A DNA stretch of 64,000 nucleotides. Source: Aporrectodea caliginosa. Lineage: Eukaryota; Annelida; Clitellata; Crassiclitellata; Lumbricidae. Under the pieces are notes generated by a model, which saw only the letters and a program-made list of their open reading frames with translations, was not told where the DNA came from and did no database searches. The position numbers and the translations under genes were made by a program. The DNA lies in contig JACEVL010000342.1 of the NCBI GenBank assembly GCA_020284085.1, positions 310,001 to 374,000 on the forward strand, written 5' to 3'. Numbering within the stretch: position 1 is the stretch's first letter; every line of letters starts with the position of its first letter. Positions 1 through 64,000 of the stretch are shown here, piece after piece.

Positions 1-13
1 GTCAATCGACACT

Positions 14-135
14 GCGCGCGCGCAAACGTCCCGCGCGCAAATGACGGGCATTTCTTGCTGCGCTCAACCGACTGCGCGCAAATGACGGCGCGCAAACGAC
101 GGCGCGCAAACGTCCTGCGCGCAAACGACAGGGCG
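14..135. repeat. GC-rich degenerate short tandem repeat
   Basis: A motif close to GCGCGCAAACGACG recurs about seven times with small changes (AAATGACG, AAACGTCC). It is strongly CpG-rich, unlike its surroundings. No gene is seen. It directly precedes a LINE 3' end. Confidence 0.7.
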
Positions 136-139
136 CCGC

Positions 140-368
140 TCAATACAGATCCTATGTGTGCATAGGTCCCGCTCTGTGGAATGGACTTCCTCCTTCTCTA
201 CGCTCTACAATCCTCTCTGGTAGCATCTCTACCTCTTTCTCTCACCTTAAAACCTTCCTTTTCTCTCGGAGTACCTCGCACTGGGAGCGCTTCTGAAAGG
301 CTTATGCTGTGAGAAGCGCTTTATAAATGATCAAATACAATACAATACAATACAATACAATACAATAC
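140..368 (+). mobile_element. CR1/L2-type LINE 3' end with (TACAA)n tail
   Basis: A plus-strand frame broken by a few changes reads as the last part of a LINE reverse-transcriptase protein: a tryptophan-asparagine-glycine-leucine-proline-proline stretch, then a serine-rich stretch and FxxxLKTFLF. It is followed by AAGCGCTTTATAAATGATCA and a TACAA microsatellite. The GCGC-TATAAAT tail plus a short tandem repeat is typical of CR1/L2-clade LINEs. The same family recurs on the minus strand at 35773-36063 and 39510-39900. The element is 5' truncated. Confidence 0.65.
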
Positions 369-373
369 ATTAA

Positions 374-2225
374 CCTTTATTTTCCCACTATGCCTTCTAG
401 GTGAAATTTTGAGATGGCTCTTAGATATGTGTTGTATTTTGATGGTATTAAAACAGAAATGATAAGCTTTTAGTGATATTTCACATTTAAGGTCATTTTT
501 GGGATGTTCCAAAAATGGAACGTTGGGTCATTCTCACTAGCATTTTTTTATAATGGCAGTTCAGCATGAATCAACGACACAATATTGGCTCGTGCACAAT
601 TTATTCACACCAGTTTATTTTAAGGTATGAACACTTTCAAAACAGTTCACTCGAAGTATCTTGAGGCACCAGACACATTCTTTGGTAATGTTTTTCTTCA
701 AAACATGGAAAAACGATACTGACTAATAAAAGGAATGTATCGCATCGCAATGTGTCATGACGACCTCTGACGTGTCTGAGCACTTTTTTTACAGGATTTA
801 CAGTATTGCTACAACTGGAACATGCTACTACATTGCTATTTGACCACCTAACAACAACAATTTTGGCATGATATGTGTATTCAATGTATCTCTTTCTTGT
901 TTTGCAAACATTTTCTTGTCATTCAGAGGTGCTGTTCCGGTTCGACCATCACGGACGTCATGTCCGTGATGGTCGAACTGGAATAGCACCTCTGAATGAC
1001 TGCTGCCCCACACCTCAGCTTAGACAGAAGACTGTAACTAGTAAAAAGATTGGCAAAGTGGGCCTATAGCATGTGATATGGTTTTCTGTGATGAGTTAGG
1101 CAAAATTCATGGCAACGCGCTCACCAAAAGGGGTTTATGTGGGTCGCCTACTCCTGCAACAATAAATTGTTGCTTGATATGGATGAACATCCTATTCATG
1201 AATAAGACATCCAGATCTTATAACTAAATCTGATTGGCTTTCCTCTTATAAACATCTCTAACCCATGATGTCCATAGTTAGGCACCTACCGACTCATAAA
1301 CGCTAAGTTTGAAATGAACAATTCAAAATTGCAAAGATTTGTGTTACTGATCATATAGTGCACACTCTGCTATTATAGAGAGATCTCTTGTCTGCTGCAT
1401 GCATGGCAGTACATCCTCCTATCATGGATTTAGACATTGCAGTTGCTATTAGAGTGCATCAGGTACTTGTGTTGCAGTTATTGCGTTATTTTCTAAAACT
1501 CCAATTTAAAATATGTACTAATTATTACAAAATCAGTGTTAAAACATGGGCATATATAAGGGATTTTACGTGGTGGGGTCACCCTAAATAAATAGCCGAC
1601 ATTTTTTCTATGCAATTATATGCGAAATAAAAAAAACTGAACTTTTCGACCATTTCCAATGGAAACTCCCAAAAACTTACCCCCCGAAATTTTTTCCTGA
1701 CTACGCCCCTTGTTAAAAATAAATCAAATGAAGCATAATATTAAAAATAAATTAATGATACATGCAACAATCCAACAGTATATACTGGCAAATTATAAAC
1801 AAGGAGCACAATCACCCCATATTGGAATTATACTAATGAGAGTGCACCAACGTTCCAAAAATGGAACATGCTTCAAAACTGGGTTTTTTCTTCTAGAATT
1901 TTGCTTCTTTTTTAGTAGTTTGGATTTTTATCACTGACTTTAGATATCAATCAACAAAATACAATGTGTCTCACCTGTAAAATTATGACACAAATATTTA
2001 TTTCAACTTAATAAAAGATTTTTTTCAAAAATCACAAAATTCGTCAAAATTACGCATCTGTAGCACAAAAATAAATAAAGTAAATCAGAAAATTACCACT
2101 GTTTTACATTCTCCAATCTTAGATCTTTCATTTGATGTGCAAATATAATAAATTTACAAAGGCATAATTATTTTTTTTAACATTACAAATTATGTTCCAA
2201 AAATGGAACGTTGGTAAAATAAAGG
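374..2225. mobile_element. Non-autonomous TTAA-flanked DNA transposon (piggyBac/Kolobok-like)
   Basis: The segment is bounded by TTAA at 370-373 and 2226-2229. The left end reads CCTTTATTTTCCCA and the right end, reverse-complemented, CCTTTATTTTACCA, so the inverted termini match over 10 bases and then partly. The 16-bp palindrome-like motif GTTCCAAAAATGGAAC occurs three times (506-521, 1852-1867, 2194-2209). The first two copies sit in inverted context with shared neighbours (CGTTGG and a CTCAYTAG-like stretch). There is no transposase-like reading frame in 1.85 kb. The TTAA target points to piggyBac or Kolobok; short, partly matching termini leave the exact class open. The left flank is the TACAA tail of the preceding LINE, so it probably inserted there. 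Confidence 0.5.
918..1000. repeat. Near-perfect 39-bp inverted repeat (hairpin)
   Basis: Arms 918-956 and 962-1000 are reverse complements apart from two mismatches, with a five-base centre. The core is GGTTCGACCATCACGGAC against its complement. It lies inside the TTAA-flanked element at 374-2225. Short open frames across it on both strands mirror each other because of the symmetry and are not genes. Confidence 0.85.
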
Positions 2226-2277
2226 TTAAACGTACCTTCTCCATTGTAGTTCAAAGGTGAACTTTGATGCGCAACTG

Positions 2278-2281
2278 GTGG

Positions 2282-2365
<84 letters not shown>

Positions 2366-2376
2366 CGACGATGATG
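2278..2376. repeat. (GAT)n microsatellite
   Basis: About thirty GAT/ATG triplets in a row, with two GAC interruptions near the end. They produce poly-Met and poly-Ser open frames that are artefacts. Confidence 0.95.
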
Positions 2377-2814
2377 ATGCGAAAACCGTTGTTTGATGCT
2401 CAAAAAAGCGTCCTGACGGTTGCTGAGTCACGGATGAAGTCACAGATGAAGTTGACGCAGTCTTTTTTTCGGTGACTTTAGACCATGAATGCCAATTACC
2501 CATTATGCGAAAGATGTCCTAAGACTTCACATGTCATACAACTACTGTAGAATCACACGTAGGACATGACGACGGCGATACGACAATATTCTAATACGAT
2601 CTATTTATGGGGCATATAATGGCTTTATGTAAATGACATTCAATTGAAGCCGATGGAATGTTTGTCATGTGATTTTCTCATCTCCTACATGTACATGTCA
2701 TATGACTGAATACACACGCTCACTCACACGCACAAACACACACACACAGACACACACACAAACATATTTATATATATATGATATGCTGAAGACATCAAAT
2801 TCCGCGTGGGAATA
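2377..2814. other. No gene seen; CA/TA-rich tract
   Basis: AT-rich sequence with a CACA-rich tract at about 2708-2763 followed by a short TATA run. No exon, element end or RNA gene was recognised. Confidence 0.5.
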
Positions 2815-3720
2815 TAGTTATAAGGGCTTCATATGACCTTGATATCAGTACTTTATTACGCCCGAAGGCAGAAAGAATCAGACGTCAGATATGACGTTGC
2901 GATCCAGGAAGTAACGACCAAAGTATGCAAATATTTATCTATAGCTTCTGCAGCTGTTGGGTTTGGTTCAAACTATTATCTCTTCTATACATGACCCTAA
3001 GCAAACTGTATGCGAACTTTAAAACAGCAAGATATCATAATATTTATATTCATTCCATCAGTTAATGCACTTCACGACTCTAGAATTACCCTAGCACAGT
3101 AACGAGTAAGGTTACTTCCTTATTTGTTGTGGGTAAATTTACTTCCTTTATAATTATTGAACTTAGGGATGGGACGACAGCACAGGTGCACTGTACGAGT
3201 TTTTACCGTTGACCTCTTCGCTTTGGGTTTGAATTCCAGTGAATCGCGTGAATTAATGAACTTATATGCCAAGCCATATACCTTTATGAAAATCAAGTAT
3301 GCGGTGCACAAGAATCAAATCCCGCGTTTCGATTTTGGTGCTTATGACAACGACGCTGCAGGAGTTAGCAATTACAATAATCAATGAAGAGGGTCTAATT
3401 CCGGGATTGTTATGGTTGTGTTTGAGTGAGTTACTACTGTGTGTTGAGACCCTGAGCAAGTCCTTCGTTCGGAATTGTCTTACGATCGTGTGCACGTCTG
3501 AACTTTGGAATGACAACAATATCAAATGCAGTTGTATTGTGTTGTATTGTTTACTCTGCACTCGAAATATTCCACCTGCTTTTTCTTTCGATCATTAACG
3601 GATTCTGAAAAATTAATGGAGAAATGGATTATTTTCTTTATTTTAATGGATTATGACATTGACTTTAATTTCACTTGACCACATATTGATGCTTTATGCA
3701 TTATGACAACGGCGTTTTAG
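2815..3720. repeat. 3' flank of the receptor gene, duplicated at 17580-18740
   Basis: Collinear but diverged similarity to 17580-18740. Shared landmarks include GACGTTGCG and GGAAGTAACGACC near 2892 and 17587, TTACTTCCTTATTTG near 3112 and 17824, CTGCACTCGAAATATTC near 3556 and 18596, and GACATTGA near 3655 and 18652. It lies downstream of the receptor gene's last exon. I read it as the end of the unit that was tandemly duplicated with the gene. No coding sequence is supported here. Confidence 0.6.
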
Positions 3721-4589
3721 AAGTTATTTCTGAACCGTAACTGTAATTGTACATTTATGTAGCGCCTTTTAAGAAAAATACTCAGAAGGTGCTCTAGACC
3801 TGACAACACGAGACTTCGATCAAATAGATGGGTTATCAATCGCTGGCGAATAGAGGCTGATGAAGGACAAGCAGCTTATGTTACTTAATTCCTTATCATG
3901 GATATTCAAGATGACTTATTAAATTATTACATGTTGCATCTTAATTATGTGGGTGCAGTGATTTGTGAAATAATCTAACAAAAACATTTGTCCAATGTGG
4001 CCAGTATGTAGCATTTTGAAACCCATTATCGTGTGTTGATATACAGCGATATTGTTTTGACTATTACTGTTCATAGGTCTATGTATACATGGTACAAGCT
4101 AAGCTCCACGCTAGCCCAAGTGAATGCAGTGAGTTAAACAAAAACTTAACCTATCATCTTTAAATAATTGCTAATTCTTCGTTAAGTTTATACTTTAGGA
4201 ATGTAATTCGTAAAATATTCATATGTCATTTGTACATCACAGGGTTTTTGTTCAGTGATGGATTGCTTTACTCTGATTCATCAAAAGCTTTACAAGCGTT
4301 GATTGCAAAACTAGAGAAAAAACAACTTCAGTTTTGTCAAAGTTGTATCGAGATACAAATGTATGCCATTGTCCAAACGCTCTTGAATACTTATGCAAGA
4401 ACTACAATTCGCCGCAAACATCAGCCATGAACCTATTAAGAACCGCATTGAACCGATATTGGGTATATGCAAATCATCTGTTACCCATTTTTCATGTTAA
4501 CTATCTCTATAGAAGTGAGCGACATCTTGGACTAGCTCAGATTTCGTTGTTTTGCAAATGAGCTCCAATCACTCTCTCGCTTTTAGGAC
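3721..4589. other. Region downstream of the receptor gene; no gene seen
   Basis: This probably contains the gene's 3' untranslated region on the minus strand. No AATAAA was found on that strand between 3721 and 4589. The nearest candidate is the TTTATT on the plus strand near 3636. Short frames on the plus strand have no recognisable content. Confidence 0.35.
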
Positions 4590-5256
4590 TTAGGGTGACT
4601 TTTTCAGTTTAATCGGTTCTGCATAAACTGCACTTGGATCCTGTGTAACAACGCCTTCACTTCCAGCTCCATGGTTTACTTCAATCGCTTCCTGATAAAT
4701 AGGATCTGTAGCCTTAACAGCTTTACCGGTTGGTTCAGATGACTTTGTTGGCTTATTCGGTTCAGAAAAAATAGCACTGCGATCACCCAATGGGATTTCT
4801 TTAGCAAGCGAATAAACATTCTGTTGATCACCAGCTGCATTGTGGCTTTGGACGGGTGCAGTTGCTGTAGGCTTTACGTCTGGCTTGTACGGTTCTACAT
4901 AATCTGTGTTGTTGTCTGATGTGGGTGGGTCGAATGGTTGGGAATAAATGGGGCTGACAGACACGGTTTCTTTGTCGGCACTCTTTGGCTTGTGTTGGTC
5001 TTTCTTCTGAAGGTCTAGGTCGGCGTAGACGACGCTTTTGCCAATGTCAACCGCTTCGCAGGTTGGATGAACGCTGGCGTAGATGGTGTTGGACGTTGTA
5101 GGCTGTTGGGTCATTTCCACATCAGAATAGATGATATTACCAGGTGTAACAGTTCCCTCTGACGGTCTGTTGACTGGAACCACGGCTGCATATACGGAAG
5201 AGCCCGCTTCACTCTGTTTTGTGTTCGTCTTGGGTAATCCCTCGTTTCGTCTATCA
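4590..5256 (-). CDS. Receptor exon 8: cytoplasmic tail with ITIM-like and YxxP motifs
   Basis: The acceptor TTTATGTAG is in phase 2, and the exon runs to the TAA at 4592-4590. Tyrosine motifs in order are SVYAAV, IIYSDV, TIYASV and VVYADL (each fitting [S/I/V/L/T]-x-Y-x-x-[V/L]), then YSQP, YVEP, YSLA, FSEP (a YxxP with Phe for Tyr), YQEA and YAEP. ITIMs bind SHP-type phosphatases, and YxxP sites bind Crk/Nck-type SH2 domains. Spacing between the first four is 16-21 residues, as in multi-ITIM receptors. The rest of the tail is hydrophilic and looks disordered. Confidence 0.9.
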
Positions 5257-8200
5257 CTACATAAAACCACAAAATGTGAAGTCTAACCCTATCGCAGCAA
5301 AGTGTGAGACAGACATTATTGGCTTTTGCACATGTCGTGTTTATTTAATCCTTCATTTCCACAGCACCACTTTTAACAAAGACATAAAATCATTATCTTT
5401 GGGGTTATTACTTTATGCCGTAATGTCCTTGTAACACTTTTGTCAGGTCCTTTTGGAGATTCTAAACAGTGCTTTAAAAATATTTCGATACTTAAGTGCA
5501 TTCATTGGAAGCCTATGAAGAAGGCTTAAACAAGTACACATATCCGTTATAAGGATAGTGAGCAAATCCAACAAGTCACAAATAATTTCTAAACCAATTT
5601 CAGACACTTAATGCACGTCATAATCATCACATAAGAACTTTTCTGCCGTGTTTCTTGCACATTGTTTAAGTGAGTTTTTTCTTCAGGTCTCTATTGAAAA
5701 ATTAAACATTTCATTGGCCCTAGAAACTTCTTCTTTCGTTAAAATCACAAAAATAATTATGACAGTCGCTAAATGCTTACGTTGTCCTTTCTCTGCATTC
5801 GACTTTTAACAGAGATGCATGTCTGGTAGCGTATCTATTTATGCATGTCTTTAATATTATATAAATATATTATATAAATTCCTGAAAATTGTCTAAACAT
5901 TTGCAGCTTAGTAACTGAGTGAGCAACTAAGTAAGTAAAGAACAGCATTTTATTATCGGAACAGTACCGTTCGTACCAGTCAATATTCCAACAAAGACAG
6001 CTGTCTCATGTAAGCTATTTGTAAATTTGAAAGCGGTTCAAATCTGTTAAAACACAATTATGTGTAATACATCAATTCCTGTCATTATGAAAACTTACTA
6101 TCTGCGTTTTCGGATGACCAAGATGACGGCAGCGAGAATGAAAACAACCGCCACCAATAATAGAAGGATAAGGAGCATTTGTTGTGTGCTGGATAGTCCT
6201 ACATAAACAATTGAAACACACCGTCGGTAACTCGGTAAAACCAGTATAACTTTAATTATTATCACAACGTAGCCAATTGCAATCGTAAAACTTCAAATTT
6301 CAGAGTGTCATTTGAAAGTCAAGCGCAAGACACCAGCTTATTCACGAGCGCTGACTGTAATGTAGAGCTGGATGTAGCTTTTTAAAGTATAAATGAATGA
6401 TAAAGTGTCGTGTAATGCAATATAACAGAATACAGTAAACAAAGATAAAATATGATGTGATAAAGAATACAGTAAACAAAGATAAAATATGATGTGACAA
6501 AACGCAGCCCAATACTATCTAACATCAAAGAAATTTCTCTGCAGCAGTTGAAAGGTCTACCTTGAAGCTGTGAAACCACGATAGGCTACTAGGAATAGGT
6601 AAACGAATATGTTAACAAATCTATTCTGGCGTAAATAATATTTTAAATTCGTAATAAAAATTACCTGTTGATGGTGATGTTGATGATGAAACGAAAGGAT
6701 TAGTATGATTTACAGAAAAATAATTTGACGACTTTTGAGTAAAATGCGAAGTTGAAACAGTCTTCCAATCAACATCTTCATTTGTATTGTCAGCAATTAT
6801 TGTCGAGGTAAGAGTAGGTACACTGGAAATGACCGGTTTAAACACAGTTGTAGTCACGGTGGTGGCATATGTGGTTGTGGTAGTAGCAATGAGAGTTTCA
6901 GTGGAAGTGATAGTTGTTTTTGGAGTAGTAGCACTGGGAGTTTTAGTGGAAGTGGTAGTGGCGATGGCAGGAGTAGTGTTAATAGCTGGATTTGTGCGAG
7001 TTGTACTAGGTGTTGAGTTTAAGCTTTGTGCTGATGATGTTGCTATTGTTGATAATGATGTTGATGATGGTAGTGAACTAAGCAATTTGGTAGATGTTTT
7101 AACAGGAGAGATTGCAGAGGACTTGAAATCTTCTGATGTCGACGTAGCTATCACTTTAGTAACAAAAGTGTTTGTTGTCGAGGCATTAGAGTTTTCTTCT
7201 GGAAAGAGAAAATCGATAGTAATCAGTTAAAAGAAATGTTGAAGAAGCACGAAACGACTCCTTATAGGCTGGTTTTTACGCGAGAAAAGTGGTGGCGATA
7301 ATAATTGCGCTCAAGACTTGTAGACGGTTGTTACAAAATTAACAATTTTGTTCTTGAGACCACTGTTCCGTGATTGCTGTTATTGTGCGCTGGCGCTACA
7401 GCCAAAAAGTCATTCAGACTCCTTGACTTCTGCTCTTATATGTATCGTCTAACAACATTAAACATTAATATGGCGCTCTTATATTCCAACTGTCTCGAGG
7501 AGGGTTGAGCAACAGAGGACACAGTCCGAAACTTAACAATTAAAGGGTACGATTTGACATCTGGAAATTATTGTTTCAACGAGAGTATCGCTGGAATCTG
7601 CTCGAGGCTTAAACAATTTAACGTGGAGACGACACTGAGATGGATGGATGTATGCACTAAGGGATTCTATTATTAGTAGAAGAATTTTAGCAGAAAAAAC
7701 GTGAATCGACTCAACAAATTAGAAGGAAGTGGAGACTTTGGCACAATTGTTAAGTAAGCCCCACTGATGAAAATATCAAAAGTCCCCATAAATCCATGCT
7801 GTGCTCAAGCCGCCATCTTGGAAAATGGCGGCCTAAATTTGGTGTTTTGGCTGTAACTTGAGAACCGTCATAGCTATTAAAAAACGCAAAAATGGCAAAA
7901 ATATTCTCAATTAAAAGATAAAGAAGGTCTGTATTTAAGGTTTGTTTGTAGGATGAAAAATAAAAAAGTTACACAAAATTAAGTAATTATAATTATGTAT
8001 ATGAATGCAACGTACAAAGTGCAAATGCGCTCCTAATGGTGTTTTAAGATCAAATTCATATCAGTGTCTATGCTAGGATGATATAGTCCTCAGAGTCATC
8101 TAGTGACATCTGAACTAGGGAAACATGCTTCTTTAACTCCGAAACTACTTCTCTACATAGGCATAGGTCCTACATGTATACCGGTATATGTCTATAGGAT

Positions 8201-11200
8201 AGCCTAGGCCTACCTATTGCATTTTGAACTTGCACTCCCTTCAGGTCTTGAAATTGATCATTAAATCTGCCAATATTTAAGATGTATCAGTGTTGTAGAT
8301 AGGCCTTACGTCGTCGTCACCACCACCACCACCACCATCATCATCATCATCGTCATCATCATCATCATCATCATCATAATCATAATCATCATTATGAACT
8401 GACCGAGTATCTGGTTGATTGTCGTCTCCTTGCTCGGTTTAAGTCTGCGTTGCTCGGTTTAAGTCTGCGTATAGGCTAAAGGCTTGGCCACTCTAACGAG
8501 GCAGCGCTTCTTATAGTCTTCTCCGATAAAGTCGATGCCATTGATTCAGGCCAACTGGCGATTCTATCGTTATGGTATGCTGACAGCATTCGACGTAGTC
8601 GACCATTAATTCACCGACTGTCGCACTCGCTTGGAAACAAGGATGGGGTTCAAGTTGGCTTGAATGCAACTTAAAAGGGCACACACAATCTGTCCATTTT
8701 GCAGAGGAGGAGACTGTGGATGTGGTGTTCCACTACGATCAGTGCTTGGTCCTCTCCTCTTTGTACTACACTGTGTCCACGATAAAGTAGATCACTAGAC
8801 TTTGTAAAATATCTTGGTCAATTGTAGTACTATAGGTACTAAATTTGGCGCACATGAGCTTCAGTCTATTCTATCTATACCCTGCAAATTTTATTACAAT
8901 TGATGCAACGGTTACGAGGATATACCCTTATGAAATTGGGTGGTTCAGGAACCAAGTTACCAACACGTAAAACGCATCGACAGATGCGTGCGCGGCTGAT
9001 CATCCTGACTCAGCACCAGTTCTCCGACAGCATTGATATTTGTTTGCGTCCGTGGTTTTGTTTGCGTCTCGTGGTTTCCCTTGCAACTGATCCGGTTGTG
9101 GCAATCTTTTTTAACAGCTGGCTAACACCAGCTAGGGACCAAATTTTCATTGAAATTCTGTAATGAGTCTCCTACGCCATACCCCTTCGTCTCTCTCAAC
9201 TCCTTGATTAAAATCTTGTCCTCTGCACTGAAAACCATTTCTTTACAACCAACTACTGTTACGTAAAACAGGTCTCGTAGTGTAGGCTTAATTGTTTCCG
9301 AAAATGACGCTTATAAACAACAGCCTATCCCTGCGGTTGCCAGAGAAAATGACGTAATTCTATGCGTTTTACGTGTTGGTAACTTGGTTCCTGAACCACC
9401 CAATTTCATAAGGGTATATCCTCGTAACCGTTGCATCAATTGTAATAAAATTTGCAGGGTACAGATAGAATAGACTGAAGTTCATGTGCACCAAATGTAG
9501 TACCTATAGTACTACAATTGACCAAGATATTTAACAAAGTCTAGTGATCTACTTTATCGTGGACACAGTGTATATAGAGGGATGTGTAGAGAATTATAGA
9601 AGCGCGTGGTCCCCTCCACCACTGCTATGCGGACGGTACACAGCTTTAGTTCTTCTGTGAACCATCACAAATCGCTGAACTGAAACAGAGTGCTGCTGTG
9701 CATCGAGCACATATCAGAGTGGATGGCGTCTAACCGTCTCAAACTCAATCCATTCAAGTCAGAGTCCTTATGGTGCACCACCCTCTGGCATCGTCACTTG
9801 ACGACAGTACCTTTGCCCATAGTGATGCAGAAGTTCGACCAGCTGAAACCATCCGCAACATGGGAGTCCACTTTGACAGCTGTGGCACCATGACGGCCTA
9901 TGTAAGTCAACTTGTCTTAGGCTGTTTTTTTAACCAACCACGTTGTGTTAAAACCATCCACAGATTCATTCTAACCTCAACCGCCATCATCTTGGTCAAC
10001 AGCTTCATAGTCTCCAGGTTAACTACTGCACCAACATACTGGCGGATCTGTCGACTTGTCGGCTAGAACAGATACAAGTCGGTGCTTGACTCTGCTGCAG
10101 TGCTGCACGTCTCTTATAGCCCTATGGAATGGATCAACACGATCCGGACATTACCTTCTGCAGCGCAACATTCTACACTGGTTGCGTGTTCTTATGCGTA
10201 TTACCTACAAACTGTGCTTGATAATCTACAAAGCACTACTATCTTATGCCAGACTACATCTCAGACTTCTGCATTCGGGTATCAGACAACCGGAACAGAT
10301 GTTGGCTATAATAATCATCTACAAAATTATCAACTACACGTCTCACAGTCTATAGTCTACAAGGTTTGGCGACTGTTCCTTATCTGACGCTGGACCCACT
10401 GCATGTAACAGTCTTCCTGACCATGCGAAGAATGCACCATCTCTGAAAACATTTAGATCACAGCTCAAGACCTATCCTTTTTCAAATATCAGGTGACCGC
10501 CATTGATTCTATGAACTCATGTAGGCCTACAGTTCCCTCTTCAGCCTCATCTGTGCTATGTCGCTACATAAACCGTCTTATTATTATTATTTTTTTATTA
10601 TTATTATTAATTATGGAAACTTTTGATATTTTCGTCAGTATTTTGATCTTAAATCACTGTTCGCAGCACATTATTTGTTTTTCTAGCCATAAAACCTATA
10701 TGAGCTTCCTATGTCGCAATTGTCGCATTGAAATACATAATTATAATTATTTAATCTTTGTGTAACTTTTTTATTTTACATCATACAAACAAAAGTTAAA
10801 TACAAAACTTCTTTATCTTTTAATGGAGATTATTTGTGCCTTTTTGCGTTTTTAATAGCTATGACGGTTCTCAAGTTACAGCCGAAAAACAGAATTTAGG
10901 CCGCCATTTTCCAAGATGGCGGCTTGAGCACAGCATGGATTTATGGGGACTTTTGATATTTTCATCAGTGGGGCTTACTTAACAACTGTGCCAAGTCTTC
11001 ACTTCCTTCTAATTTGTTGAGTCGAATTTCCTATAATTCCTCCACTATATAGCTCAGTCGATGAACTGTGATTGCAGCTTAAGCAGAGTTGCTGATGTCT
11101 ATAGTTGTTGCGGTCTGTTGAAGTACTATTAGACATAACCAGCCGACAGCTGTGTAGTTGAAGTGCTTTTACCCTAAGAGATTTATGTCTGCAACTCGTA

Positions 11201-14200
11201 CGGAAGCTGTAAACAACATGCGCATTTGATTTGCATTTAGAGCACTTAGTCCATAAGACACACCTTTTTGGCAGACAATGGCATAACTGTGGTTGCAGTT
11301 GCAAGTCGACCATTTGCGGTCAATTGCTGCTGCTGCACATGTAGTTGTTCCGTTTCCTGTGCTGCATTGCGGACTAAAGCAGATGCATTGCTTGTCAGAA
11401 GACTCGTCAGGGATACCACTTTTCCAGTTAGTGTAAGTGATTGCAGAACCTAATTATACAAAAGAAGAAACAATACGAAAGGAGTCTTTGAAGATCGTTT
11501 AAATCGCCAACTTTTTGTTAGATGTTGGGTTTAATATTTAGGATATTTAATCGCCAACTGTCTCGTTATATCTCGGTTTTAATATACCGAATAATTATGC
11601 GAGCTTCACTTGCCTTTTTCGGTTTCTGTTCCACAAAGAATTGACAATAAAGAATTTGATTGAAAGCCGTTATTAACAAAAGAACTTGGATGCTGTTTTT
11701 TATTATAAACTTCTCTGAATACTTTGGCATAAATTTATTGTCTCGCACCTATGAATTATTGTACAGCATTGCATTGTTCTACTACACTTAAATCATATTA
11801 TAGCGCCATGTCATAATATTGAAGGCATCAATCGACGATCGCTTAGAGAGATAACGGAAACTCGTACTCTGAAAGCTATCACGTAAGCACAAGATCTCTC
11901 TCTATTCTGCTCTGTCACTTTGCCTTTTCGTTCACAGCTTCAGACATCTTTTCAAATTCCTAATCCTCCGCAGGGTGCCTCTGTTTATTAGCGTAGTCAT
12001 CATCACAATTTTGACTTGATTATACGTCTTGGTTTTGATTCGTCCAAGGTTTGTGAGTATTAAAACCTTGTGCCTCACATTAGTTTGGTTGGCCAAAGGT
12101 TTAGGAAGGCGCAAACCTGTGTGAGTTAAAGTTTGATTAATTGAAAAAATTAATCTCAATTCGTAGCTGTCTGAGAATGGCCACCAGTGAAATTGATGAA
12201 AAAGTTAAATGCAAAGTGAGAAATGCGACGAGAGAACATTTATGCAAAATGCTAGTAATCTCATCAATCATTCAGATTTGTACAACACCAAGCATGCTCA
12301 GTGCGACTCACCGTGTATCCGTTAATTCTAGAGTATGTCAATATACATCACCTGTGCTGTTCCAAATCCACTTATTTCGGTGAAGTCCAATCCAATATTT
12401 CTGGTTTTCTTTCAGCGATAACAATTCTTCTGTCGCTTGGAGATCCTTAATAGAAGCCAAGTCTCCTCCGGATCGTAAGCACTTCTTTCGGGCATCATAC
12501 CAATTGAGAAGATCTTCATTTGCGATGTAAAGTTTATTGTCTTGTCGCTGACTGAAGGCTGATTTCGAATATGTAATAGCAATTGAAGTTAGTCATTAGT
12601 AAAATTAACCGACTTCTGCTTAACTAGTCTAGAGAACATTAGCTTTGATTTCTGCATTGGCAGTGGCGAATTTATGTCTACAAAACAATCTGCTTTCTTG
12701 CACTGCGCTATACTTCCGATACTTCCTATGCGGATCCTTGCGCATCCAACTAAATCAAGTTCAAGATCAGTTCTACTTGGGCGACTTTGTTCATCATCGC
12801 TTTGTTAACGATGAATTAGCGCTTTCCGCATAGTCCCATCTATGAGAAATTCACAACTGTCTGCCTAAATATTTCGGCTCTTCTTGGTCCTTCACTTCTT
12901 ATTTTCTGACTACCGAAGCAACTCAGGAAGTCATCTTTGCGGATATCTTATCTTGAATTGTCGCTACATAAATATCTTAAATATCACGAAAGTAATAATA
13001 ATATCTCATAGGCCTAATCAAACTTAGCAATGGTAGTACCGGTAATTACAAATTGTTAGATAGAAAATCTAAAAAAGTACTTGAATAATCGCATATGTAG
13101 TCAAACCTCAATATGTCGTCACCAAAACAGTAGGCAAGTTAAATATACCGACATCCGTCAAACTGCTCTAGAGAATATTAGCCAATCTCTCCATTGGAAG
13201 TGTGGAATTACGTCTACAAAGTATTCTGCTTACTCGCACTATGCTATGCTTCAGATAACGCAGAGATATTCTGCTCCCAAACATCCAACTAGATCAAGTT
13301 CAAGATCAGTTCCAATTGGCCGGTTTTTCACCATCTGCTCCTCAAAGATAGGTCTACACTAGAACTTTCTGTTTTAGGTTCATCTGTGAAAAATTCTCAA
13401 ATTCCAGCTTAAATTCTTCGGCTCTATTTGGTCCCTTGTCTCACTTCCAAAACAACTGATTCATCTTTCCGGACACCTTGTATAGAATTGTCGCAACATA
13501 AACATCGTAAATATCTCGAAACTAATAACAGTAGCTAATGAACTAAGTTATGGCAGTAGTTGCAAATTAAACAAGACTTAGTATAAATCCGTAAATGCAC
13601 CTGAATATTTGCATAATTATGTAGCCAAACCGGGACGTGACGTTACTAAAGCAGTAGGCCAGTGATTTTCCATGCTTCGATTCCACACAAGCTCCATCAT
13701 GAAACTGTTCGGGTATATTACTGGCATCTGAAAGACATAAGTGATTGCTAGTAAATCATGATGACAAGCCGCCAATCATTAAACAATGTATCATTTAAGG
13801 GCGGCGGTTAAGACTACAGCAGAGGGAAGAGGGACATGCATTGACCGCACACTGTCAGCGGGAAGACCAGTAGGGGAGGGAAAAGATTGATACATCCGAC
13901 CTGACCTAAACAGGTGAAGCAGCTAACAGTTTAAACCAATGACAACTTCTATGGTATGCACATGTATATGCAGAAGATCAAACAAACGTGTGTTTAATTT
14001 TAGTAATATAATGTTAAAAACGCATCGATCGATCATCGAACACGAGTAACAAAATGATCGCGTCGCTAATACATTTCAAGTGCAATTCTGAATGAATGCC
14101 CCTTTCTTCAACATACTTTTCTTCTTCCAGCTGAGGACCTGCGTCAACAATGGATAACTTTCCAGCTGAGGACCTGCGTCAACAATGGATAATTTAGTCA

Positions 14201-15991
14201 TGATGGAAATTGTAACCTCAGTGATCAAAAAGACAATGTTGGATGTGTACTGGAGGTGTATGATTTTCAGTCGGAGAGTGGAAAACGCACATTGATCTAC
14301 AACTGTCTACATGTGACACGAAGCCAGTGCCAAAGTTTTTTCGCCTGTGGCGGTCACGGATGATGTCATAGTCTTGATAATCTCTGTGAAGAGCAGAGTT
14401 CTAGGCCTAGTCTATAACTTACGGAATACGCCCAATATTCAGCCTGGCGATATTCAACTGCGATTTTTGTGTTTTGAGAGTTTATGTTGTTGTTGTCACT
14501 TATATAATTTATTATATATATTATATATATATAGTTTGTGAATAGATTATATGAATCAATAAACCAAGAACCATGTTACTTCTCATTTGTAGTGGAACTC
14601 ACGAAACGTACCTTGTGATACGTCCGGAAAATACGAATGGCCATTAACCCAAGACCATGCCTGACTTTCATTTGCCGAGAGCTTTCGTGCGTCCGTGATG
14701 ATTGCCTCATTCTGTAACACTTGCCTGCTTATGAAACCCTCGACAACTCTTTGCATTTCTAGGCTTTTAATGGCGATCAGAGAGGAACCTGGAACATGTA
14801 ATTTGCATAGGTCACTGGCTTCTTCGAAAGGCTTAAGCTCTGGATGTCCGTTGTTTGCAAGAATTGTTGTAAAGCAAGTCTTTCCAGGAAGTGTGTTAAT
14901 GCAGCGGGGCATATTAGGCCTAGGTATTCTTGTATGAGAAGTCTGGCACTGTGTCACTTTCAATGACATCCACAAACCTAGATGAACGAAAAGCAGGCCT
15001 ATTATTAGAAAAAACACAAATCACACATCATCATAGATGCAGTGGCGTAACGAAGGGGGTCCCCGGGCGCAAAATTAGCTTTCAGTGATACACAGTACTA
15101 TGACAAGAACGATTAAAAGTCAACAAGAAAATTAAAAGGGGCCCAGTCGTCAGCTCTTGACCTTGGGCGCTGAAACCCTGCGTCACGCCACTGTAGCCTT
15201 ACATTCACCGAAGTCCATATTGCAAAATATGTACATAGATACCAAATCTAAGGCAAGATGAAAATTCAATTGTTTTGTGACCGAGTCAAATGAACATTTT
15301 TCTGCTAAGGCACAACAACTGATCTTTGATTCAAAATCAAATAAACAATGTTAAGTCTAATTATGTACTTACATGCCCCAAACGATAACTATTACGTAAC
15401 GGTAGGCTTACATAACTCTTACAGCGGGATCTTAAAACGTAATCCTCCATGTTTACGTGTATGATTCAAATCGAGTCTTCTGACAACCTTGTTCTAGATG
15501 TAAAACTTGTATTATTATGCATGCAATTAAACATACGTTTATCCTGTTCTTTGGACAGTTATTTTGGAACTGGTCTATTTCTGTTATAGCACTCGTAAGG
15601 GTATTTAGATTGATAATCTATTAAGACAGGTATGAATGTGTGGATAAACGTAAAGTATCTCATCTTCAAGGCGGAGGATATGAGGGGCGTTTTGAATAAG
15701 TGCATTTAAAGACACTTTGAAAAAATTGCTAAACAAAGTTAAACTCAACTGTGCGTATATGCTGTAGATGCATATTATCCAGAATGCAGAATGCAACTAA
15801 CGCCCACCCATCTCAGAAGCTGACTCGATACTGGAAGACAGAACTTAATCACGAAAGCGGGTTACAATTTGATGATACAATAGGCTACTTGCATTATAAC
15901 AGAAGGGTTTATTATAGTTTCTAAAATATAAGATATCTATTCACTTACCAGCAATCAGGCTTACAAACAGATTCCCAAACAACTGTTTCAT
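4590..15991 (-). CDS. C-type-lectin-like receptor with mucin stalk and multi-ITIM tail (8 exons, 747 codons)
   Basis: Join 15991-15949, 14998-14612, 13727-13601, 12551-12352, 11449-11264, 7198-6665, 6198-6099, 5256-4590. The exons total 2244 bases, exactly 748 codons including the stop. Every intron is GT-AG and every phase matches (1,1,2,1,1,1,2). Predicted order: signal peptide (about 1-31), CTLD1 (about 47-185), CTLD2 (about 194-313), Ser/Thr/Pro stalk (315-493), transmembrane segment (about 500-521), Arg/Lys stop-transfer, tail (526-747). Four ITIM-like sites sit at Tyr548, 569, 585 and 603, with YxxP sites at 630, 645 and 737. Known ITIMs recruit SH2 phosphatases, so an inhibitory cell-surface receptor is the natural reading. 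The ligand is unknown: no EPN/QPD sugar motif and no WND triplet are present. The model was assembled by eye. Exons 1 and 3 are the least certain. A decayed paralogue lies at 22465-24153. Confidence 0.8.
5257..6098 (-). other. Receptor intron 7
   Basis: AT-rich intron with no recognised element. A short palindromic AT stretch lies at 5855-5880. Confidence 0.6.
6099..6198 (-). CDS. Receptor exon 7: transmembrane segment
   Basis: A 100-base exon between TTTATGTAG and TA|GTAAGT. It encodes LSSTQQ, then about 22 hydrophobic residues (MLLILLLLVAVV followed by FILAAVILVI) and RKRR, a type I membrane anchor with a positive stop-transfer. A degraded copy at 24080-24153 has lost the donor GT. Confidence 0.9.
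6665..7198 (-). CDS. Receptor exon 6: Ser/Thr/Pro-rich mucin-like stalk
   Basis: Phase 1-1 exon of exactly 178 codons after the acceptor TTCTCTTTCCAG. The peptide is dominated by Ser and Thr with Pro, Ala and Val in irregular repeats (TTTTTYATTVTTTV and similar) and has no cysteine, as expected for an O-glycosylated stalk that lifts the lectin domains off the membrane. It has a few N-glycosylation sequons (NAS near the start, NHT near the end). The plus strand shows a long Val-rich shadow frame caused by the same composition. Confidence 0.8.
8312..8392. repeat. CAC/CAT trinucleotide microsatellite
   Basis: A run of CAC triplets passes into CAT triplets with single interruptions, inside the foldback element. 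Confidence 0.9.
8398..10500 (+). mobile_element. CR1/L2-type LINE fragment, interrupted and degenerate
   Basis: Broken frames follow the order of a CR1/L2 reverse transcriptase. NEAALLIVFSDKVDAIDSGQ and LAILSLL resemble the palm region, VLGPLLFVL follows at the MITE boundary, then YADG at the catalytic YADD position, SEWMASNRLKLNPFKSE, LHWLRVLMRITYKLCLIIYK, and a final FRSQLKTYPF. The DD-to-DG change and several frameshifts make it dead. The MITE at 8769-9570 sits between VLGPLLF and YADG. A 20-bp direct repeat (TGCTCGGTTTAAGTCTGCGT) occurs near its start. Confidence 0.65.
8769..9570. mobile_element. Tc1/mariner-type MITE with 209-bp inverted repeats
   Basis: TA dinucleotides flank the element (8767-8768 and 9571-9572). 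The ends begin CACTGTGTCCACGATAAAGT. Arms 8769-8977 and 9362-9570 are almost perfect reverse complements. The middle 384 bases have no convincing transposase. The TA target and the CACTG-type end place it with Tc1/mariner. It interrupts a LINE reading frame, so it is younger than that LINE. Confidence 0.85.
11264..11449 (-). CDS. Receptor exon 5: C-terminal half of C-type-lectin-like domain 2
   Basis: Phase 1-1 exon of 186 bases. Key stretches are ITYTNWKSGIPDE, where IPD replaces the EPN/QPD sugar-specificity triplet, and KWSTCNCNHSYAIVCQK, which matches the closing strand and final cysteine of the fold. There are extra cysteines (Cys274, 276, 281, 290, 304) compared with the usual pattern, so additional or rearranged disulphides are possible. 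The WND calcium motif is absent. The donor is AAAG|GTGTGT. Confidence 0.85.
11450..12351 (-). other. Receptor intron 4
   Basis: AT-rich intron. No transposon ends or extra exons were recognised. Confidence 0.5.
12352..12551 (-). CDS. Receptor exon 4: N-terminal half of C-type-lectin-like domain 2
   Basis: Clear CTLD content: LNWYDARKKCLRSGGDLASI, then QATEELLSL, YWIGLHRNKWIWN and a glycosylation sequon NST. These correspond to the family's helix with first cysteine, the LASI strand, the WIGL core motif and the WxW pair. The acceptor is CCTTCAG|T in phase 2, with ACTAAC about 35 bases upstream as a likely branch point. The donor is ACAG|GTGATG in phase 1. This is the less diverged of the two lectin domains. 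Confidence 0.85.
12598..13600. repeat. About 530-bp tandem duplication inside intron 3
   Basis: Block 12630-13150 is collinear with 13165-13690. Shared landmarks are TCTAGAGAA, ATCAAGTTCAAGATCAGTTC (AATCAAG in one copy), ATTTCGGCTC against CTTCGGCTC, and GAATTGTCGC with ACATAAA. Identity is moderate, so the event is old. The duplicated unit includes exon 3 and its surrounding intron. Confidence 0.7.
13081..13182 (-). pseudogene. Decayed duplicate of receptor exon 3
   Basis: Similar to exon 3: EQFDG aligns with EQFHDG, and LAYCFGDDILRFDYICD with LAYCFSNVTSRFGYIIM. The copy keeps the final YIC cysteine that exon 3 lacks. It carries an in-frame TAA just before the LAYCF stretch and is six codons shorter. 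The donor is a weak TCAA|GTAC. It lies about 520 bases from exon 3, and similarity continues through the flanking intron, so the whole block was duplicated. A further truncated copy of the exon start is at about 12601-12645. Confidence 0.65.
13601..13727 (-). CDS. Receptor exon 3: C-terminal half of C-type-lectin-like domain 1
   Basis: The acceptor TTTCAG (phase 1) and the donor TTCAG|GTGCAT (phase 2) enclose 42 codons without a stop. The peptide contains GACVESKHGKSLAYCF and ends RFGYIIMQIF, at the place where the family normally has FGYICE. The last structural cysteine is therefore missing. Phase 2 matches the TTCAG|T acceptor of exon 4. Two decayed copies of this exon lie in the next intron. 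Confidence 0.65.
13728..14611 (-). other. Receptor intron 2 with a 34-bp direct repeat
   Basis: Two adjacent copies of a 34-base unit at 14126-14159 and 14160-14193, differing at one or two bases, core CAGCTGAGGACCTGCGTC. A TATA-rich run is at 14507-14533. Otherwise nothing was recognised. Confidence 0.6.
14612..14998 (-). CDS. Receptor exon 2: N-terminal half of C-type-lectin-like domain 1
   Basis: Symmetrical phase 1-1 exon of 387 bases. After the signal peptide end come CINTLPGKTC and PFEEASDLCKL (aligned to the family's W/F-x-x-A-x-x-x-C helix), then LIAIKSLEMQ (like LASIxSxEQ) and WSWVNG (like WxWxDG). The WIGL motif is absent; a diverged EAIITDARKL lies about there. The donor is CAAG|GTACGT. 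An alternative in-phase acceptor at 14977 would shorten the signal peptide by seven residues. A hAT-like MITE ends 41 bases upstream of the acceptor. Confidence 0.8.
15040..15193. mobile_element. Short MITE, hAT-like ends, in receptor intron 1
   Basis: The ends are CAGTGGCGTAACGAAGGG and, reverse-complemented, CAGTGGCGTGACGCAGGG, so the inverted repeat has two mismatches. The body is 154 bases. An 8-bp target duplication is not evident. Ends of the CAGTGGCG type are common in hAT MITEs. It lies 41 bases upstream of the exon 2 acceptor. Confidence 0.55.
15949..15991 (-). CDS. Receptor exon 1: start codon and first half of signal peptide
   Basis: An ATG at 15991 opens MKQLFGNLFVSLIA, followed by the donor G|GTAAGT in phase 1. 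Joined to exon 2 it continues GLLFVHLGLWMSL, giving a continuous hydrophobic core of a signal peptide with cleavage expected near Gln31. The start was chosen because it is the first ATG in a frame that leads to a strong donor of the right phase. The 5' untranslated region and promoter are not defined. Confidence 0.65.
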
Positions 15992-16130
15992 CTTTGTTTC
16001 TTTCCCAGCTAGATGAGACTTGACTATAGACAAACCAGGACACTTCGCAAAACATCAGAATTGATGATTGCCATACCACTAGATCAGGATGATATCCATT
16101 TTGATGCAACATGCAGCACTGTACCAGCAT

Positions 16131-16492
16131 ATAGCTTAGTCGCCCACTGGCTGTTTATGATGCGATTTACAATGCGATATCCATAATTGCATATCCGCGT
16201 TGGGATAATTTTCGAGTCATCATGTGCTGCCTATGTATGCAAGACCATTAAAACGACAACTGTCTAAACACTACTATATATTCTGAAAATTATCAGTTAC
16301 AGGGTGCATGTCCGCACGCTTTTCGATATAATCATAAGCAAACATTATATGTTAATAAGTAGTCTCTTGACTTTCCCAAGCTAAAACTTTATCTCCGACG
16401 CTGCCGTTTCCTGGTCTTGCCAGCCGGTCGCAAGCCTGGATGAAGGGAGGAGGGCGAAGCTAATAGTCTTTGTTATGATACAGCTTCCTTAA
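16131..16492 (-). promoter_or_regulatory. Upstream region of the receptor gene (promoter not resolved)
   Basis: This is the only non-repeat stretch between the start codon and the upstream piggyBac-like element. No clear TATA box or initiator could be fixed. A short-retroposon copy (type B) begins near 16405 and is cut by the element at 16493. Confidence 0.25.
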
Positions 16493-17457
16493 CCCTCAGG
16501 CTACCAAGGGGGGTTATTACGACCCCCTAGGTTTTTTGCTTCAAAAACTTGTTCCATGTGGAATATAATTTTGATAATTTAGGTAGCTGTAGCAGGATCA
16601 TTTGCGCACATTTTCAGGTAAACATCATTGTAATATCTCACGCCATTCAAAAGTTACACCCGATATACCCGAGGTACCAGGGGGTTGATACGACCCCCCC
16701 TTAGTTTTTCGTCTATAGCGTACTCATTTTTCTTCCTGAAAGAGAAACAAATATACCATTCTTTAGAGGGAATGTAGGGCTTAATTTGCATATCTACATC
16801 TTTGTCTTTTGAGAACCGGAAGTGATCAAAATAAATAATAATACGCGAAATATGCGTGAAAAATGGCTGAATGGAAGGACTCCCCCCTTAGTTTTTTGTC
16901 GGTAGCGTATTCATTTATATTCCTGGAAGAGAAACAAATATACCATTCTTTAGAGGGAATGTAGGGCTTAATTTGCATACTTAAATGTTTGTCTGTTGAA
17001 AACCGGAAGTGATCAAAATAAATAATAATACGCGTAATCTGTGTGAAAACGGCTGAATACAGCATCACAACGTAAATCGATATATTTGTATGGATATATA
17101 TGTATGGATGTATATTTATACGTATATAAACATATGTAGGGATGTATGTGTGTATCTTGGATACATAGATCAGTTTCAAAACACACATAATTTTATATTT
17201 GTTTATCCAAAAGTACAAAATGTACGCAATAATATAAAATATCGCTAATTAAGGGGTTCCATTGTTAAAAGTGATGTAATTTCGAGGTGCATTCACATAA
17301 TGTACAACTAAATATACCATTCTGTGCAGAAATGAATGCTGAATCCATTGCTGTATTTCAAGTTATGATATGTGAAACCAAACACGAAATCCAGAGGGGG
17401 GGTCGTCTCAACCCCCCTTGGTAGCCGATGTCACGAAAAAGCTTGGTAGCCCTAGGG
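16493..17457. mobile_element. PiggyBac-like MITE, TTAA target, internal direct repeat
   Basis: TTAA flanks at 16489-16492 and 17458-17461. The ends are CCCTCAGGCTACCAAG and, reverse-complemented, CCCTAGGGCTACCAAG (14 of 16). A subterminal copy of GGCTACCAAGGGGGGTT lies near 17410 in inverted orientation. The body holds two 175-180-bp direct repeats (16695-16873 and 16882-17056) that share TTTAGAGGGAATGTAGGGC and CCGGAAGTGATCAAAATAAA. CCC-starting ends plus a TTAA target are characteristic of piggyBac. No transposase is present. It is inserted in a short retroposon of type B. Confidence 0.8.
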
Positions 17458-17556
17458 TTAAAAGGAAACTACTGACATGCTTAAACTATTTAGGCTACCA
17501 TTAGATCAAGTTTAGGCATCACAATAAGCAGGCCTATGCTATATTGGTGTTTATCA

Positions 17557-17578
17557 TATATATATATATATATATATC
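17557..17578. repeat. (TA)n microsatellite
   Basis: A run of about ten TA dinucleotides at the edge of the duplicated flank. Confidence 0.85.
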
Positions 17579-17579
17579 C

Positions 17580-18740
17580 TAGATATGACGTTGCGTTTCG
17601 GGAAGTAACGACCCAATTATTACCACTCTATCTGCTGCAGCTGCATACATCATCTCCCTTATAAATTAACAATATGTAAACATTATGACATTTTTTCAGA
17701 TTTCACGCACTGCAGCCTGAAATGAGCAACAGAAAGTAGCATAATTATTTGAACCGTGTTATTGGTTAATGCGTTGTACGACTTTGGGAAGTTCCAAAAC
17801 ACAGAGCGTTCTGAATTGAGCAATGTTACTTCCTTATTTGAACTTAGATAGAAATTGCTCGACATCACATTCCATATTAATTAACAGTTCATCTCTGAGC
17901 CTCGGGATTGATTCCCAATGAATCATGTAAATTTATTAACCTATATGGTTTAGCCATATTGTATATTGTATTGTATTTATAGATACATAGATAGGTTGGT
18001 ACGCCAGGGGTACTTACCTCCATCTTCTCCCTCATTTGAGACTCTCTGCAGCAATGCGGATACTAGACTCTTTGCCTGTATTCTGCACAATCCTTGTCAT
18101 GTTCTGCATAAATTGTTGCCACCGATCAAGCAATCGCGCTACTCCCTGCGGCCACGGTCCCATAACCGTGAGCTTCCAATGTTTGACAGCCTGTCTCAGA
18201 AATGCTTCCTTGCCCGGATGCTATACAAATAAACGATATGTTTTCCCTAGATCTGGCTATTTAAACCCTTCTTTTTTTCCCCTATGACTAGCTCTAGCTC
18301 TTCTTCCTCTGTACAATAAAACCTCTCATTCAATTCTATGGTTGTATATAGAATTTTTTTAAAATTTGTTTGAATGTATTAATCTTGCTAAGTACAGTGC
18401 TGGAAGTACTTACTTACTTACTTACAAGCATCAAAAATCATCTCTTCGTTGAACAAAAATTAAATCTGCGGCTTGATTTTTGTAGTGCCATCGGTTGATG
18501 CTTTGTGCATTAAACACAATCGCTGTAGGAGTTGCTAATATTACAATTAATAGTGAAGATTGTCCAATTGTGTGATTGTTATAGTTGTGTTTGCACTGCA
18601 CTCGAAATATTCGACCTGGCTATTCGTTTGATCAGGGTTTTTAAATGGATCATGACATTGAATTCGATTTCACTTGAATTGACCATCGATTATTGTTTTG
18701 TACATAATGAGAACGGCGCTATATAAGTCATTAGATTAGA
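17580..18740. repeat. Paralogous copy of the receptor 3' flank (see 2815-3720)
   Basis: Collinear with 2815-3720 but split by an inserted LINE end at about 17966-18420. It precedes, in order, the dead tail exon (22465-22857) and the dead transmembrane exon (24080-24153). This supports tandem duplication of the whole receptor locus. Confidence 0.6.
17990..18330 (+). mobile_element. LINE C-terminal coding end and 3' region
   Basis: A frame at about 17966-18232 ends LRPRSHNRELPMFDSLSQKC and then FLARMLYK. This resembles the closing segment of many LINE-encoded proteins, where a YxLRPRxHN stretch is followed by FxxRMLYK. An AATAAA lies downstream near 18318. The 5' part is missing. Confidence 0.55.
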
Positions 18741-19160
18741 TCTCTATTATACAGGGCCTACATCCATCTGCTAAATTTTATTCAAGACACGTGTTTTGAG
18801 TAGGCCGCTTGAAGCTGACCATAATCATAGCTTAACCCAGTGGATTTATATCGGGTAAATCTATTTGGGAATATGCAGTACTTTCTCAAGTTGCAACATT
18901 ACCATATTTGATGCAGTGTTTATTTATTTCAGTGCGCGATCTCGTCTCTGTGTAAGACGCCAATCGCTTTCGTTAACATAAAACAATAACACTGATCTTC
19001 CCATAACACGAGTCACCCAAAATTAAATAAGGCGATGAAGACAGATAGCCTATCTCTTAATCGTGCTGAAATCGTGACTTTATATGCATGCAAATTGCTT
19101 AAATTGTTTTGATTATGATTAACTAATAATAATAATAAAAAGCAACGATAATAGTAATGA
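18741..19160. other. No gene seen
   Basis: Unique-looking AT-rich sequence without exon signals or element ends that I can identify. Confidence 0.4.
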
Positions 19161-19167
19161 CTGAGAC

Positions 19168-19318
<151 letters not shown>

Positions 19319-19564
19319 AATAATAATAAAGTTTCGGTAATACGGATTATTATAATTTACTGACAATTATTATGATATTTAATAATAATTCATACAATTA
19401 ATTGCATGCAGTCATCGATTGGCAGTTGTATTACTAATGGCAGCAGTTTTAGTAATGGTAATAGTATTAGTAGCCTATTGGTAGCATTGGTAGTAGCAGT
19501 TGTAAGAGTAGTGAATTATAATTTGTTCAAATTGATGTCATTATTATTACTCTTATTATTGCAC

Positions 19565-19640
19565 ATTGAGGAGGTTCGAACCGGCAACCTCCGTGTTGCA
19601 AGGCGAATGCTGAAACCAATCGGTTTCCGTGGCTTGCATC
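19565..19640 (-). repeat. Possible tRNA-derived SINE head
   Basis: On the minus strand GGTTCGAACCT fits a pol III B box. A diverged A-box-like stretch lies about 40 bases upstream, with a CTTGCAA anticodon-loop-like segment between. The stems do not fold well, so it is not a working tRNA. Confidence 0.35.
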
Positions 19641-20272
19641 TGGGCTCACTGGGTCTTTTAAGACTTTCAACCTCTGCGGCGCATAATTAAACTATAAAAC
19701 CGCACAGTTTAGTCTCTTCACGATGAAATATAGGTCTATGCAATCAAGTACATAAGCCTCTGGGTATACATGAACTAAGACTACTAACCAGTTATGTCTC
19801 ATCGCAATGACCATGCAAAGACTCTGGGTCTATGGACGATAACCATAACATGACTACATGTATCTGCAATTAGGCTAATTCCAAATTTTGACTTGTACGC
19901 CTGATAGGATTCGGCTGTAAGCTAACTGGTTAACACAATTCCCGTGTGATTCTAACCAGAAGGGATTGACGCGCGATGCGTAACGGAAAAGCCATCTATT
20001 TCAGAGCCGAGGGGAAACGAAAACTCGGAGATAGGATCACAAGAGGGTCACATCTTTATTAAATAAATAAGTAAGTAAGTAATAAGTCACCATCACTTGC
20101 ATCTGACAAGCGCACACGCAATACATCGTGTAGGACGATAATTACATCGATATAACAACAAGATCTTCGTACCACGCATGCTTTTCAAAAACGTCTACTA
20201 GATGAAAAACTGCCTCTCTCAATAACTCGTGTATTCTGCTGCGTTTTGTCGACAGTTTTGTGTTAAATAAAC

Positions 20273-20274
20273 GA

Positions 20275-20342
<68 letters not shown>
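20273..20342. repeat. (GAT)n microsatellite
   Basis: About 23 uninterrupted ATG/GAT triplets. Confidence 0.95.
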
Positions 20343-20689
20343 ATCTCTCTGTATGCATGTATGCATTACACAAGCAAATATAATAGATGCACGGGCAGAA
20401 CTTAATATAGCTAAAATATAGACTGATTGGTGGTATAATGGATAGGCCAAAACAAAGACAATGTATGCTACTCAATTGAAAATCTGTTGACTAAATACAT
20501 ACGGAACCATTTACTAAACTTAGGAACTTCCGGATCCTCTGTGGCGTTGAGAATGGGCAATGTATGGTACCGTTCTTGTTCAAAGAAGAAAACGTTTTTG
20601 GCCTCTCAACGTGGTATGGGCTCATGTCCCTCGACAGACCTATGTGGGTCAACGCCATAATTATGTGCAAATCCGGCTGGATTGTTAAT

Positions 20690-20930
20690 ATCCTATACCT
20701 TGACTCATCTGATTCTCCGCCTTCCAATCTCACTCGACCTAACCGAAACCCGTCTTTACAACTCCTCTGTCTCCTCTCTCTGGTCTCTATGGCAACCGGA
20801 CTTGGACCTCCACTCTGTAACTCTGGACAACCTCTCTGACACGACGCAGCGATGGTGCCCTGCGCTTAGTTTTCAAGTGGCATCTTAAAAAATTTGGAGT
20901 TTACGATTACGACCACGATTAACGTCAATC
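20690..20930 (+). mobile_element. Retroposon 3' end with (GATTAC)n-type tail
   Basis: It ends GGTGCCCTGCGCTTAG, AAATTTGGAGTTTACGATTA and further ACGATTA units. The same ending recurs at 31748-31817 and, inverted, at 39738-39790. This marks a LINE or SINE family with a GATTAC tail. Confidence 0.5.
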
Positions 20931-22020
20931 CACTACTGAGGCATAACTCAATAGTCTATAGCGGCATACCATCAATTATGCAATTCGGCATATTCTCGTA
21001 AAAATAATTTATGTTGTTTCTTCCCCGTATTATTTTAATTAATTCTTGATTCATTATTTATTTCATATATTTGGAAACTCGAGCGTAAAATGTCTTAATT
21101 TGTCTGTTATGATCGCTTAAACCAACATCACGTGGTTTCTGTGACTTCATAAGCGAATGTCTGGTTAGCGATAATCTCTTCTTTACTCTGAGACCTCCGT
21201 TGCCTCACAAACGTTAATCGCAAAAAGTACTAGAGAACAAACGCTTTTTCTGTCACAGTTGTATCCAGTTACATATTCATACAATTACAATTTCGTTATA
21301 TATCAGATATAATATTTCAACTTTTATAGAAATATGCGAGACAGTTTGGTGTAATGTCGGTTCGGCTCGTCTGCAAAACAGTTTCCATTTTCTTGCGATG
21401 GATCATCGTCTCCAGGAATGCTATATCAACTAGCCTATTGTTAGATTATGATTCTGTTTACCGTACATTTTCATACCATCCTGTTTGGATCAGTTGGGTA
21501 GCCATAATGTTCATCGTTTTTGAAAGATATTTCTACAGTTCTACTTAATGTGTCTTGTCAGGTACATAGGCCTACATAGATACAAGCATATATAATTATA
21601 CGCACAAACATCAATTAATCAATCAATTTTGTTGTTGTTTACCGTAGAACGTAACATTGTAATAACATGAAAGTATTAACCAAGTATATGAGTCGTTCTA
21701 GTGGATACAAAAGGGAAACCAAGAATGGACTGTGATCCCGCTGGATAGGGCCAACTATGTGCCATACCAATAATTCTGACAGCGCATTAAAACAGTATTA
21801 ACGAAGGTCATAAAAAGGTCATAAAAATAATGAAGGCTCTCAGCAAAGCTAGACAGAAATAAATATAGTTTTATCTTAACTCCAGGATAATAGAAAACCG
21901 GCATGAATAGAATAATAGGTTAGAAATGATGCTTTATTAAGGTAAGTTTAAGCTGCATTTTGAATAATGGACGACTTCAACTGTCCTGACGATCCCGATG
22001 GAGATTATTCCTTACGGATG
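20931..22020. other. No gene seen
   Basis: AT-rich sequence. Short open frames have no recognisable content. Confidence 0.4.
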
Positions 22021-22320
22021 AAGCTGTTATATATATATATATGCAAAAATGCATACACATATACATGCATACATACACAGTTACACACATACATAATATA
22101 CATACATATGCATATACATATATGCATGCCTATATTCCGACATACACTCAAACATACATAATGCATTCAAACATGCTTACTTACACACCGGCAGACAAAC
22201 ACACACACATACATAAATACATACAAGCATACAATTATTCGTACATACGTACGTTCATTCATACATACCTATGCACATGCATACTGTTATTCATTCTTAC
22301 ATACACGCATATATATTACC
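22021..22320. repeat. Degenerate CATA/TACA-rich tract
   Basis: TA run, then about 250 bases of imperfect CATA/TACA repeats. Open frames here are low-complexity artefacts. Confidence 0.8.
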
Positions 22321-22464
22321 ACATCATGCTAAAGTATATAAATTAATATTATACAAACATAATGGCTGAGGTTTGTTCTCGTGGGAGTTTCGATGAGAAG
22401 AAAACAAATCACAAAATGGCCATTCAGACATAATGTCGCCTATATGATTGAGACGACTTTTATC

Positions 22465-22857
22465 GGCCGTGCATAAACTGCACTTAGATCTTGTGTACCA
22501 CTGCCTCCACTTGTAGCACTAAGTTGTACTTCATTCGCTTCCAGATAATACGCGGGTGTCTCTTAAAGTGTGGACTAAATGGGATTGAGACAGTTGGCTC
22601 TTTTGATGGGCACTCCTTGGCATTTCTTAGATTTCGTGTGGATCAACGTAGACGACGCTTATGTCGACGTCTACCGCTTCGCATGTTGGCGTAGATGGTG
22701 CTGTTGGAACGCATTGGATGTTGGGTCAATTCCAATTCAGTATAGATAGGAATAGCATCATCGGACGGTCTTTTGTTACGAACCATCGCTTCATATTCCG
22801 CTTCATTCTGATCTGTCTTCTTCAACGGCGATGCCTCGTTTCGTCCAGCGCTACATA
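22465..22857 (-). pseudogene. Decayed paralogue of receptor exon 8 (cytoplasmic tail)
   Basis: It begins after the same acceptor TTTATGTAG. RNEASPLKKTDQNEAEYEAM aligns with the start of exon 8, PIYTELELTQ with the second ITIM block, and STIYAN with the third. An 11-base deletion then shifts the frame: TCEAVD-VVY content continues in another frame, and a GTQDLSAVYARPI end matches GVVTQDPSAVYAEPI. Further stops and deletions are present. Two ITIM-like sites (AEYEAM, PIYTEL) remain upstream of the shift. Confidence 0.8.
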
Positions 22858-22879
22858 AAACCACGTGAAGCATAGTCTT

Positions 22880-24060
22880 TACTACATCACTTTGATATAG
22901 TTGCAGTTGATTTTAGTCACATTGATATTGTAACACGTTTGAGTCGGCAGAGCAACGATATATGTTCAAGTCGTAAGAAAGACTCTATCAACTAGTGCAC
23001 ATATCATGACACTTTAGGAGCCAAACTCAAACTTTTACTTCGACCTTTGTGCTATATTTACTATTGCTATTGTAATTGCAAATTTATATAACGCCACTTT
23101 GGGAGAAACAAATCAGAGGATCCTCGAACCTGAGAATATAAAACCACGATCGAATAGAATGATTTACAAGTGCTTAAAGAAAAGGACAAACAAAGGCAAA
23201 GCATCTCAAGTCGCAGTCGTGAAATCAGCTTATGCAAGAAATTCAGGCTGGCAACTACAAAATTTCTGTGACAGACTGCAGAAATTTGCGCTGACAGAGC
23301 AAGCAGATCAACCCGCGCAGCATAGTGAAGAAATCTGATATGAAGCAGCCCACAAATCTATAAGATGGGGCACAGACAATAAGGCCTGAGCATTATATCT
23401 TTGCTTGAATGCCTTTTCGCATATAGGTAACCAATGCAGTTCCGCACAATTGTTTTAGGTATCTAAACCAATTGCTGCTAAGCTGCTCTTGCAGATATTA
23501 TATGCAGTCATTGGACGTATATGTAGGCTACGTTGTATTTATACTATAGTTACAAAGTGACCCCAGCAAGCACCGCAGCAAGAACAGCTGTTTTCCTAAA
23601 TTAAATTTACCGTAAATTAAATAACCCTTAGCACATTTTTCGTAAATATAATATAGGCTATAACAGTACTACTCAAAAGCAGGGAAATCAAGGCTCCTGA
23701 GTATTTCTTTCCAACCATTACGTCACCAATTAAACCAGTTGTTTTATTCTCGAACTTTTCGTTTCATGCGGTTTGGCCCCGGGAAAACAATTTGTTATTT
23801 GAAACATTTCTTTGTTAAATTCAAAAATAAATTATAAGCAAATTATTTTTTTGAATTACGATTTTAAAAAAATATTGCAAGCGTTTTATTTTGGGATTGA
23901 AAATTTTGAAAGCTTTCAAAAAGTTAACATTTAGTGTAAAATAACAAAATTCTGCATATAAATTACATTTGGTAAACCAATAGAAAAAAACACGCACATT
24001 AGATTTGAAATTTGAAAGCTTTTAAATCCTTAAAACATAATTATGTGTAAAAATAATTCC
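22880..24060. other. Remnant intron of the dead receptor copy; no live gene seen
   Basis: Lies between the dead tail exon and the dead transmembrane exon. It contains a TATAACGCCACTTTGGGAGA stretch near 23088, resembling retroposon ends elsewhere, and a 79-codon plus-strand frame at 23099 with no recognisable domain. Confidence 0.4.
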
Positions 24061-24079
24061 CTTATTATCAAAACTTTCT

Positions 24080-24153
24080 ATTTTCGTTTTGGATATCCCG
24101 ATCCAGCGCAATGAAAACAACCCCAACCAATAAAAAAAAAGGTGAGGAGTTTT
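24080..24153 (-). pseudogene. Decayed paralogue of receptor exon 7 (transmembrane)
   Basis: Aligns with exon 7 and its downstream intron: CAATGAAAACAACC against GAATGAAAACAACC, ACCAATAA in both, and TTATGTGTAA further along. The donor GTAAGTTTTC has become GAAAGTTTTG, so splicing is lost, and the hydrophobic codons are eroded. Sequence just beyond it is cut off by a LINE. Confidence 0.65.
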
Positions 24154-24216
24154 TTTTGGCGCGAGCTAAATGTTAATAAAAATTAAAGTTTAGCAACGGT
24201 AGTGGCTTTGGTTACA

Positions 24217-25342
24217 TTATGGATGGATGAGGAAGAAAGGCCATGGGTTTTGAGTTTTCTTATAGCATAAAAAGAGGAGGAGCAAGTTGCTGTCAGGTGG
24301 TCTATGGGCTGTGAGTTTGAGGTTATCTTGAAGGATGACACCCAGTATTTTCAAAGTTTTAACTCGGGTAATACTAGGTAATGGAGGAGGAGGGTCAAAT
24401 TGGTGTCGAGGGCGGAAAATGATCATTTCTTTAGATTTAGAGCTATTTAAGGTAAGATTATTGGCAGAAGCCCAGGTAGAGATTAAATGCAGTTCAGATG
24501 GAATAGTATGAGCTTGAGAGGAACCAGTAAGGAGGTAAGTGTCGTCTGCAAATTTGAGCATAAGATTAAGGGGCTGAGCAGGATGCAGGTCTGAACCAGT
24601 AATGGAGAAATTGGTAGGTCCTAAGACAGAGCCTTGAACTATACTAGCATTGATTTTGAGCAGAGATGAAGAGTGACCTTTGAATATAGTGAGGTGTGAG
24701 CGTTCAAGATGATATTCAACTAGCCAGTTATAGATTTGGTCTGGGATATCAAGAGTGGAGATTTTGTCAAATAGGGCAGAGTGCTTAACAGAGTCAAATG
24801 CTTTGGAGAAGTCAAGGGAGATTATTGAGACATATTCGTTGGTTTTTAGGAGGATTTGTGTATGATGTATGATAGATATTATGGCTGCAGAGGTGGAACC
24901 AGTGGGTCTGAAAGCAAATTGATCTGAAACTAGGGATTCAAGGGGAGCTTGAGTAAGGGTAGGGTATATAAATCTCTGAACTATTTGCTTTTCGACTATT
25001 CTGGAGAGAACAGGGAGGATGGAAATTGGACGGAAGTCAGCATTTTGAGAGGGGGAGTTTGTTTTAGCTTTTGGCCGAATGATGGCTACTTTCCATTGGG
25101 GAGGGATAAAGTGGGATAGGAATGAGAGATTGATAAGGTGAGAGAGAGGTAATGAAAAGAATGGGGCAGTGAGTCTAAGAAACCAAGCAGGTAGGTTGTC
25201 ATATCCAGTGGCAGTAGGATGCAAATGGTCGAGAAGATAGAATAGTTGGTATTCTTCAATGAAGGGGTATTTGGGAGGGGCTGTGAGTCGGAAATTGGGA
25301 GGCGAGTAGTTTTGGTCGGTGGAGATAGAGGAGTAATGGAGG
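24217..25342 (-). pseudogene. LINE reverse transcriptase domain
   Basis: About 375 codons open apart from the end. Fingers and palm motifs are intact, including the FADD catalytic pair. The frame continues upstream of its first ATG (FRLTAPPKYPFIEEYQLFYL) to the TTAA insertion point. A frameshift near 24300 breaks the C-terminal part. Confidence 0.75.
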
Positions 25343-25346
25343 TTAA

Positions 25347-26194
25347 CCCTTGAACGGTAACCTTTTTTTTACACCGGTTGCTTTCCTGGGGGTGTTTTCT
25401 AGTAAGGGGTAACTACTGTTGTTTGTGAAGTAGGAACGAATTTTTCTAATTACAACGATACAGTACATCATAGTTTGATAATATTCTTTGTATTTAACAC
25501 GGATATTCTATGCAGATGACTGACGTCATTACTATAATGACGTCATTGCGTCGTTATCACATCAGCCGTCTGTTGCTCGTGCAATGTTGTCTGTTGGGGT
25601 GCATCCCGTGTTACTCAAACCGGAGTCGCAGAAGTCGAGAAAGCGTGGTCGATGTCATGCGTGCCCCAGTTAAAAAAGATATAAAAGTTGAAAACCAATG
25701 CACTGAATGTGAACAATTTGTTTGTCAGCAGCATGCTGAAAAGAAGCTAATATGTAAGAGATGTAGGCCTACAATTGAAGACGTCTTAGAAGACAGTCAG
25801 TAGAAGATGAAAGGCATGCTGTTACATTTATGGTTGCTGACATGTAGTGTACATAAAAGATAACATTACCTGAGCTTTTATTTCGTATGTTATAGGTTTA
25901 TAGATGGCATTATGTTATTTGTTTGCATGTGGACTAACGAATTTCAGATTCTTCTTTGCTTGAAATAGTATTATGCAATTATTTTTCTTCATAACATCTC
26001 GTTTTTCGCCGCCATATTGAAAATATGTTAAATATGGTGACAGTATGCACAATGTTTTTTACATAATTTGAAGCATGGTCAATGTCAGGAAAAGTCACCA
26101 AAGCGATTGTAGAAAATTTCTAGTACTTCCTTTAATAGCAGCAGTTATAACAGCCGGGGGTAGAAATTAGTCGCCCCAGGTTACCGTTCAAGGG
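25347..26194 (+). mobile_element. Internally deleted piggyBac-like element
   Basis: TTAA flanks at 25343-25346 and 26195-26198 with a perfect 17-bp terminal inverted repeat CCCTTGAACGGTAACCT. Total 848 bases. It contains one frame that looks like the end of a piggyBac transposase. It interrupts a LINE, so it is the younger insertion. Confidence 0.85.
25510..25803 (+). pseudogene. PiggyBac transposase C-terminal Cys-rich remnant
   Basis: A 97-codon frame. The last third has the spacing C-x2-C-x4-C-x2-H-x6-C-x2-C (CTEC, VCQQH, CKRC). PiggyBac-family transposases end in a Cys/His zinc-binding domain of this kind, which helps bind the element's ends. The upstream catalytic DDD domain is absent, so this cannot transpose itself. 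The first part (MTSLRRYHISRLLL) may still be transposase-derived. Assignment rests on the cysteine pattern plus location within piggyBac-type ends. Confidence 0.6.
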
Positions 26195-26444
26195 TTAAGG
26201 CCCGCAAGTAGGGAGCAACAGTTGTCAAGTTGCTGGTAACAAAGGCGTGGACAAGGACCACGATTTTACTTTATCCCAAAGAGGTTTAAGACCTTTACGA
26301 AGGGTCGAATGATAATAACAACTCCGTGCAACCAGGATACATGTTTTGACATAGCATGGCTAATTTTGAGTGAGAGTGAGGAGGCTTTTTCAGTTTTGTT
26401 TTGTTGCATTAAACGGTTTTTGTGACGCGATACATCTGTTTTAT

Positions 26445-27130
26445 CTACTGCCACCCAACCAAATACGGAGGGTCACTTGAAGTAATAGTAATCGTTCTTT
26501 CAGGATAAAATTTGTCCAGAAAACTGAGGGATTCATGGTAAAATTGTTCCCATGCTTCTTTTGGGTTATTAAGGCGGAGTAGATGCTGGGGGTCGTAGTC
26601 TTCAAGGTTAATGAGCAGATTGGCATGTTGATCAGGAGTTCGTTTTCTGAAAGTTTTCTTGATTTTAGACTTGTTCAGGTTTATGATGTTAGGTGATGTG
26701 GAGGCTATGATGGCTTTGTGATCGGTTTTAATCACAGAGCTGACGATTTTGATGTTGCTGTAGATTGGCAGGGAGGTGAGAAGGCGGTCGAGAAAGTTTT
26801 CTCCTCTTGTTGGCTGCATGACAATTGAAGTTAGTCCGGTTAATTCGGATAGTTTATTAATATCCAGTGTGTTAAGGTCTCCAGCAAGAATTATATAAGC
26901 ATTGTCGTTTTTGAGCATTAGTTCATCAATGTTGTTGCCGAGTTGAAGGATGAGAGAAGTCGTTTGATATTTTGGAGCTGGTGGGTGGTATAAAGCTCCA
27001 ACATAGTAGATTTGTCCAGATTTTTCAGTAGTTATCCACAGGAGTTCAAAGTCTTTGGTGCTTTCTTTAGGTTGATGAGGCTGTGCTTTAAGGTGGTTCG
27101 GGGTCAGAAATTTGGTTCGAGATTTGGCTG
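26445..27130 (-). pseudogene. LINE apurinic-type endonuclease, C-terminal part
   Basis: AYIILAGDLN carries the GDxN motif, and IKTDHKAIIAS fits the S/T-D-H catalytic motif. The N-terminal NxxS and ExW motifs are missing by truncation near 27140. Downstream residues (KAWEQFY-like) form the linker to reverse transcriptase. Confidence 0.75.
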
Positions 27131-27709
27131 CTTGCGCCTTCTAGTCAACTCCGCTATAATGAGTAGTGTGCTCGTACACTGTTGGTAAGATGGCCAGACG
27201 GCGAGGGGGAGGACTGGCCACTCGCCCTAAGATGCTGAGGTTAAGGAATTTGAAGCCGCTAAAACTTGACCCATGGCTGACTCTCAGATTAAGCATAAGG
27301 GACTGCGAAGCTGATTATCGTCTCCCCTTATTCTAGCCTACGGACTGGCACTTCTCCATGGTAGGTGGGTTTTGCGCTGCGTGGAGACATCGTGCGACCG
27401 GCCATGTCCGTTAACATTGATAGATAAATAGCGTTGCCCTCTTAAATATTCCAACCTTCGGACTGGCACCACCCTATGTTATGCAGTTTTTCCGGTGTTT
27501 TATCACCATTTTGTGGCCGTCAATGGCCGTTCACTCTTGAAGCCGCATATGGCAGATGATCTAGCGATTGAACGTATTGTCTGAATTTATAGCGTCGGAG
27601 GATTAAGTGTTAAAGGTGTTTTAGACGAGCATTGCATCATCTAGTACTTAGCGACATCTGGGGATTGACGCGCGATGGATAGTCATAATATATTTTTGCA
27701 TTTATTAAG

Positions 27710-27832
27710 CGCCAGCGATTGTACTCTGTCATTGCCAGTCCCAAGCCTAGATGAACGAGGAGGGCGACGCTAATGATATTAGTATTATTATTAATCACAC
27801 AGTGTCGTTAAACTGAAACTACTACTACTATC
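27710..27832 (+). repeat. Type B short retroposon
   Basis: Contains GCCAGTCCCAAGCC, GAGGAGGGCGACGCTAATG and CAGTGTCGTTAAACTGAAAC, then a (TAC)n tail. The terminal stem is GACGCT/AGTGTC. Confidence 0.65.
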
Positions 27833-28249
27833 GCTATGTTTAAAGGTTGCAACGATGCTGTGTTTCTAATGACTGAGTGATGCCATAAGAGCGGTGAGAA
27901 ATGTTCAAAATAATTTATGTCGACGTCAACGGCCTTCGTTGCCATTAGATGTCGTTGAACTCTCGATCCATTTATCCAATCGTCACTGTCTCTACACTGG
28001 CAATACCAGTCCAAAGCCTGTAGTAAGGAGGAGGGCGACGCTAATCATCTTCGTTATGACCCAGCGTCGTTCAACCGATACTTCTTCAGCCAATGGATAT
28101 TATATCTTATTCGAGCATATAATATTAGACTTTGACAGCCACATAGATTCGCTAAAAATGGACAATAGTGTCGTCTTAGACACCTTTAACAAACATTCTT
28201 CCGATGCCATATATTCAGCAACTGAGTTTTAACGCTAAATTTTTTTCCA

Positions 28250-28325
28250 CAGCTGTAATATGCCAAAAACTAATCTTTGTCGGCGGAAACGGCCTATGTT
28301 GTCATAAGCTGCCGTTAAACTGTGG
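28250..28325 (+). repeat. Type D short retroposon with terminal hairpin
   Basis: Starts AGCTGTAATATGCCAAAA. Stem CGGCGG (28281-28286) pairs with CTGCCG (28309-28314) and is followed by TTAAAC. Other copies are at 48347-48420, 48448-48525 and 60880-60940, and inverted at 53145-53215. Confidence 0.7.
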
Positions 28326-31184
28326 ATACTATCCTATCGCTAGACCTTTATCTTTCGCTGATTTTTCGTTTCACTCGTAGAGTAAGGTTGGCTATGACAG
28401 CCCTTGGCGACCGAAAGATGTGAATAAACAACGGAATAACAACATAACATCCGTTAGAGCCAATCGGAAGCCTGGATAATTAAGGCGGGAGACGCAATTT
28501 TATTCAATTCAAAACAGTTGTTATTGTTCCTAACATCAAACGAAATGACGACATTACAGCCTAATAGCGAGTATTTGATGACAGATGGTTTATCATATAC
28601 ATGTAGTGAAAAAGAAAATGTGAGAAATTAAAATAATTTATGTAAACTAGTTAGTCATCAAGTATGAATAAATGTCAGCCAATAACGTAAGTTGAAGTGA
28701 TTTGGGAGCAACAGGCACCGGAAAAAGACAAGTCCCGTTGAGAGGGGGCCTATTTAGCGCAAGCAAGAAAGATATAGATGACAGAAGCTTTAAATGAAGT
28801 AGAATTATGAAAAACACCAATTTTTATATTATTAGTAATTAGGAAGTAGATTGTACATTAATAAATACTAACTTAACTGCAGACTATGAATACATATGCT
28901 CCAGTGTGTGTGTGTGTGCTCGCAAACATACTTTGGACCATGAGAGACTATAGTAGAGGATCTTATTTCTCTTATGACGCTGCGTCGTTAAACCGAAACT
29001 ACAAATACGGATGAAAATATGGTCTAATAATAACATAAGTAAATGAATGAATGAATGAATGAATGAATAAATGAATAAGTAAATGCGTTAATAGAGATTG
29101 ACGTCATCGATTGTTTCAGTCATGATATATCGCTAAACAATTGGCGGTCACAAAATGGTGATAATCAAGGGAAAACAGTACAGTCCAACTAACATCTGGT
29201 GGTGCCAGTCCGAAGCCCTGATAACGGAGGAGGTCGACGCTAATCATTTAAGCTATAACACAGCGTCGTTATACTTATACTGCGTTTGCGTGAAAGAAAC
29301 CCTTGGCCGGCCACTGCCGTAAACTCTGGTTTTGCCTGTATGGAGCCTTTGTAATAGAGGAGGGCGACGCTGATCATTTACGTAGTTACACAGCATCGTT
29401 AAACAAAGTATGCGTTAATAAAGAAAATCTGCCATCTACTACCAATATCAAATAATGGGTGAAAATATATCCAGCAATAACACGAGGAAATGACTAAGAG
29501 AGATAGACGTAATCGGCGTTGACAGCCACAAAATGTCGCTAAGTAATAGATAATACCGAAACTTATATTATAATTCACCAAAGTGCGGTTAGCAACTTTG
29601 CATTCTTCATATGACATATACTTAGCTTACTTGCGTTTAATACGCTACTTTAGAGCTGTAATATGCCAAAACTACTTATACTTTACAGTGCTCGTCTTAG
29701 ACGGCTTTAACACGCATTCCTCATACGCAATATATTCAGCAACTGCGTTTATCCACTGCATGGATCCATCCATATCTGTACTGTAACAGTCAATGCGACC
29801 CCAATCCGTAAGGTCGAAGTAAACGGTCCTTGGCGACCAGAAATGGAAAACTGCCTACCATCGGGTGGTGCCAGTCGAAAGCTTTGATAACGGAGGAGGG
29901 AGACGGTTATTGTGTCGGAACCCAGAGCAAGCCCTGCAATAACAATTTCTGAGAACCATATATTTATCATTCTCCTAAGGAAGGTCTACGTTAACGGCCA
30001 ATGGCGGCCAGAAAATTGCGGTAAGCAACGAAAAACTGCCTACCATCGGCTATTTTATGGTGACAATTAATAAATGTATAATAGAAATAATTATTAATTA
30101 TTAATTAATGTAGCCATTTTTTAAAAGCAATTTTCTTCTAAATACCATCGTATTATAATTAATCTGTCTAACAAAATTAAATGGCATGAGGTGAGTTTTA
30201 ATTAGAGATAGATTTTGAATAGATCAAAGTTGACTTCAGATTAGATTTAGATCGCAATAATAAAAGAAAGATTAGATGATCAGATATGATTAGATCAAGG
30301 CAGACTAGATTAGATCATAAAAATAGCTCAGCATGGACCAAAGGTGATGATGATTAGATTAGATTAGATTATTATTAGAGATTAAATCATAATACACTGT
30401 ATCAGAAAAGACCGCATGATTAAGTTAGATAAGGTTTTAAAACGTTAGATGATTAGTTACAAATAGGTTATATGAATATGTTAGATAATAACATCGACCT
30501 TCCCATAGATCGGAAAAACATGTATCTCACCGAAGCGATTAATTTTTAAGGGCCGTTGACATCAACATTACACTATAATTGAGGGTGTCGGTAAAATACT
30601 GCCGGTCAAATGCAGTTGCGCTATTTATAACTTCCGATAATATGCGTGTTAAAGGTGTATAAGGAGAGCATTGTATTAGATAATGGTTAGCGACAATTTG
30701 AAATTGGCGCGTGAATTATAATCATAATATAATATGGAATTATAATCATAATAAAATATGTAATCATACTATACCGATTGTGCATTTATTCTGAGCCAAT
30801 CGATGGCGCTGTGGCAATTGTGAGTTAGAGTCCCTCACACTAACCGTCTCAGGGGAGGAGGTTCACACCCATAAAAAAATCACGTTACATATCGAGTGTT
30901 CTAACAAGTCGGCCCCACTGTTCCACTCAGTAGCAGTGGCAGTAGTAGTTAATAGTAATAGCTGTGGTATTTATTAAGCGTCACTGTATACTTACCAGGC
31001 ATCTAAAGCCGAGCTAACATGCTTTGAACGGATGTATATACCACATGAAATCCGGCGGCCCCCAACCATTTTGCTTATGAGTATAGCAAACATTGTTTAT
31101 TTAATCATTGTGGATTCCAGGAAACTGACTACGCATTTAAACTACTTCAAACCAAACATATCGAATTGAGAAGAATCTATCCAT

Positions 31185-31297
31185 AGTAGTAGTTTCAGTT
31201 TAACGACACTGTATGGTAACAAAGACCATTAGCGTCGACCTGCTCCTTTATTCAGGCTTGGGACTGGCACTGTCAGAAAGCGAACAGTGGCGGCGTT
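31185..31297 (-). repeat. Type B short retroposon with 11-bp target duplication
   Basis: AATCTATCCAT lies on both sides (31174-31184 and 31298-31308). The 113-bp body, read on the minus strand, runs from a 5' hairpin CACTGT...ACAGTG region to CAGTGTCGTTAAACTGAAAC and (TAC)n. Target duplications and the tandem-repeat tail show retrotransposition. Confidence 0.85.
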
Positions 31298-31518
31298 AAT
31301 CTATCCATAAAACGCAACTGACGCATTTATTGGGTCAATCAAAGCAGCATTAAAGGTGTCTAAATAGAGCATTACATTTTCAATGGTTTAGCGCCATCTA
31401 ACGACCTTCTGAGCCGTTCAAGTCGACTTTATCTATTGAAAGATTTATGAAGATTAGAGAGGTTCATTGCCATTGCAAGGTTCTAGGGAATCGACGCATA
31501 AGTGGCGGATAAAATTCC

Positions 31519-31725
31519 TTAACAGAAGATTTCATACATAGGCCTACTTACATGCACGATCTTGCCGGTGACATTGTACTGAGTATTGCTGTGTTGGCTA
31601 GGGGGCACAAGTGGGTGCGAACATTTCGACAGAAATTTCTGCCATGGCGGAGATTTTAATCCCCGACCTCTCGGTTGACAGTCCAGCAATCTAACCAAAA
31701 CACCATAGCTCACCTCGGGTATTGA
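31519..31725 (-). repeat. tRNA-derived SINE
   Basis: On the minus strand a GAGCTATGGTGTTTTGGTTA head with a degenerate B box (GGGGATTAAAATC) and a CTGTCAA anticodon-like loop leads into a shared body (GCCATGGCAGAAATTTCTGT, GCCAACACAGC). The same body occurs at 51262-51475. The 3' tail is missing here. Confidence 0.65.
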
Positions 31726-32540
31726 GGTAAAACAGAGTGAATAAGCTGGTGCCCTGCGCTTGGCTTTCGAGTGGCGCTTTAGAAGTTTGGAGATTACGAT
31801 TACGATTACGATTACGAGGCTCGTACCTTTCCAACACAGTCACAAAAATTCCAAGGCACCCAAATGGGAGAATTAGCCCGTATCGATTCTAATGTTGTGG
31901 AAACAACAAACTGGCGATAGTAGTACTTTCTGTTTAAATGACACTGTGTGATTACAAAGATCATTAGCGTCACAGGAGCTCTGTGCCGTAACCATAGCGA
32001 TTTTAAACCTCTGTAAGAACAGAAATATCATCATCAGCAAATCAATATCAGCAGTAGCAAAGCAGTGGATTTTAATCCCCGACCTCTCAGTTGATATAAC
32101 AGCATGTTAACCACTAGACCAAAGTGGTTGCCGGTTACCAGGTAAAACGGATGTTAATACCCCATAAAAATACAATGTCACCGACCTGGGTTGTTTGGAA
32201 GGATATGATCCCTTGTTTAGTTAAACTTTGTGGGCTCCAGGTCCGTTGACGACAATCTCACTTTAAGTCAGAAGGATCTGAAGAAGAACGATAGAAGTAA
32301 CGCAACTGATTATTTTATTCAATCAATGGAAGGCGTATTAAAGGTGTCTAAAGAGCATCGTATTATCAATGGTTTAGCGCCATCTATCGACCTGCTGAAC
32401 CGATCAGGTCGACTATATTTATCCAAAGTTTTATGTGAATTATAGTGTCATTACCATTGTGAAATTCGAAAAAGGCGTTGCATAAGTGGCGGATAAATTA
32501 CTTAACTGAAGTTTTCTTATCCGAAGACGCTAGTGATCCA
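31726..32540. other. Retroposon fragments; no gene seen
   Basis: Includes a retroposon 3' end with (GATTAC)n at 31748-31817, a type B fragment near 31918-31985, and a tRNA-like head near 32070-32130 on the minus strand (TTGGTCTAGTGG as an A box). Confidence 0.5.
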
Positions 32541-32547
32541 TACAAAT

Positions 32548-32550
32548 ACA

Positions 32551-32584
<34 letters not shown>

Positions 32585-32618
32585 CATACATACATACATA
32601 CATACATACATACATACA

Positions 32619-32649
<31 letters not shown>

Positions 32650-32650
32650 G
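32548..32650. repeat. (TACA)n microsatellite
   Basis: About 25 units, nearly uninterrupted. Open frames on both strands are artefacts. Confidence 0.95.
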
Positions 32651-32770
32651 CAGATACAGATATACATGCAGCTTACGATTATCCATCGCGAGCCAATCAC
32701 AAAATGTCGCTAAACAATAGGTAATGCAGTGCTCGTCTTAAACACCTTTACAGCGTATTCTTCCTATGCT

Positions 32771-33316
32771 ATAAGTGCAGTCAATGCGTTTAAGAATGGT
32801 TTCAAAATATCAATCAGTAAAACAGTAGGGGTTTTGTTTACTAAGAAACGTAGGATATCAAATATAAACATAAAAGTTGGGAATGAACCCATTAAAATTG
32901 AAAAAACAGCTAAGTTCCTTGGAGTAATATTTGATCATAGACTATCATGGAAATCGCATATAGAATATGTGATAACAAAATGTAAAAATCGCATGAATCT
33001 TATGAGAGCAGTATCTGGTAACCACTGGGGAGCTTCAAAGAAAGCCCTACTTCATATTTATAAGGCACTTATTAGATCAGTCATTGATTATGGTGATGCA
33101 GCTTATTCTTCAGCCCCTAAGTCATATCTAGATAAGTTATCCTCTGTTGAAACTGAGGCATTAAGATTGTGTTGTGGTGCTGCCAAAGGTACTCCAGCAA
33201 CAGCACTTCAAAATGAGTGCGGTGAACTGCCACTGCAAATGAGAAGATTACAAAATTCCCTTAAACTAGGTACAAAAATCTTGGAAAATCCGGATCATCC
33301 AGTCAGAGCTGCATAG
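32771..33316 (+). pseudogene. LINE reverse transcriptase, thumb/C-terminal region
   Basis: KFLGVIFDHRLSWKSHIEYV is the typical segment after the catalytic core, followed by YKALIRSVIDYGDAAYSSA and AALRLCCGAAKGTP-like sequence. The YADD core is absent by 5' truncation. A frameshift near 33303 continues the protein in another frame (LHSAYQPHWTNEFRTFSHKD) and a second near 33448 leads into the RNase H frame. Confidence 0.75.
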
Positions 33317-33547
33317 TGCATATCAACCTCATTGGACTAATGAATTCAGAACATTTAGTCATAAGGACGAATCCACTTATACGCGAACTCAAGAATTTTT
33401 CTCATCTCTTGACATCCCTTTTCAGTCTCCCACATTTCCTACAACAGTACTCCTCCTTGGCTAAACAATAACATTGAAGTCGATATCAGTCTTCACAAAT
33501 CAATAAGTAAGAAAAATGATAATCCTGAACTTCTCCGTCTAATCTCC

Positions 33548-34426
33548 TTGGATCACATGAGCAGATACCAAACATACACGCATATATACACTGATGGTTC
33601 TAAAGCTGGAGATTTGGTCGCTGCTGCTTATACAATTCCTATCCTAAATTTAGATAAGCAAATCCGTCTCTGCAATAGCTCTAGTATATATGCGGCCGAA
33701 TTAACTGCTATTAAGGAAGTCTTTTGTTGGATATCAGAGAATGAAAACCAAGAACTTAAACATTTTGCTATTTTTTCTGACTCCTTAAGTGTTCTTATGT
33801 CTTTTAGAAATTCCTTGTCAAGCTCCAGACCAAACCTTTTACAAGAAACAATAAGAACATTTAATAAAATTAAGATAAGCAAAGTACATTTGATTTGGAT
33901 CCCTAGTCATATAAATATATTAGGTAATGAAAAGGTTGATGCTTTAGCAAAGCAATCACTCAGTTTGCCTATTATTAATTCAACAAATTATCTAGAATTG
34001 CAAGAAGTCTTTTCAATTATAAAATCGCATGTAGTTAACGAATGGCAGAAAATATATGATAGTGATCCTAAGGGTCAACATTATACGTTAATATGTCCTG
34101 TGGTGGACACAAACATCAAATTTGTTGTCTTTAATAGAAAGAAAGAGGTTCAGATTTCAAGATTAAGATTAGGAAAGGTAAATCTAAATGAAAGACTTCT
34201 TCTTATGAAGAAGCATGAAAGTGGTCTTTGTACTTTATGTAAAGTTCCAGAAAACATAAACCATTTATTATTAATTTGTAGAAAAGAAAATATTTCTAAC
34301 ATATTAAGAGATGTATGTGTCTTATATAAAGTAGATTTTAACACTAAGAATTTGCTTGATGTAGGTTGCATACAAAGTGAGGTTTATAGGCTTATAAGTC
34401 TTATTTATAAAGGAAAGGTTGTATAA
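33548..34426 (+). pseudogene. LINE RNase H domain and C-terminal zinc knuckle-like region
   Basis: The 292-codon frame begins near YTHIYTDGSKAG (first Asp), then SIYAAELTAIKE (Glu), FSDSLSVL (Asp) and WIPSHINILGNEKVDALAK (His and last Asp), so all RNase H catalytic residues are present. Toward the end comes CTLCKVPENINHLLLIC, a C-x2-C-x8-H-x4-C arrangement common at the C terminus of I-group and Jockey LINE proteins. The coding part is open, but the element lacks most of its upstream coding region, so it is not autonomous. Confidence 0.8.
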
Positions 34427-35597
34427 ATGTTATCGTTTGTAAGCTCGTGCAAGAGTTTCATTTGTATATGAAATCAATTAATTAAATGCACATTATGGTA
34501 TAGGCTATGAAAGTCTTGTTTTATTTTTTAATATGTGTCATTCTTTATATAATATTGTTAAATTGTCTCATTAATTATATGTGTTAAGAATCTCATGCTC
34601 CGGTTGATAACATTATAATTTGTCCTCAAGATTTGGAAGTTTTAGACAAAGGAGATTGTGAATCTCATTTCAGAACAAAGTTGTCAAATATGCTGAAATC
34701 TGTAATTTAAAAAAAATTGATTTTACTTTTACACTTATGTGTCAAAACTGATGCTAAGTGTTTGTTTGATAGCATCAAATGTCATAATCATAATTAATAT
34801 GATATGATGTTTCTTATGAACTTTGTTCTATGGTTATGATAGTTTGTAAACTTTTGTTGGATGTGCTATTATATATACATGCTGTGTTATGTGTGATATG
34901 TTAGAGTCCTGTTCTAACTATTTGCATATATTATGATAATATTGTGTGATTGAAATTATTAAATACTTCCGTAAAATGTACCAAAATATTACAAACTTCA
35001 TGTTTTACTTGCATGTGTGACAAATATCAATCAAGCAAGCTGTATTAAGAACATTAAATGTAATAGATTGAAAATCTCAGATGAAGTTTCGGTTCTCTTT
35101 TATTATCAACGTAGTAGCATAATAAATGATAAAGAATTGTCATATTCACTGTTTGAATATATTCCTTTAATAATGCTTGATTTTACTAATTGATGACTTC
35201 TTAAAAATTCAAAAGTGGAATAAGAACTTCATGTTAAACTTTCGTTTCATTTAAATTTGTAAAATAAATGTTATTGAAATAAATAGATTAAGAAGTAAAT
35301 GTGCATTAGGAATGGTGATCAAGAATTACTTTTAAGAAACATTTCTTGTATACGACAATTGCTGCTAAATATTGTTGAATTTGCATCAAATACCAAATTG
35401 CATGTATCAAATTGTATATTTATGAATTGTAATTTTGTTTATGTCGTTAAACAATGAACACTAATAACATTTCAAAGTTATGTTTGGACAGTCTTAAATG
35501 GTGTCTTTTGGACGCTATGAATTCATTTAACTGCACTGTGTATATGTTTTAAATTGTCGTCAACGGCCCTTTGATGTCATATGACGACGTTAAACCT
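34427..35597 (+). other. 3' untranslated region of the I-group LINE, ending in a hairpin
   Basis: AT-rich with no frame. The last 41 bases form a six-pair stem with a 21-base loop containing AACGGCC, then GTTAAACC. The end matches 48540-48960. Confidence 0.7.
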
Positions 35598-35761
35598 TGT
35601 TCTAAATAAATAAGGACGAGGCTCGTGAATTCTTCCTTCATAGTGTGAAGTCGACGTTAACGGTCGTTGTTGGCCACAAAATGACGATAAAGAACAGAAG
35701 AAGTGCCTAGTATCGGGTGATGCCAGTTCGAAGCTTAGATTACGTAGAAGGGCTACGCTGT

Positions 35762-36063
35762 ATTGTATTTAGTCATTTATAAAGCGCTTCTCTCATCATA
35801 AACCTTTCAGAAGTGCTCCCAGTGCGAGGTATTGCGAGAGAAATGGAAGGTTCTACGCGACAGAAAGAGGTAAAGATGACGCCAGATAGGATTGTAGAGC
35901 GTAGAGAAGGAGGAAGTCGATTCCATATGGAGGAACCTATACAGGCAAAGGATCTGGATCGAGCCATTGTGGTCCTAACACGAGGAACGAAAAGATCAAT
36001 CGGGTCAGAGGATCTGAGATTACGCAATGACGTGGCAGATTGAAGCAGGGAATTTGGTGACAA
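35762..36063 (-). mobile_element. CR1/L2 LINE 3' end
   Basis: The minus-strand frame has IGSSIWNRLPPSLRSTILSG and ends EALYK, with AAGCGCTTTATAAATGACTA and an AATACA tail. Same family as 140-368. Confidence 0.7.
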
Positions 36064-36790
36064 AGATATTTTGGAGCAAGACCCAGTTGAGACTTGAGCA
36101 TGAGAATGAGAACCTTAACGAGATGTATAATAATTCTGAACAGTTCTCACCGTTCATAGGTCATAATACAATCCAGGCTTCGGACTAGCACTACCCGATC
36201 GTAGGCAACTTTCCGTTGTTTATCAGCATCTTGAAGCGGCCCTGCGAAATGATGTCATTGTACCGTTTTTTAACCACACCCATGCTCGTCGGGACTTCTC
36301 GATTGCGGTGCCACGGATCTCGAATGGTCTCCAGCCCTCTGCTTGTGATACTAATGTTGCTGACTGCATGTATATGCTATATAAATGGCCATATACATGA
36401 TACATACATACATGTTTTCTGTAGACTCTTAAAGACGCCCTTTTGAGCTGTTTGATGGCCACGTGTTGAGCGCTACTAAGAGATTCTTAAGTGGTGCTTT
36501 ATAAATGTCTTCTTACATTGCATTGCACACATTACATTGTCGAGGCTTCAGACTGGCACCACCCGTGGCCGAGATTTTCTTCCATGTAAGTGTAGTTTAA
36601 CGACGCTGTATAACATTACAACGCAAATGATCAGCGTCGCCCTCGGAAGAATGCTCTTTAAGGGATTCAAAACGAGCACTGTGTAATCGATTGTTGCTGT
36701 CCAAGCCTATTCCGTTATGTCCTTTAGGTATTTCTAATCGCTAGATGTCTGCCCGTCCTAGGACGTTAAAGTATAGCCAGCTCTGGCCGG

Positions 36791-36990
36791 CCACTTAAAA
36801 TCAGCCCTCCCTTTCCTTCCTTCCTTCCTTCCTTCCTCCCCTCCCGTCCTTTTCTCGCCATTCTTCCCCACCTCCCACTACTCCTCCCCTCTCCTGCATT
36901 TCCCCTTTCACCTTAGATTCCCATTTTCCCTCCCTCTCCCCACCGCAACCCTTCCCTCCAACCCCCATTCGCCCTTCCCTGCCATATGCC
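36791..36990. repeat. Polypyrimidine tract with (TTCC)n
   Basis: Almost pure C/T for about 190 bases on the plus strand, including a TTCC run at 36812-36835. Repeated at 40627-40825. Confidence 0.85.
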
Positions 36991-37429
36991 GATGGTATGA
37001 AGGGTACAGCCCGTGGCTAACAGAAACAGAAATGCGTGCTGCGAGCTGCCATCTGGCGAATGACGCAGTGAGAAAAGAGCGTTACACGACGCACATGACA
37101 TTTTCTGTGAGTTTATATTATTAATATTTTCATTCATTGCGGTACTTTCGGTTTAACGATGCAGCGTCATAAGATAGATGATTAGCGTCCCTCCTTAATA
37201 ATCCAGTCTTCGGACTGGCACCACCCGATGATAGAGCAGTTTTCTGTTGTTTATCACTTCGTTGTAACGGTCAATGGCCGTTCTCTTCGACCTTACTCTA
37301 TGACATTAGAGGTGTTGGAGAATCTAGGATAAAACGCATTGGCTGATTTCATAGCATCGGAAGAATGCTTGTTAAAGGTGTCTAAGACGAGCATCATATT
37401 ATCGATTGCTTAGCCACATCTTTGTCTTT

Positions 37430-37620
37430 TCTGTATTGCTGGCCCTGCAATCTGGAATGAGCTCCCTGTGGATCTACGCCTAATGCATAGAGTCTCTTGC
37501 AGCCACATTCTTCTCTAACCTGAAGACTGTTCTCTTTAGCCGGGGTTGAGTCAGGAGCACTTCTGAGCAGATAATCTTGAAGGGGCGCTATATAAATCTC
37601 TGAAATGAAATGAATCTTTG
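37430..37620 (+). mobile_element. LINE/retroposon 3' end, L2-type tail
   Basis: The frame contains AGPAIWNELPVDLR, typical of LINE C termini, then GGGGCGCTATATAAATCTCT and a GAAAT repeat. Duplicate at 41264-41455. Confidence 0.6.
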
Positions 37621-38092
37621 ACTTTGCGCGCGATGGATGATCATAATATATATCTGTGCATTTATTAACCGCCACTTTAGCATGGCCAAATATCAATCTA
37701 TGGCGCTGAACATTCGTGAATGAAGGACTTGCTCAAGGTCCCTACACAGTTACCGTCTCAGGGGATGACGCGCGAACCAGTAATCACAATTGTAAGAGCT
37801 GTTATAATATTTATGCGAAAATAATTTCTGTCGACGGCAACGGCCTTTGATGTCATAAGCTGTCGTTAAAGTCTGGAATCCATCCCATTGCTAGACAAAT
37901 CGAGAAGAACGATCTGAAATCGAGAAAGTGAACTGATGTACAATTGGTGTCTATTAAAGACGTCATAGTAGCCATAAGGTGGCGTTGAACTGTTTGAATA
38001 AAGAAATTAATCGCTAGAGTGGAATACTGCTTCTACGCACAAGGGTAAGGTCGACGTTAGGGGTCACAAAAAGACGAAGAACACTGGAAACC

Positions 38093-38273
38093 TGCCTACC
38101 ATCGTCCATTGCATCGTGCCAAACTGGTCACCAACTGAATGTGCTAGAACAACATTACGACGCTGGACAGGCCCGTCAAAACTCCGGATCTGAATCCGAT
38201 TGAGAATGTCTGGCATAAAGTAGCCTTGGCGATATTCAAGAGACACCAGACCAACAAGTGCGAGCTGATCGAC
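38093..38273 (+). pseudogene. Tc1 transposase C-terminal relic, copy 1 (truncated)
   Basis: Same content as 41929-42240 but ends abruptly after KCELI, exactly where the segmental duplication stops. Confidence 0.75.
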
Positions 38274-38524
38274 ATACACAATACATACACAGACACATTA
38301 TGACTAGATACTCTTACAGACCTGCAAACGCATAAACTTAGGTAAATAAATACGAAAGTCGTGTCTTTAACTCGCGATTATTCAGCGACATCGATTGATG
38401 CTTGATTATTAGAAAGTGGCGATTGAATGGGGATGAGAAATATCTGAGCATTCAGGGAACATTACTTTGCATTCCATTGCATTACATGTACATTACATTG
38501 CTTTACAGTCGTCATCCTTGTCCA

Positions 38525-38642
38525 ATGGGTTTTCGACCTATGGGATTTCGAACTATGGGATTTCCACCTATGATATCATTTACCACCTATGGGATTTCGA
38601 CCTATAGGATTTCCACCTATGAGATTACCACCTATGGGATTT
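38525..38642. repeat. 15-16-bp minisatellite
   Basis: Seven or so imperfect copies of ACCTATGGGATTTCG. A related GTATTTCGACCTACG lies near 45468. Confidence 0.75.
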
Positions 38643-39384
38643 TAATTATTATAAACAATGGCTTCCACCACGAATTCGCTACCTAAAACACGTCCTATCT
38701 ATCGTCACTCTGTTGGCCTTGCGTTGTGGGCACATCGACATCGCCCTCATATCGCCCGGGGGTACGCGGTCGTCTCTCCTATGTCGAAATTCACGGGTTA
38801 TGTCCGCTGCCTGCCTATCGAATTTTTTTTGACTGAGCGCCTGTGAGTAATCTTGTCCCAACGACTTACCTTAATTTGGGCTCTATAATTATATAATCGA
38901 GATTGCGTTTATTCTGGTAAGGTAAATTCGACGTAAACGACCTTGAAAGCCGTAAGATGTCGCCAGACACTGGAAAATATGCGATTCTCTCGTTACACAC
39001 CTCTTAAACGCTTGAAACCGATGCTATATATTCGCTAAAAGCATTAAATTGCTAATAATCATGTTGCGTAAGTCAAAAATGCATGAGAAATTAAGAACCG
39101 TATAAAATTTTATCCTTCCGACGTCAACGGACTTTGATGCATAAGATGTCGTTTACTCTTAATATTATGAATTAATGAATTAATTGATTAATTTAATCCA
39201 ACTTAGTCTAGTCGACAGATCTTCTCCCGGTGCTCACCATACAATACATGATTATTTATGCGACATACAGTAAACAATAGGTAATGCAGAGCTCGTCTTA
39301 AACACCTTTACAACGTATTCTTCCTCTGCTATAAATTCAGCCAATGCGTTTTAAGTTTAGGCATGCCACCTCTTCATGTCGAGT
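38643..39384. other. Spacer between the duplicated segments; retroposon fragments only
   Basis: Contains a TTGACTGAGCGCCTGTGAGT and CTCTATAAT-type LINE tail (38828-38910, family recurring at 46215-46300 and 47640-47740) and type C pieces near 39281-39352. No gene. Confidence 0.5.
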
Positions 39385-42106
39385 AAGGTCGATGTTAACG
39401 GTCCTTTTGTTGACCACAAAATGACGATAACGAACAGAAAAAGGGCCTAGCATCGGGTGATGCCAGTCAGAAGCTTTGATAACAGAGAATGGCTACGCTT
39501 TATTGTATTGTATTCGATCATTTATAAAGCGCTTCTCTCAGCATAAACCTTTCAGAAGCGCTCCCAGTGCGAGGTATTGCGAGAGAAATGGAAGGTTCTA
39601 CGGCGACAGAAAGAGGTAAAGATGCCGGCAGATAGGATGGTAGAGCGCAGAGAAGGATGAAGTCCATTCTATAGGGAGGAACCTATGCAGGCAAAGGATC
39701 TGGATTGAGCCATTTTAGTCCTAACACGAGGAACGAAAATCGTAATCGTAATCGTAAACTCCAAACTTCTAAAGCGCCACTGGGTCTTGTTCCAAAATAT
39801 CTATGTCACCAAATTCCCCGCTTGAAAAGATCAAGCCGGTCAGAGGATCTGAGAGGACGCAATGATGTGGCAGAGTGGAAGCGGGGAATTTGGTGACATA
39901 GATATTTTGAAGCAAGACCCAGTTGAGACGAGCACTAGAATGAGAACTTAAAAGAGGTGTGTAATTATTCTGAACAGCTCTCACCGTTCATATGTCATAA
40001 TACAATCCAGGCTTCGGACTAGCACTACCCGATCGTAGGCAACTTTCCGTTGTTTATCAGCATCTTGTAGCGGCCATGTGAAATGATTTCATTGTACCAT
40101 TTTTTGAACCACACCCAGGCTCGTCGGGACTTCTCGATTGCGGTGCCACGAATCTCGAATGGTCTCCAGCCCTCTGCTTGTGATACTAATGTTGCTGACT
40201 GCATGTATATGCTATATAAATGGCCATATACATGATACATACATACATGTTTTCTGTAGACTCTTAAAGACGCCCTTTTTGAGCTGTTTGATGGCCACGT
40301 GTTGAGCGCTACTGAGAGATTCTAAGTGGTGCTTTATAAATGTCTTCTTACATTGCATTGCACACATTACATTGTCGAGGCTTCAGACTTGCACCACCCG
40401 TGGCCGAGATTTTCTTCCATGTAAGTGTAGTTTAACGACGCTGTATAACATTACAACGCAAATGATCAGCGTCGCCCTCGGAAGAATGCTCTTTAAGGGA
40501 TTCAAAACGAGCACTGTGTAATCGATTGTTGCTGTCCAAGCCTATTCCGTTATGTCCTTTAGGTATTTCTAATCGCTAGATGTCTGCCCGTCCTAGGACG
40601 TTAAAGTATAGCCAGCTCTGGCCGGCCACTTAAAATCAGCCCTCCCTTTCCTTCCTTCCTTCCTTCCTTCCTCCCCTCCCGTCCTTTTCTCGCCATTCTT
40701 CCCCACCTCCCACTACTCCTCCCCTCTCCTGCATTTCCCCTTTCACCTTAGATTCCCATTTTCCCTCCCTCTCCCCACCGCAACCCTTCCCTCCAACCCC
40801 CATTCGCCCTTCCCTGCCATATGCCGATGGTATGAAGGGTACAGCCCGTGGCTAACAGAAACAGAAATGCGTGCTGCGAGCTGCCATCTGGCGAATGACG
40901 CAGTGAGAAAAGAGCGTTACACGACGCACATGACATTTTCTGTGAGTTTATATTATTAATATTTTCATTCATTGCGGTACTTTCGGTTTAACGATGCAGC
41001 GTCATAAGATAGATGATTAGCGTCCCTCCTTAATAATCCAGTCTTCGGACTGGCACCACCCGATGATAGAGCAGTTTTCTGTTGTTTATCACTTCGTTGT
41101 AACGGTCAATGGCCGTTCTCTTCGACCTTACTCTATGACTTTAGAGGTGTTGGAGAATCTAGGATAAAACGCATTGGCTGATTTCATAGCATCGGAAGAA
41201 TGCTTGTTAAAGGTGTCTAAGACGAGCATCATATTATCGATTGCTTAGCCACATCTTTGTCTTTTCTGTATTGCTGGCCCTGCAATCTGGAATGAGCTCC
41301 CTGTGGATCTACGCCTAATGCATAGAGCCCTTGCGGCCACATTCTTCTCTAACCTGAAGACTGTTCTCTTTAGCCGGGGTTGAGTCGGGAGCGCTTCTGA
41401 GTAGATAATCTTGAAGGGGCGCTATATAAATCTCTGAAATGAAATGAATCTTTGACTTTGCGCGCGATGGATGATCATAATATATATCTGTGCATTTATT
41501 AACCGCCACTTTAGCATGGCCAAATATCAATCTATGGCGCTGAACATTCGTGAATGAAGGACTTGCTCAAGGTCCCTACACAGTTACCGTCTCAGGGGAT
41601 GACGCGCGAACCAGTAATCACAAGTGTAAGAGCTGTTATAATATTTATGCGAAAATAATTTCTGTCGACGGCAACGGCCTTTGATGTCATAAGCTGTCGT
41701 TAAAGTCTGGATCCATCCCATTGCTAGACAAATCGAGAAGAACGATCTGAAATCGAGAAAGTGAACTGATGTACAATTGGTGTCTATTAAAGACGTCATA
41801 GTAGCCATAAGGTGGCGTTGAACTGTTTGAATAAAGAAATTAATCGCTAGAGTGGAATACTGCTTCTACGCACAAGGGTAAGGTCGACGTTAGGGGTCAC
41901 AAAAAGACGAAGAACACTGGAAACCTGCCTACCATCGTCCATTGCATCGTGCCAAACTGGTCACCAACTGAATGTGCTAGAACAACATTACGACGCTGGA
42001 CAGGCCCGTCAAAACTCCGGATCTGAATCCGATTGAGAATGTCTGGCATAAAGTAGCCTTGGCGATATTCAAGAGACACCAGACCAACAAGTGCGAGCTG
42101 ATCGAG
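39385..42106. repeat. Segmental duplication, copy 2
   Basis: Offset about 3.75-3.84 kb from copy 1. It differs by an insertion of about 90 bases at 39738-39823 that forms an inverted repeat with 39880-39925. Confidence 0.85.
39738..39925. repeat. Inverted repeat created by an insertion in copy 2
   Basis: 39779-39823 (CTGGGTCTTGTTCCAAAATA ...) is the reverse complement of 39880-39925. The inserted piece also carries an inverted GATTAC-tailed retroposon end. Copy 1 has only the second arm. Confidence 0.7.
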
Positions 42107-42240
42107 TCTCTCATCGCCGCCTGGAAAGTGTCGGCACCCACGACCACCCCGTGCAGCTGGCCTACACAATGCTGAAGACAAGTGGTGAAGAGCAGAGGCT
42201 GGACTATAAAATACTGATCCATCATTGACACATAAAACCG
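41929..42240 (+). pseudogene. Tc1-family transposase C-terminal relic, copy 2
   Basis: The plus-strand frame reads HRAKLVTN, two stops, then VKTPDLNPIENVWHKVALAI and ELIESLIAAWK. PDLNPIENxW is the hallmark that ends the DDE catalytic domain in Tc1 transposases; the final Glu of DD34E is in PIEN. The N-terminal two thirds are missing. Confidence 0.85.
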
Positions 42241-43597
42241 GTCTTTTTCAAGGCCATTGCATGATGGAGAAGGCTTACGCTCGTAAATGTTCGTTATTTT
42301 ATGTCAGCACATTGCACAAAATGCGCGGTTAATCTAGTTCAAACTTCGACGCAATTTCTTAGGTGTCTATGAGAGTTTCATGTTATCGTACCATAACTAA
42401 TGTGAAATTAAAAGTAATCCGTCTTAAGATGGTGATTTTAAAAGCTAAATGCAACCCATCTTACACTAAGTAGAATTAATTGCATTATTTATAAGCAGAA
42501 TGGAGGTAACAGCACTGGATTTTTTTTAACTCACCATTTTTTATGATACAACAACTTAAGCACTCCACTGTAGGCTGTTTTTCCGTTGTTTATAAACAGC
42601 TCGTAACCGCCAAGCCCCGTTAACGTCGACCTTGGTTTGTTGCTGTTTAACGACGCTGTGTCATAACAAAGATGATTAACGTCGCCCTCCTTCTTTCTCT
42701 GGGCTTTGGACTGGCACTGTCAGAGTACGAACAGTGGCGGAGTCTAACGTCAACCTTACATCTCGATTACACTTATGTATGTTTGACACATAGTAGGTCA
42801 AATGCATTTGCTGAATTTATACCAACTGAAGGAAGCGTTTAAAAGGTGTCTAAGATGAGAACTGTATAATTGCGAAGCGACACTTTGTGGCTGCTCAGGC
42901 CAATTACGTAAACCTCGCTTTAGTCATTTCCTTATACTGTTATTAGTTAAAGGATGCTGTATCATAAGAAGATGATTAATTTAACGCCTCCTTCCCTTTA
43001 CTCCATCCTTCGGACTAGCACCACCCGATGGTAGACATTTTCCGTTGTTGCTCGACAGCTAGTTGCCGTAAACGTCGACTTTACCAGTTGAAGGTTTGGG
43101 TGTAAGTTGGTCTAGCGATAAATGCATTTGCTGAATTTATAGTAGTAGTAGTGTCAGCTTAACGACAGCTTAACAAAGAACATTAGCGTCGCCCTCCTCC
43201 TTTGTCGATGTTTTGGACTGGCAATGTCCGAGTACGAGCAGTGACGGAGTTTATAGCAGATGGCGAAGGGTGAAAAAGGTTTCACTGTATCATTGTTTAG
43301 CGAAATCTTGTGGCTGTCAAAGCTACTTATGTCAACTTCTCTTTAATCATTTCCTTATATTATATTATTATTAGATATATTTTCATCCGTAGTGTTAGTT
43401 TCGGTTTAACGATGCAGCGTCATAAGAGACAACTAGCGTCCCTCCTTAATTGTCCAGGCTTCGGACTGGCACCACCAGATGTTAGGCAGTTTTTCCGCTG
43501 TTTATTGACATCTTTGGCCGAGGTGGACCGTCAAAGTTCACCTTACTCTTCGTGTGCAATTAAACTCAGCAAGGATATTTAAGCTACCGAATATTAT
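42241..43597. repeat. Minus-strand short retroposons; no gene seen
   Basis: Successive type A, B and C copies, mostly on the minus strand (about 42640-42745, 42790-42885, 42955-43095, 43143-43249, 43395-43550). Confidence 0.6.
43143..43249 (-). repeat. Type B short retroposon inserted into a type C copy
   Basis: TTTATAG flanks both sides (43136-43142 and 43250-43256). The host copy is type C, interrupted after GCTGAATTTATAG. Confidence 0.75.
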
Positions 43598-43844
43598 TGT
43601 GGCGATCTGGGTGGTCTGGTGCCTTGAGTCCTTCTCTCTTTCACCGACCGTTAGTTTCCCACGCCTTTAGTCTTTATTGCCTCTCTCCCCCGCCGACTGC
43701 CGACTCGACGGACATTAGCGCTTTGGGTGGTCCTCTCTTTCACACGGTCTGTCGGGCGCTTATCTCTCCCCCGCCGACCGCTGAATTGGACTTTACGACT
43801 GCTGCTCTTCGGGCGACCTCTCTCCCCTGCCGGCGGCATCCTTT

Positions 43845-44097
43845 GAGACACCCTCTCCGGGCCGGCAGCGGTTCCTTTGAGACACCCTCTCCGGGCCAAC
43901 AGCGGTTCCTTTGAGACACCCTCTCCGGGCCGGCAGCGGTTCCTTTGAGACACCCTCTCCGGGCCGGCAGCGGTTCCTTTGAGACACCCTCTCCGGGCCG
44001 GCAGCGGTTCCTTTGAGACACCCTCTCCGGGCCGGCAGCGGTTCCTTTGAGACACCCTCTCCGGGCCAACAGCGGTTCCTTTGAGACACCCTCTGTC
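43845..44097. repeat. 34-bp minisatellite (7 full units and a partial)
   Basis: Units start at 43845, 43879, 43913, 43947, 43981, 44015, 44049 and 44083 with GAGACACCCTCTCCGGGCC. Units 2 and 7 share the variant CCAACAGCGG in place of CCGGCAGCGG. Because 34 is not a multiple of three, the minus strand is open in all frames; these are not genes. Confidence 0.95.
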
Positions 44098-44155
44098 GGG
44101 CGACGGTGTTACTGCAAGCGACCCTCAGTCGGTCGATACCCCTCACCCCTGCTGG

Positions 44156-44164
44156 GTATATAAG
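44156..44164 (+). promoter_or_regulatory. TATA box of the solo LTR
   Basis: GTATATAAGG within the LTR. Transcription would start about 30 bases downstream, before the AATAAA motifs. Confidence 0.55.
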
Positions 44165-45169
44165 GAGGGCGCTTTGTGTAAGTCTGTTAACGCCAATCAT
44201 CGTCGATATGACGGCGTCGTTAAATAAACGAATTTAAGTAAGTCTGTTAGTCAGTTAGCTTGGCCTGTTGTGATGGTGGTGTTGAATAAAGATCGTCTTG
44301 AAACTTTGATGTTGCATCCTTCGGTGGGTGACACTGATCGCCTGGGCTTGTCGACGGGCAGACGCAGAAACCCTTCGAAATACCACGAAGGTAGTACTTA
44401 CGCTCCATCCTGAGCGACACGCGCCTTACACTCGCATCCTGAGGCGAAACTTCAGTTTTGTCACAAGACTACGCTAGGGGTACGAGTTTCGCCACATTAT
44501 CACCACTACTATTATTATAATCAAGTCGCAATCAGGTCAATATCCAGAAGATTAGCTTGATAAGGTAGATAGGCAGCCTATGGTGGATAAGCAATTTTAT
44601 ATTAATCTGTGTTAAACCACCCGAACTGTGACAACTGATCCAAATAATTTCTGCCGACATCAACGGCCTTTATTGCCATAAGATGTCGTTAAACTCTGGA
44701 TCCTGCCCTAATTTGAAAAAAAGTCCTGACAATGAAATGACATGAGCGACCACCCCAGCACACCCACAACATTTCTATGGCAACCAAAGGGTTTGCTGAG
44801 AGTATCGTATGAACAAACATAATCCATTGTTTAGCTAAACCTTGCATATTCCAAGGTCATCGACGTTGACCTCACTTTCTAGCTGTTTTGTAGATGATTT
44901 ACCGATAGAGCGCAAATAACGAAATTATAATATCTATTGGAGGCGTATTAAAGGTGTCTAAAGAGAGCATTGCATTGTCAAAGTTCAATGTTTTATAAGC
45001 CATGAGACCCAATTGACAAAAAAACTTTGCTGAACAGGATTCCAATGCAAAGAATTACGCATAGGGTTTTTAGTTCCCTTGATGAATTTGCTCCCAAGAT
45101 CTTCCCAATGATGCTCGGCATAGTCACTATGCAGCGGTGGACATTTTTCGTGATCGACCACACGATATG

Positions 45170-45325
45170 GAAAGGGGTTTCCCTGGAGACGAGTCTCCTC
45201 CTTAAGGTTCCATCCTATCCGTTCCCCAGTTGCACAACACTGTTTTTTCGCTTCGATTGTGTCTGGGCGCCTATGTGTAGAGATCTCCAAGGGGCTTTAT
45301 ATAAATTCCGAGATATTGATTGAAT
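45170..45325 (+). mobile_element. L2-tailed retroposon 3' end
   Basis: Ends AGGGGCTTTATATAAATTCC followed by GATATTGATTGAATG, the GGGGC-TATATAAAT tail of CR1/L2-mobilised elements. Confidence 0.5.
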
Positions 45326-46403
45326 GTTCGAACTATAATTGCATTGGCTGGGAACACAAGTGGAACGGACATTTTTTAATATCTCGGAGGATTCACAGTA
45401 GATGACATTACCTTACATTTTATGCATTGCATTCCATTGCTCTACAGTCGTCATCCCTGACCTTATGGTATTTCGACCTACGCATTTCTGCATACAGATC
45501 TCAACGATGCTAATGTTTCGAAGGTAAAGCATCTGCGGCATAACTCCATTTCAGCTGGTAGCTTGAAACCCAACCCGTTTGTTAACCTAGCCAAACCGTG
45601 CTCATTTAACCCCTCCCAACTAGTAACTATGCACCAGCTCCTGTCACCTAACCCCTCTAAGCTACTAATCTTAAAGTAGCTTCAACGCCTCCACGTGACC
45701 CGATGCAGCTGCTCACATGACCGGGGGGTCATGCCCTTGTCGTCCGATCGGTCATAGTCCTTCCAAGTGCCCTCCCTCGTGGTTCTCGTATCTCCCTTTC
45801 GAGTAGCATCGTGGAATCTCTCCGCTGATGACATTACAGTATAACGATAGGAAACTGTAAAGTATAAAACCGGTTTACACTGTAATATAAAAGTCCTAAA
45901 ACCTATCGCCCAAGGGAAACGAGATATTCAGCATTTTGCAAATAATACATACATCAGATAGAGATATAGTCTGAGACAGACAGATAGGCAAACATACAGA
46001 CAGAAATTGTAAGGGACGGAAGCAGAAATATAGACAGACAGTAGGCACGGAGGCAGAGAGAGTCTACTTCTCGAAGACCAACTCCGATTTCTCCCCTTCT
46101 CCTACCCATCTTCTCGTTTAAAATCCTAGACACCATCCATCGTAGCTGTCTGACTGTCTTCCTGCCTGACCACTCGATCATGACCGTGAACAGATTCTGA
46201 ACATATATCACCCGATTTTGTTTTGACTGAGCGCCTGTGAAAGAGGTCGATTGGGTAGCCAAACTTATTAGGGCGCTGTTTAAATCTGTTAAAATTGAGA
46301 TCGACGTCAACGGCCCTGGAAACTGTAAGATGTCGCTAAACATTAGATTATGCTTTGGTTTCGTTAGACACCTTTAAAACGCTCTCAACCGACGATATAA
46401 ATA

Positions 46404-46518
46404 CAAATACTCTGCCACTGTTTGTACTCTGACAGTGACAGTCCCAAGCCTGTTTAAAGGAGGAGGGCTACGCTAATGGTCTTTGTTGCCACACAGTGTC
46501 GTTAAACAGTAATAAGCA
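46404..46518 (+). repeat. Type B short retroposon with 9-bp target duplication
   Basis: ATATAAATA at 46395-46403 and 46519-46527. Body has the 5' hairpin CCACTGTT...GACAGTG, the CCCAAGCC linker and the CAGTGTCGTTAAAC end. Confidence 0.8.
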
Positions 46519-48346
46519 ATATAAATAAGAGGGACTGCGAGTCATCGCTATATTGATGACCTTTTCAATTATTGTATTATTATACCATCTGAACCATAGA
46601 GATGTATAATATATAAATATATAACTAGAGCCCGCATCTACCATCTATGGTGAGGCTGTGACCCTTAAGCTAGGCAAGCTAGGCATAGAGGTGTATAATA
46701 TAAATCGACGTCATCATCGACGTGAAATGCGTGGACACGTCACCAGTTATGTTAATGAGCGCTGGCTAAATTGTGTAGTGTGTGGATATAGCAACTTATT
46801 AAAGCCCGAAAACGTAGCCGCTGGAATATTATTTAATGGATAAGTTGTTATTTTGTGTCTTTTGAATTTTTTTAAGGCGTAAGCTTCGAAAAGAAATCAA
46901 AGTCTCGCTTAAGCTTGACTGCGTCCATGAATTTCAACCAATCAAAACGCGTCATTTCAATTTCCATTAACTGCGGAACTCTCTTTAAGGTGTTATTATA
47001 TCTATGGTTGTGGCTTCAAAAATTAGCGAAGGGAATATGCGTCATGTACCCTCTAGCGTTAATAAAATATATCTCATTGATCTGAACGGAGATCGCTCTT
47101 TAGAATAATAACACACCTCTTTTAATTAAGATATGTGCAGTATAAGTAAAAGCAGCCGAGAGGTTCTGCATGCTGCCACCTTCTGCTACACTGTGTCGAA
47201 AAACAGCAACTAAACAACCAATTGCCAATTATATTAAAATACATAATGAGCTGTATTATGTTCTATGAAAGGTGAGAACTGTTCAAAATAATTTCTGCCG
47301 ACATCAACGGCCTTTGTTATCATCATCATAAGATGTCGATAAACTCTCATCGCTACAGTCTTTACTGGTTCGAAGTGATTGTAAGGTGAAGTTAACTTGA
47401 AAGGCTGTGGTAGCCAAACGTAACATGCATTTGAACACTGTTAACTATTAATAACTTGTCTCAGTAAATCGAACCGACCTTGCTCACTTTGCCTACCTAT
47501 TGATTCTGTTTTGACTGAACGCCGGTGATTGAGTTCGTGCGAGGGACTAAATAACGGTTTCTTCTGTGATTTGATGGGTTTGCAGGCACTCTTGGCTATC
47601 TGTCTCCTGAGGTTTTTACTAGATTCTGACCTTTTATGCCCGCTTATCGATTTTGTTTTGACTGAGCTCCTGTGAATAATCTAACTAGGCGATTTAGCTT
47701 AATTGAACGCTCTTTAAATATCGAGATTACATTAATTCTGGTAAGGTAAATTCGTTATCAACAGCTTCGAGAGTCGTAAGATATGGCTAAACAATGGATA
47801 ATGCGATTGTCTCGTCAACACCTTTAAAACGCATATGGTCGATGTTACATATTCGTCAAAATCATTTAATTGCTAATAATTACGTCCCAAACAAGCATTT
47901 AATTGTAATTATTGTAGAACTCTGACACTGCTTAAACTGAAACTACAACAACAATATTATTGCTGGATGAAAGTCAAATCATCGCTACGAGCAGTGGCGG
48001 AGTTAGTATTGGATTTGATCTAAGATTTTATGGACACGGTATCCGATTGGATTAATGTATGCCTTGAAACGTGTAGAGTAAGGGTTCAGACTCATCATCT
48101 GAGCTGAGACGGTTACTGTGTAGGGGACCTTTAGTAAGTTTTTTTACTCACGATTGTTCAGCTCCATCGATGCATGTTCGCTATACAGCTGGTGGCTAAT
48201 AAATGCACAAAATATAGTATGATTATGCTTTGCGCGACAATCCCAAGATGTCGCTAAGCATTAGATAATGGAGTGATCGTCTTAAACACCAACAACGCCT
48301 ATTCTTCGCATGCTATAAATTCAGTCAATTCGTTTAATAAAAAATT

Positions 48347-48525
48347 TAAGAGCTGTAATATGCCAAAACTAATCTTTGTCGGCGGCAACGGCCAATGTTG
48401 TCATAAGCTGCCGTTAAACTGGGAAACCAACCAATAAAAAATAATAAGAGCTGTAATATGCCAAACTAATCTTTGTCGGCGGCAACGGCCTATGTTGTCA
48501 TAAGCTGCCGTTAAACTGTGGACAC
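48347..48525 (+). repeat. Two tandem type D short retroposons
   Basis: About 98-base unit repeated twice: GAGCTGTAATATGCCAAA to CTGCCGTTAAACTG, separated by an A-rich stretch. Stems CGGCGG/CTGCCG in both. Confidence 0.75.
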
Positions 48526-48539
48526 ACAATGAAAAAAAG

Positions 48540-48960
48540 TTTGAAAATTTAAAAATATAAATTTCATCTAATAATTTCATGTTTTGTAAACTTCATAATT
48601 ACAGGTTTTGTAAACTTGAAACCAATGCTGTTATATCATTGAATAGCTGAATTGATATCTCGTGTACATTATTGCTGTTTATCAGGAATCTTTTCATTTT
48701 ACATTAAAAATTTATGTGTGATAATTGCTGAAAAACAGTGTATAATTTTCCTGAAAGACCGTCTTACAGTATGTTATCTTATGCAAGTAACATTGAAATT
48801 AGTATCTGAACTAAAATATTATGCTACTAAACAATGAATATTAGTGACATTGTAAAGTACTGTTTATGCCTTTAACTCTATCAATTTTGTTTCAACTGTA
48901 TTGTACATAATTTTGAATTGTCGTCAACGGCCTTTTATGTCATATGATGACGTTAAACCA
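48540..48960 (+). mobile_element. 3' end of a second I-group LINE
   Basis: Matches 35440-35596: AAACAATGAA and TAGTGACATTG-like stretches, then GTCGTC (48920-48925) pairing with GATGAC (48946-48951), then GTTAAACC. The coding part is absent. Confidence 0.7.
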
Positions 48961-48980
48961 TGGATTAAAAAAATCAGTAG

Positions 48981-49097
48981 AAAACTCCGTCACTGTTCGC
49001 TTTCTGACAGTGCCCATCCCAAGCCTGGATAAAGGAGGGGGAGACGCTTATGGTCTCTCTTACCACACAGTGTCGTTAAACTGAAACTGCTACTACT
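48981..49097 (+). repeat. Type B short retroposon with 9-bp target duplication
   Basis: AATCAGTAG at 48972-48980 and 49098-49106. Inserted a few bases after the A-rich tail of the LINE end at 48540-48960. 117-bp body with (ACT)n tail. Confidence 0.85.
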
Positions 49098-50627
49098 AAT
49101 CAGTAGTTAAACCATGCAGCTCATAGAGTAAGGTCGACGCTAAGTTTCTTGTTGGCCACAAAATTGCGATAAAGAACTGAACAAAAACTGTCTACCATCG
49201 GGTGGTGGCAGTCCGAAATTTCGATAACGGAGGAGGGCGACGCTGATCAATTACGCTATTACACAGCGTCGTTCAACTTGGTATAGGAATAGGGGCCTAC
49301 ATGAAAGAAAATATCGTCAAATGCTGCATCGTTAAACAGAAAATGGCTCTACTGATGAAAATATAATTATCTAATTTCATATCTAATTAGAATATAAATC
49401 AAAGGTCGATGTAATTGCCATTGACAGCGACAAAGTGTCGCCAAACAATGAATAATACAGTATGCATCTTAGACACCTTTGAAATGCATACTTCCGATTT
49501 CATAAATTCAGCAATTAGTTCAAATGATAGAATCTGTCAAATACAGAAATATACGTAGAGTATATTAGAAGTCACAGGTCTTGGTGGCCATTTAATGGTT
49601 ATAAACAACGGGTGAAATGTCTGCCATTGGATGGCGGCGCTTAATAAATGGGTAATAATTTAGTAAGTGTACCGATCGTAATAATAGTAATAATAAATAA
49701 TAGGATGGAATTCGAATGTACAGAGGTTTGAGCTCGAGTTGATTACTGAATGGTATTTAGAATGCATTCAGGATAGTACTCGAAATGTGATTTTAAGATG
49801 TATCTGGAATAAATGACTGGATCTAGGAATGAAACACTCCACATTACCATAACTTACCACACTGCCTCTTCCCTTCCCTCCCTTTCCATTTCCTATTCTT
49901 TTCTTTCTGATCTAATATTTCTCTCTGGTAACCGGACTTGGAGCTATATACTAACATGTTTAAAAAAACGAGACAATCTAGATTTATCCTGAAACTATTC
50001 CTAGAACCAGTCCAGATATTCCAGAACCATTGCTCGTTAAACAACATCTTCTGGTCGCAAAAGACCGTTAACGTTGACCTTACCCAACTATTCTACATGC
50101 ATATTTAAACCATTGGAAAACTATTCTGAATCCATTCCAAATACCATTCAAGAACCAACTCAGTTATGAAATGACTGTTTTTTTAGTTCTCGCAAATTCC
50201 ATGTTCCAACGATTTGCTGTGTTTGTAGTGTTTCAGGCGAAGCTCACCAGGTGGACGCTGGTGTTCTACGTAACAGACAAATAGTCGTAGTCTGGAGACC
50301 CTTTGTCCGTTTCAAGAGGACACTCCTCCTCCCAGCACAGCTTCCAGACGTCAAGAGACCATTTCCATCACTAGTCACCAGGCGGAGACACTGCTCGATC
50401 AGTTTCCGTTTAAATAATCTTATTGATTTTGATCTAGTATTTGTTTGACACTAGGCGATTGGATGGTGTGCTTGCCATGTAACGATGAGAATACGAGTTC
50501 GAGACTCCTCAGCCATTGTGTAGGACCTGTAGCAAGTCCGTCACTCGCAATTGCTCTGCGCTACCGATTGATGCTTTGTCAAGAGACAGTGGCGCTTAAT
50601 AAATGCACGGTACGCCAATCCATAGAT

Positions 50628-50722
50628 GTCGCTAAATAATGGATAATACATTAATTTTGCGCTTCTTAAACACCTTTAAAACGCATTCTTTCCAAGCTAT
50701 AAATTCAGCCAATGCGTTCAAT
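50628..50722 (+). repeat. Type C short retroposon
   Basis: GATGTCGCTAAATAATGGAT, then CTTAAACACCTTTAAAACGC, then CTATAAATTCAGCCAATGCG. Other clear copies are at 39281-39352, 49435-49510, 53530-53645 and 60805-60880 (+), and 37318-37425 and 62340-62420 (-). Confidence 0.65.
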
Positions 50723-51261
50723 CCCTACATTTGAAGCTGCTTATCAACATTCATAGGGTAAGAGCGACGTAAACGGTCCTTAGCGGCCACAAAATTATGT
50801 AACGAATCCGAATAATGGGAGTCAGAAATGAAATGCTTCATAACTTTAAAGGAGGCCGTTTCTTAACGAGCCAAATCCAGGCTTCTGTGTGAACTATGTA
50901 GTATTTCGTAATGTATTTATTATAGCGCCTCTTTATAAAACCAAATCAAGTCGCAATCAGGTCAACTTCCATAAGATCCATTCCCTAAGACAGAGAGGCA
51001 GCGAATGGTGGATAAGCAATTGAATATCGTTAAAGTCTGGATCATTATTGTTGTAGTTTGAAAAAGTGTTAAGTTGACAATGAAATGATATAAACGATTG
51101 AACAGAACGAACAGACTGACCAGAAGTGTTGTGGCTAGCTAGAGTCCAATGTTTCGTAAAAGTAACGCACGAATTGGTTCCTTGTATTGTATTGTAATGT
51201 ATCTATCAATTTATATAGCGCCTCTCGCAGTGCACACTAATCAGAGGCGCTTGATCTTCAT

Positions 51262-51475
51262 TTATTCATTCAGAGCATTTATCTAGCGCCTCTTCAAGAA
51301 ACCATTCAGAAGCGATCTTCCTGCTAACAGCGTAGTCACTATAGCTGTGTTGGCTCTGGGGCACAATTGGAGCCCACATAAAGAAAGAAATTTCTGCCAT
51401 GGCAGGTATTTGAACCCCTGAACTTTCGGGTGAAAGTGCAGCACTCTAACTGCTACACGATAGCGCACCCAAACA
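51262..51475 (-). repeat. tRNA-derived SINE with L2-type 3' tail
   Basis: On the minus strand GTGCGCTATCGTGTAGCAGT starts a tRNA-like head with CTTTCAC as anticodon loop and GGGGTTCAAATACC as B box. The body (GCCATGGCAGAAATTTCTTT, GAGCCAACACAGC) matches 31519-31725. The end is GAGGCGCTAGATAAATGCTC plus a GAATGAAT repeat, the tail used by CR1/L2 LINEs. Confidence 0.75.
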
Positions 51476-53380
51476 CAAGGTATAACTCAGCTTAATTGCT
51501 GCTTATCGACACTATGTCATAAAAAGATGACTATAGAGTCGCCCTTCTCCTTTCTCCAGGCTTCGCACTGGCACAACCACACGTAGGGCAGTGGCGGAGT
51601 ATTAAATGACTTGTATCATTGTTTAGCTGAACCTTGCGGATTCTAAGACAGTTTACGTCAATCTCACCGTGCATTCCATATGTGACTATGTTGGTTAATC
51701 TGTCGATATTTGCTTGTTTACTGTTTTACAACCACTGTGTGGTAACAGAGACCATTAGCGTCGCCCTCCTTCTTCATCCAGGCATGGGACTGGCGCTGAT
51801 AGAGTTCGATCAGTGGCGGAGTTATCTGGTGAGAAAACAAAGCTGACGAATAATATACATGTAGAAGGGCCACTATAATCATTTGAAAGGTGTCTAAGGA
51901 GAGCATTTAAATGTCCAGCGTTTAACGCTGTCTAGCGACTTCCAGAGCTGGTGTAGACGTCGATCCTAACTTACCCACAAGATTGTCGATCACGATACTG
52001 ATTAAATGTCAAGAATTTGATGACGGGGTTTGGTTATTTTTTGCTTAATTTGATTTAGATAGCACGTCTTCACATAATCAGAAGCGCTCTCTGCGCTAGC
52101 CATAGCGATTTTAAAGCAGAACCAAAACGTGTATTTGTATCCCGACCTCTCCGTTGAAATTCTAGCACGTTGACCACTAGACCATAACGTAAAAGGAAGG
52201 TTAATACCCTTTCAACTTGCCCATAAAAATACGATGGCGCCCAAATGAGTTGCTGACAACGTGGAAAGAAGCTGAGTCATTGTTTAACTGAGCCTTTCGT
52301 ATTTCAAAGTCGTTCACGTCGACATAATGATTAATCCTTGCGTTCACTGAGCGGCAGAAAGCGACTGACGAATTTATAATGTCTATCGAAGGCGTATTAA
52401 AGGTGTCGAAGGAGAACATCGCATTGTCAAGTGTTTCACAGCATCTTTCATCGGGAAATCACTTTTTTATAAACTATTAGCCAGAAATGGACAAAAATCC
52501 ATTCCTGAAGAGAAAGCCTAGCGACCTCACAACATTGGACATGATCCCTCAAGCTCTCGGTTAATATTCAAGCACCATAACCAGCAGACCAGAGCGCATC
52601 TCGGTTTCTGGTTAGAACGGATGTCAATAGGCTACTCCATGAAAATCAGATATAACCCAACTGGGTTGGTTCGGAGAATAGTATTCACTGTATAGCTAAT
52701 CGTTGAGCATAGGGCCATTGACGTCAACTTCGCTGCACATTGCTGAACTGTGTATGTAAAGATCAATCGATGTAGTAGTAGTAATTTCAGTTTAATGACA
52801 CTGTGTGATGACAAATACCAATAGAGTCGTCCGCCTCAGCTGCTTAAAGGTGTATAATTAGAGCATTAATAGAGCATTAACTCTGTGCTGTTATCATAGC
52901 GACTGTAAGATTCATTAAGAACATAAATATCATATGTAAGAAAACAGTAGTTTTGAATCCGATCTCTCGTTTTATATTCCAACGCTTTAATAACTAGAGT
53001 GACTACACCATAGCTCATATCGGTTACAACTGAAACGGAGGTTAATACCGTTTCACCATGCCCATAAATATACGACGGCACCCAAATGGGTTTCTGACTA
53101 CTCAGAATGATCTAGAGTCCATTGCTGATTGGATTGGATCCACAGTGTAACGGCAGCTTATGACAACATAGGCCGTTTCCGCCGAAAAAGATTATTTTTG
53201 GCATATTGCAGCTCAATATATTATTTATTGTAGATGTCCGATGCGTACGCCTTGTCGTGGCGAAGGAGCTTCAGCCTATTCTGACTTCTGGCCAAGTGGA
53301 GACGAGAGTCGGCGACCAAGTATGCAAGGGCGAAAGTACCTACGCCACTGAAAGTCCGTAATTTGCACATTCGTGCTTAG

Positions 53381-54560
53381 TGCCAGCCTGTGCCAGTCCC
53401 AAGCCTGCCTGAAGGAGGAGGGCGACGCTAATGGTCTATCTTATTACACTGTATCGTAGGACTTAAATACTACTACTACTAATCGCCAGACAAACATTAC
53501 ATCTCTTTTATAAAGTAATTTCGACTTTTGTGGTCCTTGGCAGCCACAAGATGTCGCTTAACAATTAATTATATAGTGGTCGTCTTAGACACCTTTAAAA
53601 CGCTTCCTTAAGTCGCTATAAATTCAGCAAATGCGTTTATCGGTGGATTAATCCTTGTCTGCATCCTACATTACCTTACGTCGATTGATGCCTTCTTCAT
53701 CACTACAACGACTCTATAATAGAAGTCATTCAGATTAGATTAGAATAAATCAAATTAAGTAAGTAAGTTTTGTTAAACCAGTTGCAATGCATATCCTCAA
53801 TTTGTTGTACATGTCATACATCTATACAGAGTATCACATTCTTATTATAAACGACCTGCGTGTGAGATTGACCGCTTGTGGAATAAAACGGTTTATAATA
53901 TATAGCCTCCGGATTAGATTAGATTAGATTAGATTAGATTAGATTAGATTAGATTAGATTAGATTAGATTATTATTAGATTAGATTAGATTAGATTAGAT
54001 TGGATTGGATAATATTACTGTCTCTTTGATTCAGAATTAGCCCCTCAATGAAAGGGACCATCGAAGTCATAGAAGTTATTCAGATACATGTACGATTACC
54101 AACCTCTGCCTGAGATGAGTATTTGTGACTTGGACCTTCGAGTGATGCTCTGTGAAGACGGGCGCTATAGAAGTCGAAGCTACATTAGCTGTTGTCTTGT
54201 CTGCGCCTGATATTATAACGTTACCTTAACTTACCTTTACTAATGTAGACTTAGCTTTGTTAACCCTTCCTTACCTTGTCTTTATTTACCTTTATGCGCC
54301 TTGCTTGTGCTTACACATTCACATTGCCTTCCCTACCTTGCCTCACTTACCTTAGTGCCTGACATTATCTTAATTAACTTACCTTGCCTTACAGGTTACC
54401 TTCTTCCCTTGCCCGACCTGATCAATGATAAGGCAAGTGAATTAAGACAAGCTCTGGTAATTTAAGTAATGTAATGAAAGGTGGGATAGAGTAAAGTAAG
54501 TTAATGTCAGGTACTTTCTAGTCAGGTAAGGCAAGGTGTGGCCTGACCTTTCTTTGACGT
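53381..54560. repeat. Compound repeat, copy i
   Basis: Order: type B retroposon, type C retroposon, CGACCTGCGTG block, ATTAG array, GACGGGCGCTATAGAAGTCG block, CCTTA-rich tract, then a 130-bp block in the opposite orientation to copy iii. Confidence 0.7.
53915..54007. repeat. (ATTAG)n pentanucleotide array
   Basis: About 18 GATTA units with one short interruption. Shorter ATTAG clusters occur at 55380-55520, 56940-57060 and 59340-59830. It is not the telomeric TTAGGG repeat. Confidence 0.9.
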
Positions 54561-54689
54561 AATAAAACAGTTTTCCTTTTCCTATTGCCATTTAGAGCCG
54601 CCAAGGGCCGTTAACGTCTTCCTTACCTTCTGGTGGCGGAGACGAGGATCATTGACCAAGTACGATTGGATCCAAAGTTTAACGCCACT

Positions 54690-55860
54690 GGACGTCCGTG
54701 CCGCCGACATCCGTGCTTAGTGCCAGCCGGTGCCAGTCCCAACCAATGATAAAAGCAGGAGGCTGACGCTAATGGTCTATGTTACGCGCTACAGTGTCGT
54801 AAGGAAGCGAAATCGCTACTACTACTAATCGCCAAATATACGTTACATCTCTGTCATAATAGTAAGGTCGACGTTAAGCGGTTATTATGACAAAGCCACA
54901 AGATGTCGCTTAACAATTAATGATATAGTGATCGTCTTAGACACCTTAACCGTCTCATCAGGAGGGTCGAATCTGTTCTCACTGCGTTACATCGCAAGCA
55001 CTCATCTAATAGGCGACCGGGTCCCACAACCCGCAGATAAAAGTCATTCAATTCCCTCTGTCAGAAACTGATCAAGCAGTGTCTCCACCTGGCGGCCAAT
55101 TATGAAAATAGTATCTTGATGTCTGGAAGCTATGATTAGATTTAGATCATATTAAATGAGATCGATTGACGCCAGGTTTCATTAGATCATAACAACGACT
55201 CAGATAGGAAAAGTCATTGATGATTAGATTAGAAGAATTAAGTAAGTAAGTCATTGAAGGTTAGATAACCAATGCAATGCATATCCGCAATTTGTTGTAC
55301 ATGTCATACATTTATACAGGATTTTATAACATTACTTATTAGTAAACGATCTGCGTGTGAGATTGTTACATAATGCTATAAAACGGTCAGACCATTAGAT
55401 TAGACGATTGGATTAGATCAGATTGGTTAGATTAGATAATGATTAGGTTATTAATGATTAGATTAGATTAGATTATGCATAGATTAGATTAGATTAGATA
55501 ATATGATTAGATTAAAATGATGGATTAAGATTGGATATAGATTACTATCTCCTTGATTAAGATTAGCTTCTCTAATGAAAGTGACCATCGACCTCACAGA
55601 CGTTATTCAGATGCATTACCAACCACTGCCTGAGTCGAGTATTTGTGACTTGGAGGTTCGAGTGATGATCTATGAAGACAGGCGCTGGGAAGTCGAAGCT
55701 ACAAAGCCGTTGTCTTGCCTGCGCCGGATATATAAAGTAATCCATTGATTACCTTTAATAATGTAGACTTAGCTTTGTATACCCTTCCTTAGCTTTGTCT
55801 TTGGTTACCTCTGTTTATCGTCGCTTCCCTTTATTCACCTTTTTGCACTTCACAAAGCGA
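54690..55860. repeat. Compound repeat, copy ii
   Basis: Same order as copy i, plus a tRNA-like head near 54950-55020 on the minus strand. Ends in the CCTTA-rich part near 55860. Confidence 0.65.
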
Positions 55861-56199
55861 ACACTGGCGGAGTTTAATTTCTCAGCCCAAGTTAGCAACC
55901 AAGTCATGGCCTCAATTTAGTCTTAATCGGGTCCTTACAAAAGTCAGGTTGCTTCCTACAGGTGCTATTAAGGTAAGCATCCTGGATTTCATCGCAGAGG
56001 ACTCATCATGATGTTACGGTGTACAGGCAACTACGTCAGTACAGTTCACGCAATCTCGACAGGTTGTCCTATACTCGGTTAAGCCTCGTAGAAAGGACCT
56101 GACGCCAATCTTACTCTCTAATGACGCAGCGTCGTTTAACAGGAATGTATGGAAATTAATTCTCTAATCTGATATCTAGTTAGGATGACCAAGTATAAG

Positions 56200-57690
56200 G
56201 TCGAATTACCTTGGCCACTGGAGTCCGCAAGGGGTGTCCGTGCTTAGTGCCAGCCGGTGTTCATCCCAACACCTGAAAAAAGCAGGAGGGCGACGCTCAT
56301 ATCTATGTTACTACACAGTGTCGTAAGACTTAAATACTCTACTTCAATCGCCAGATATACGTTACATCTCTGTTATAAAGTAAGGTCGACGTTAACGGTT
56401 CTTGCCGGCCACAAAATGGCTTAACAATTAATGATATAGTGGTCGTCTTAGGAACCTGCAAAACGCTTCCTTAAGTAATATTAATATAGCAAATGCCATA
56501 AATCGCTAGATCAATCCCGAATGAGTACATAATAGACAATTATTGCAAGGTGGAGTTGACTTAATGATAATTATAATAGTGATCGTCTTAGATACCTTCA
56601 AAACGGAGGCTTAACTCGATATAAATTAATTGAAATGCGTTTTATCGCTAATCTCATCCTGCCTTGTCTAGCATACACAACCTTACGTCGATTGACGCCT
56701 TGTTCACGAACTCCTAACAACGACACTATTGTAGAAGACCAGTTCATATTAGATTAGATTGAATTAAAGTACTAGTAAGTATATTCTTCATTTAACCAGC
56801 TGCAATGCGAGGATCCGCAATTTGTTGAACATGTCATACATTTTTGTACAGTGCATAGCTTATAACATACTTATTACAAACGACCTGCGTGCAGAGTGGA
56901 TACTTATGCCATAAATACATTCATATAGTCTCCGGCATACATAGATTAGATTGATTAGATTAGATTAGACCAGATTGCAACGGCTTTAGATCAGGGCATA
57001 GATTAGATTAGATTAGATTAGATTAGCGTCGCCATTGGTTTTAAATGTAGATTAGATTCGAGGGCGATACAATCACTGTCTCCTTGATTAAGAATTAGCT
57101 TCCTCTAATGAAAGCGACGATCGACGGACGTTATTCAGATGCGATTACCAACCACAGCCTGAGATTGACTATTTGTGACCTTGGATCTTCGAGTGCTGCT
57201 CTATGAAGACGGGCGCTATAGAAGTCGAAGCTACATTGCCCGTTGTCTTGCCTACGCTTCTAAGGACAGCTACGAGACATTACCTTAGACTTGCTTACCT
57301 TTTATAATGTAGACTTAGCTTTGTTTACTCTTCCTAACTTTGTCTTTGTTTACCTATGTTTACCTTGCTTCCCTTGATGCGCCTTGCATTGTACTTACTC
57401 ATTAAATTACCTTGTCTTACTTACCTCAGTGACTGACATTATCTTGAATGTATTACCTAGCCTTACAAGAATTCACCTGACTTTTCCTTAAGTTGCCTTG
57501 TCTTGCTTTCTTCCCGACCTGACCGTATTTAACCCGGGTCGGGTAAGCAAAGAAAGGTCAGGTCACAGCTTGCCTTACCTGACTAGAAAGTACCTGACAT
57601 TAACTTACTTTACTTTATCCTATCTTTCATTACATTACTTAAATTACCAGAGCTTAACTTACTTGACTTGTCTTATTATTGGTCTGATTT
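56200..57690. repeat. Compound repeat, copy iii
   Basis: Contains all blocks, including the CCTTA-rich tract at 57280-57500 and the terminal block 57548-57680 that is inverted in copy i. Confidence 0.7.
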
Positions 57691-59120
57691 GTTTAATCTG
57701 CCTCTGCAGTCAGCCATAACTTCGGTTACGGTCTGATAGATGTCGATGCAATGGTCACTCTGGCTGAAGACTGGACGACAGTTCCAGCCCAACATCGATG
57801 CGAGATAACAGGTCAACAGGTGAGTTCATTATCGGAATTCTAAGTATGCAAAGGTAAATGGGTCTATAATAGTTGTGTAAGCAACTATTTGAAGAAGCGT
57901 AACCCGTAAAGGTAAAAACGGTTTGCTGATAGAGGAAGCACAAAGGTAAGAAATGAAAATTGATAAGTTACTGTACAAGAAAGAATTGCTGATAAAGGTA
58001 ACACAAGGAAAAGAAAGGCGCATTGATGAAGTGTCTTCGTGAGGTACTTTAATACATACATACATACATACTTACATACATACATACATACATACGCATC
58101 ATACATACATACGCCATACATTGAAACACTGGTGCAATAGAAGTGTTTAATTAATAGCAGTTATAATCAAGTACCCCCAATCGATGTATGATTATTTGTT
58201 AACCACTGGTGTTATGTATCAAGCAGTAAAGACGTTTATTAGTTTATGTTTAATGACACCATATCGTAATGAGATTGGCGTCATCCTCCTCATTTATCAA
58301 GACTTCGGACTGGCACTACCCGATGATGGTGGGCAGTTTATCAGCACTTATAGACACAAAAGGCCGTCAACGTCGACCACAGCTTATGAGGAGGGGGCCC
58401 GTTGATGTGTTCTATCTAGCGATCAAACGCAATTGCCGAATTTATAGCTTCTGTAGGATTGTTTTAAGGGTGTCTAAGTAGACTACTGTATAATTAATTG
58501 CTAAGCGATAGGTTGTGGCCGCTAAGGACTGTTATCGTCTTCCTTACTCTTTGGTTATGTTTTCTGTTTAACGAATCAGTGTCACATTAAATGATCAGCT
58601 TCACTCTGCTCGGTTATCAGGGTTTCGACCTGGCACTACCCCGATGATAGGAAGTTTTCCTTTTCTTATTGCCATTTCGTGGCCACCAAGGGCCGTTAAC
58701 GTCTACCTTACCAACAAGTCGAAGATAATTTGATATTCTATCGATAAAATAAATTGTTTCTGGCTTAACGACACTTTTTCATATCGAAGATGATTAGTGT
58801 CGGAGGCAGAAAGCAACCTCGTACTCCACGTTTAAATTGCGACCGAGCCACCCGCAGTAAAGATCCGAGAAATTAATATCTGGTAAGCCGACCCGACCAA
58901 GACGCGAACTGTATTATTAATTCGTGACGCCACGGCTACCAACCCACAAGGCCAATTACGTCCTTATTCTATCGATAAAACGCATTTGCTGAATTTATAG
59001 CATCGGATGATTGCGTGCTAAAGGTGTTTAAGGAAGCGACATCGCTATTTCTTAGCGACATCTTGGGATAGCGCGCGATGGATAATTATAATATATTTCT
59101 GCATTTATTAAGCATTTATT
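57691..59120. repeat. Retroposon copies and (TACA)n; no gene seen
   Basis: TACA microsatellite at 58050-58110; minus-strand type A/B copies at 58210-58400 and 58555-58715; type C at 58970-59050. Confidence 0.6.
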
Positions 59121-59139
59121 ATGACAAAGCATCAATCGA

Positions 59140-59300
59140 TGGCGCTGAGCATTCGTCAGTGAAGGACTTGCTCAATGTCCCTACACAGTAACCGTCTCAG
59201 ATCAGGAGGGTCGAACCCATACTCTCTGCGTTACAAGGCAAGCACTCATCTAATAGACTACCTTGTCCCACAAACCGTAGGTTAAAAGTCATTCAATTCC
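59140..59300 (-). repeat. tRNA-like SINE head
   Basis: On the minus strand TAGTCTATTAG (A-box-like), CTTGTAA as anticodon loop and GGGTTCGACCCTCC as B box follow in the right order and spacing. A diverged copy is at 54950-55030. tRNA-Thr-like, but stems are imperfect. Confidence 0.5.
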
Positions 59301-59839
59301 TTCTGCAGAAACTGATCCACCTGGTGGCGAGTGATGAAAGTAGTATATTGATGTCTGGAAGCTATGATTAGATTTAGATCATAATAAATGAGACAGGATT
59401 AGATTGTCAGGTTTGATTAGATCATACGAAGAGATCAGATAGGAAAAGGCGAGATGATTAATTAGATTCGAGAGATTAGATTATTATATTATTGAAGCTT
59501 TGATCATAATACATCAGATACGATGAGACTGGATGAATAGATTAGACAGGATTTGAAAAGATTAGATGAATAGTTAGCATTAGGTTGTATGAATGTTACA
59601 TGATGCTTAGATTAACTGACTAAACCATTAGATTAGGCGGCTAGATTAGATCATTATGTTTATGTTAGAGAATGATTAGGTTATATGATTTCAATACTAA
59701 ACAATAGACATTGTATAAAGTAGATCAGAATAGATAACATGATTTGATTAAATGATCAGTTTTAAATGATCAGTTAAGGTTAGAATATAATATTATGATT
59801 ATATCAGACAGTGATAAGATTGCCTGTGCTTAGATCCGT

Positions 59840-61590
59840 GTAGCTCCACTCACAGACGCTCCACCCCACCCAACCCCTATTCCAAATCTCCATCGGTCGC
59901 TTCAAGTGAATCCGAGGTTAAGAAGACAGATTGAAATCACACAAGACAGGGAAGACGACTACAAAGCCATGTAATACAACGGAATATAAAGTAATTTCCA
60001 TTGCAAATGCCCAGATATTGCTCAGCCCAAGCAACAACCAATGCTGGCCAGCGTGCGCGTATTAAATTAATGCATTAACGAGGCTTAACCGAGTATACGA
60101 CAGTTGTCGAGATTGCGTTTCATGTACTGCACGTAGTTTACTGTACACCGAAGCATCATGATGTCTCCTCGGCCTGACCTCCCGGATTCTGACCTGGCAC
60201 CGAAACGGACCAAACAACCTGTCTTTTTTGCGGATTTTATTTAACTAATCCGGTCTCCATGACTTGGTTAGTAAGTAAGTAAGTACCTGCTTTATTGAAC
60301 CGCCTGCAAAAGCATTGCTGGAACATCGGATAAGAACAATCCAAGAGTATTATATCACTAACTACAGAAATCTCAAAAATCACACAAAAACGGATAACAT
60401 ACAATAAAATAGACATCTATGGATCTGTGAGATTAAGGTTAAAGTAAGAAAAATCAATTGAATAACATAAGTGTAATAAAGCCACATTGGGTTAATGCGT
60501 CAGCATGTGGGATCTCACGGTTATGTGAACGAGGACGGAGAGAGTAGGTAAAATTCTTTATAGGAGGTAGACACGGATGAGAAAAGACGGCCACAGAGGT
60601 AATCGAACATTATCTGGACGGCAGGCAGAAACTTTAGCTGTACCAGTTTCGTATTAAAGGAGGGTAACGCTGATTATCTGTCTTATGACGCAGAGTCGTT
60701 TAACAGGAAATGTATGGAAATGTAATTATCTATCTACTGAAAATGTAAGCATAAGGTCGACGACTTTGGCCTTCGGAGCCGCAAGGTATCGATTAAAAAA
60801 GAGTAATACAGTGTTTACCTTAGACACCTTTAACTCGCATTCTTCCGATTCTATAAATTCAACAAATATGTTAAATCGCTACACTAATCTTTGTCGGCGG
60901 AAACGGCCTATGTTGTCATAAGCTGCCGTTAAACTGTGGACACACAAATCGCTACACTGAACCGTTGGCGTCTTCAGACGTAGGGTAAATTAGACGTTAA
61001 TTAACGGGCCTTGACGGCCAGAAAAATAAGCAACGGATAAAAATGTCTGTTATTGAATGGAATCGCCAAATAAGTGCGTAATCTTAATTGTGACCATAAA
61101 TAATAATAGGATGGAGTTTGAACGTACAAATGGAATAGAGTAGGATTGGACAGCTTATGGAAAAAAATCTTGAAAGGGATAGCCTGAGGGGTGAGAGACG
61201 GAAGTGAAAAATTTGAAATCGTAAAATTACTAATTAATTAGTATTTGCGATGTCTAGTGCACAAGGCATCGAGCGATGGCGCTCCAAAACACAACCGTAA
61301 TCATGTCACCGTGGAGAAGATCAGACGACGATTTCTGATGAAGAACTGTTTTTATCTCCATGCAGATGTCCCGAAGAACTGGCCAGGAGGTGGAAGAGTG
61401 GCAGACATTTTTGTAACAAGGGCATAGCCAGGGCAGTTGTACAAGTAACCAGTGCAAGTGGATATTTATGCCCTAAATAAATTCTCGGCAGGGCAACATT
61501 TCTGGCAGGGTAACGACCAGGGCAACGGCTTTTTATCAGGGCATTTGTCCTGGCTTGCCTTACTGTTAGCGTCGCCACCGTTTTAAATGT
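59840..61590. other. No gene confirmed; sparse retroposon copies
   Basis: Type D copy at 60880-60940 and type C at 60805-60880. CAGGGCAAC-like short repeats lie at 61430-61560. Frames at 61245-61578 have no recognisable domain. Confidence 0.4.
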
Positions 61591-61599
61591 GTCTAGTCG

Positions 61600-62230
61600 A
61601 TCGCTCTATCCAATCATCCACCATGATTAAGAATTAGCAACTCTACTGAAATCGACGATCGACGTCATTCTGATGCGATTACCAACCACAGCCAGAGATT
61701 AGTATTTGTGCTGTGGATCTTCGATTGATGCCCTCTGAAGACGGGCGCTATAGAAGTCGAGCGCTACATTGGCTGCTGTCTTGTCTACGCTTCTAAGGTT
61801 TTAAAGGAGACATTACCTTACCTTGACTTACCTTTTATAATGTAGACTTAGCTGTCTTTACCTTTCCTCACCTGAACACTTTGTTTACATTTGTTTGCCT
61901 TGATTTAACTTATCTTTTAACATTGCCTTAGGGCCATTTACCTTGACCGTTTACTGAGTTGCATAGTGCCCGACATTACCTTAATAAAATTACCTTGCCT
62001 CTGTTTAACTCATCTGACTTTACCTTAAGTTGACTTGTCTTGCCCCTTCCCTTCTCAAACCTAGGACTTCACTTTTGCAATGGCAAATTAAGGTGGGGTC
62101 AGGTAAGGAAAGGAAGGTCAGACCATGTCTTACCTTACCTGACTAGAAAGTACCTGAAATTATCTGACTTTACTTTGTTTTAACTCACTTTAAATTACTT
62201 AATTTACCAGAGCTTTCTTTAATCCCGGGT
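61600..62230. repeat. Compound repeat, copy iv (partial)
   Basis: Has the GACGGGCGCTATAGAAGTCG block, the CCTTA-rich tract and the terminal block (62095-62220) in the same orientation as copy iii. The 5' blocks are missing. Confidence 0.65.
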
Positions 62231-64000
62231 TTTGGACTGAAAGTCGGCCGTGTTCCCTCTGTTTATCAGCAGCTTATGGCCGCCACAGACCGTTAATGCC
62301 ATGCTAAACCTATGTGTTTTCGGAGGGAAGAATCTAGCGATAAAAACGCATTGGCTGAATTTATAGAGCTGAAGGTAGCGTTTTAAAGGTTGCTAAGAGG
62401 AAAGACATTTCATAGTTTCTAATTTAACGTTGTCCATCAAAATAAAGGTGTCTTAGTCTGTCGTCCTTCTCACAAAATCCCAAGATTGCTAGGACTGGCG
62501 ATAGAACGTAAGTGACCCTGAATTTATAGCATCTGAATTAAAAATGTTTTATAGATTTCACAGACGTAAAAAACATTTTGTAATTTTTCTGTTTAACGAC
62601 TAGCTTTGTCGAGTAATTAATGCCCTCCTCCTAACGTCGCCCTCCGGAGTTACTGGAAAAGCGAACTTCATTATAATTAACGCATTGTCTATTTATTGAG
62701 TTTGGAGAATGTATGTTCAAGGTGTCCAAGACGAGCACTGAATTCTCTGGATTGGATCCACCAGTTTAACGGCAGCTTATGACAACATAGGTAGTTCACC
62801 GCTGGAAATGGTTTGTTTACAGCATACATTTCTAAATGAGACTCAGAATTGTCAAAGACTCCACAGTTTAAGGCAGGCTTTATGACAATTCCAGGCTTCT
62901 GTGTGAACTCGATAAAGATTAGTTTTGGCATATTTCAGCTGTGTTGGTGTTAAAAAAGGTAAAAACCGATGGCAATTAAGCGCATTCGTTCTATTAATAG
63001 AGTTTGGAGAATGCATGTTAAAGGTGTCCAAGACGAGCAGTGTATTATCTGCCAAGGCCAATTACGTCGACCATTAACTTGTATTCTAATTAGATATAAT
63101 ATTATTTCCATTTGTAGCTGTAGTTCTCATTCTGGAATTGATACATTTACTCTATCCATGTCTAAAATGAGGAGTCAGAAATCAAAGACTCCACAGTCAT
63201 AAAGGAGGTTGCTTCCTAAAGAGCCAATTCTAGGCTTCTGTGTGAACTTTATAATATTTCATGATGTAAGTAACTTCTATTTTTGTGACTGGTGTCTAAA
63301 GGTAGACAAACTCTGATGGCGCACCAAATCCAAATCGCATTCAGGTAAACATCCCGGAAATCATTCCGTTAAGACTGATTGAGGATAAACGATTTGATAT
63401 TGAGTTGTATTATGTCAGCCGAACTCAACGGACCTTATCAAAACAGATTTCCTTTAAACTGTGGATCCTATCCTAATCTGAAAAAGTCTTGGTTAACAAT
63501 GATATGACAAAAAACCACTGAGCAGAACGAACAGATGCAGGGAGGGAGTTCCAAAATCTACACCAAGCAACCGAAAAAACTCGTTCACCATGGACCGTTC
63601 GATAGTGTTAGGTATGGCCAGAAAAGATAACGGGATGACCTCGTTATATAATGAGAATGAGGATTGATCGGAAACATTGTGGTTGAACAGAGTTCAATGT
63701 TTTATAAGAGTTACGCAACGGGGTTATAACTTATAAGACGAATTATTAAATCTGTGAAGATAGATCGGAATATAGTGCTAATAGTAGTAGTTTCTGTTTA
63801 ATGACACTGTGTGATAACAAAGATCATTAGCGTCACCCTCCTCCTTTATCAAGGCTTGGGACTGGCACTGACAGAGTACAATCAGTGACCTATTACGTCG
63901 AGCTTTAACTTATATTCTAATAAAATAGATTTCTATCCGTTACTTAGCACCAAACGATGGTGGGCAATTTTCCGATGTTTATCGTCATTTTGTGGCCGCC
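62231..64000. repeat. Minus-strand short retroposons; no gene seen
   Basis: Type C at 62340-62420, 62690-62745 and 63000-63060; a split inverted type D copy at 62755-62945; type B at 63788-63895. The window ends inside another copy. Confidence 0.55.

Follow-up and report, generated by a model that had tools for sequence, protein, structure and literature searches.

The 64,000-nt stretch of DNA analyzed here (the window; contig C341, positions 310001 to 374000, in a host assembly of 1,097,852,775 bases) carries one copy of a clustered, expanded receptor family that includes pseudogenes. The best reading of the family, and in our judgment a likely one, is that its members are type I receptors with two lectin-like domains (CTLDs) and SH2-docking tails. 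Established are the order of the exons, the minimum size of the family, its clustering and the conservation of the tail tyrosines. The sequence-only reading that preceded this work had described one receptor gene; this gene is one member of a clustered multigene family, in a copy that is probably damaged in CTLD1.

Eight exons on the minus strand join into 2,244 nt, i.e., 748 codons including the stop, for a protein of 747 residues, a count that presupposes an exon 4 start at 12551 and an exon 8 start at 5256. Exon 1 (15949..15991) contains the start codon and the first half of the signal peptide (MKQLFGNLFVSLIA) and ends at a phase-1 donor, GTAAGT. When both strands of the window are taken together, there are eight candidates for exons of this type with a hydrophobic core, that of the window gene itself included, and the genomic relative L045 holds a counterpart, MEQLFRLLFVGLLGG, with the donor GTGAGT. 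Exon 2 (14612..14998) completes the signal peptide and covers the bulk of CTLD1 (residues 15 to 143), and exon 3 (13601..13727) encodes the end of CTLD1. CTLD2 is divided between exon 4 (12352..12551, with an alternative 5′ end at 12558), for its first half starting at residue 186, and exon 5 (11264..11449), for its second half up to residue 314; both exons have genomic relatives. Exon 6 (6665..7198) encodes a stalk of 178 residues, including 35 Ser, 49 Thr and 11 Pro; at 47% Ser plus Thr, the Ser/Thr-rich stalk described initially is borne out. Exon 7 (6099..6198) encodes the membrane segment, followed by RKRR. Its 19-residue Kyte-Doolittle mean reaches up to 3.68, with a peak at residues 503 to 521, and relatives of this exon occur in two neighboring copies on the same contig. 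Exon 8 (4590..5256) encodes the cytoplasmic tail of 222 residues and ends with the stop codon at 4590-4592. Upstream of the membrane segment, the protein comprises a hydrophobic N terminus, two Cys-rich domains of about 130 residues each and the stalk. With a hydrophobic segment at the N terminus and the tail at the C terminus, the single membrane segment and type I layout proposed from the sequence alone are upheld.

The earlier reading had also called for a protein search with the joined translation. This search, performed over 5.8 billion proteins, returned a homologue with the full layout, P0001 (618 residues), which is 50% identical to the window protein with 94% coverage of the latter (E = 8.4e-177). 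P0001 was the sole homologue at E ≤ 0.001 among the 7,995 scored candidates sharing most words, and protein searches with its CTLD part and its tail part as queries gave no match at E ≤ 0.001 besides P0001 itself. Its parts follow the same order as in the window, namely, CTLD1, CTLD2, a Ser/Thr-rich stalk, a membrane segment and a tyrosine-rich tail. Exon 2 is 58% identical to P0001 over 96 residues, and it also has relatives in L044, L045 and L046. The P0001 contig is 2,278 nt long; exon 1 is absent from it, and the first 43 residues of the window protein are missing. As content that takes up approximately 10 kb of DNA in the window is contained in one short contig, we infer that P0001 represents either a spliced transcript or a retrocopy; its source label, ‘lgn’, is taken to denote the Logan assemblies. 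The P0001 stalk is shorter than that of the window protein (111 residues, 36% Ser plus Thr). An alignment-free structure model of P0001 was uninformative (mean pLDDT of 35.8). By tblastn of P0001 and alignment, junctions 2/3, 4/5, 5/6 and 7/8 were closely backed and junction 6/7 roughly so, and an AG was found at the acceptor place in all 12 tail exons examined.

Exons 4 and 5 together match the Pfam profile Lectin_C (PF00059) with 44.4 bits, above the curated cut-off of 22.6. The ORF of exon 4 alone matches it at 1.3e-08, and the whole P0001 protein scores 50.9 bits. Mannose receptors lead the best PDB sequence matches of CTLD2, and all eight of its cysteines are common to the window protein and P0001. 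The CTLD1 of the window gave no Lectin_C match at E ≤ 1, and the ORF of exon 2 is without a Pfam match. When the window CTLD1 and those of three relatives were considered, two of the four sequences matched Lectin_C at E ≤ 1, the best with 19.1 bits, which is below the cut-off of 22.6, over profile positions 2 to 106 of 107, the same positions as those covered by the CTLD1 of P0001; three of the four gave weak RNase_H matches. Against the PDB, a profile of the four sequences had two matches at E ≤ 10, with E values of 0.0059 and 0.087. Each of the two is a CTLD, and the better match spans positions 25 to 134 of 135. The CTLD1 of P0001 alone had five matches at E ≤ 10, all CTLDs (E = 0.041 to 0.34), and a two-sequence profile had nine, five CTLDs and four Rab GTPases. 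Comparison of the CTLD1 and CTLD2 profiles with each other gave no match. Of the pair of CTLDs claimed initially, the second is thus firm, and the first is accepted, with moderate confidence, as a probable diverged CTLD. C-type lectins that bind sugars in a Ca-dependent manner are marked by EPN/QPD and WND motifs. CTLD2 has neither of them in the window protein (GIPD...KWST) or in P0001 (GFPV...KWMT), and a protein ligand is therefore a more likely guess than simple Ca-dependent sugar binding.

The junction between exons 3 and 4 is strained. The 3′ end of exon 3 in the window is offset, with 4 additional nt relative to both a local decayed duplicate and L045 and 1 additional nt relative to L044, and its frame is shifted. 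In all five relatives (P0001, L044, L045, L046 and L047), CTLD1 ends with YIC or FIC, where the window reads GYIIMQIF; the terminal Cys residue kept in these five is missing from the window model because of the offset. The exon 3 donor is GTGCAT in the window versus GTAAGT in L045 and GTAAGG in L044. The decayed second copy of the exon 3 3′ end (LAYCFGDDILRFDYICDYS; 13082..13138, minus strand) belongs to a tandem duplication, shifted by approximately 539 bp, which spans the end of exon 3 and the intron and coincides with the strained junction. The offset also causes the frame to be lost if the AG at 12558 is used, with 38 stops (computed with the start of exon 8 still at 5250). The AG at 12551, 7 nt inside exon 4, leaves the frame open. 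L044 has an AG at the place equivalent to 12558, which presumably serves as the acceptor in that copy. The exact phases reported for the window gene thus depend on the AG at 12551: the parts are real and their joining gives 748 codons, as claimed, but the statement that all phases match is strained at this junction.

In the window copy, the end of CTLD1 is probably defective, through a recent frame break or an assembly error, or with rescue via the downstream AG. Either it may be a recent pseudogene, or, if the AG at 12551 is used, its CTLD1 would be devoid of the last disulphide. That it is a pseudogene, with a frame-shifted exon 3 and a transcript that ends early or is degraded, is quite possible, if a little short of probable: the offset of exon 3, the loss of the terminal Cys, the GTGCAT donor and the out-of-frame AG at 12558 all point that way, as do the neighboring copies on C341, which bear stops and where no CTLD exons were detected. 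Such a fate is harder to reconcile with the remaining exons being open, with dN/dS values below 1 in all eight exon comparisons with L044 and L045, and with the availability of an AG that lies 7 nt further in and keeps the frame. Alternatively, the gene may be intact in the animal and its exon 3 sequence affected by a base-call or assembly error. This would fit the presence of one lone indel-like difference where the gene is open elsewhere; we regard it as unlikely, as the donor and adjacent bases differ as well, suggesting true divergence. The notion that unrelated open frames were joined by chance might draw on the fact that the junctions were picked by eye and that one is strained, but we deem it extremely improbable. 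P0001 has the CTLDs, stalk, membrane segment and tail in a single chain, and four genomic relatives keep the order of the CTLD exons as far as they were fetched. Chance joining, which the sequence-only reading had already judged unlikely, is ruled out on these grounds.

A search of the host assembly yielded 51 tail exon matches at E ≤ 0.001, with all 66 candidates scored. They merged to 41 places, mostly clustered on C99, C208, C262, C464, C341, C215 and C1502. At 27 of the 41 places, a CTLD2 exon of the same strand lies no more than 30 kb upstream with no tail between (at 24 to 25 kb in one case), and at none of the 41 does one lie within 4 kb downstream of the tail; the other 14 are without a CTLD2 exon by the 30-kb upstream rule. 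The search for CTLD2 exons gave at least 150 matches, with 150 of 243 candidates scored, and the pairing with tails made use of 69 of the 150, a close group of 33 exon-4 and 36 exon-5 type matches. The clustered tail matches and the CTLD2 exons upstream of them thus argue for a clustered multigene family. Exons 2, 3, 4 and 5 occur in the same order as in the window in L044 (C99) and L045 (C262), and partly fetched relatives agree (exons 2 to 4 in L046 and 3 to 4 in L047). Most of the remaining 81 CTLD2 matches listed are 31 to 48% identical and belong to other clusters. CTLD2-like exons of this more divergent kind make up a separate group, located on C98, C359, C338, C695, C1244 and C787 and in a distant part of C464. 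No tail match was listed on the first six of these contigs, and these distant clusters may carry other tails.

Over 304 kb of C341, no CTLD exon was detected beyond those of the window gene itself. Two copies to the left of the window have stops in the tail; for the neighboring copy, the membrane exon is at C341:308798-308905 and the tail exon, with one stop, at C341:306449-306925. A possible remnant of a stalk exon of this neighboring copy (2237..2470, minus strand) is weak and partly of low complexity, with a best E value of 0.025 with P0001, and it is not among the matches listed for C341. A broken relative of exon 8 (22455..22870, minus strand) has stops and a frame gap, with no CTLD exons found nearby in the window, and the comparison of this piece at 22.6 kb with exon 8 showed no codon-position bias (15, 17 and 18 changes).

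The window has several other features. The intron that separates exons 5 and 6 has a long inverted repeat (7738-7977 and 10757-10994, with 146 nt at 97% and 89 nt at 89%) around approximately 2.8 kb that contains an inner inverted repeat (8767-8980 and 9359-9572, 97%), an arrangement that looks like a mobile element insertion. Pieces of non-LTR retrotransposons are present at 24217-25368 (minus strand), 26445-27140 (minus strand) and 33413-34426 (plus strand), with a reverse transcriptase domain (RVT_1, 8.2e-27), a weak endonuclease match and RNase H (1.5e-08). A stretch is duplicated at approximately 36.8 to 38.3 kb and 40.6 to 42.2 kb, and the translations of the ORFs at 36777-37124 and 40612-40959 are identical, with a shift of 3,835 bases. 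A 34-bp tandem repeat at 43839-44094 (7.5 copies, 97% matches) is open in several frames, and TAGGCCTA, a sequence associated with echinoderm genomes, is over-represented, with 8 occurrences versus 0.8 expected. No Rfam match and no tRNA were found in the window.

The tail of the window protein contains 11 tyrosines. The consensus sequences are [ILVS]xYxx[ILV] for ITIMs and TxYxx[VI] for ITSMs. ITIM/ITSM-like sites are centered on Y548, Y569, Y585 and Y603, and YxxP sites on Y630, Y645 and Y737. The four ITIM-like sites reported initially are thus present, as three ITIMs and one ITSM-type site, and P0001 has two and one, respectively. In 100,000 shuffles, the four sites of the window tail were reached 177 times and the three of P0001 754 times. 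The number of YxxP sites by itself does not stand out in the window tail (9,229 of 100,000 shuffles) and does so weakly in P0001 (1,259 of 100,000). At all seven tyrosines shared with P0001, the residue at position +3 is the same, an agreement that also arose in 4,628 of 100,000 random sets and is only mildly unusual.

We aligned 13 tails, i.e., those of the window and P0001 and 11 other genomic ones, with L040 used only to its stop and L042 cut at the end. As the genomic tails were picked among the best-scoring matches, the conservation reflects the more intact copies. In seven of the 10 tyrosine columns, every row with a letter at that position has Tyr: Y585, Y603, Y630 and Y645 (13/13 each), Y674 and Y737 (11/11 each) and Y713 (12/12). 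Y569 is present in 12, Y548 in 11 and Y649 in 4 of the 13 tails. Tyrosine is the best-conserved residue type in the tails, with a mean of 0.91. The full ITIM/ITSM consensus is found around Y548 in 4, Y569 in 9, Y585 in 11 and Y603 in all of the 13 tails, with Y569 and Y585 mainly of the ITSM type (8 and 9 tails, respectively). YxxP is kept at Y630 in 11/13, at Y645 in 13/13 and at Y737 in 11/11 tails. The conserved YxxP sites had been overlooked in the earlier account of the tail, and with them it is not simply an inhibitory tail, even though the ITIM-like sites of that account stand. At position 689, the window has Phe (AIFSEP) and the 11 other rows with a letter have Tyr, within YxxP in seven of them; the window copy has lost this tyrosine site. 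The dN/dS ratios (NG86) of the tails are below 1 in all 66 pairs (median, 0.62; range, 0.28 to 0.95), although the upper value, 0.95, is high for a conserved tail, and those of the CTLD exons are below 1 in 12 of 12 comparisons. The copies thus appear to have been under coding constraint, though not strong.

Each receptor would consist of a signal peptide, two CTLDs, a stalk rich in Ser and Thr, a single membrane helix and a long tail whose tyrosines can be phosphorylated. Binding of a ligand by the CTLD pair would cluster the receptors, and a Src-type kinase would then phosphorylate the tail. The proximal ITIM/ITSM-like sites, chiefly Y569, Y585 and Y603, would recruit tandem-SH2 phosphatases, such as an SHP homologue, that damp signaling, and the distal YxxP sites would engage Crk/Nck-type adaptors that act on the cytoskeleton. 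As judged from its motifs, the tail may therefore both damp activation and steer the cytoskeleton. It is possible, though on balance we do not favor this reading, that the protein acts as a receptor in adhesion or phagocytosis instead of inhibition, with a tail that mainly serves as a Crk/Nck-type scaffold for actin remodeling and YxxV/L sequences that mediate endocytosis or generic SH2 docking. The constancy of the YxxP sites at Y645 and Y737 and the family-wide occurrence of NxYSLA and PxYxxA sites are consistent with such a role, as is the example of CD93. This CTLD receptor, also of type I and with a mucin-like stalk, signals via Src, Cbl and Crk according to a review (PMC12428824). The match of the proximal sites to the ITIM/ITSM consensus beyond that seen in shuffles and the presence of this consensus at Y603 in every tail argue against it. 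A doubtful extension is that the genome-wide, clustered repertoire of double-CTLD proteins with ITIM/ITSM tails represents a variable inhibitory or self-recognition system analogous to NK receptor clusters, with the distant CTLD-exon clusters on C98, C359, C338, C695 and C1244 as possible partners with a different signaling sense.

Viewed as an expanded set of type I receptors with paired CTLDs and SH2-docking tails, the window family shares a type I orientation and several CTLDs with the macrophage mannose receptor family, which provides the best PDB matches of CTLD2. Members of that family have at least eight CTLDs together with FN2 and ricin-type domains and a short tail. The inhibitory CTLD receptors of the NK complex and of myeloid cells (Ly49, NKG2A, CLEC12A and DCIR) have a CTLD outside, an ITIM inside and clustered genes, and the window family resembles them in all three respects. 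They are type II proteins with an N-terminal ITIM, a single CTLD, no mucin stalk and few ITIMs; unlike them, the window protein has a hydrophobic segment at the N terminus, two CTLDs and its tail at the C terminus. Oyster CgIgIT receptors bear ITIMs. CgIgIT and CgIgIT2, invertebrate surface receptors of the IgSF that are called inhibitory receptors in titles of papers cited by PMC11999971, differ from the window family by their Ig ectodomain.

In the layout of the ectodomain, CD93 and group XIV are nearest to the window family. Two sources describe the group XIV proteins CD93, thrombomodulin, CD248 and CLEC14A as type I, with an N-terminal CTLD, a mucin-like stalk and one helix (PMC9167495, PMC12428824), and the tail of CD93 as tyrosine phosphorylated and leading to Crk (PMC12428824, PMC9167495). 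In contrast to the window family, group XIV proteins have one CTLD plus EGF repeats, sushi domains in three of the four and a short tail. Nearest in logic are the fester co-receptors (FcoR) of Botryllus, which are likewise type I multigene receptors with ITIM-capable tails: according to a review, they form a multigene family in one locus and have long tails with possible ITIMs and YxxI/L/V sequences (PMC12065747). Their ectodomains are made of Ig and sushi domains rather than CTLDs, many of the loci are said to encode SH2 domains, and the term YxxP is absent from the main text of the review (PMC12065747). No Pfam match to Ig, sushi or EGF domains was obtained in P0001 or in five exon ORFs of the window gene (exons 2, 4, 5, 6 and 8).

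None of the FcoR, group XIV and oyster IgIT proteins has the same set of parts as the window family. No invertebrate CTLD receptor with ITIMs was found in searches of an open-licence library, although one may be in print elsewhere. Should the tails signal in the manner implied by their motifs, a large repertoire would couple lectin-like recognition to a tail with ITIM/ITSM and YxxP sites in a probable invertebrate, and the clusters and residues are now named concretely for testing. Such a system would place ITIM-type control on a duplicated recognition family independently of both the vertebrate NK complex and the Ig-type receptors of Botryllus and Hydractinia.
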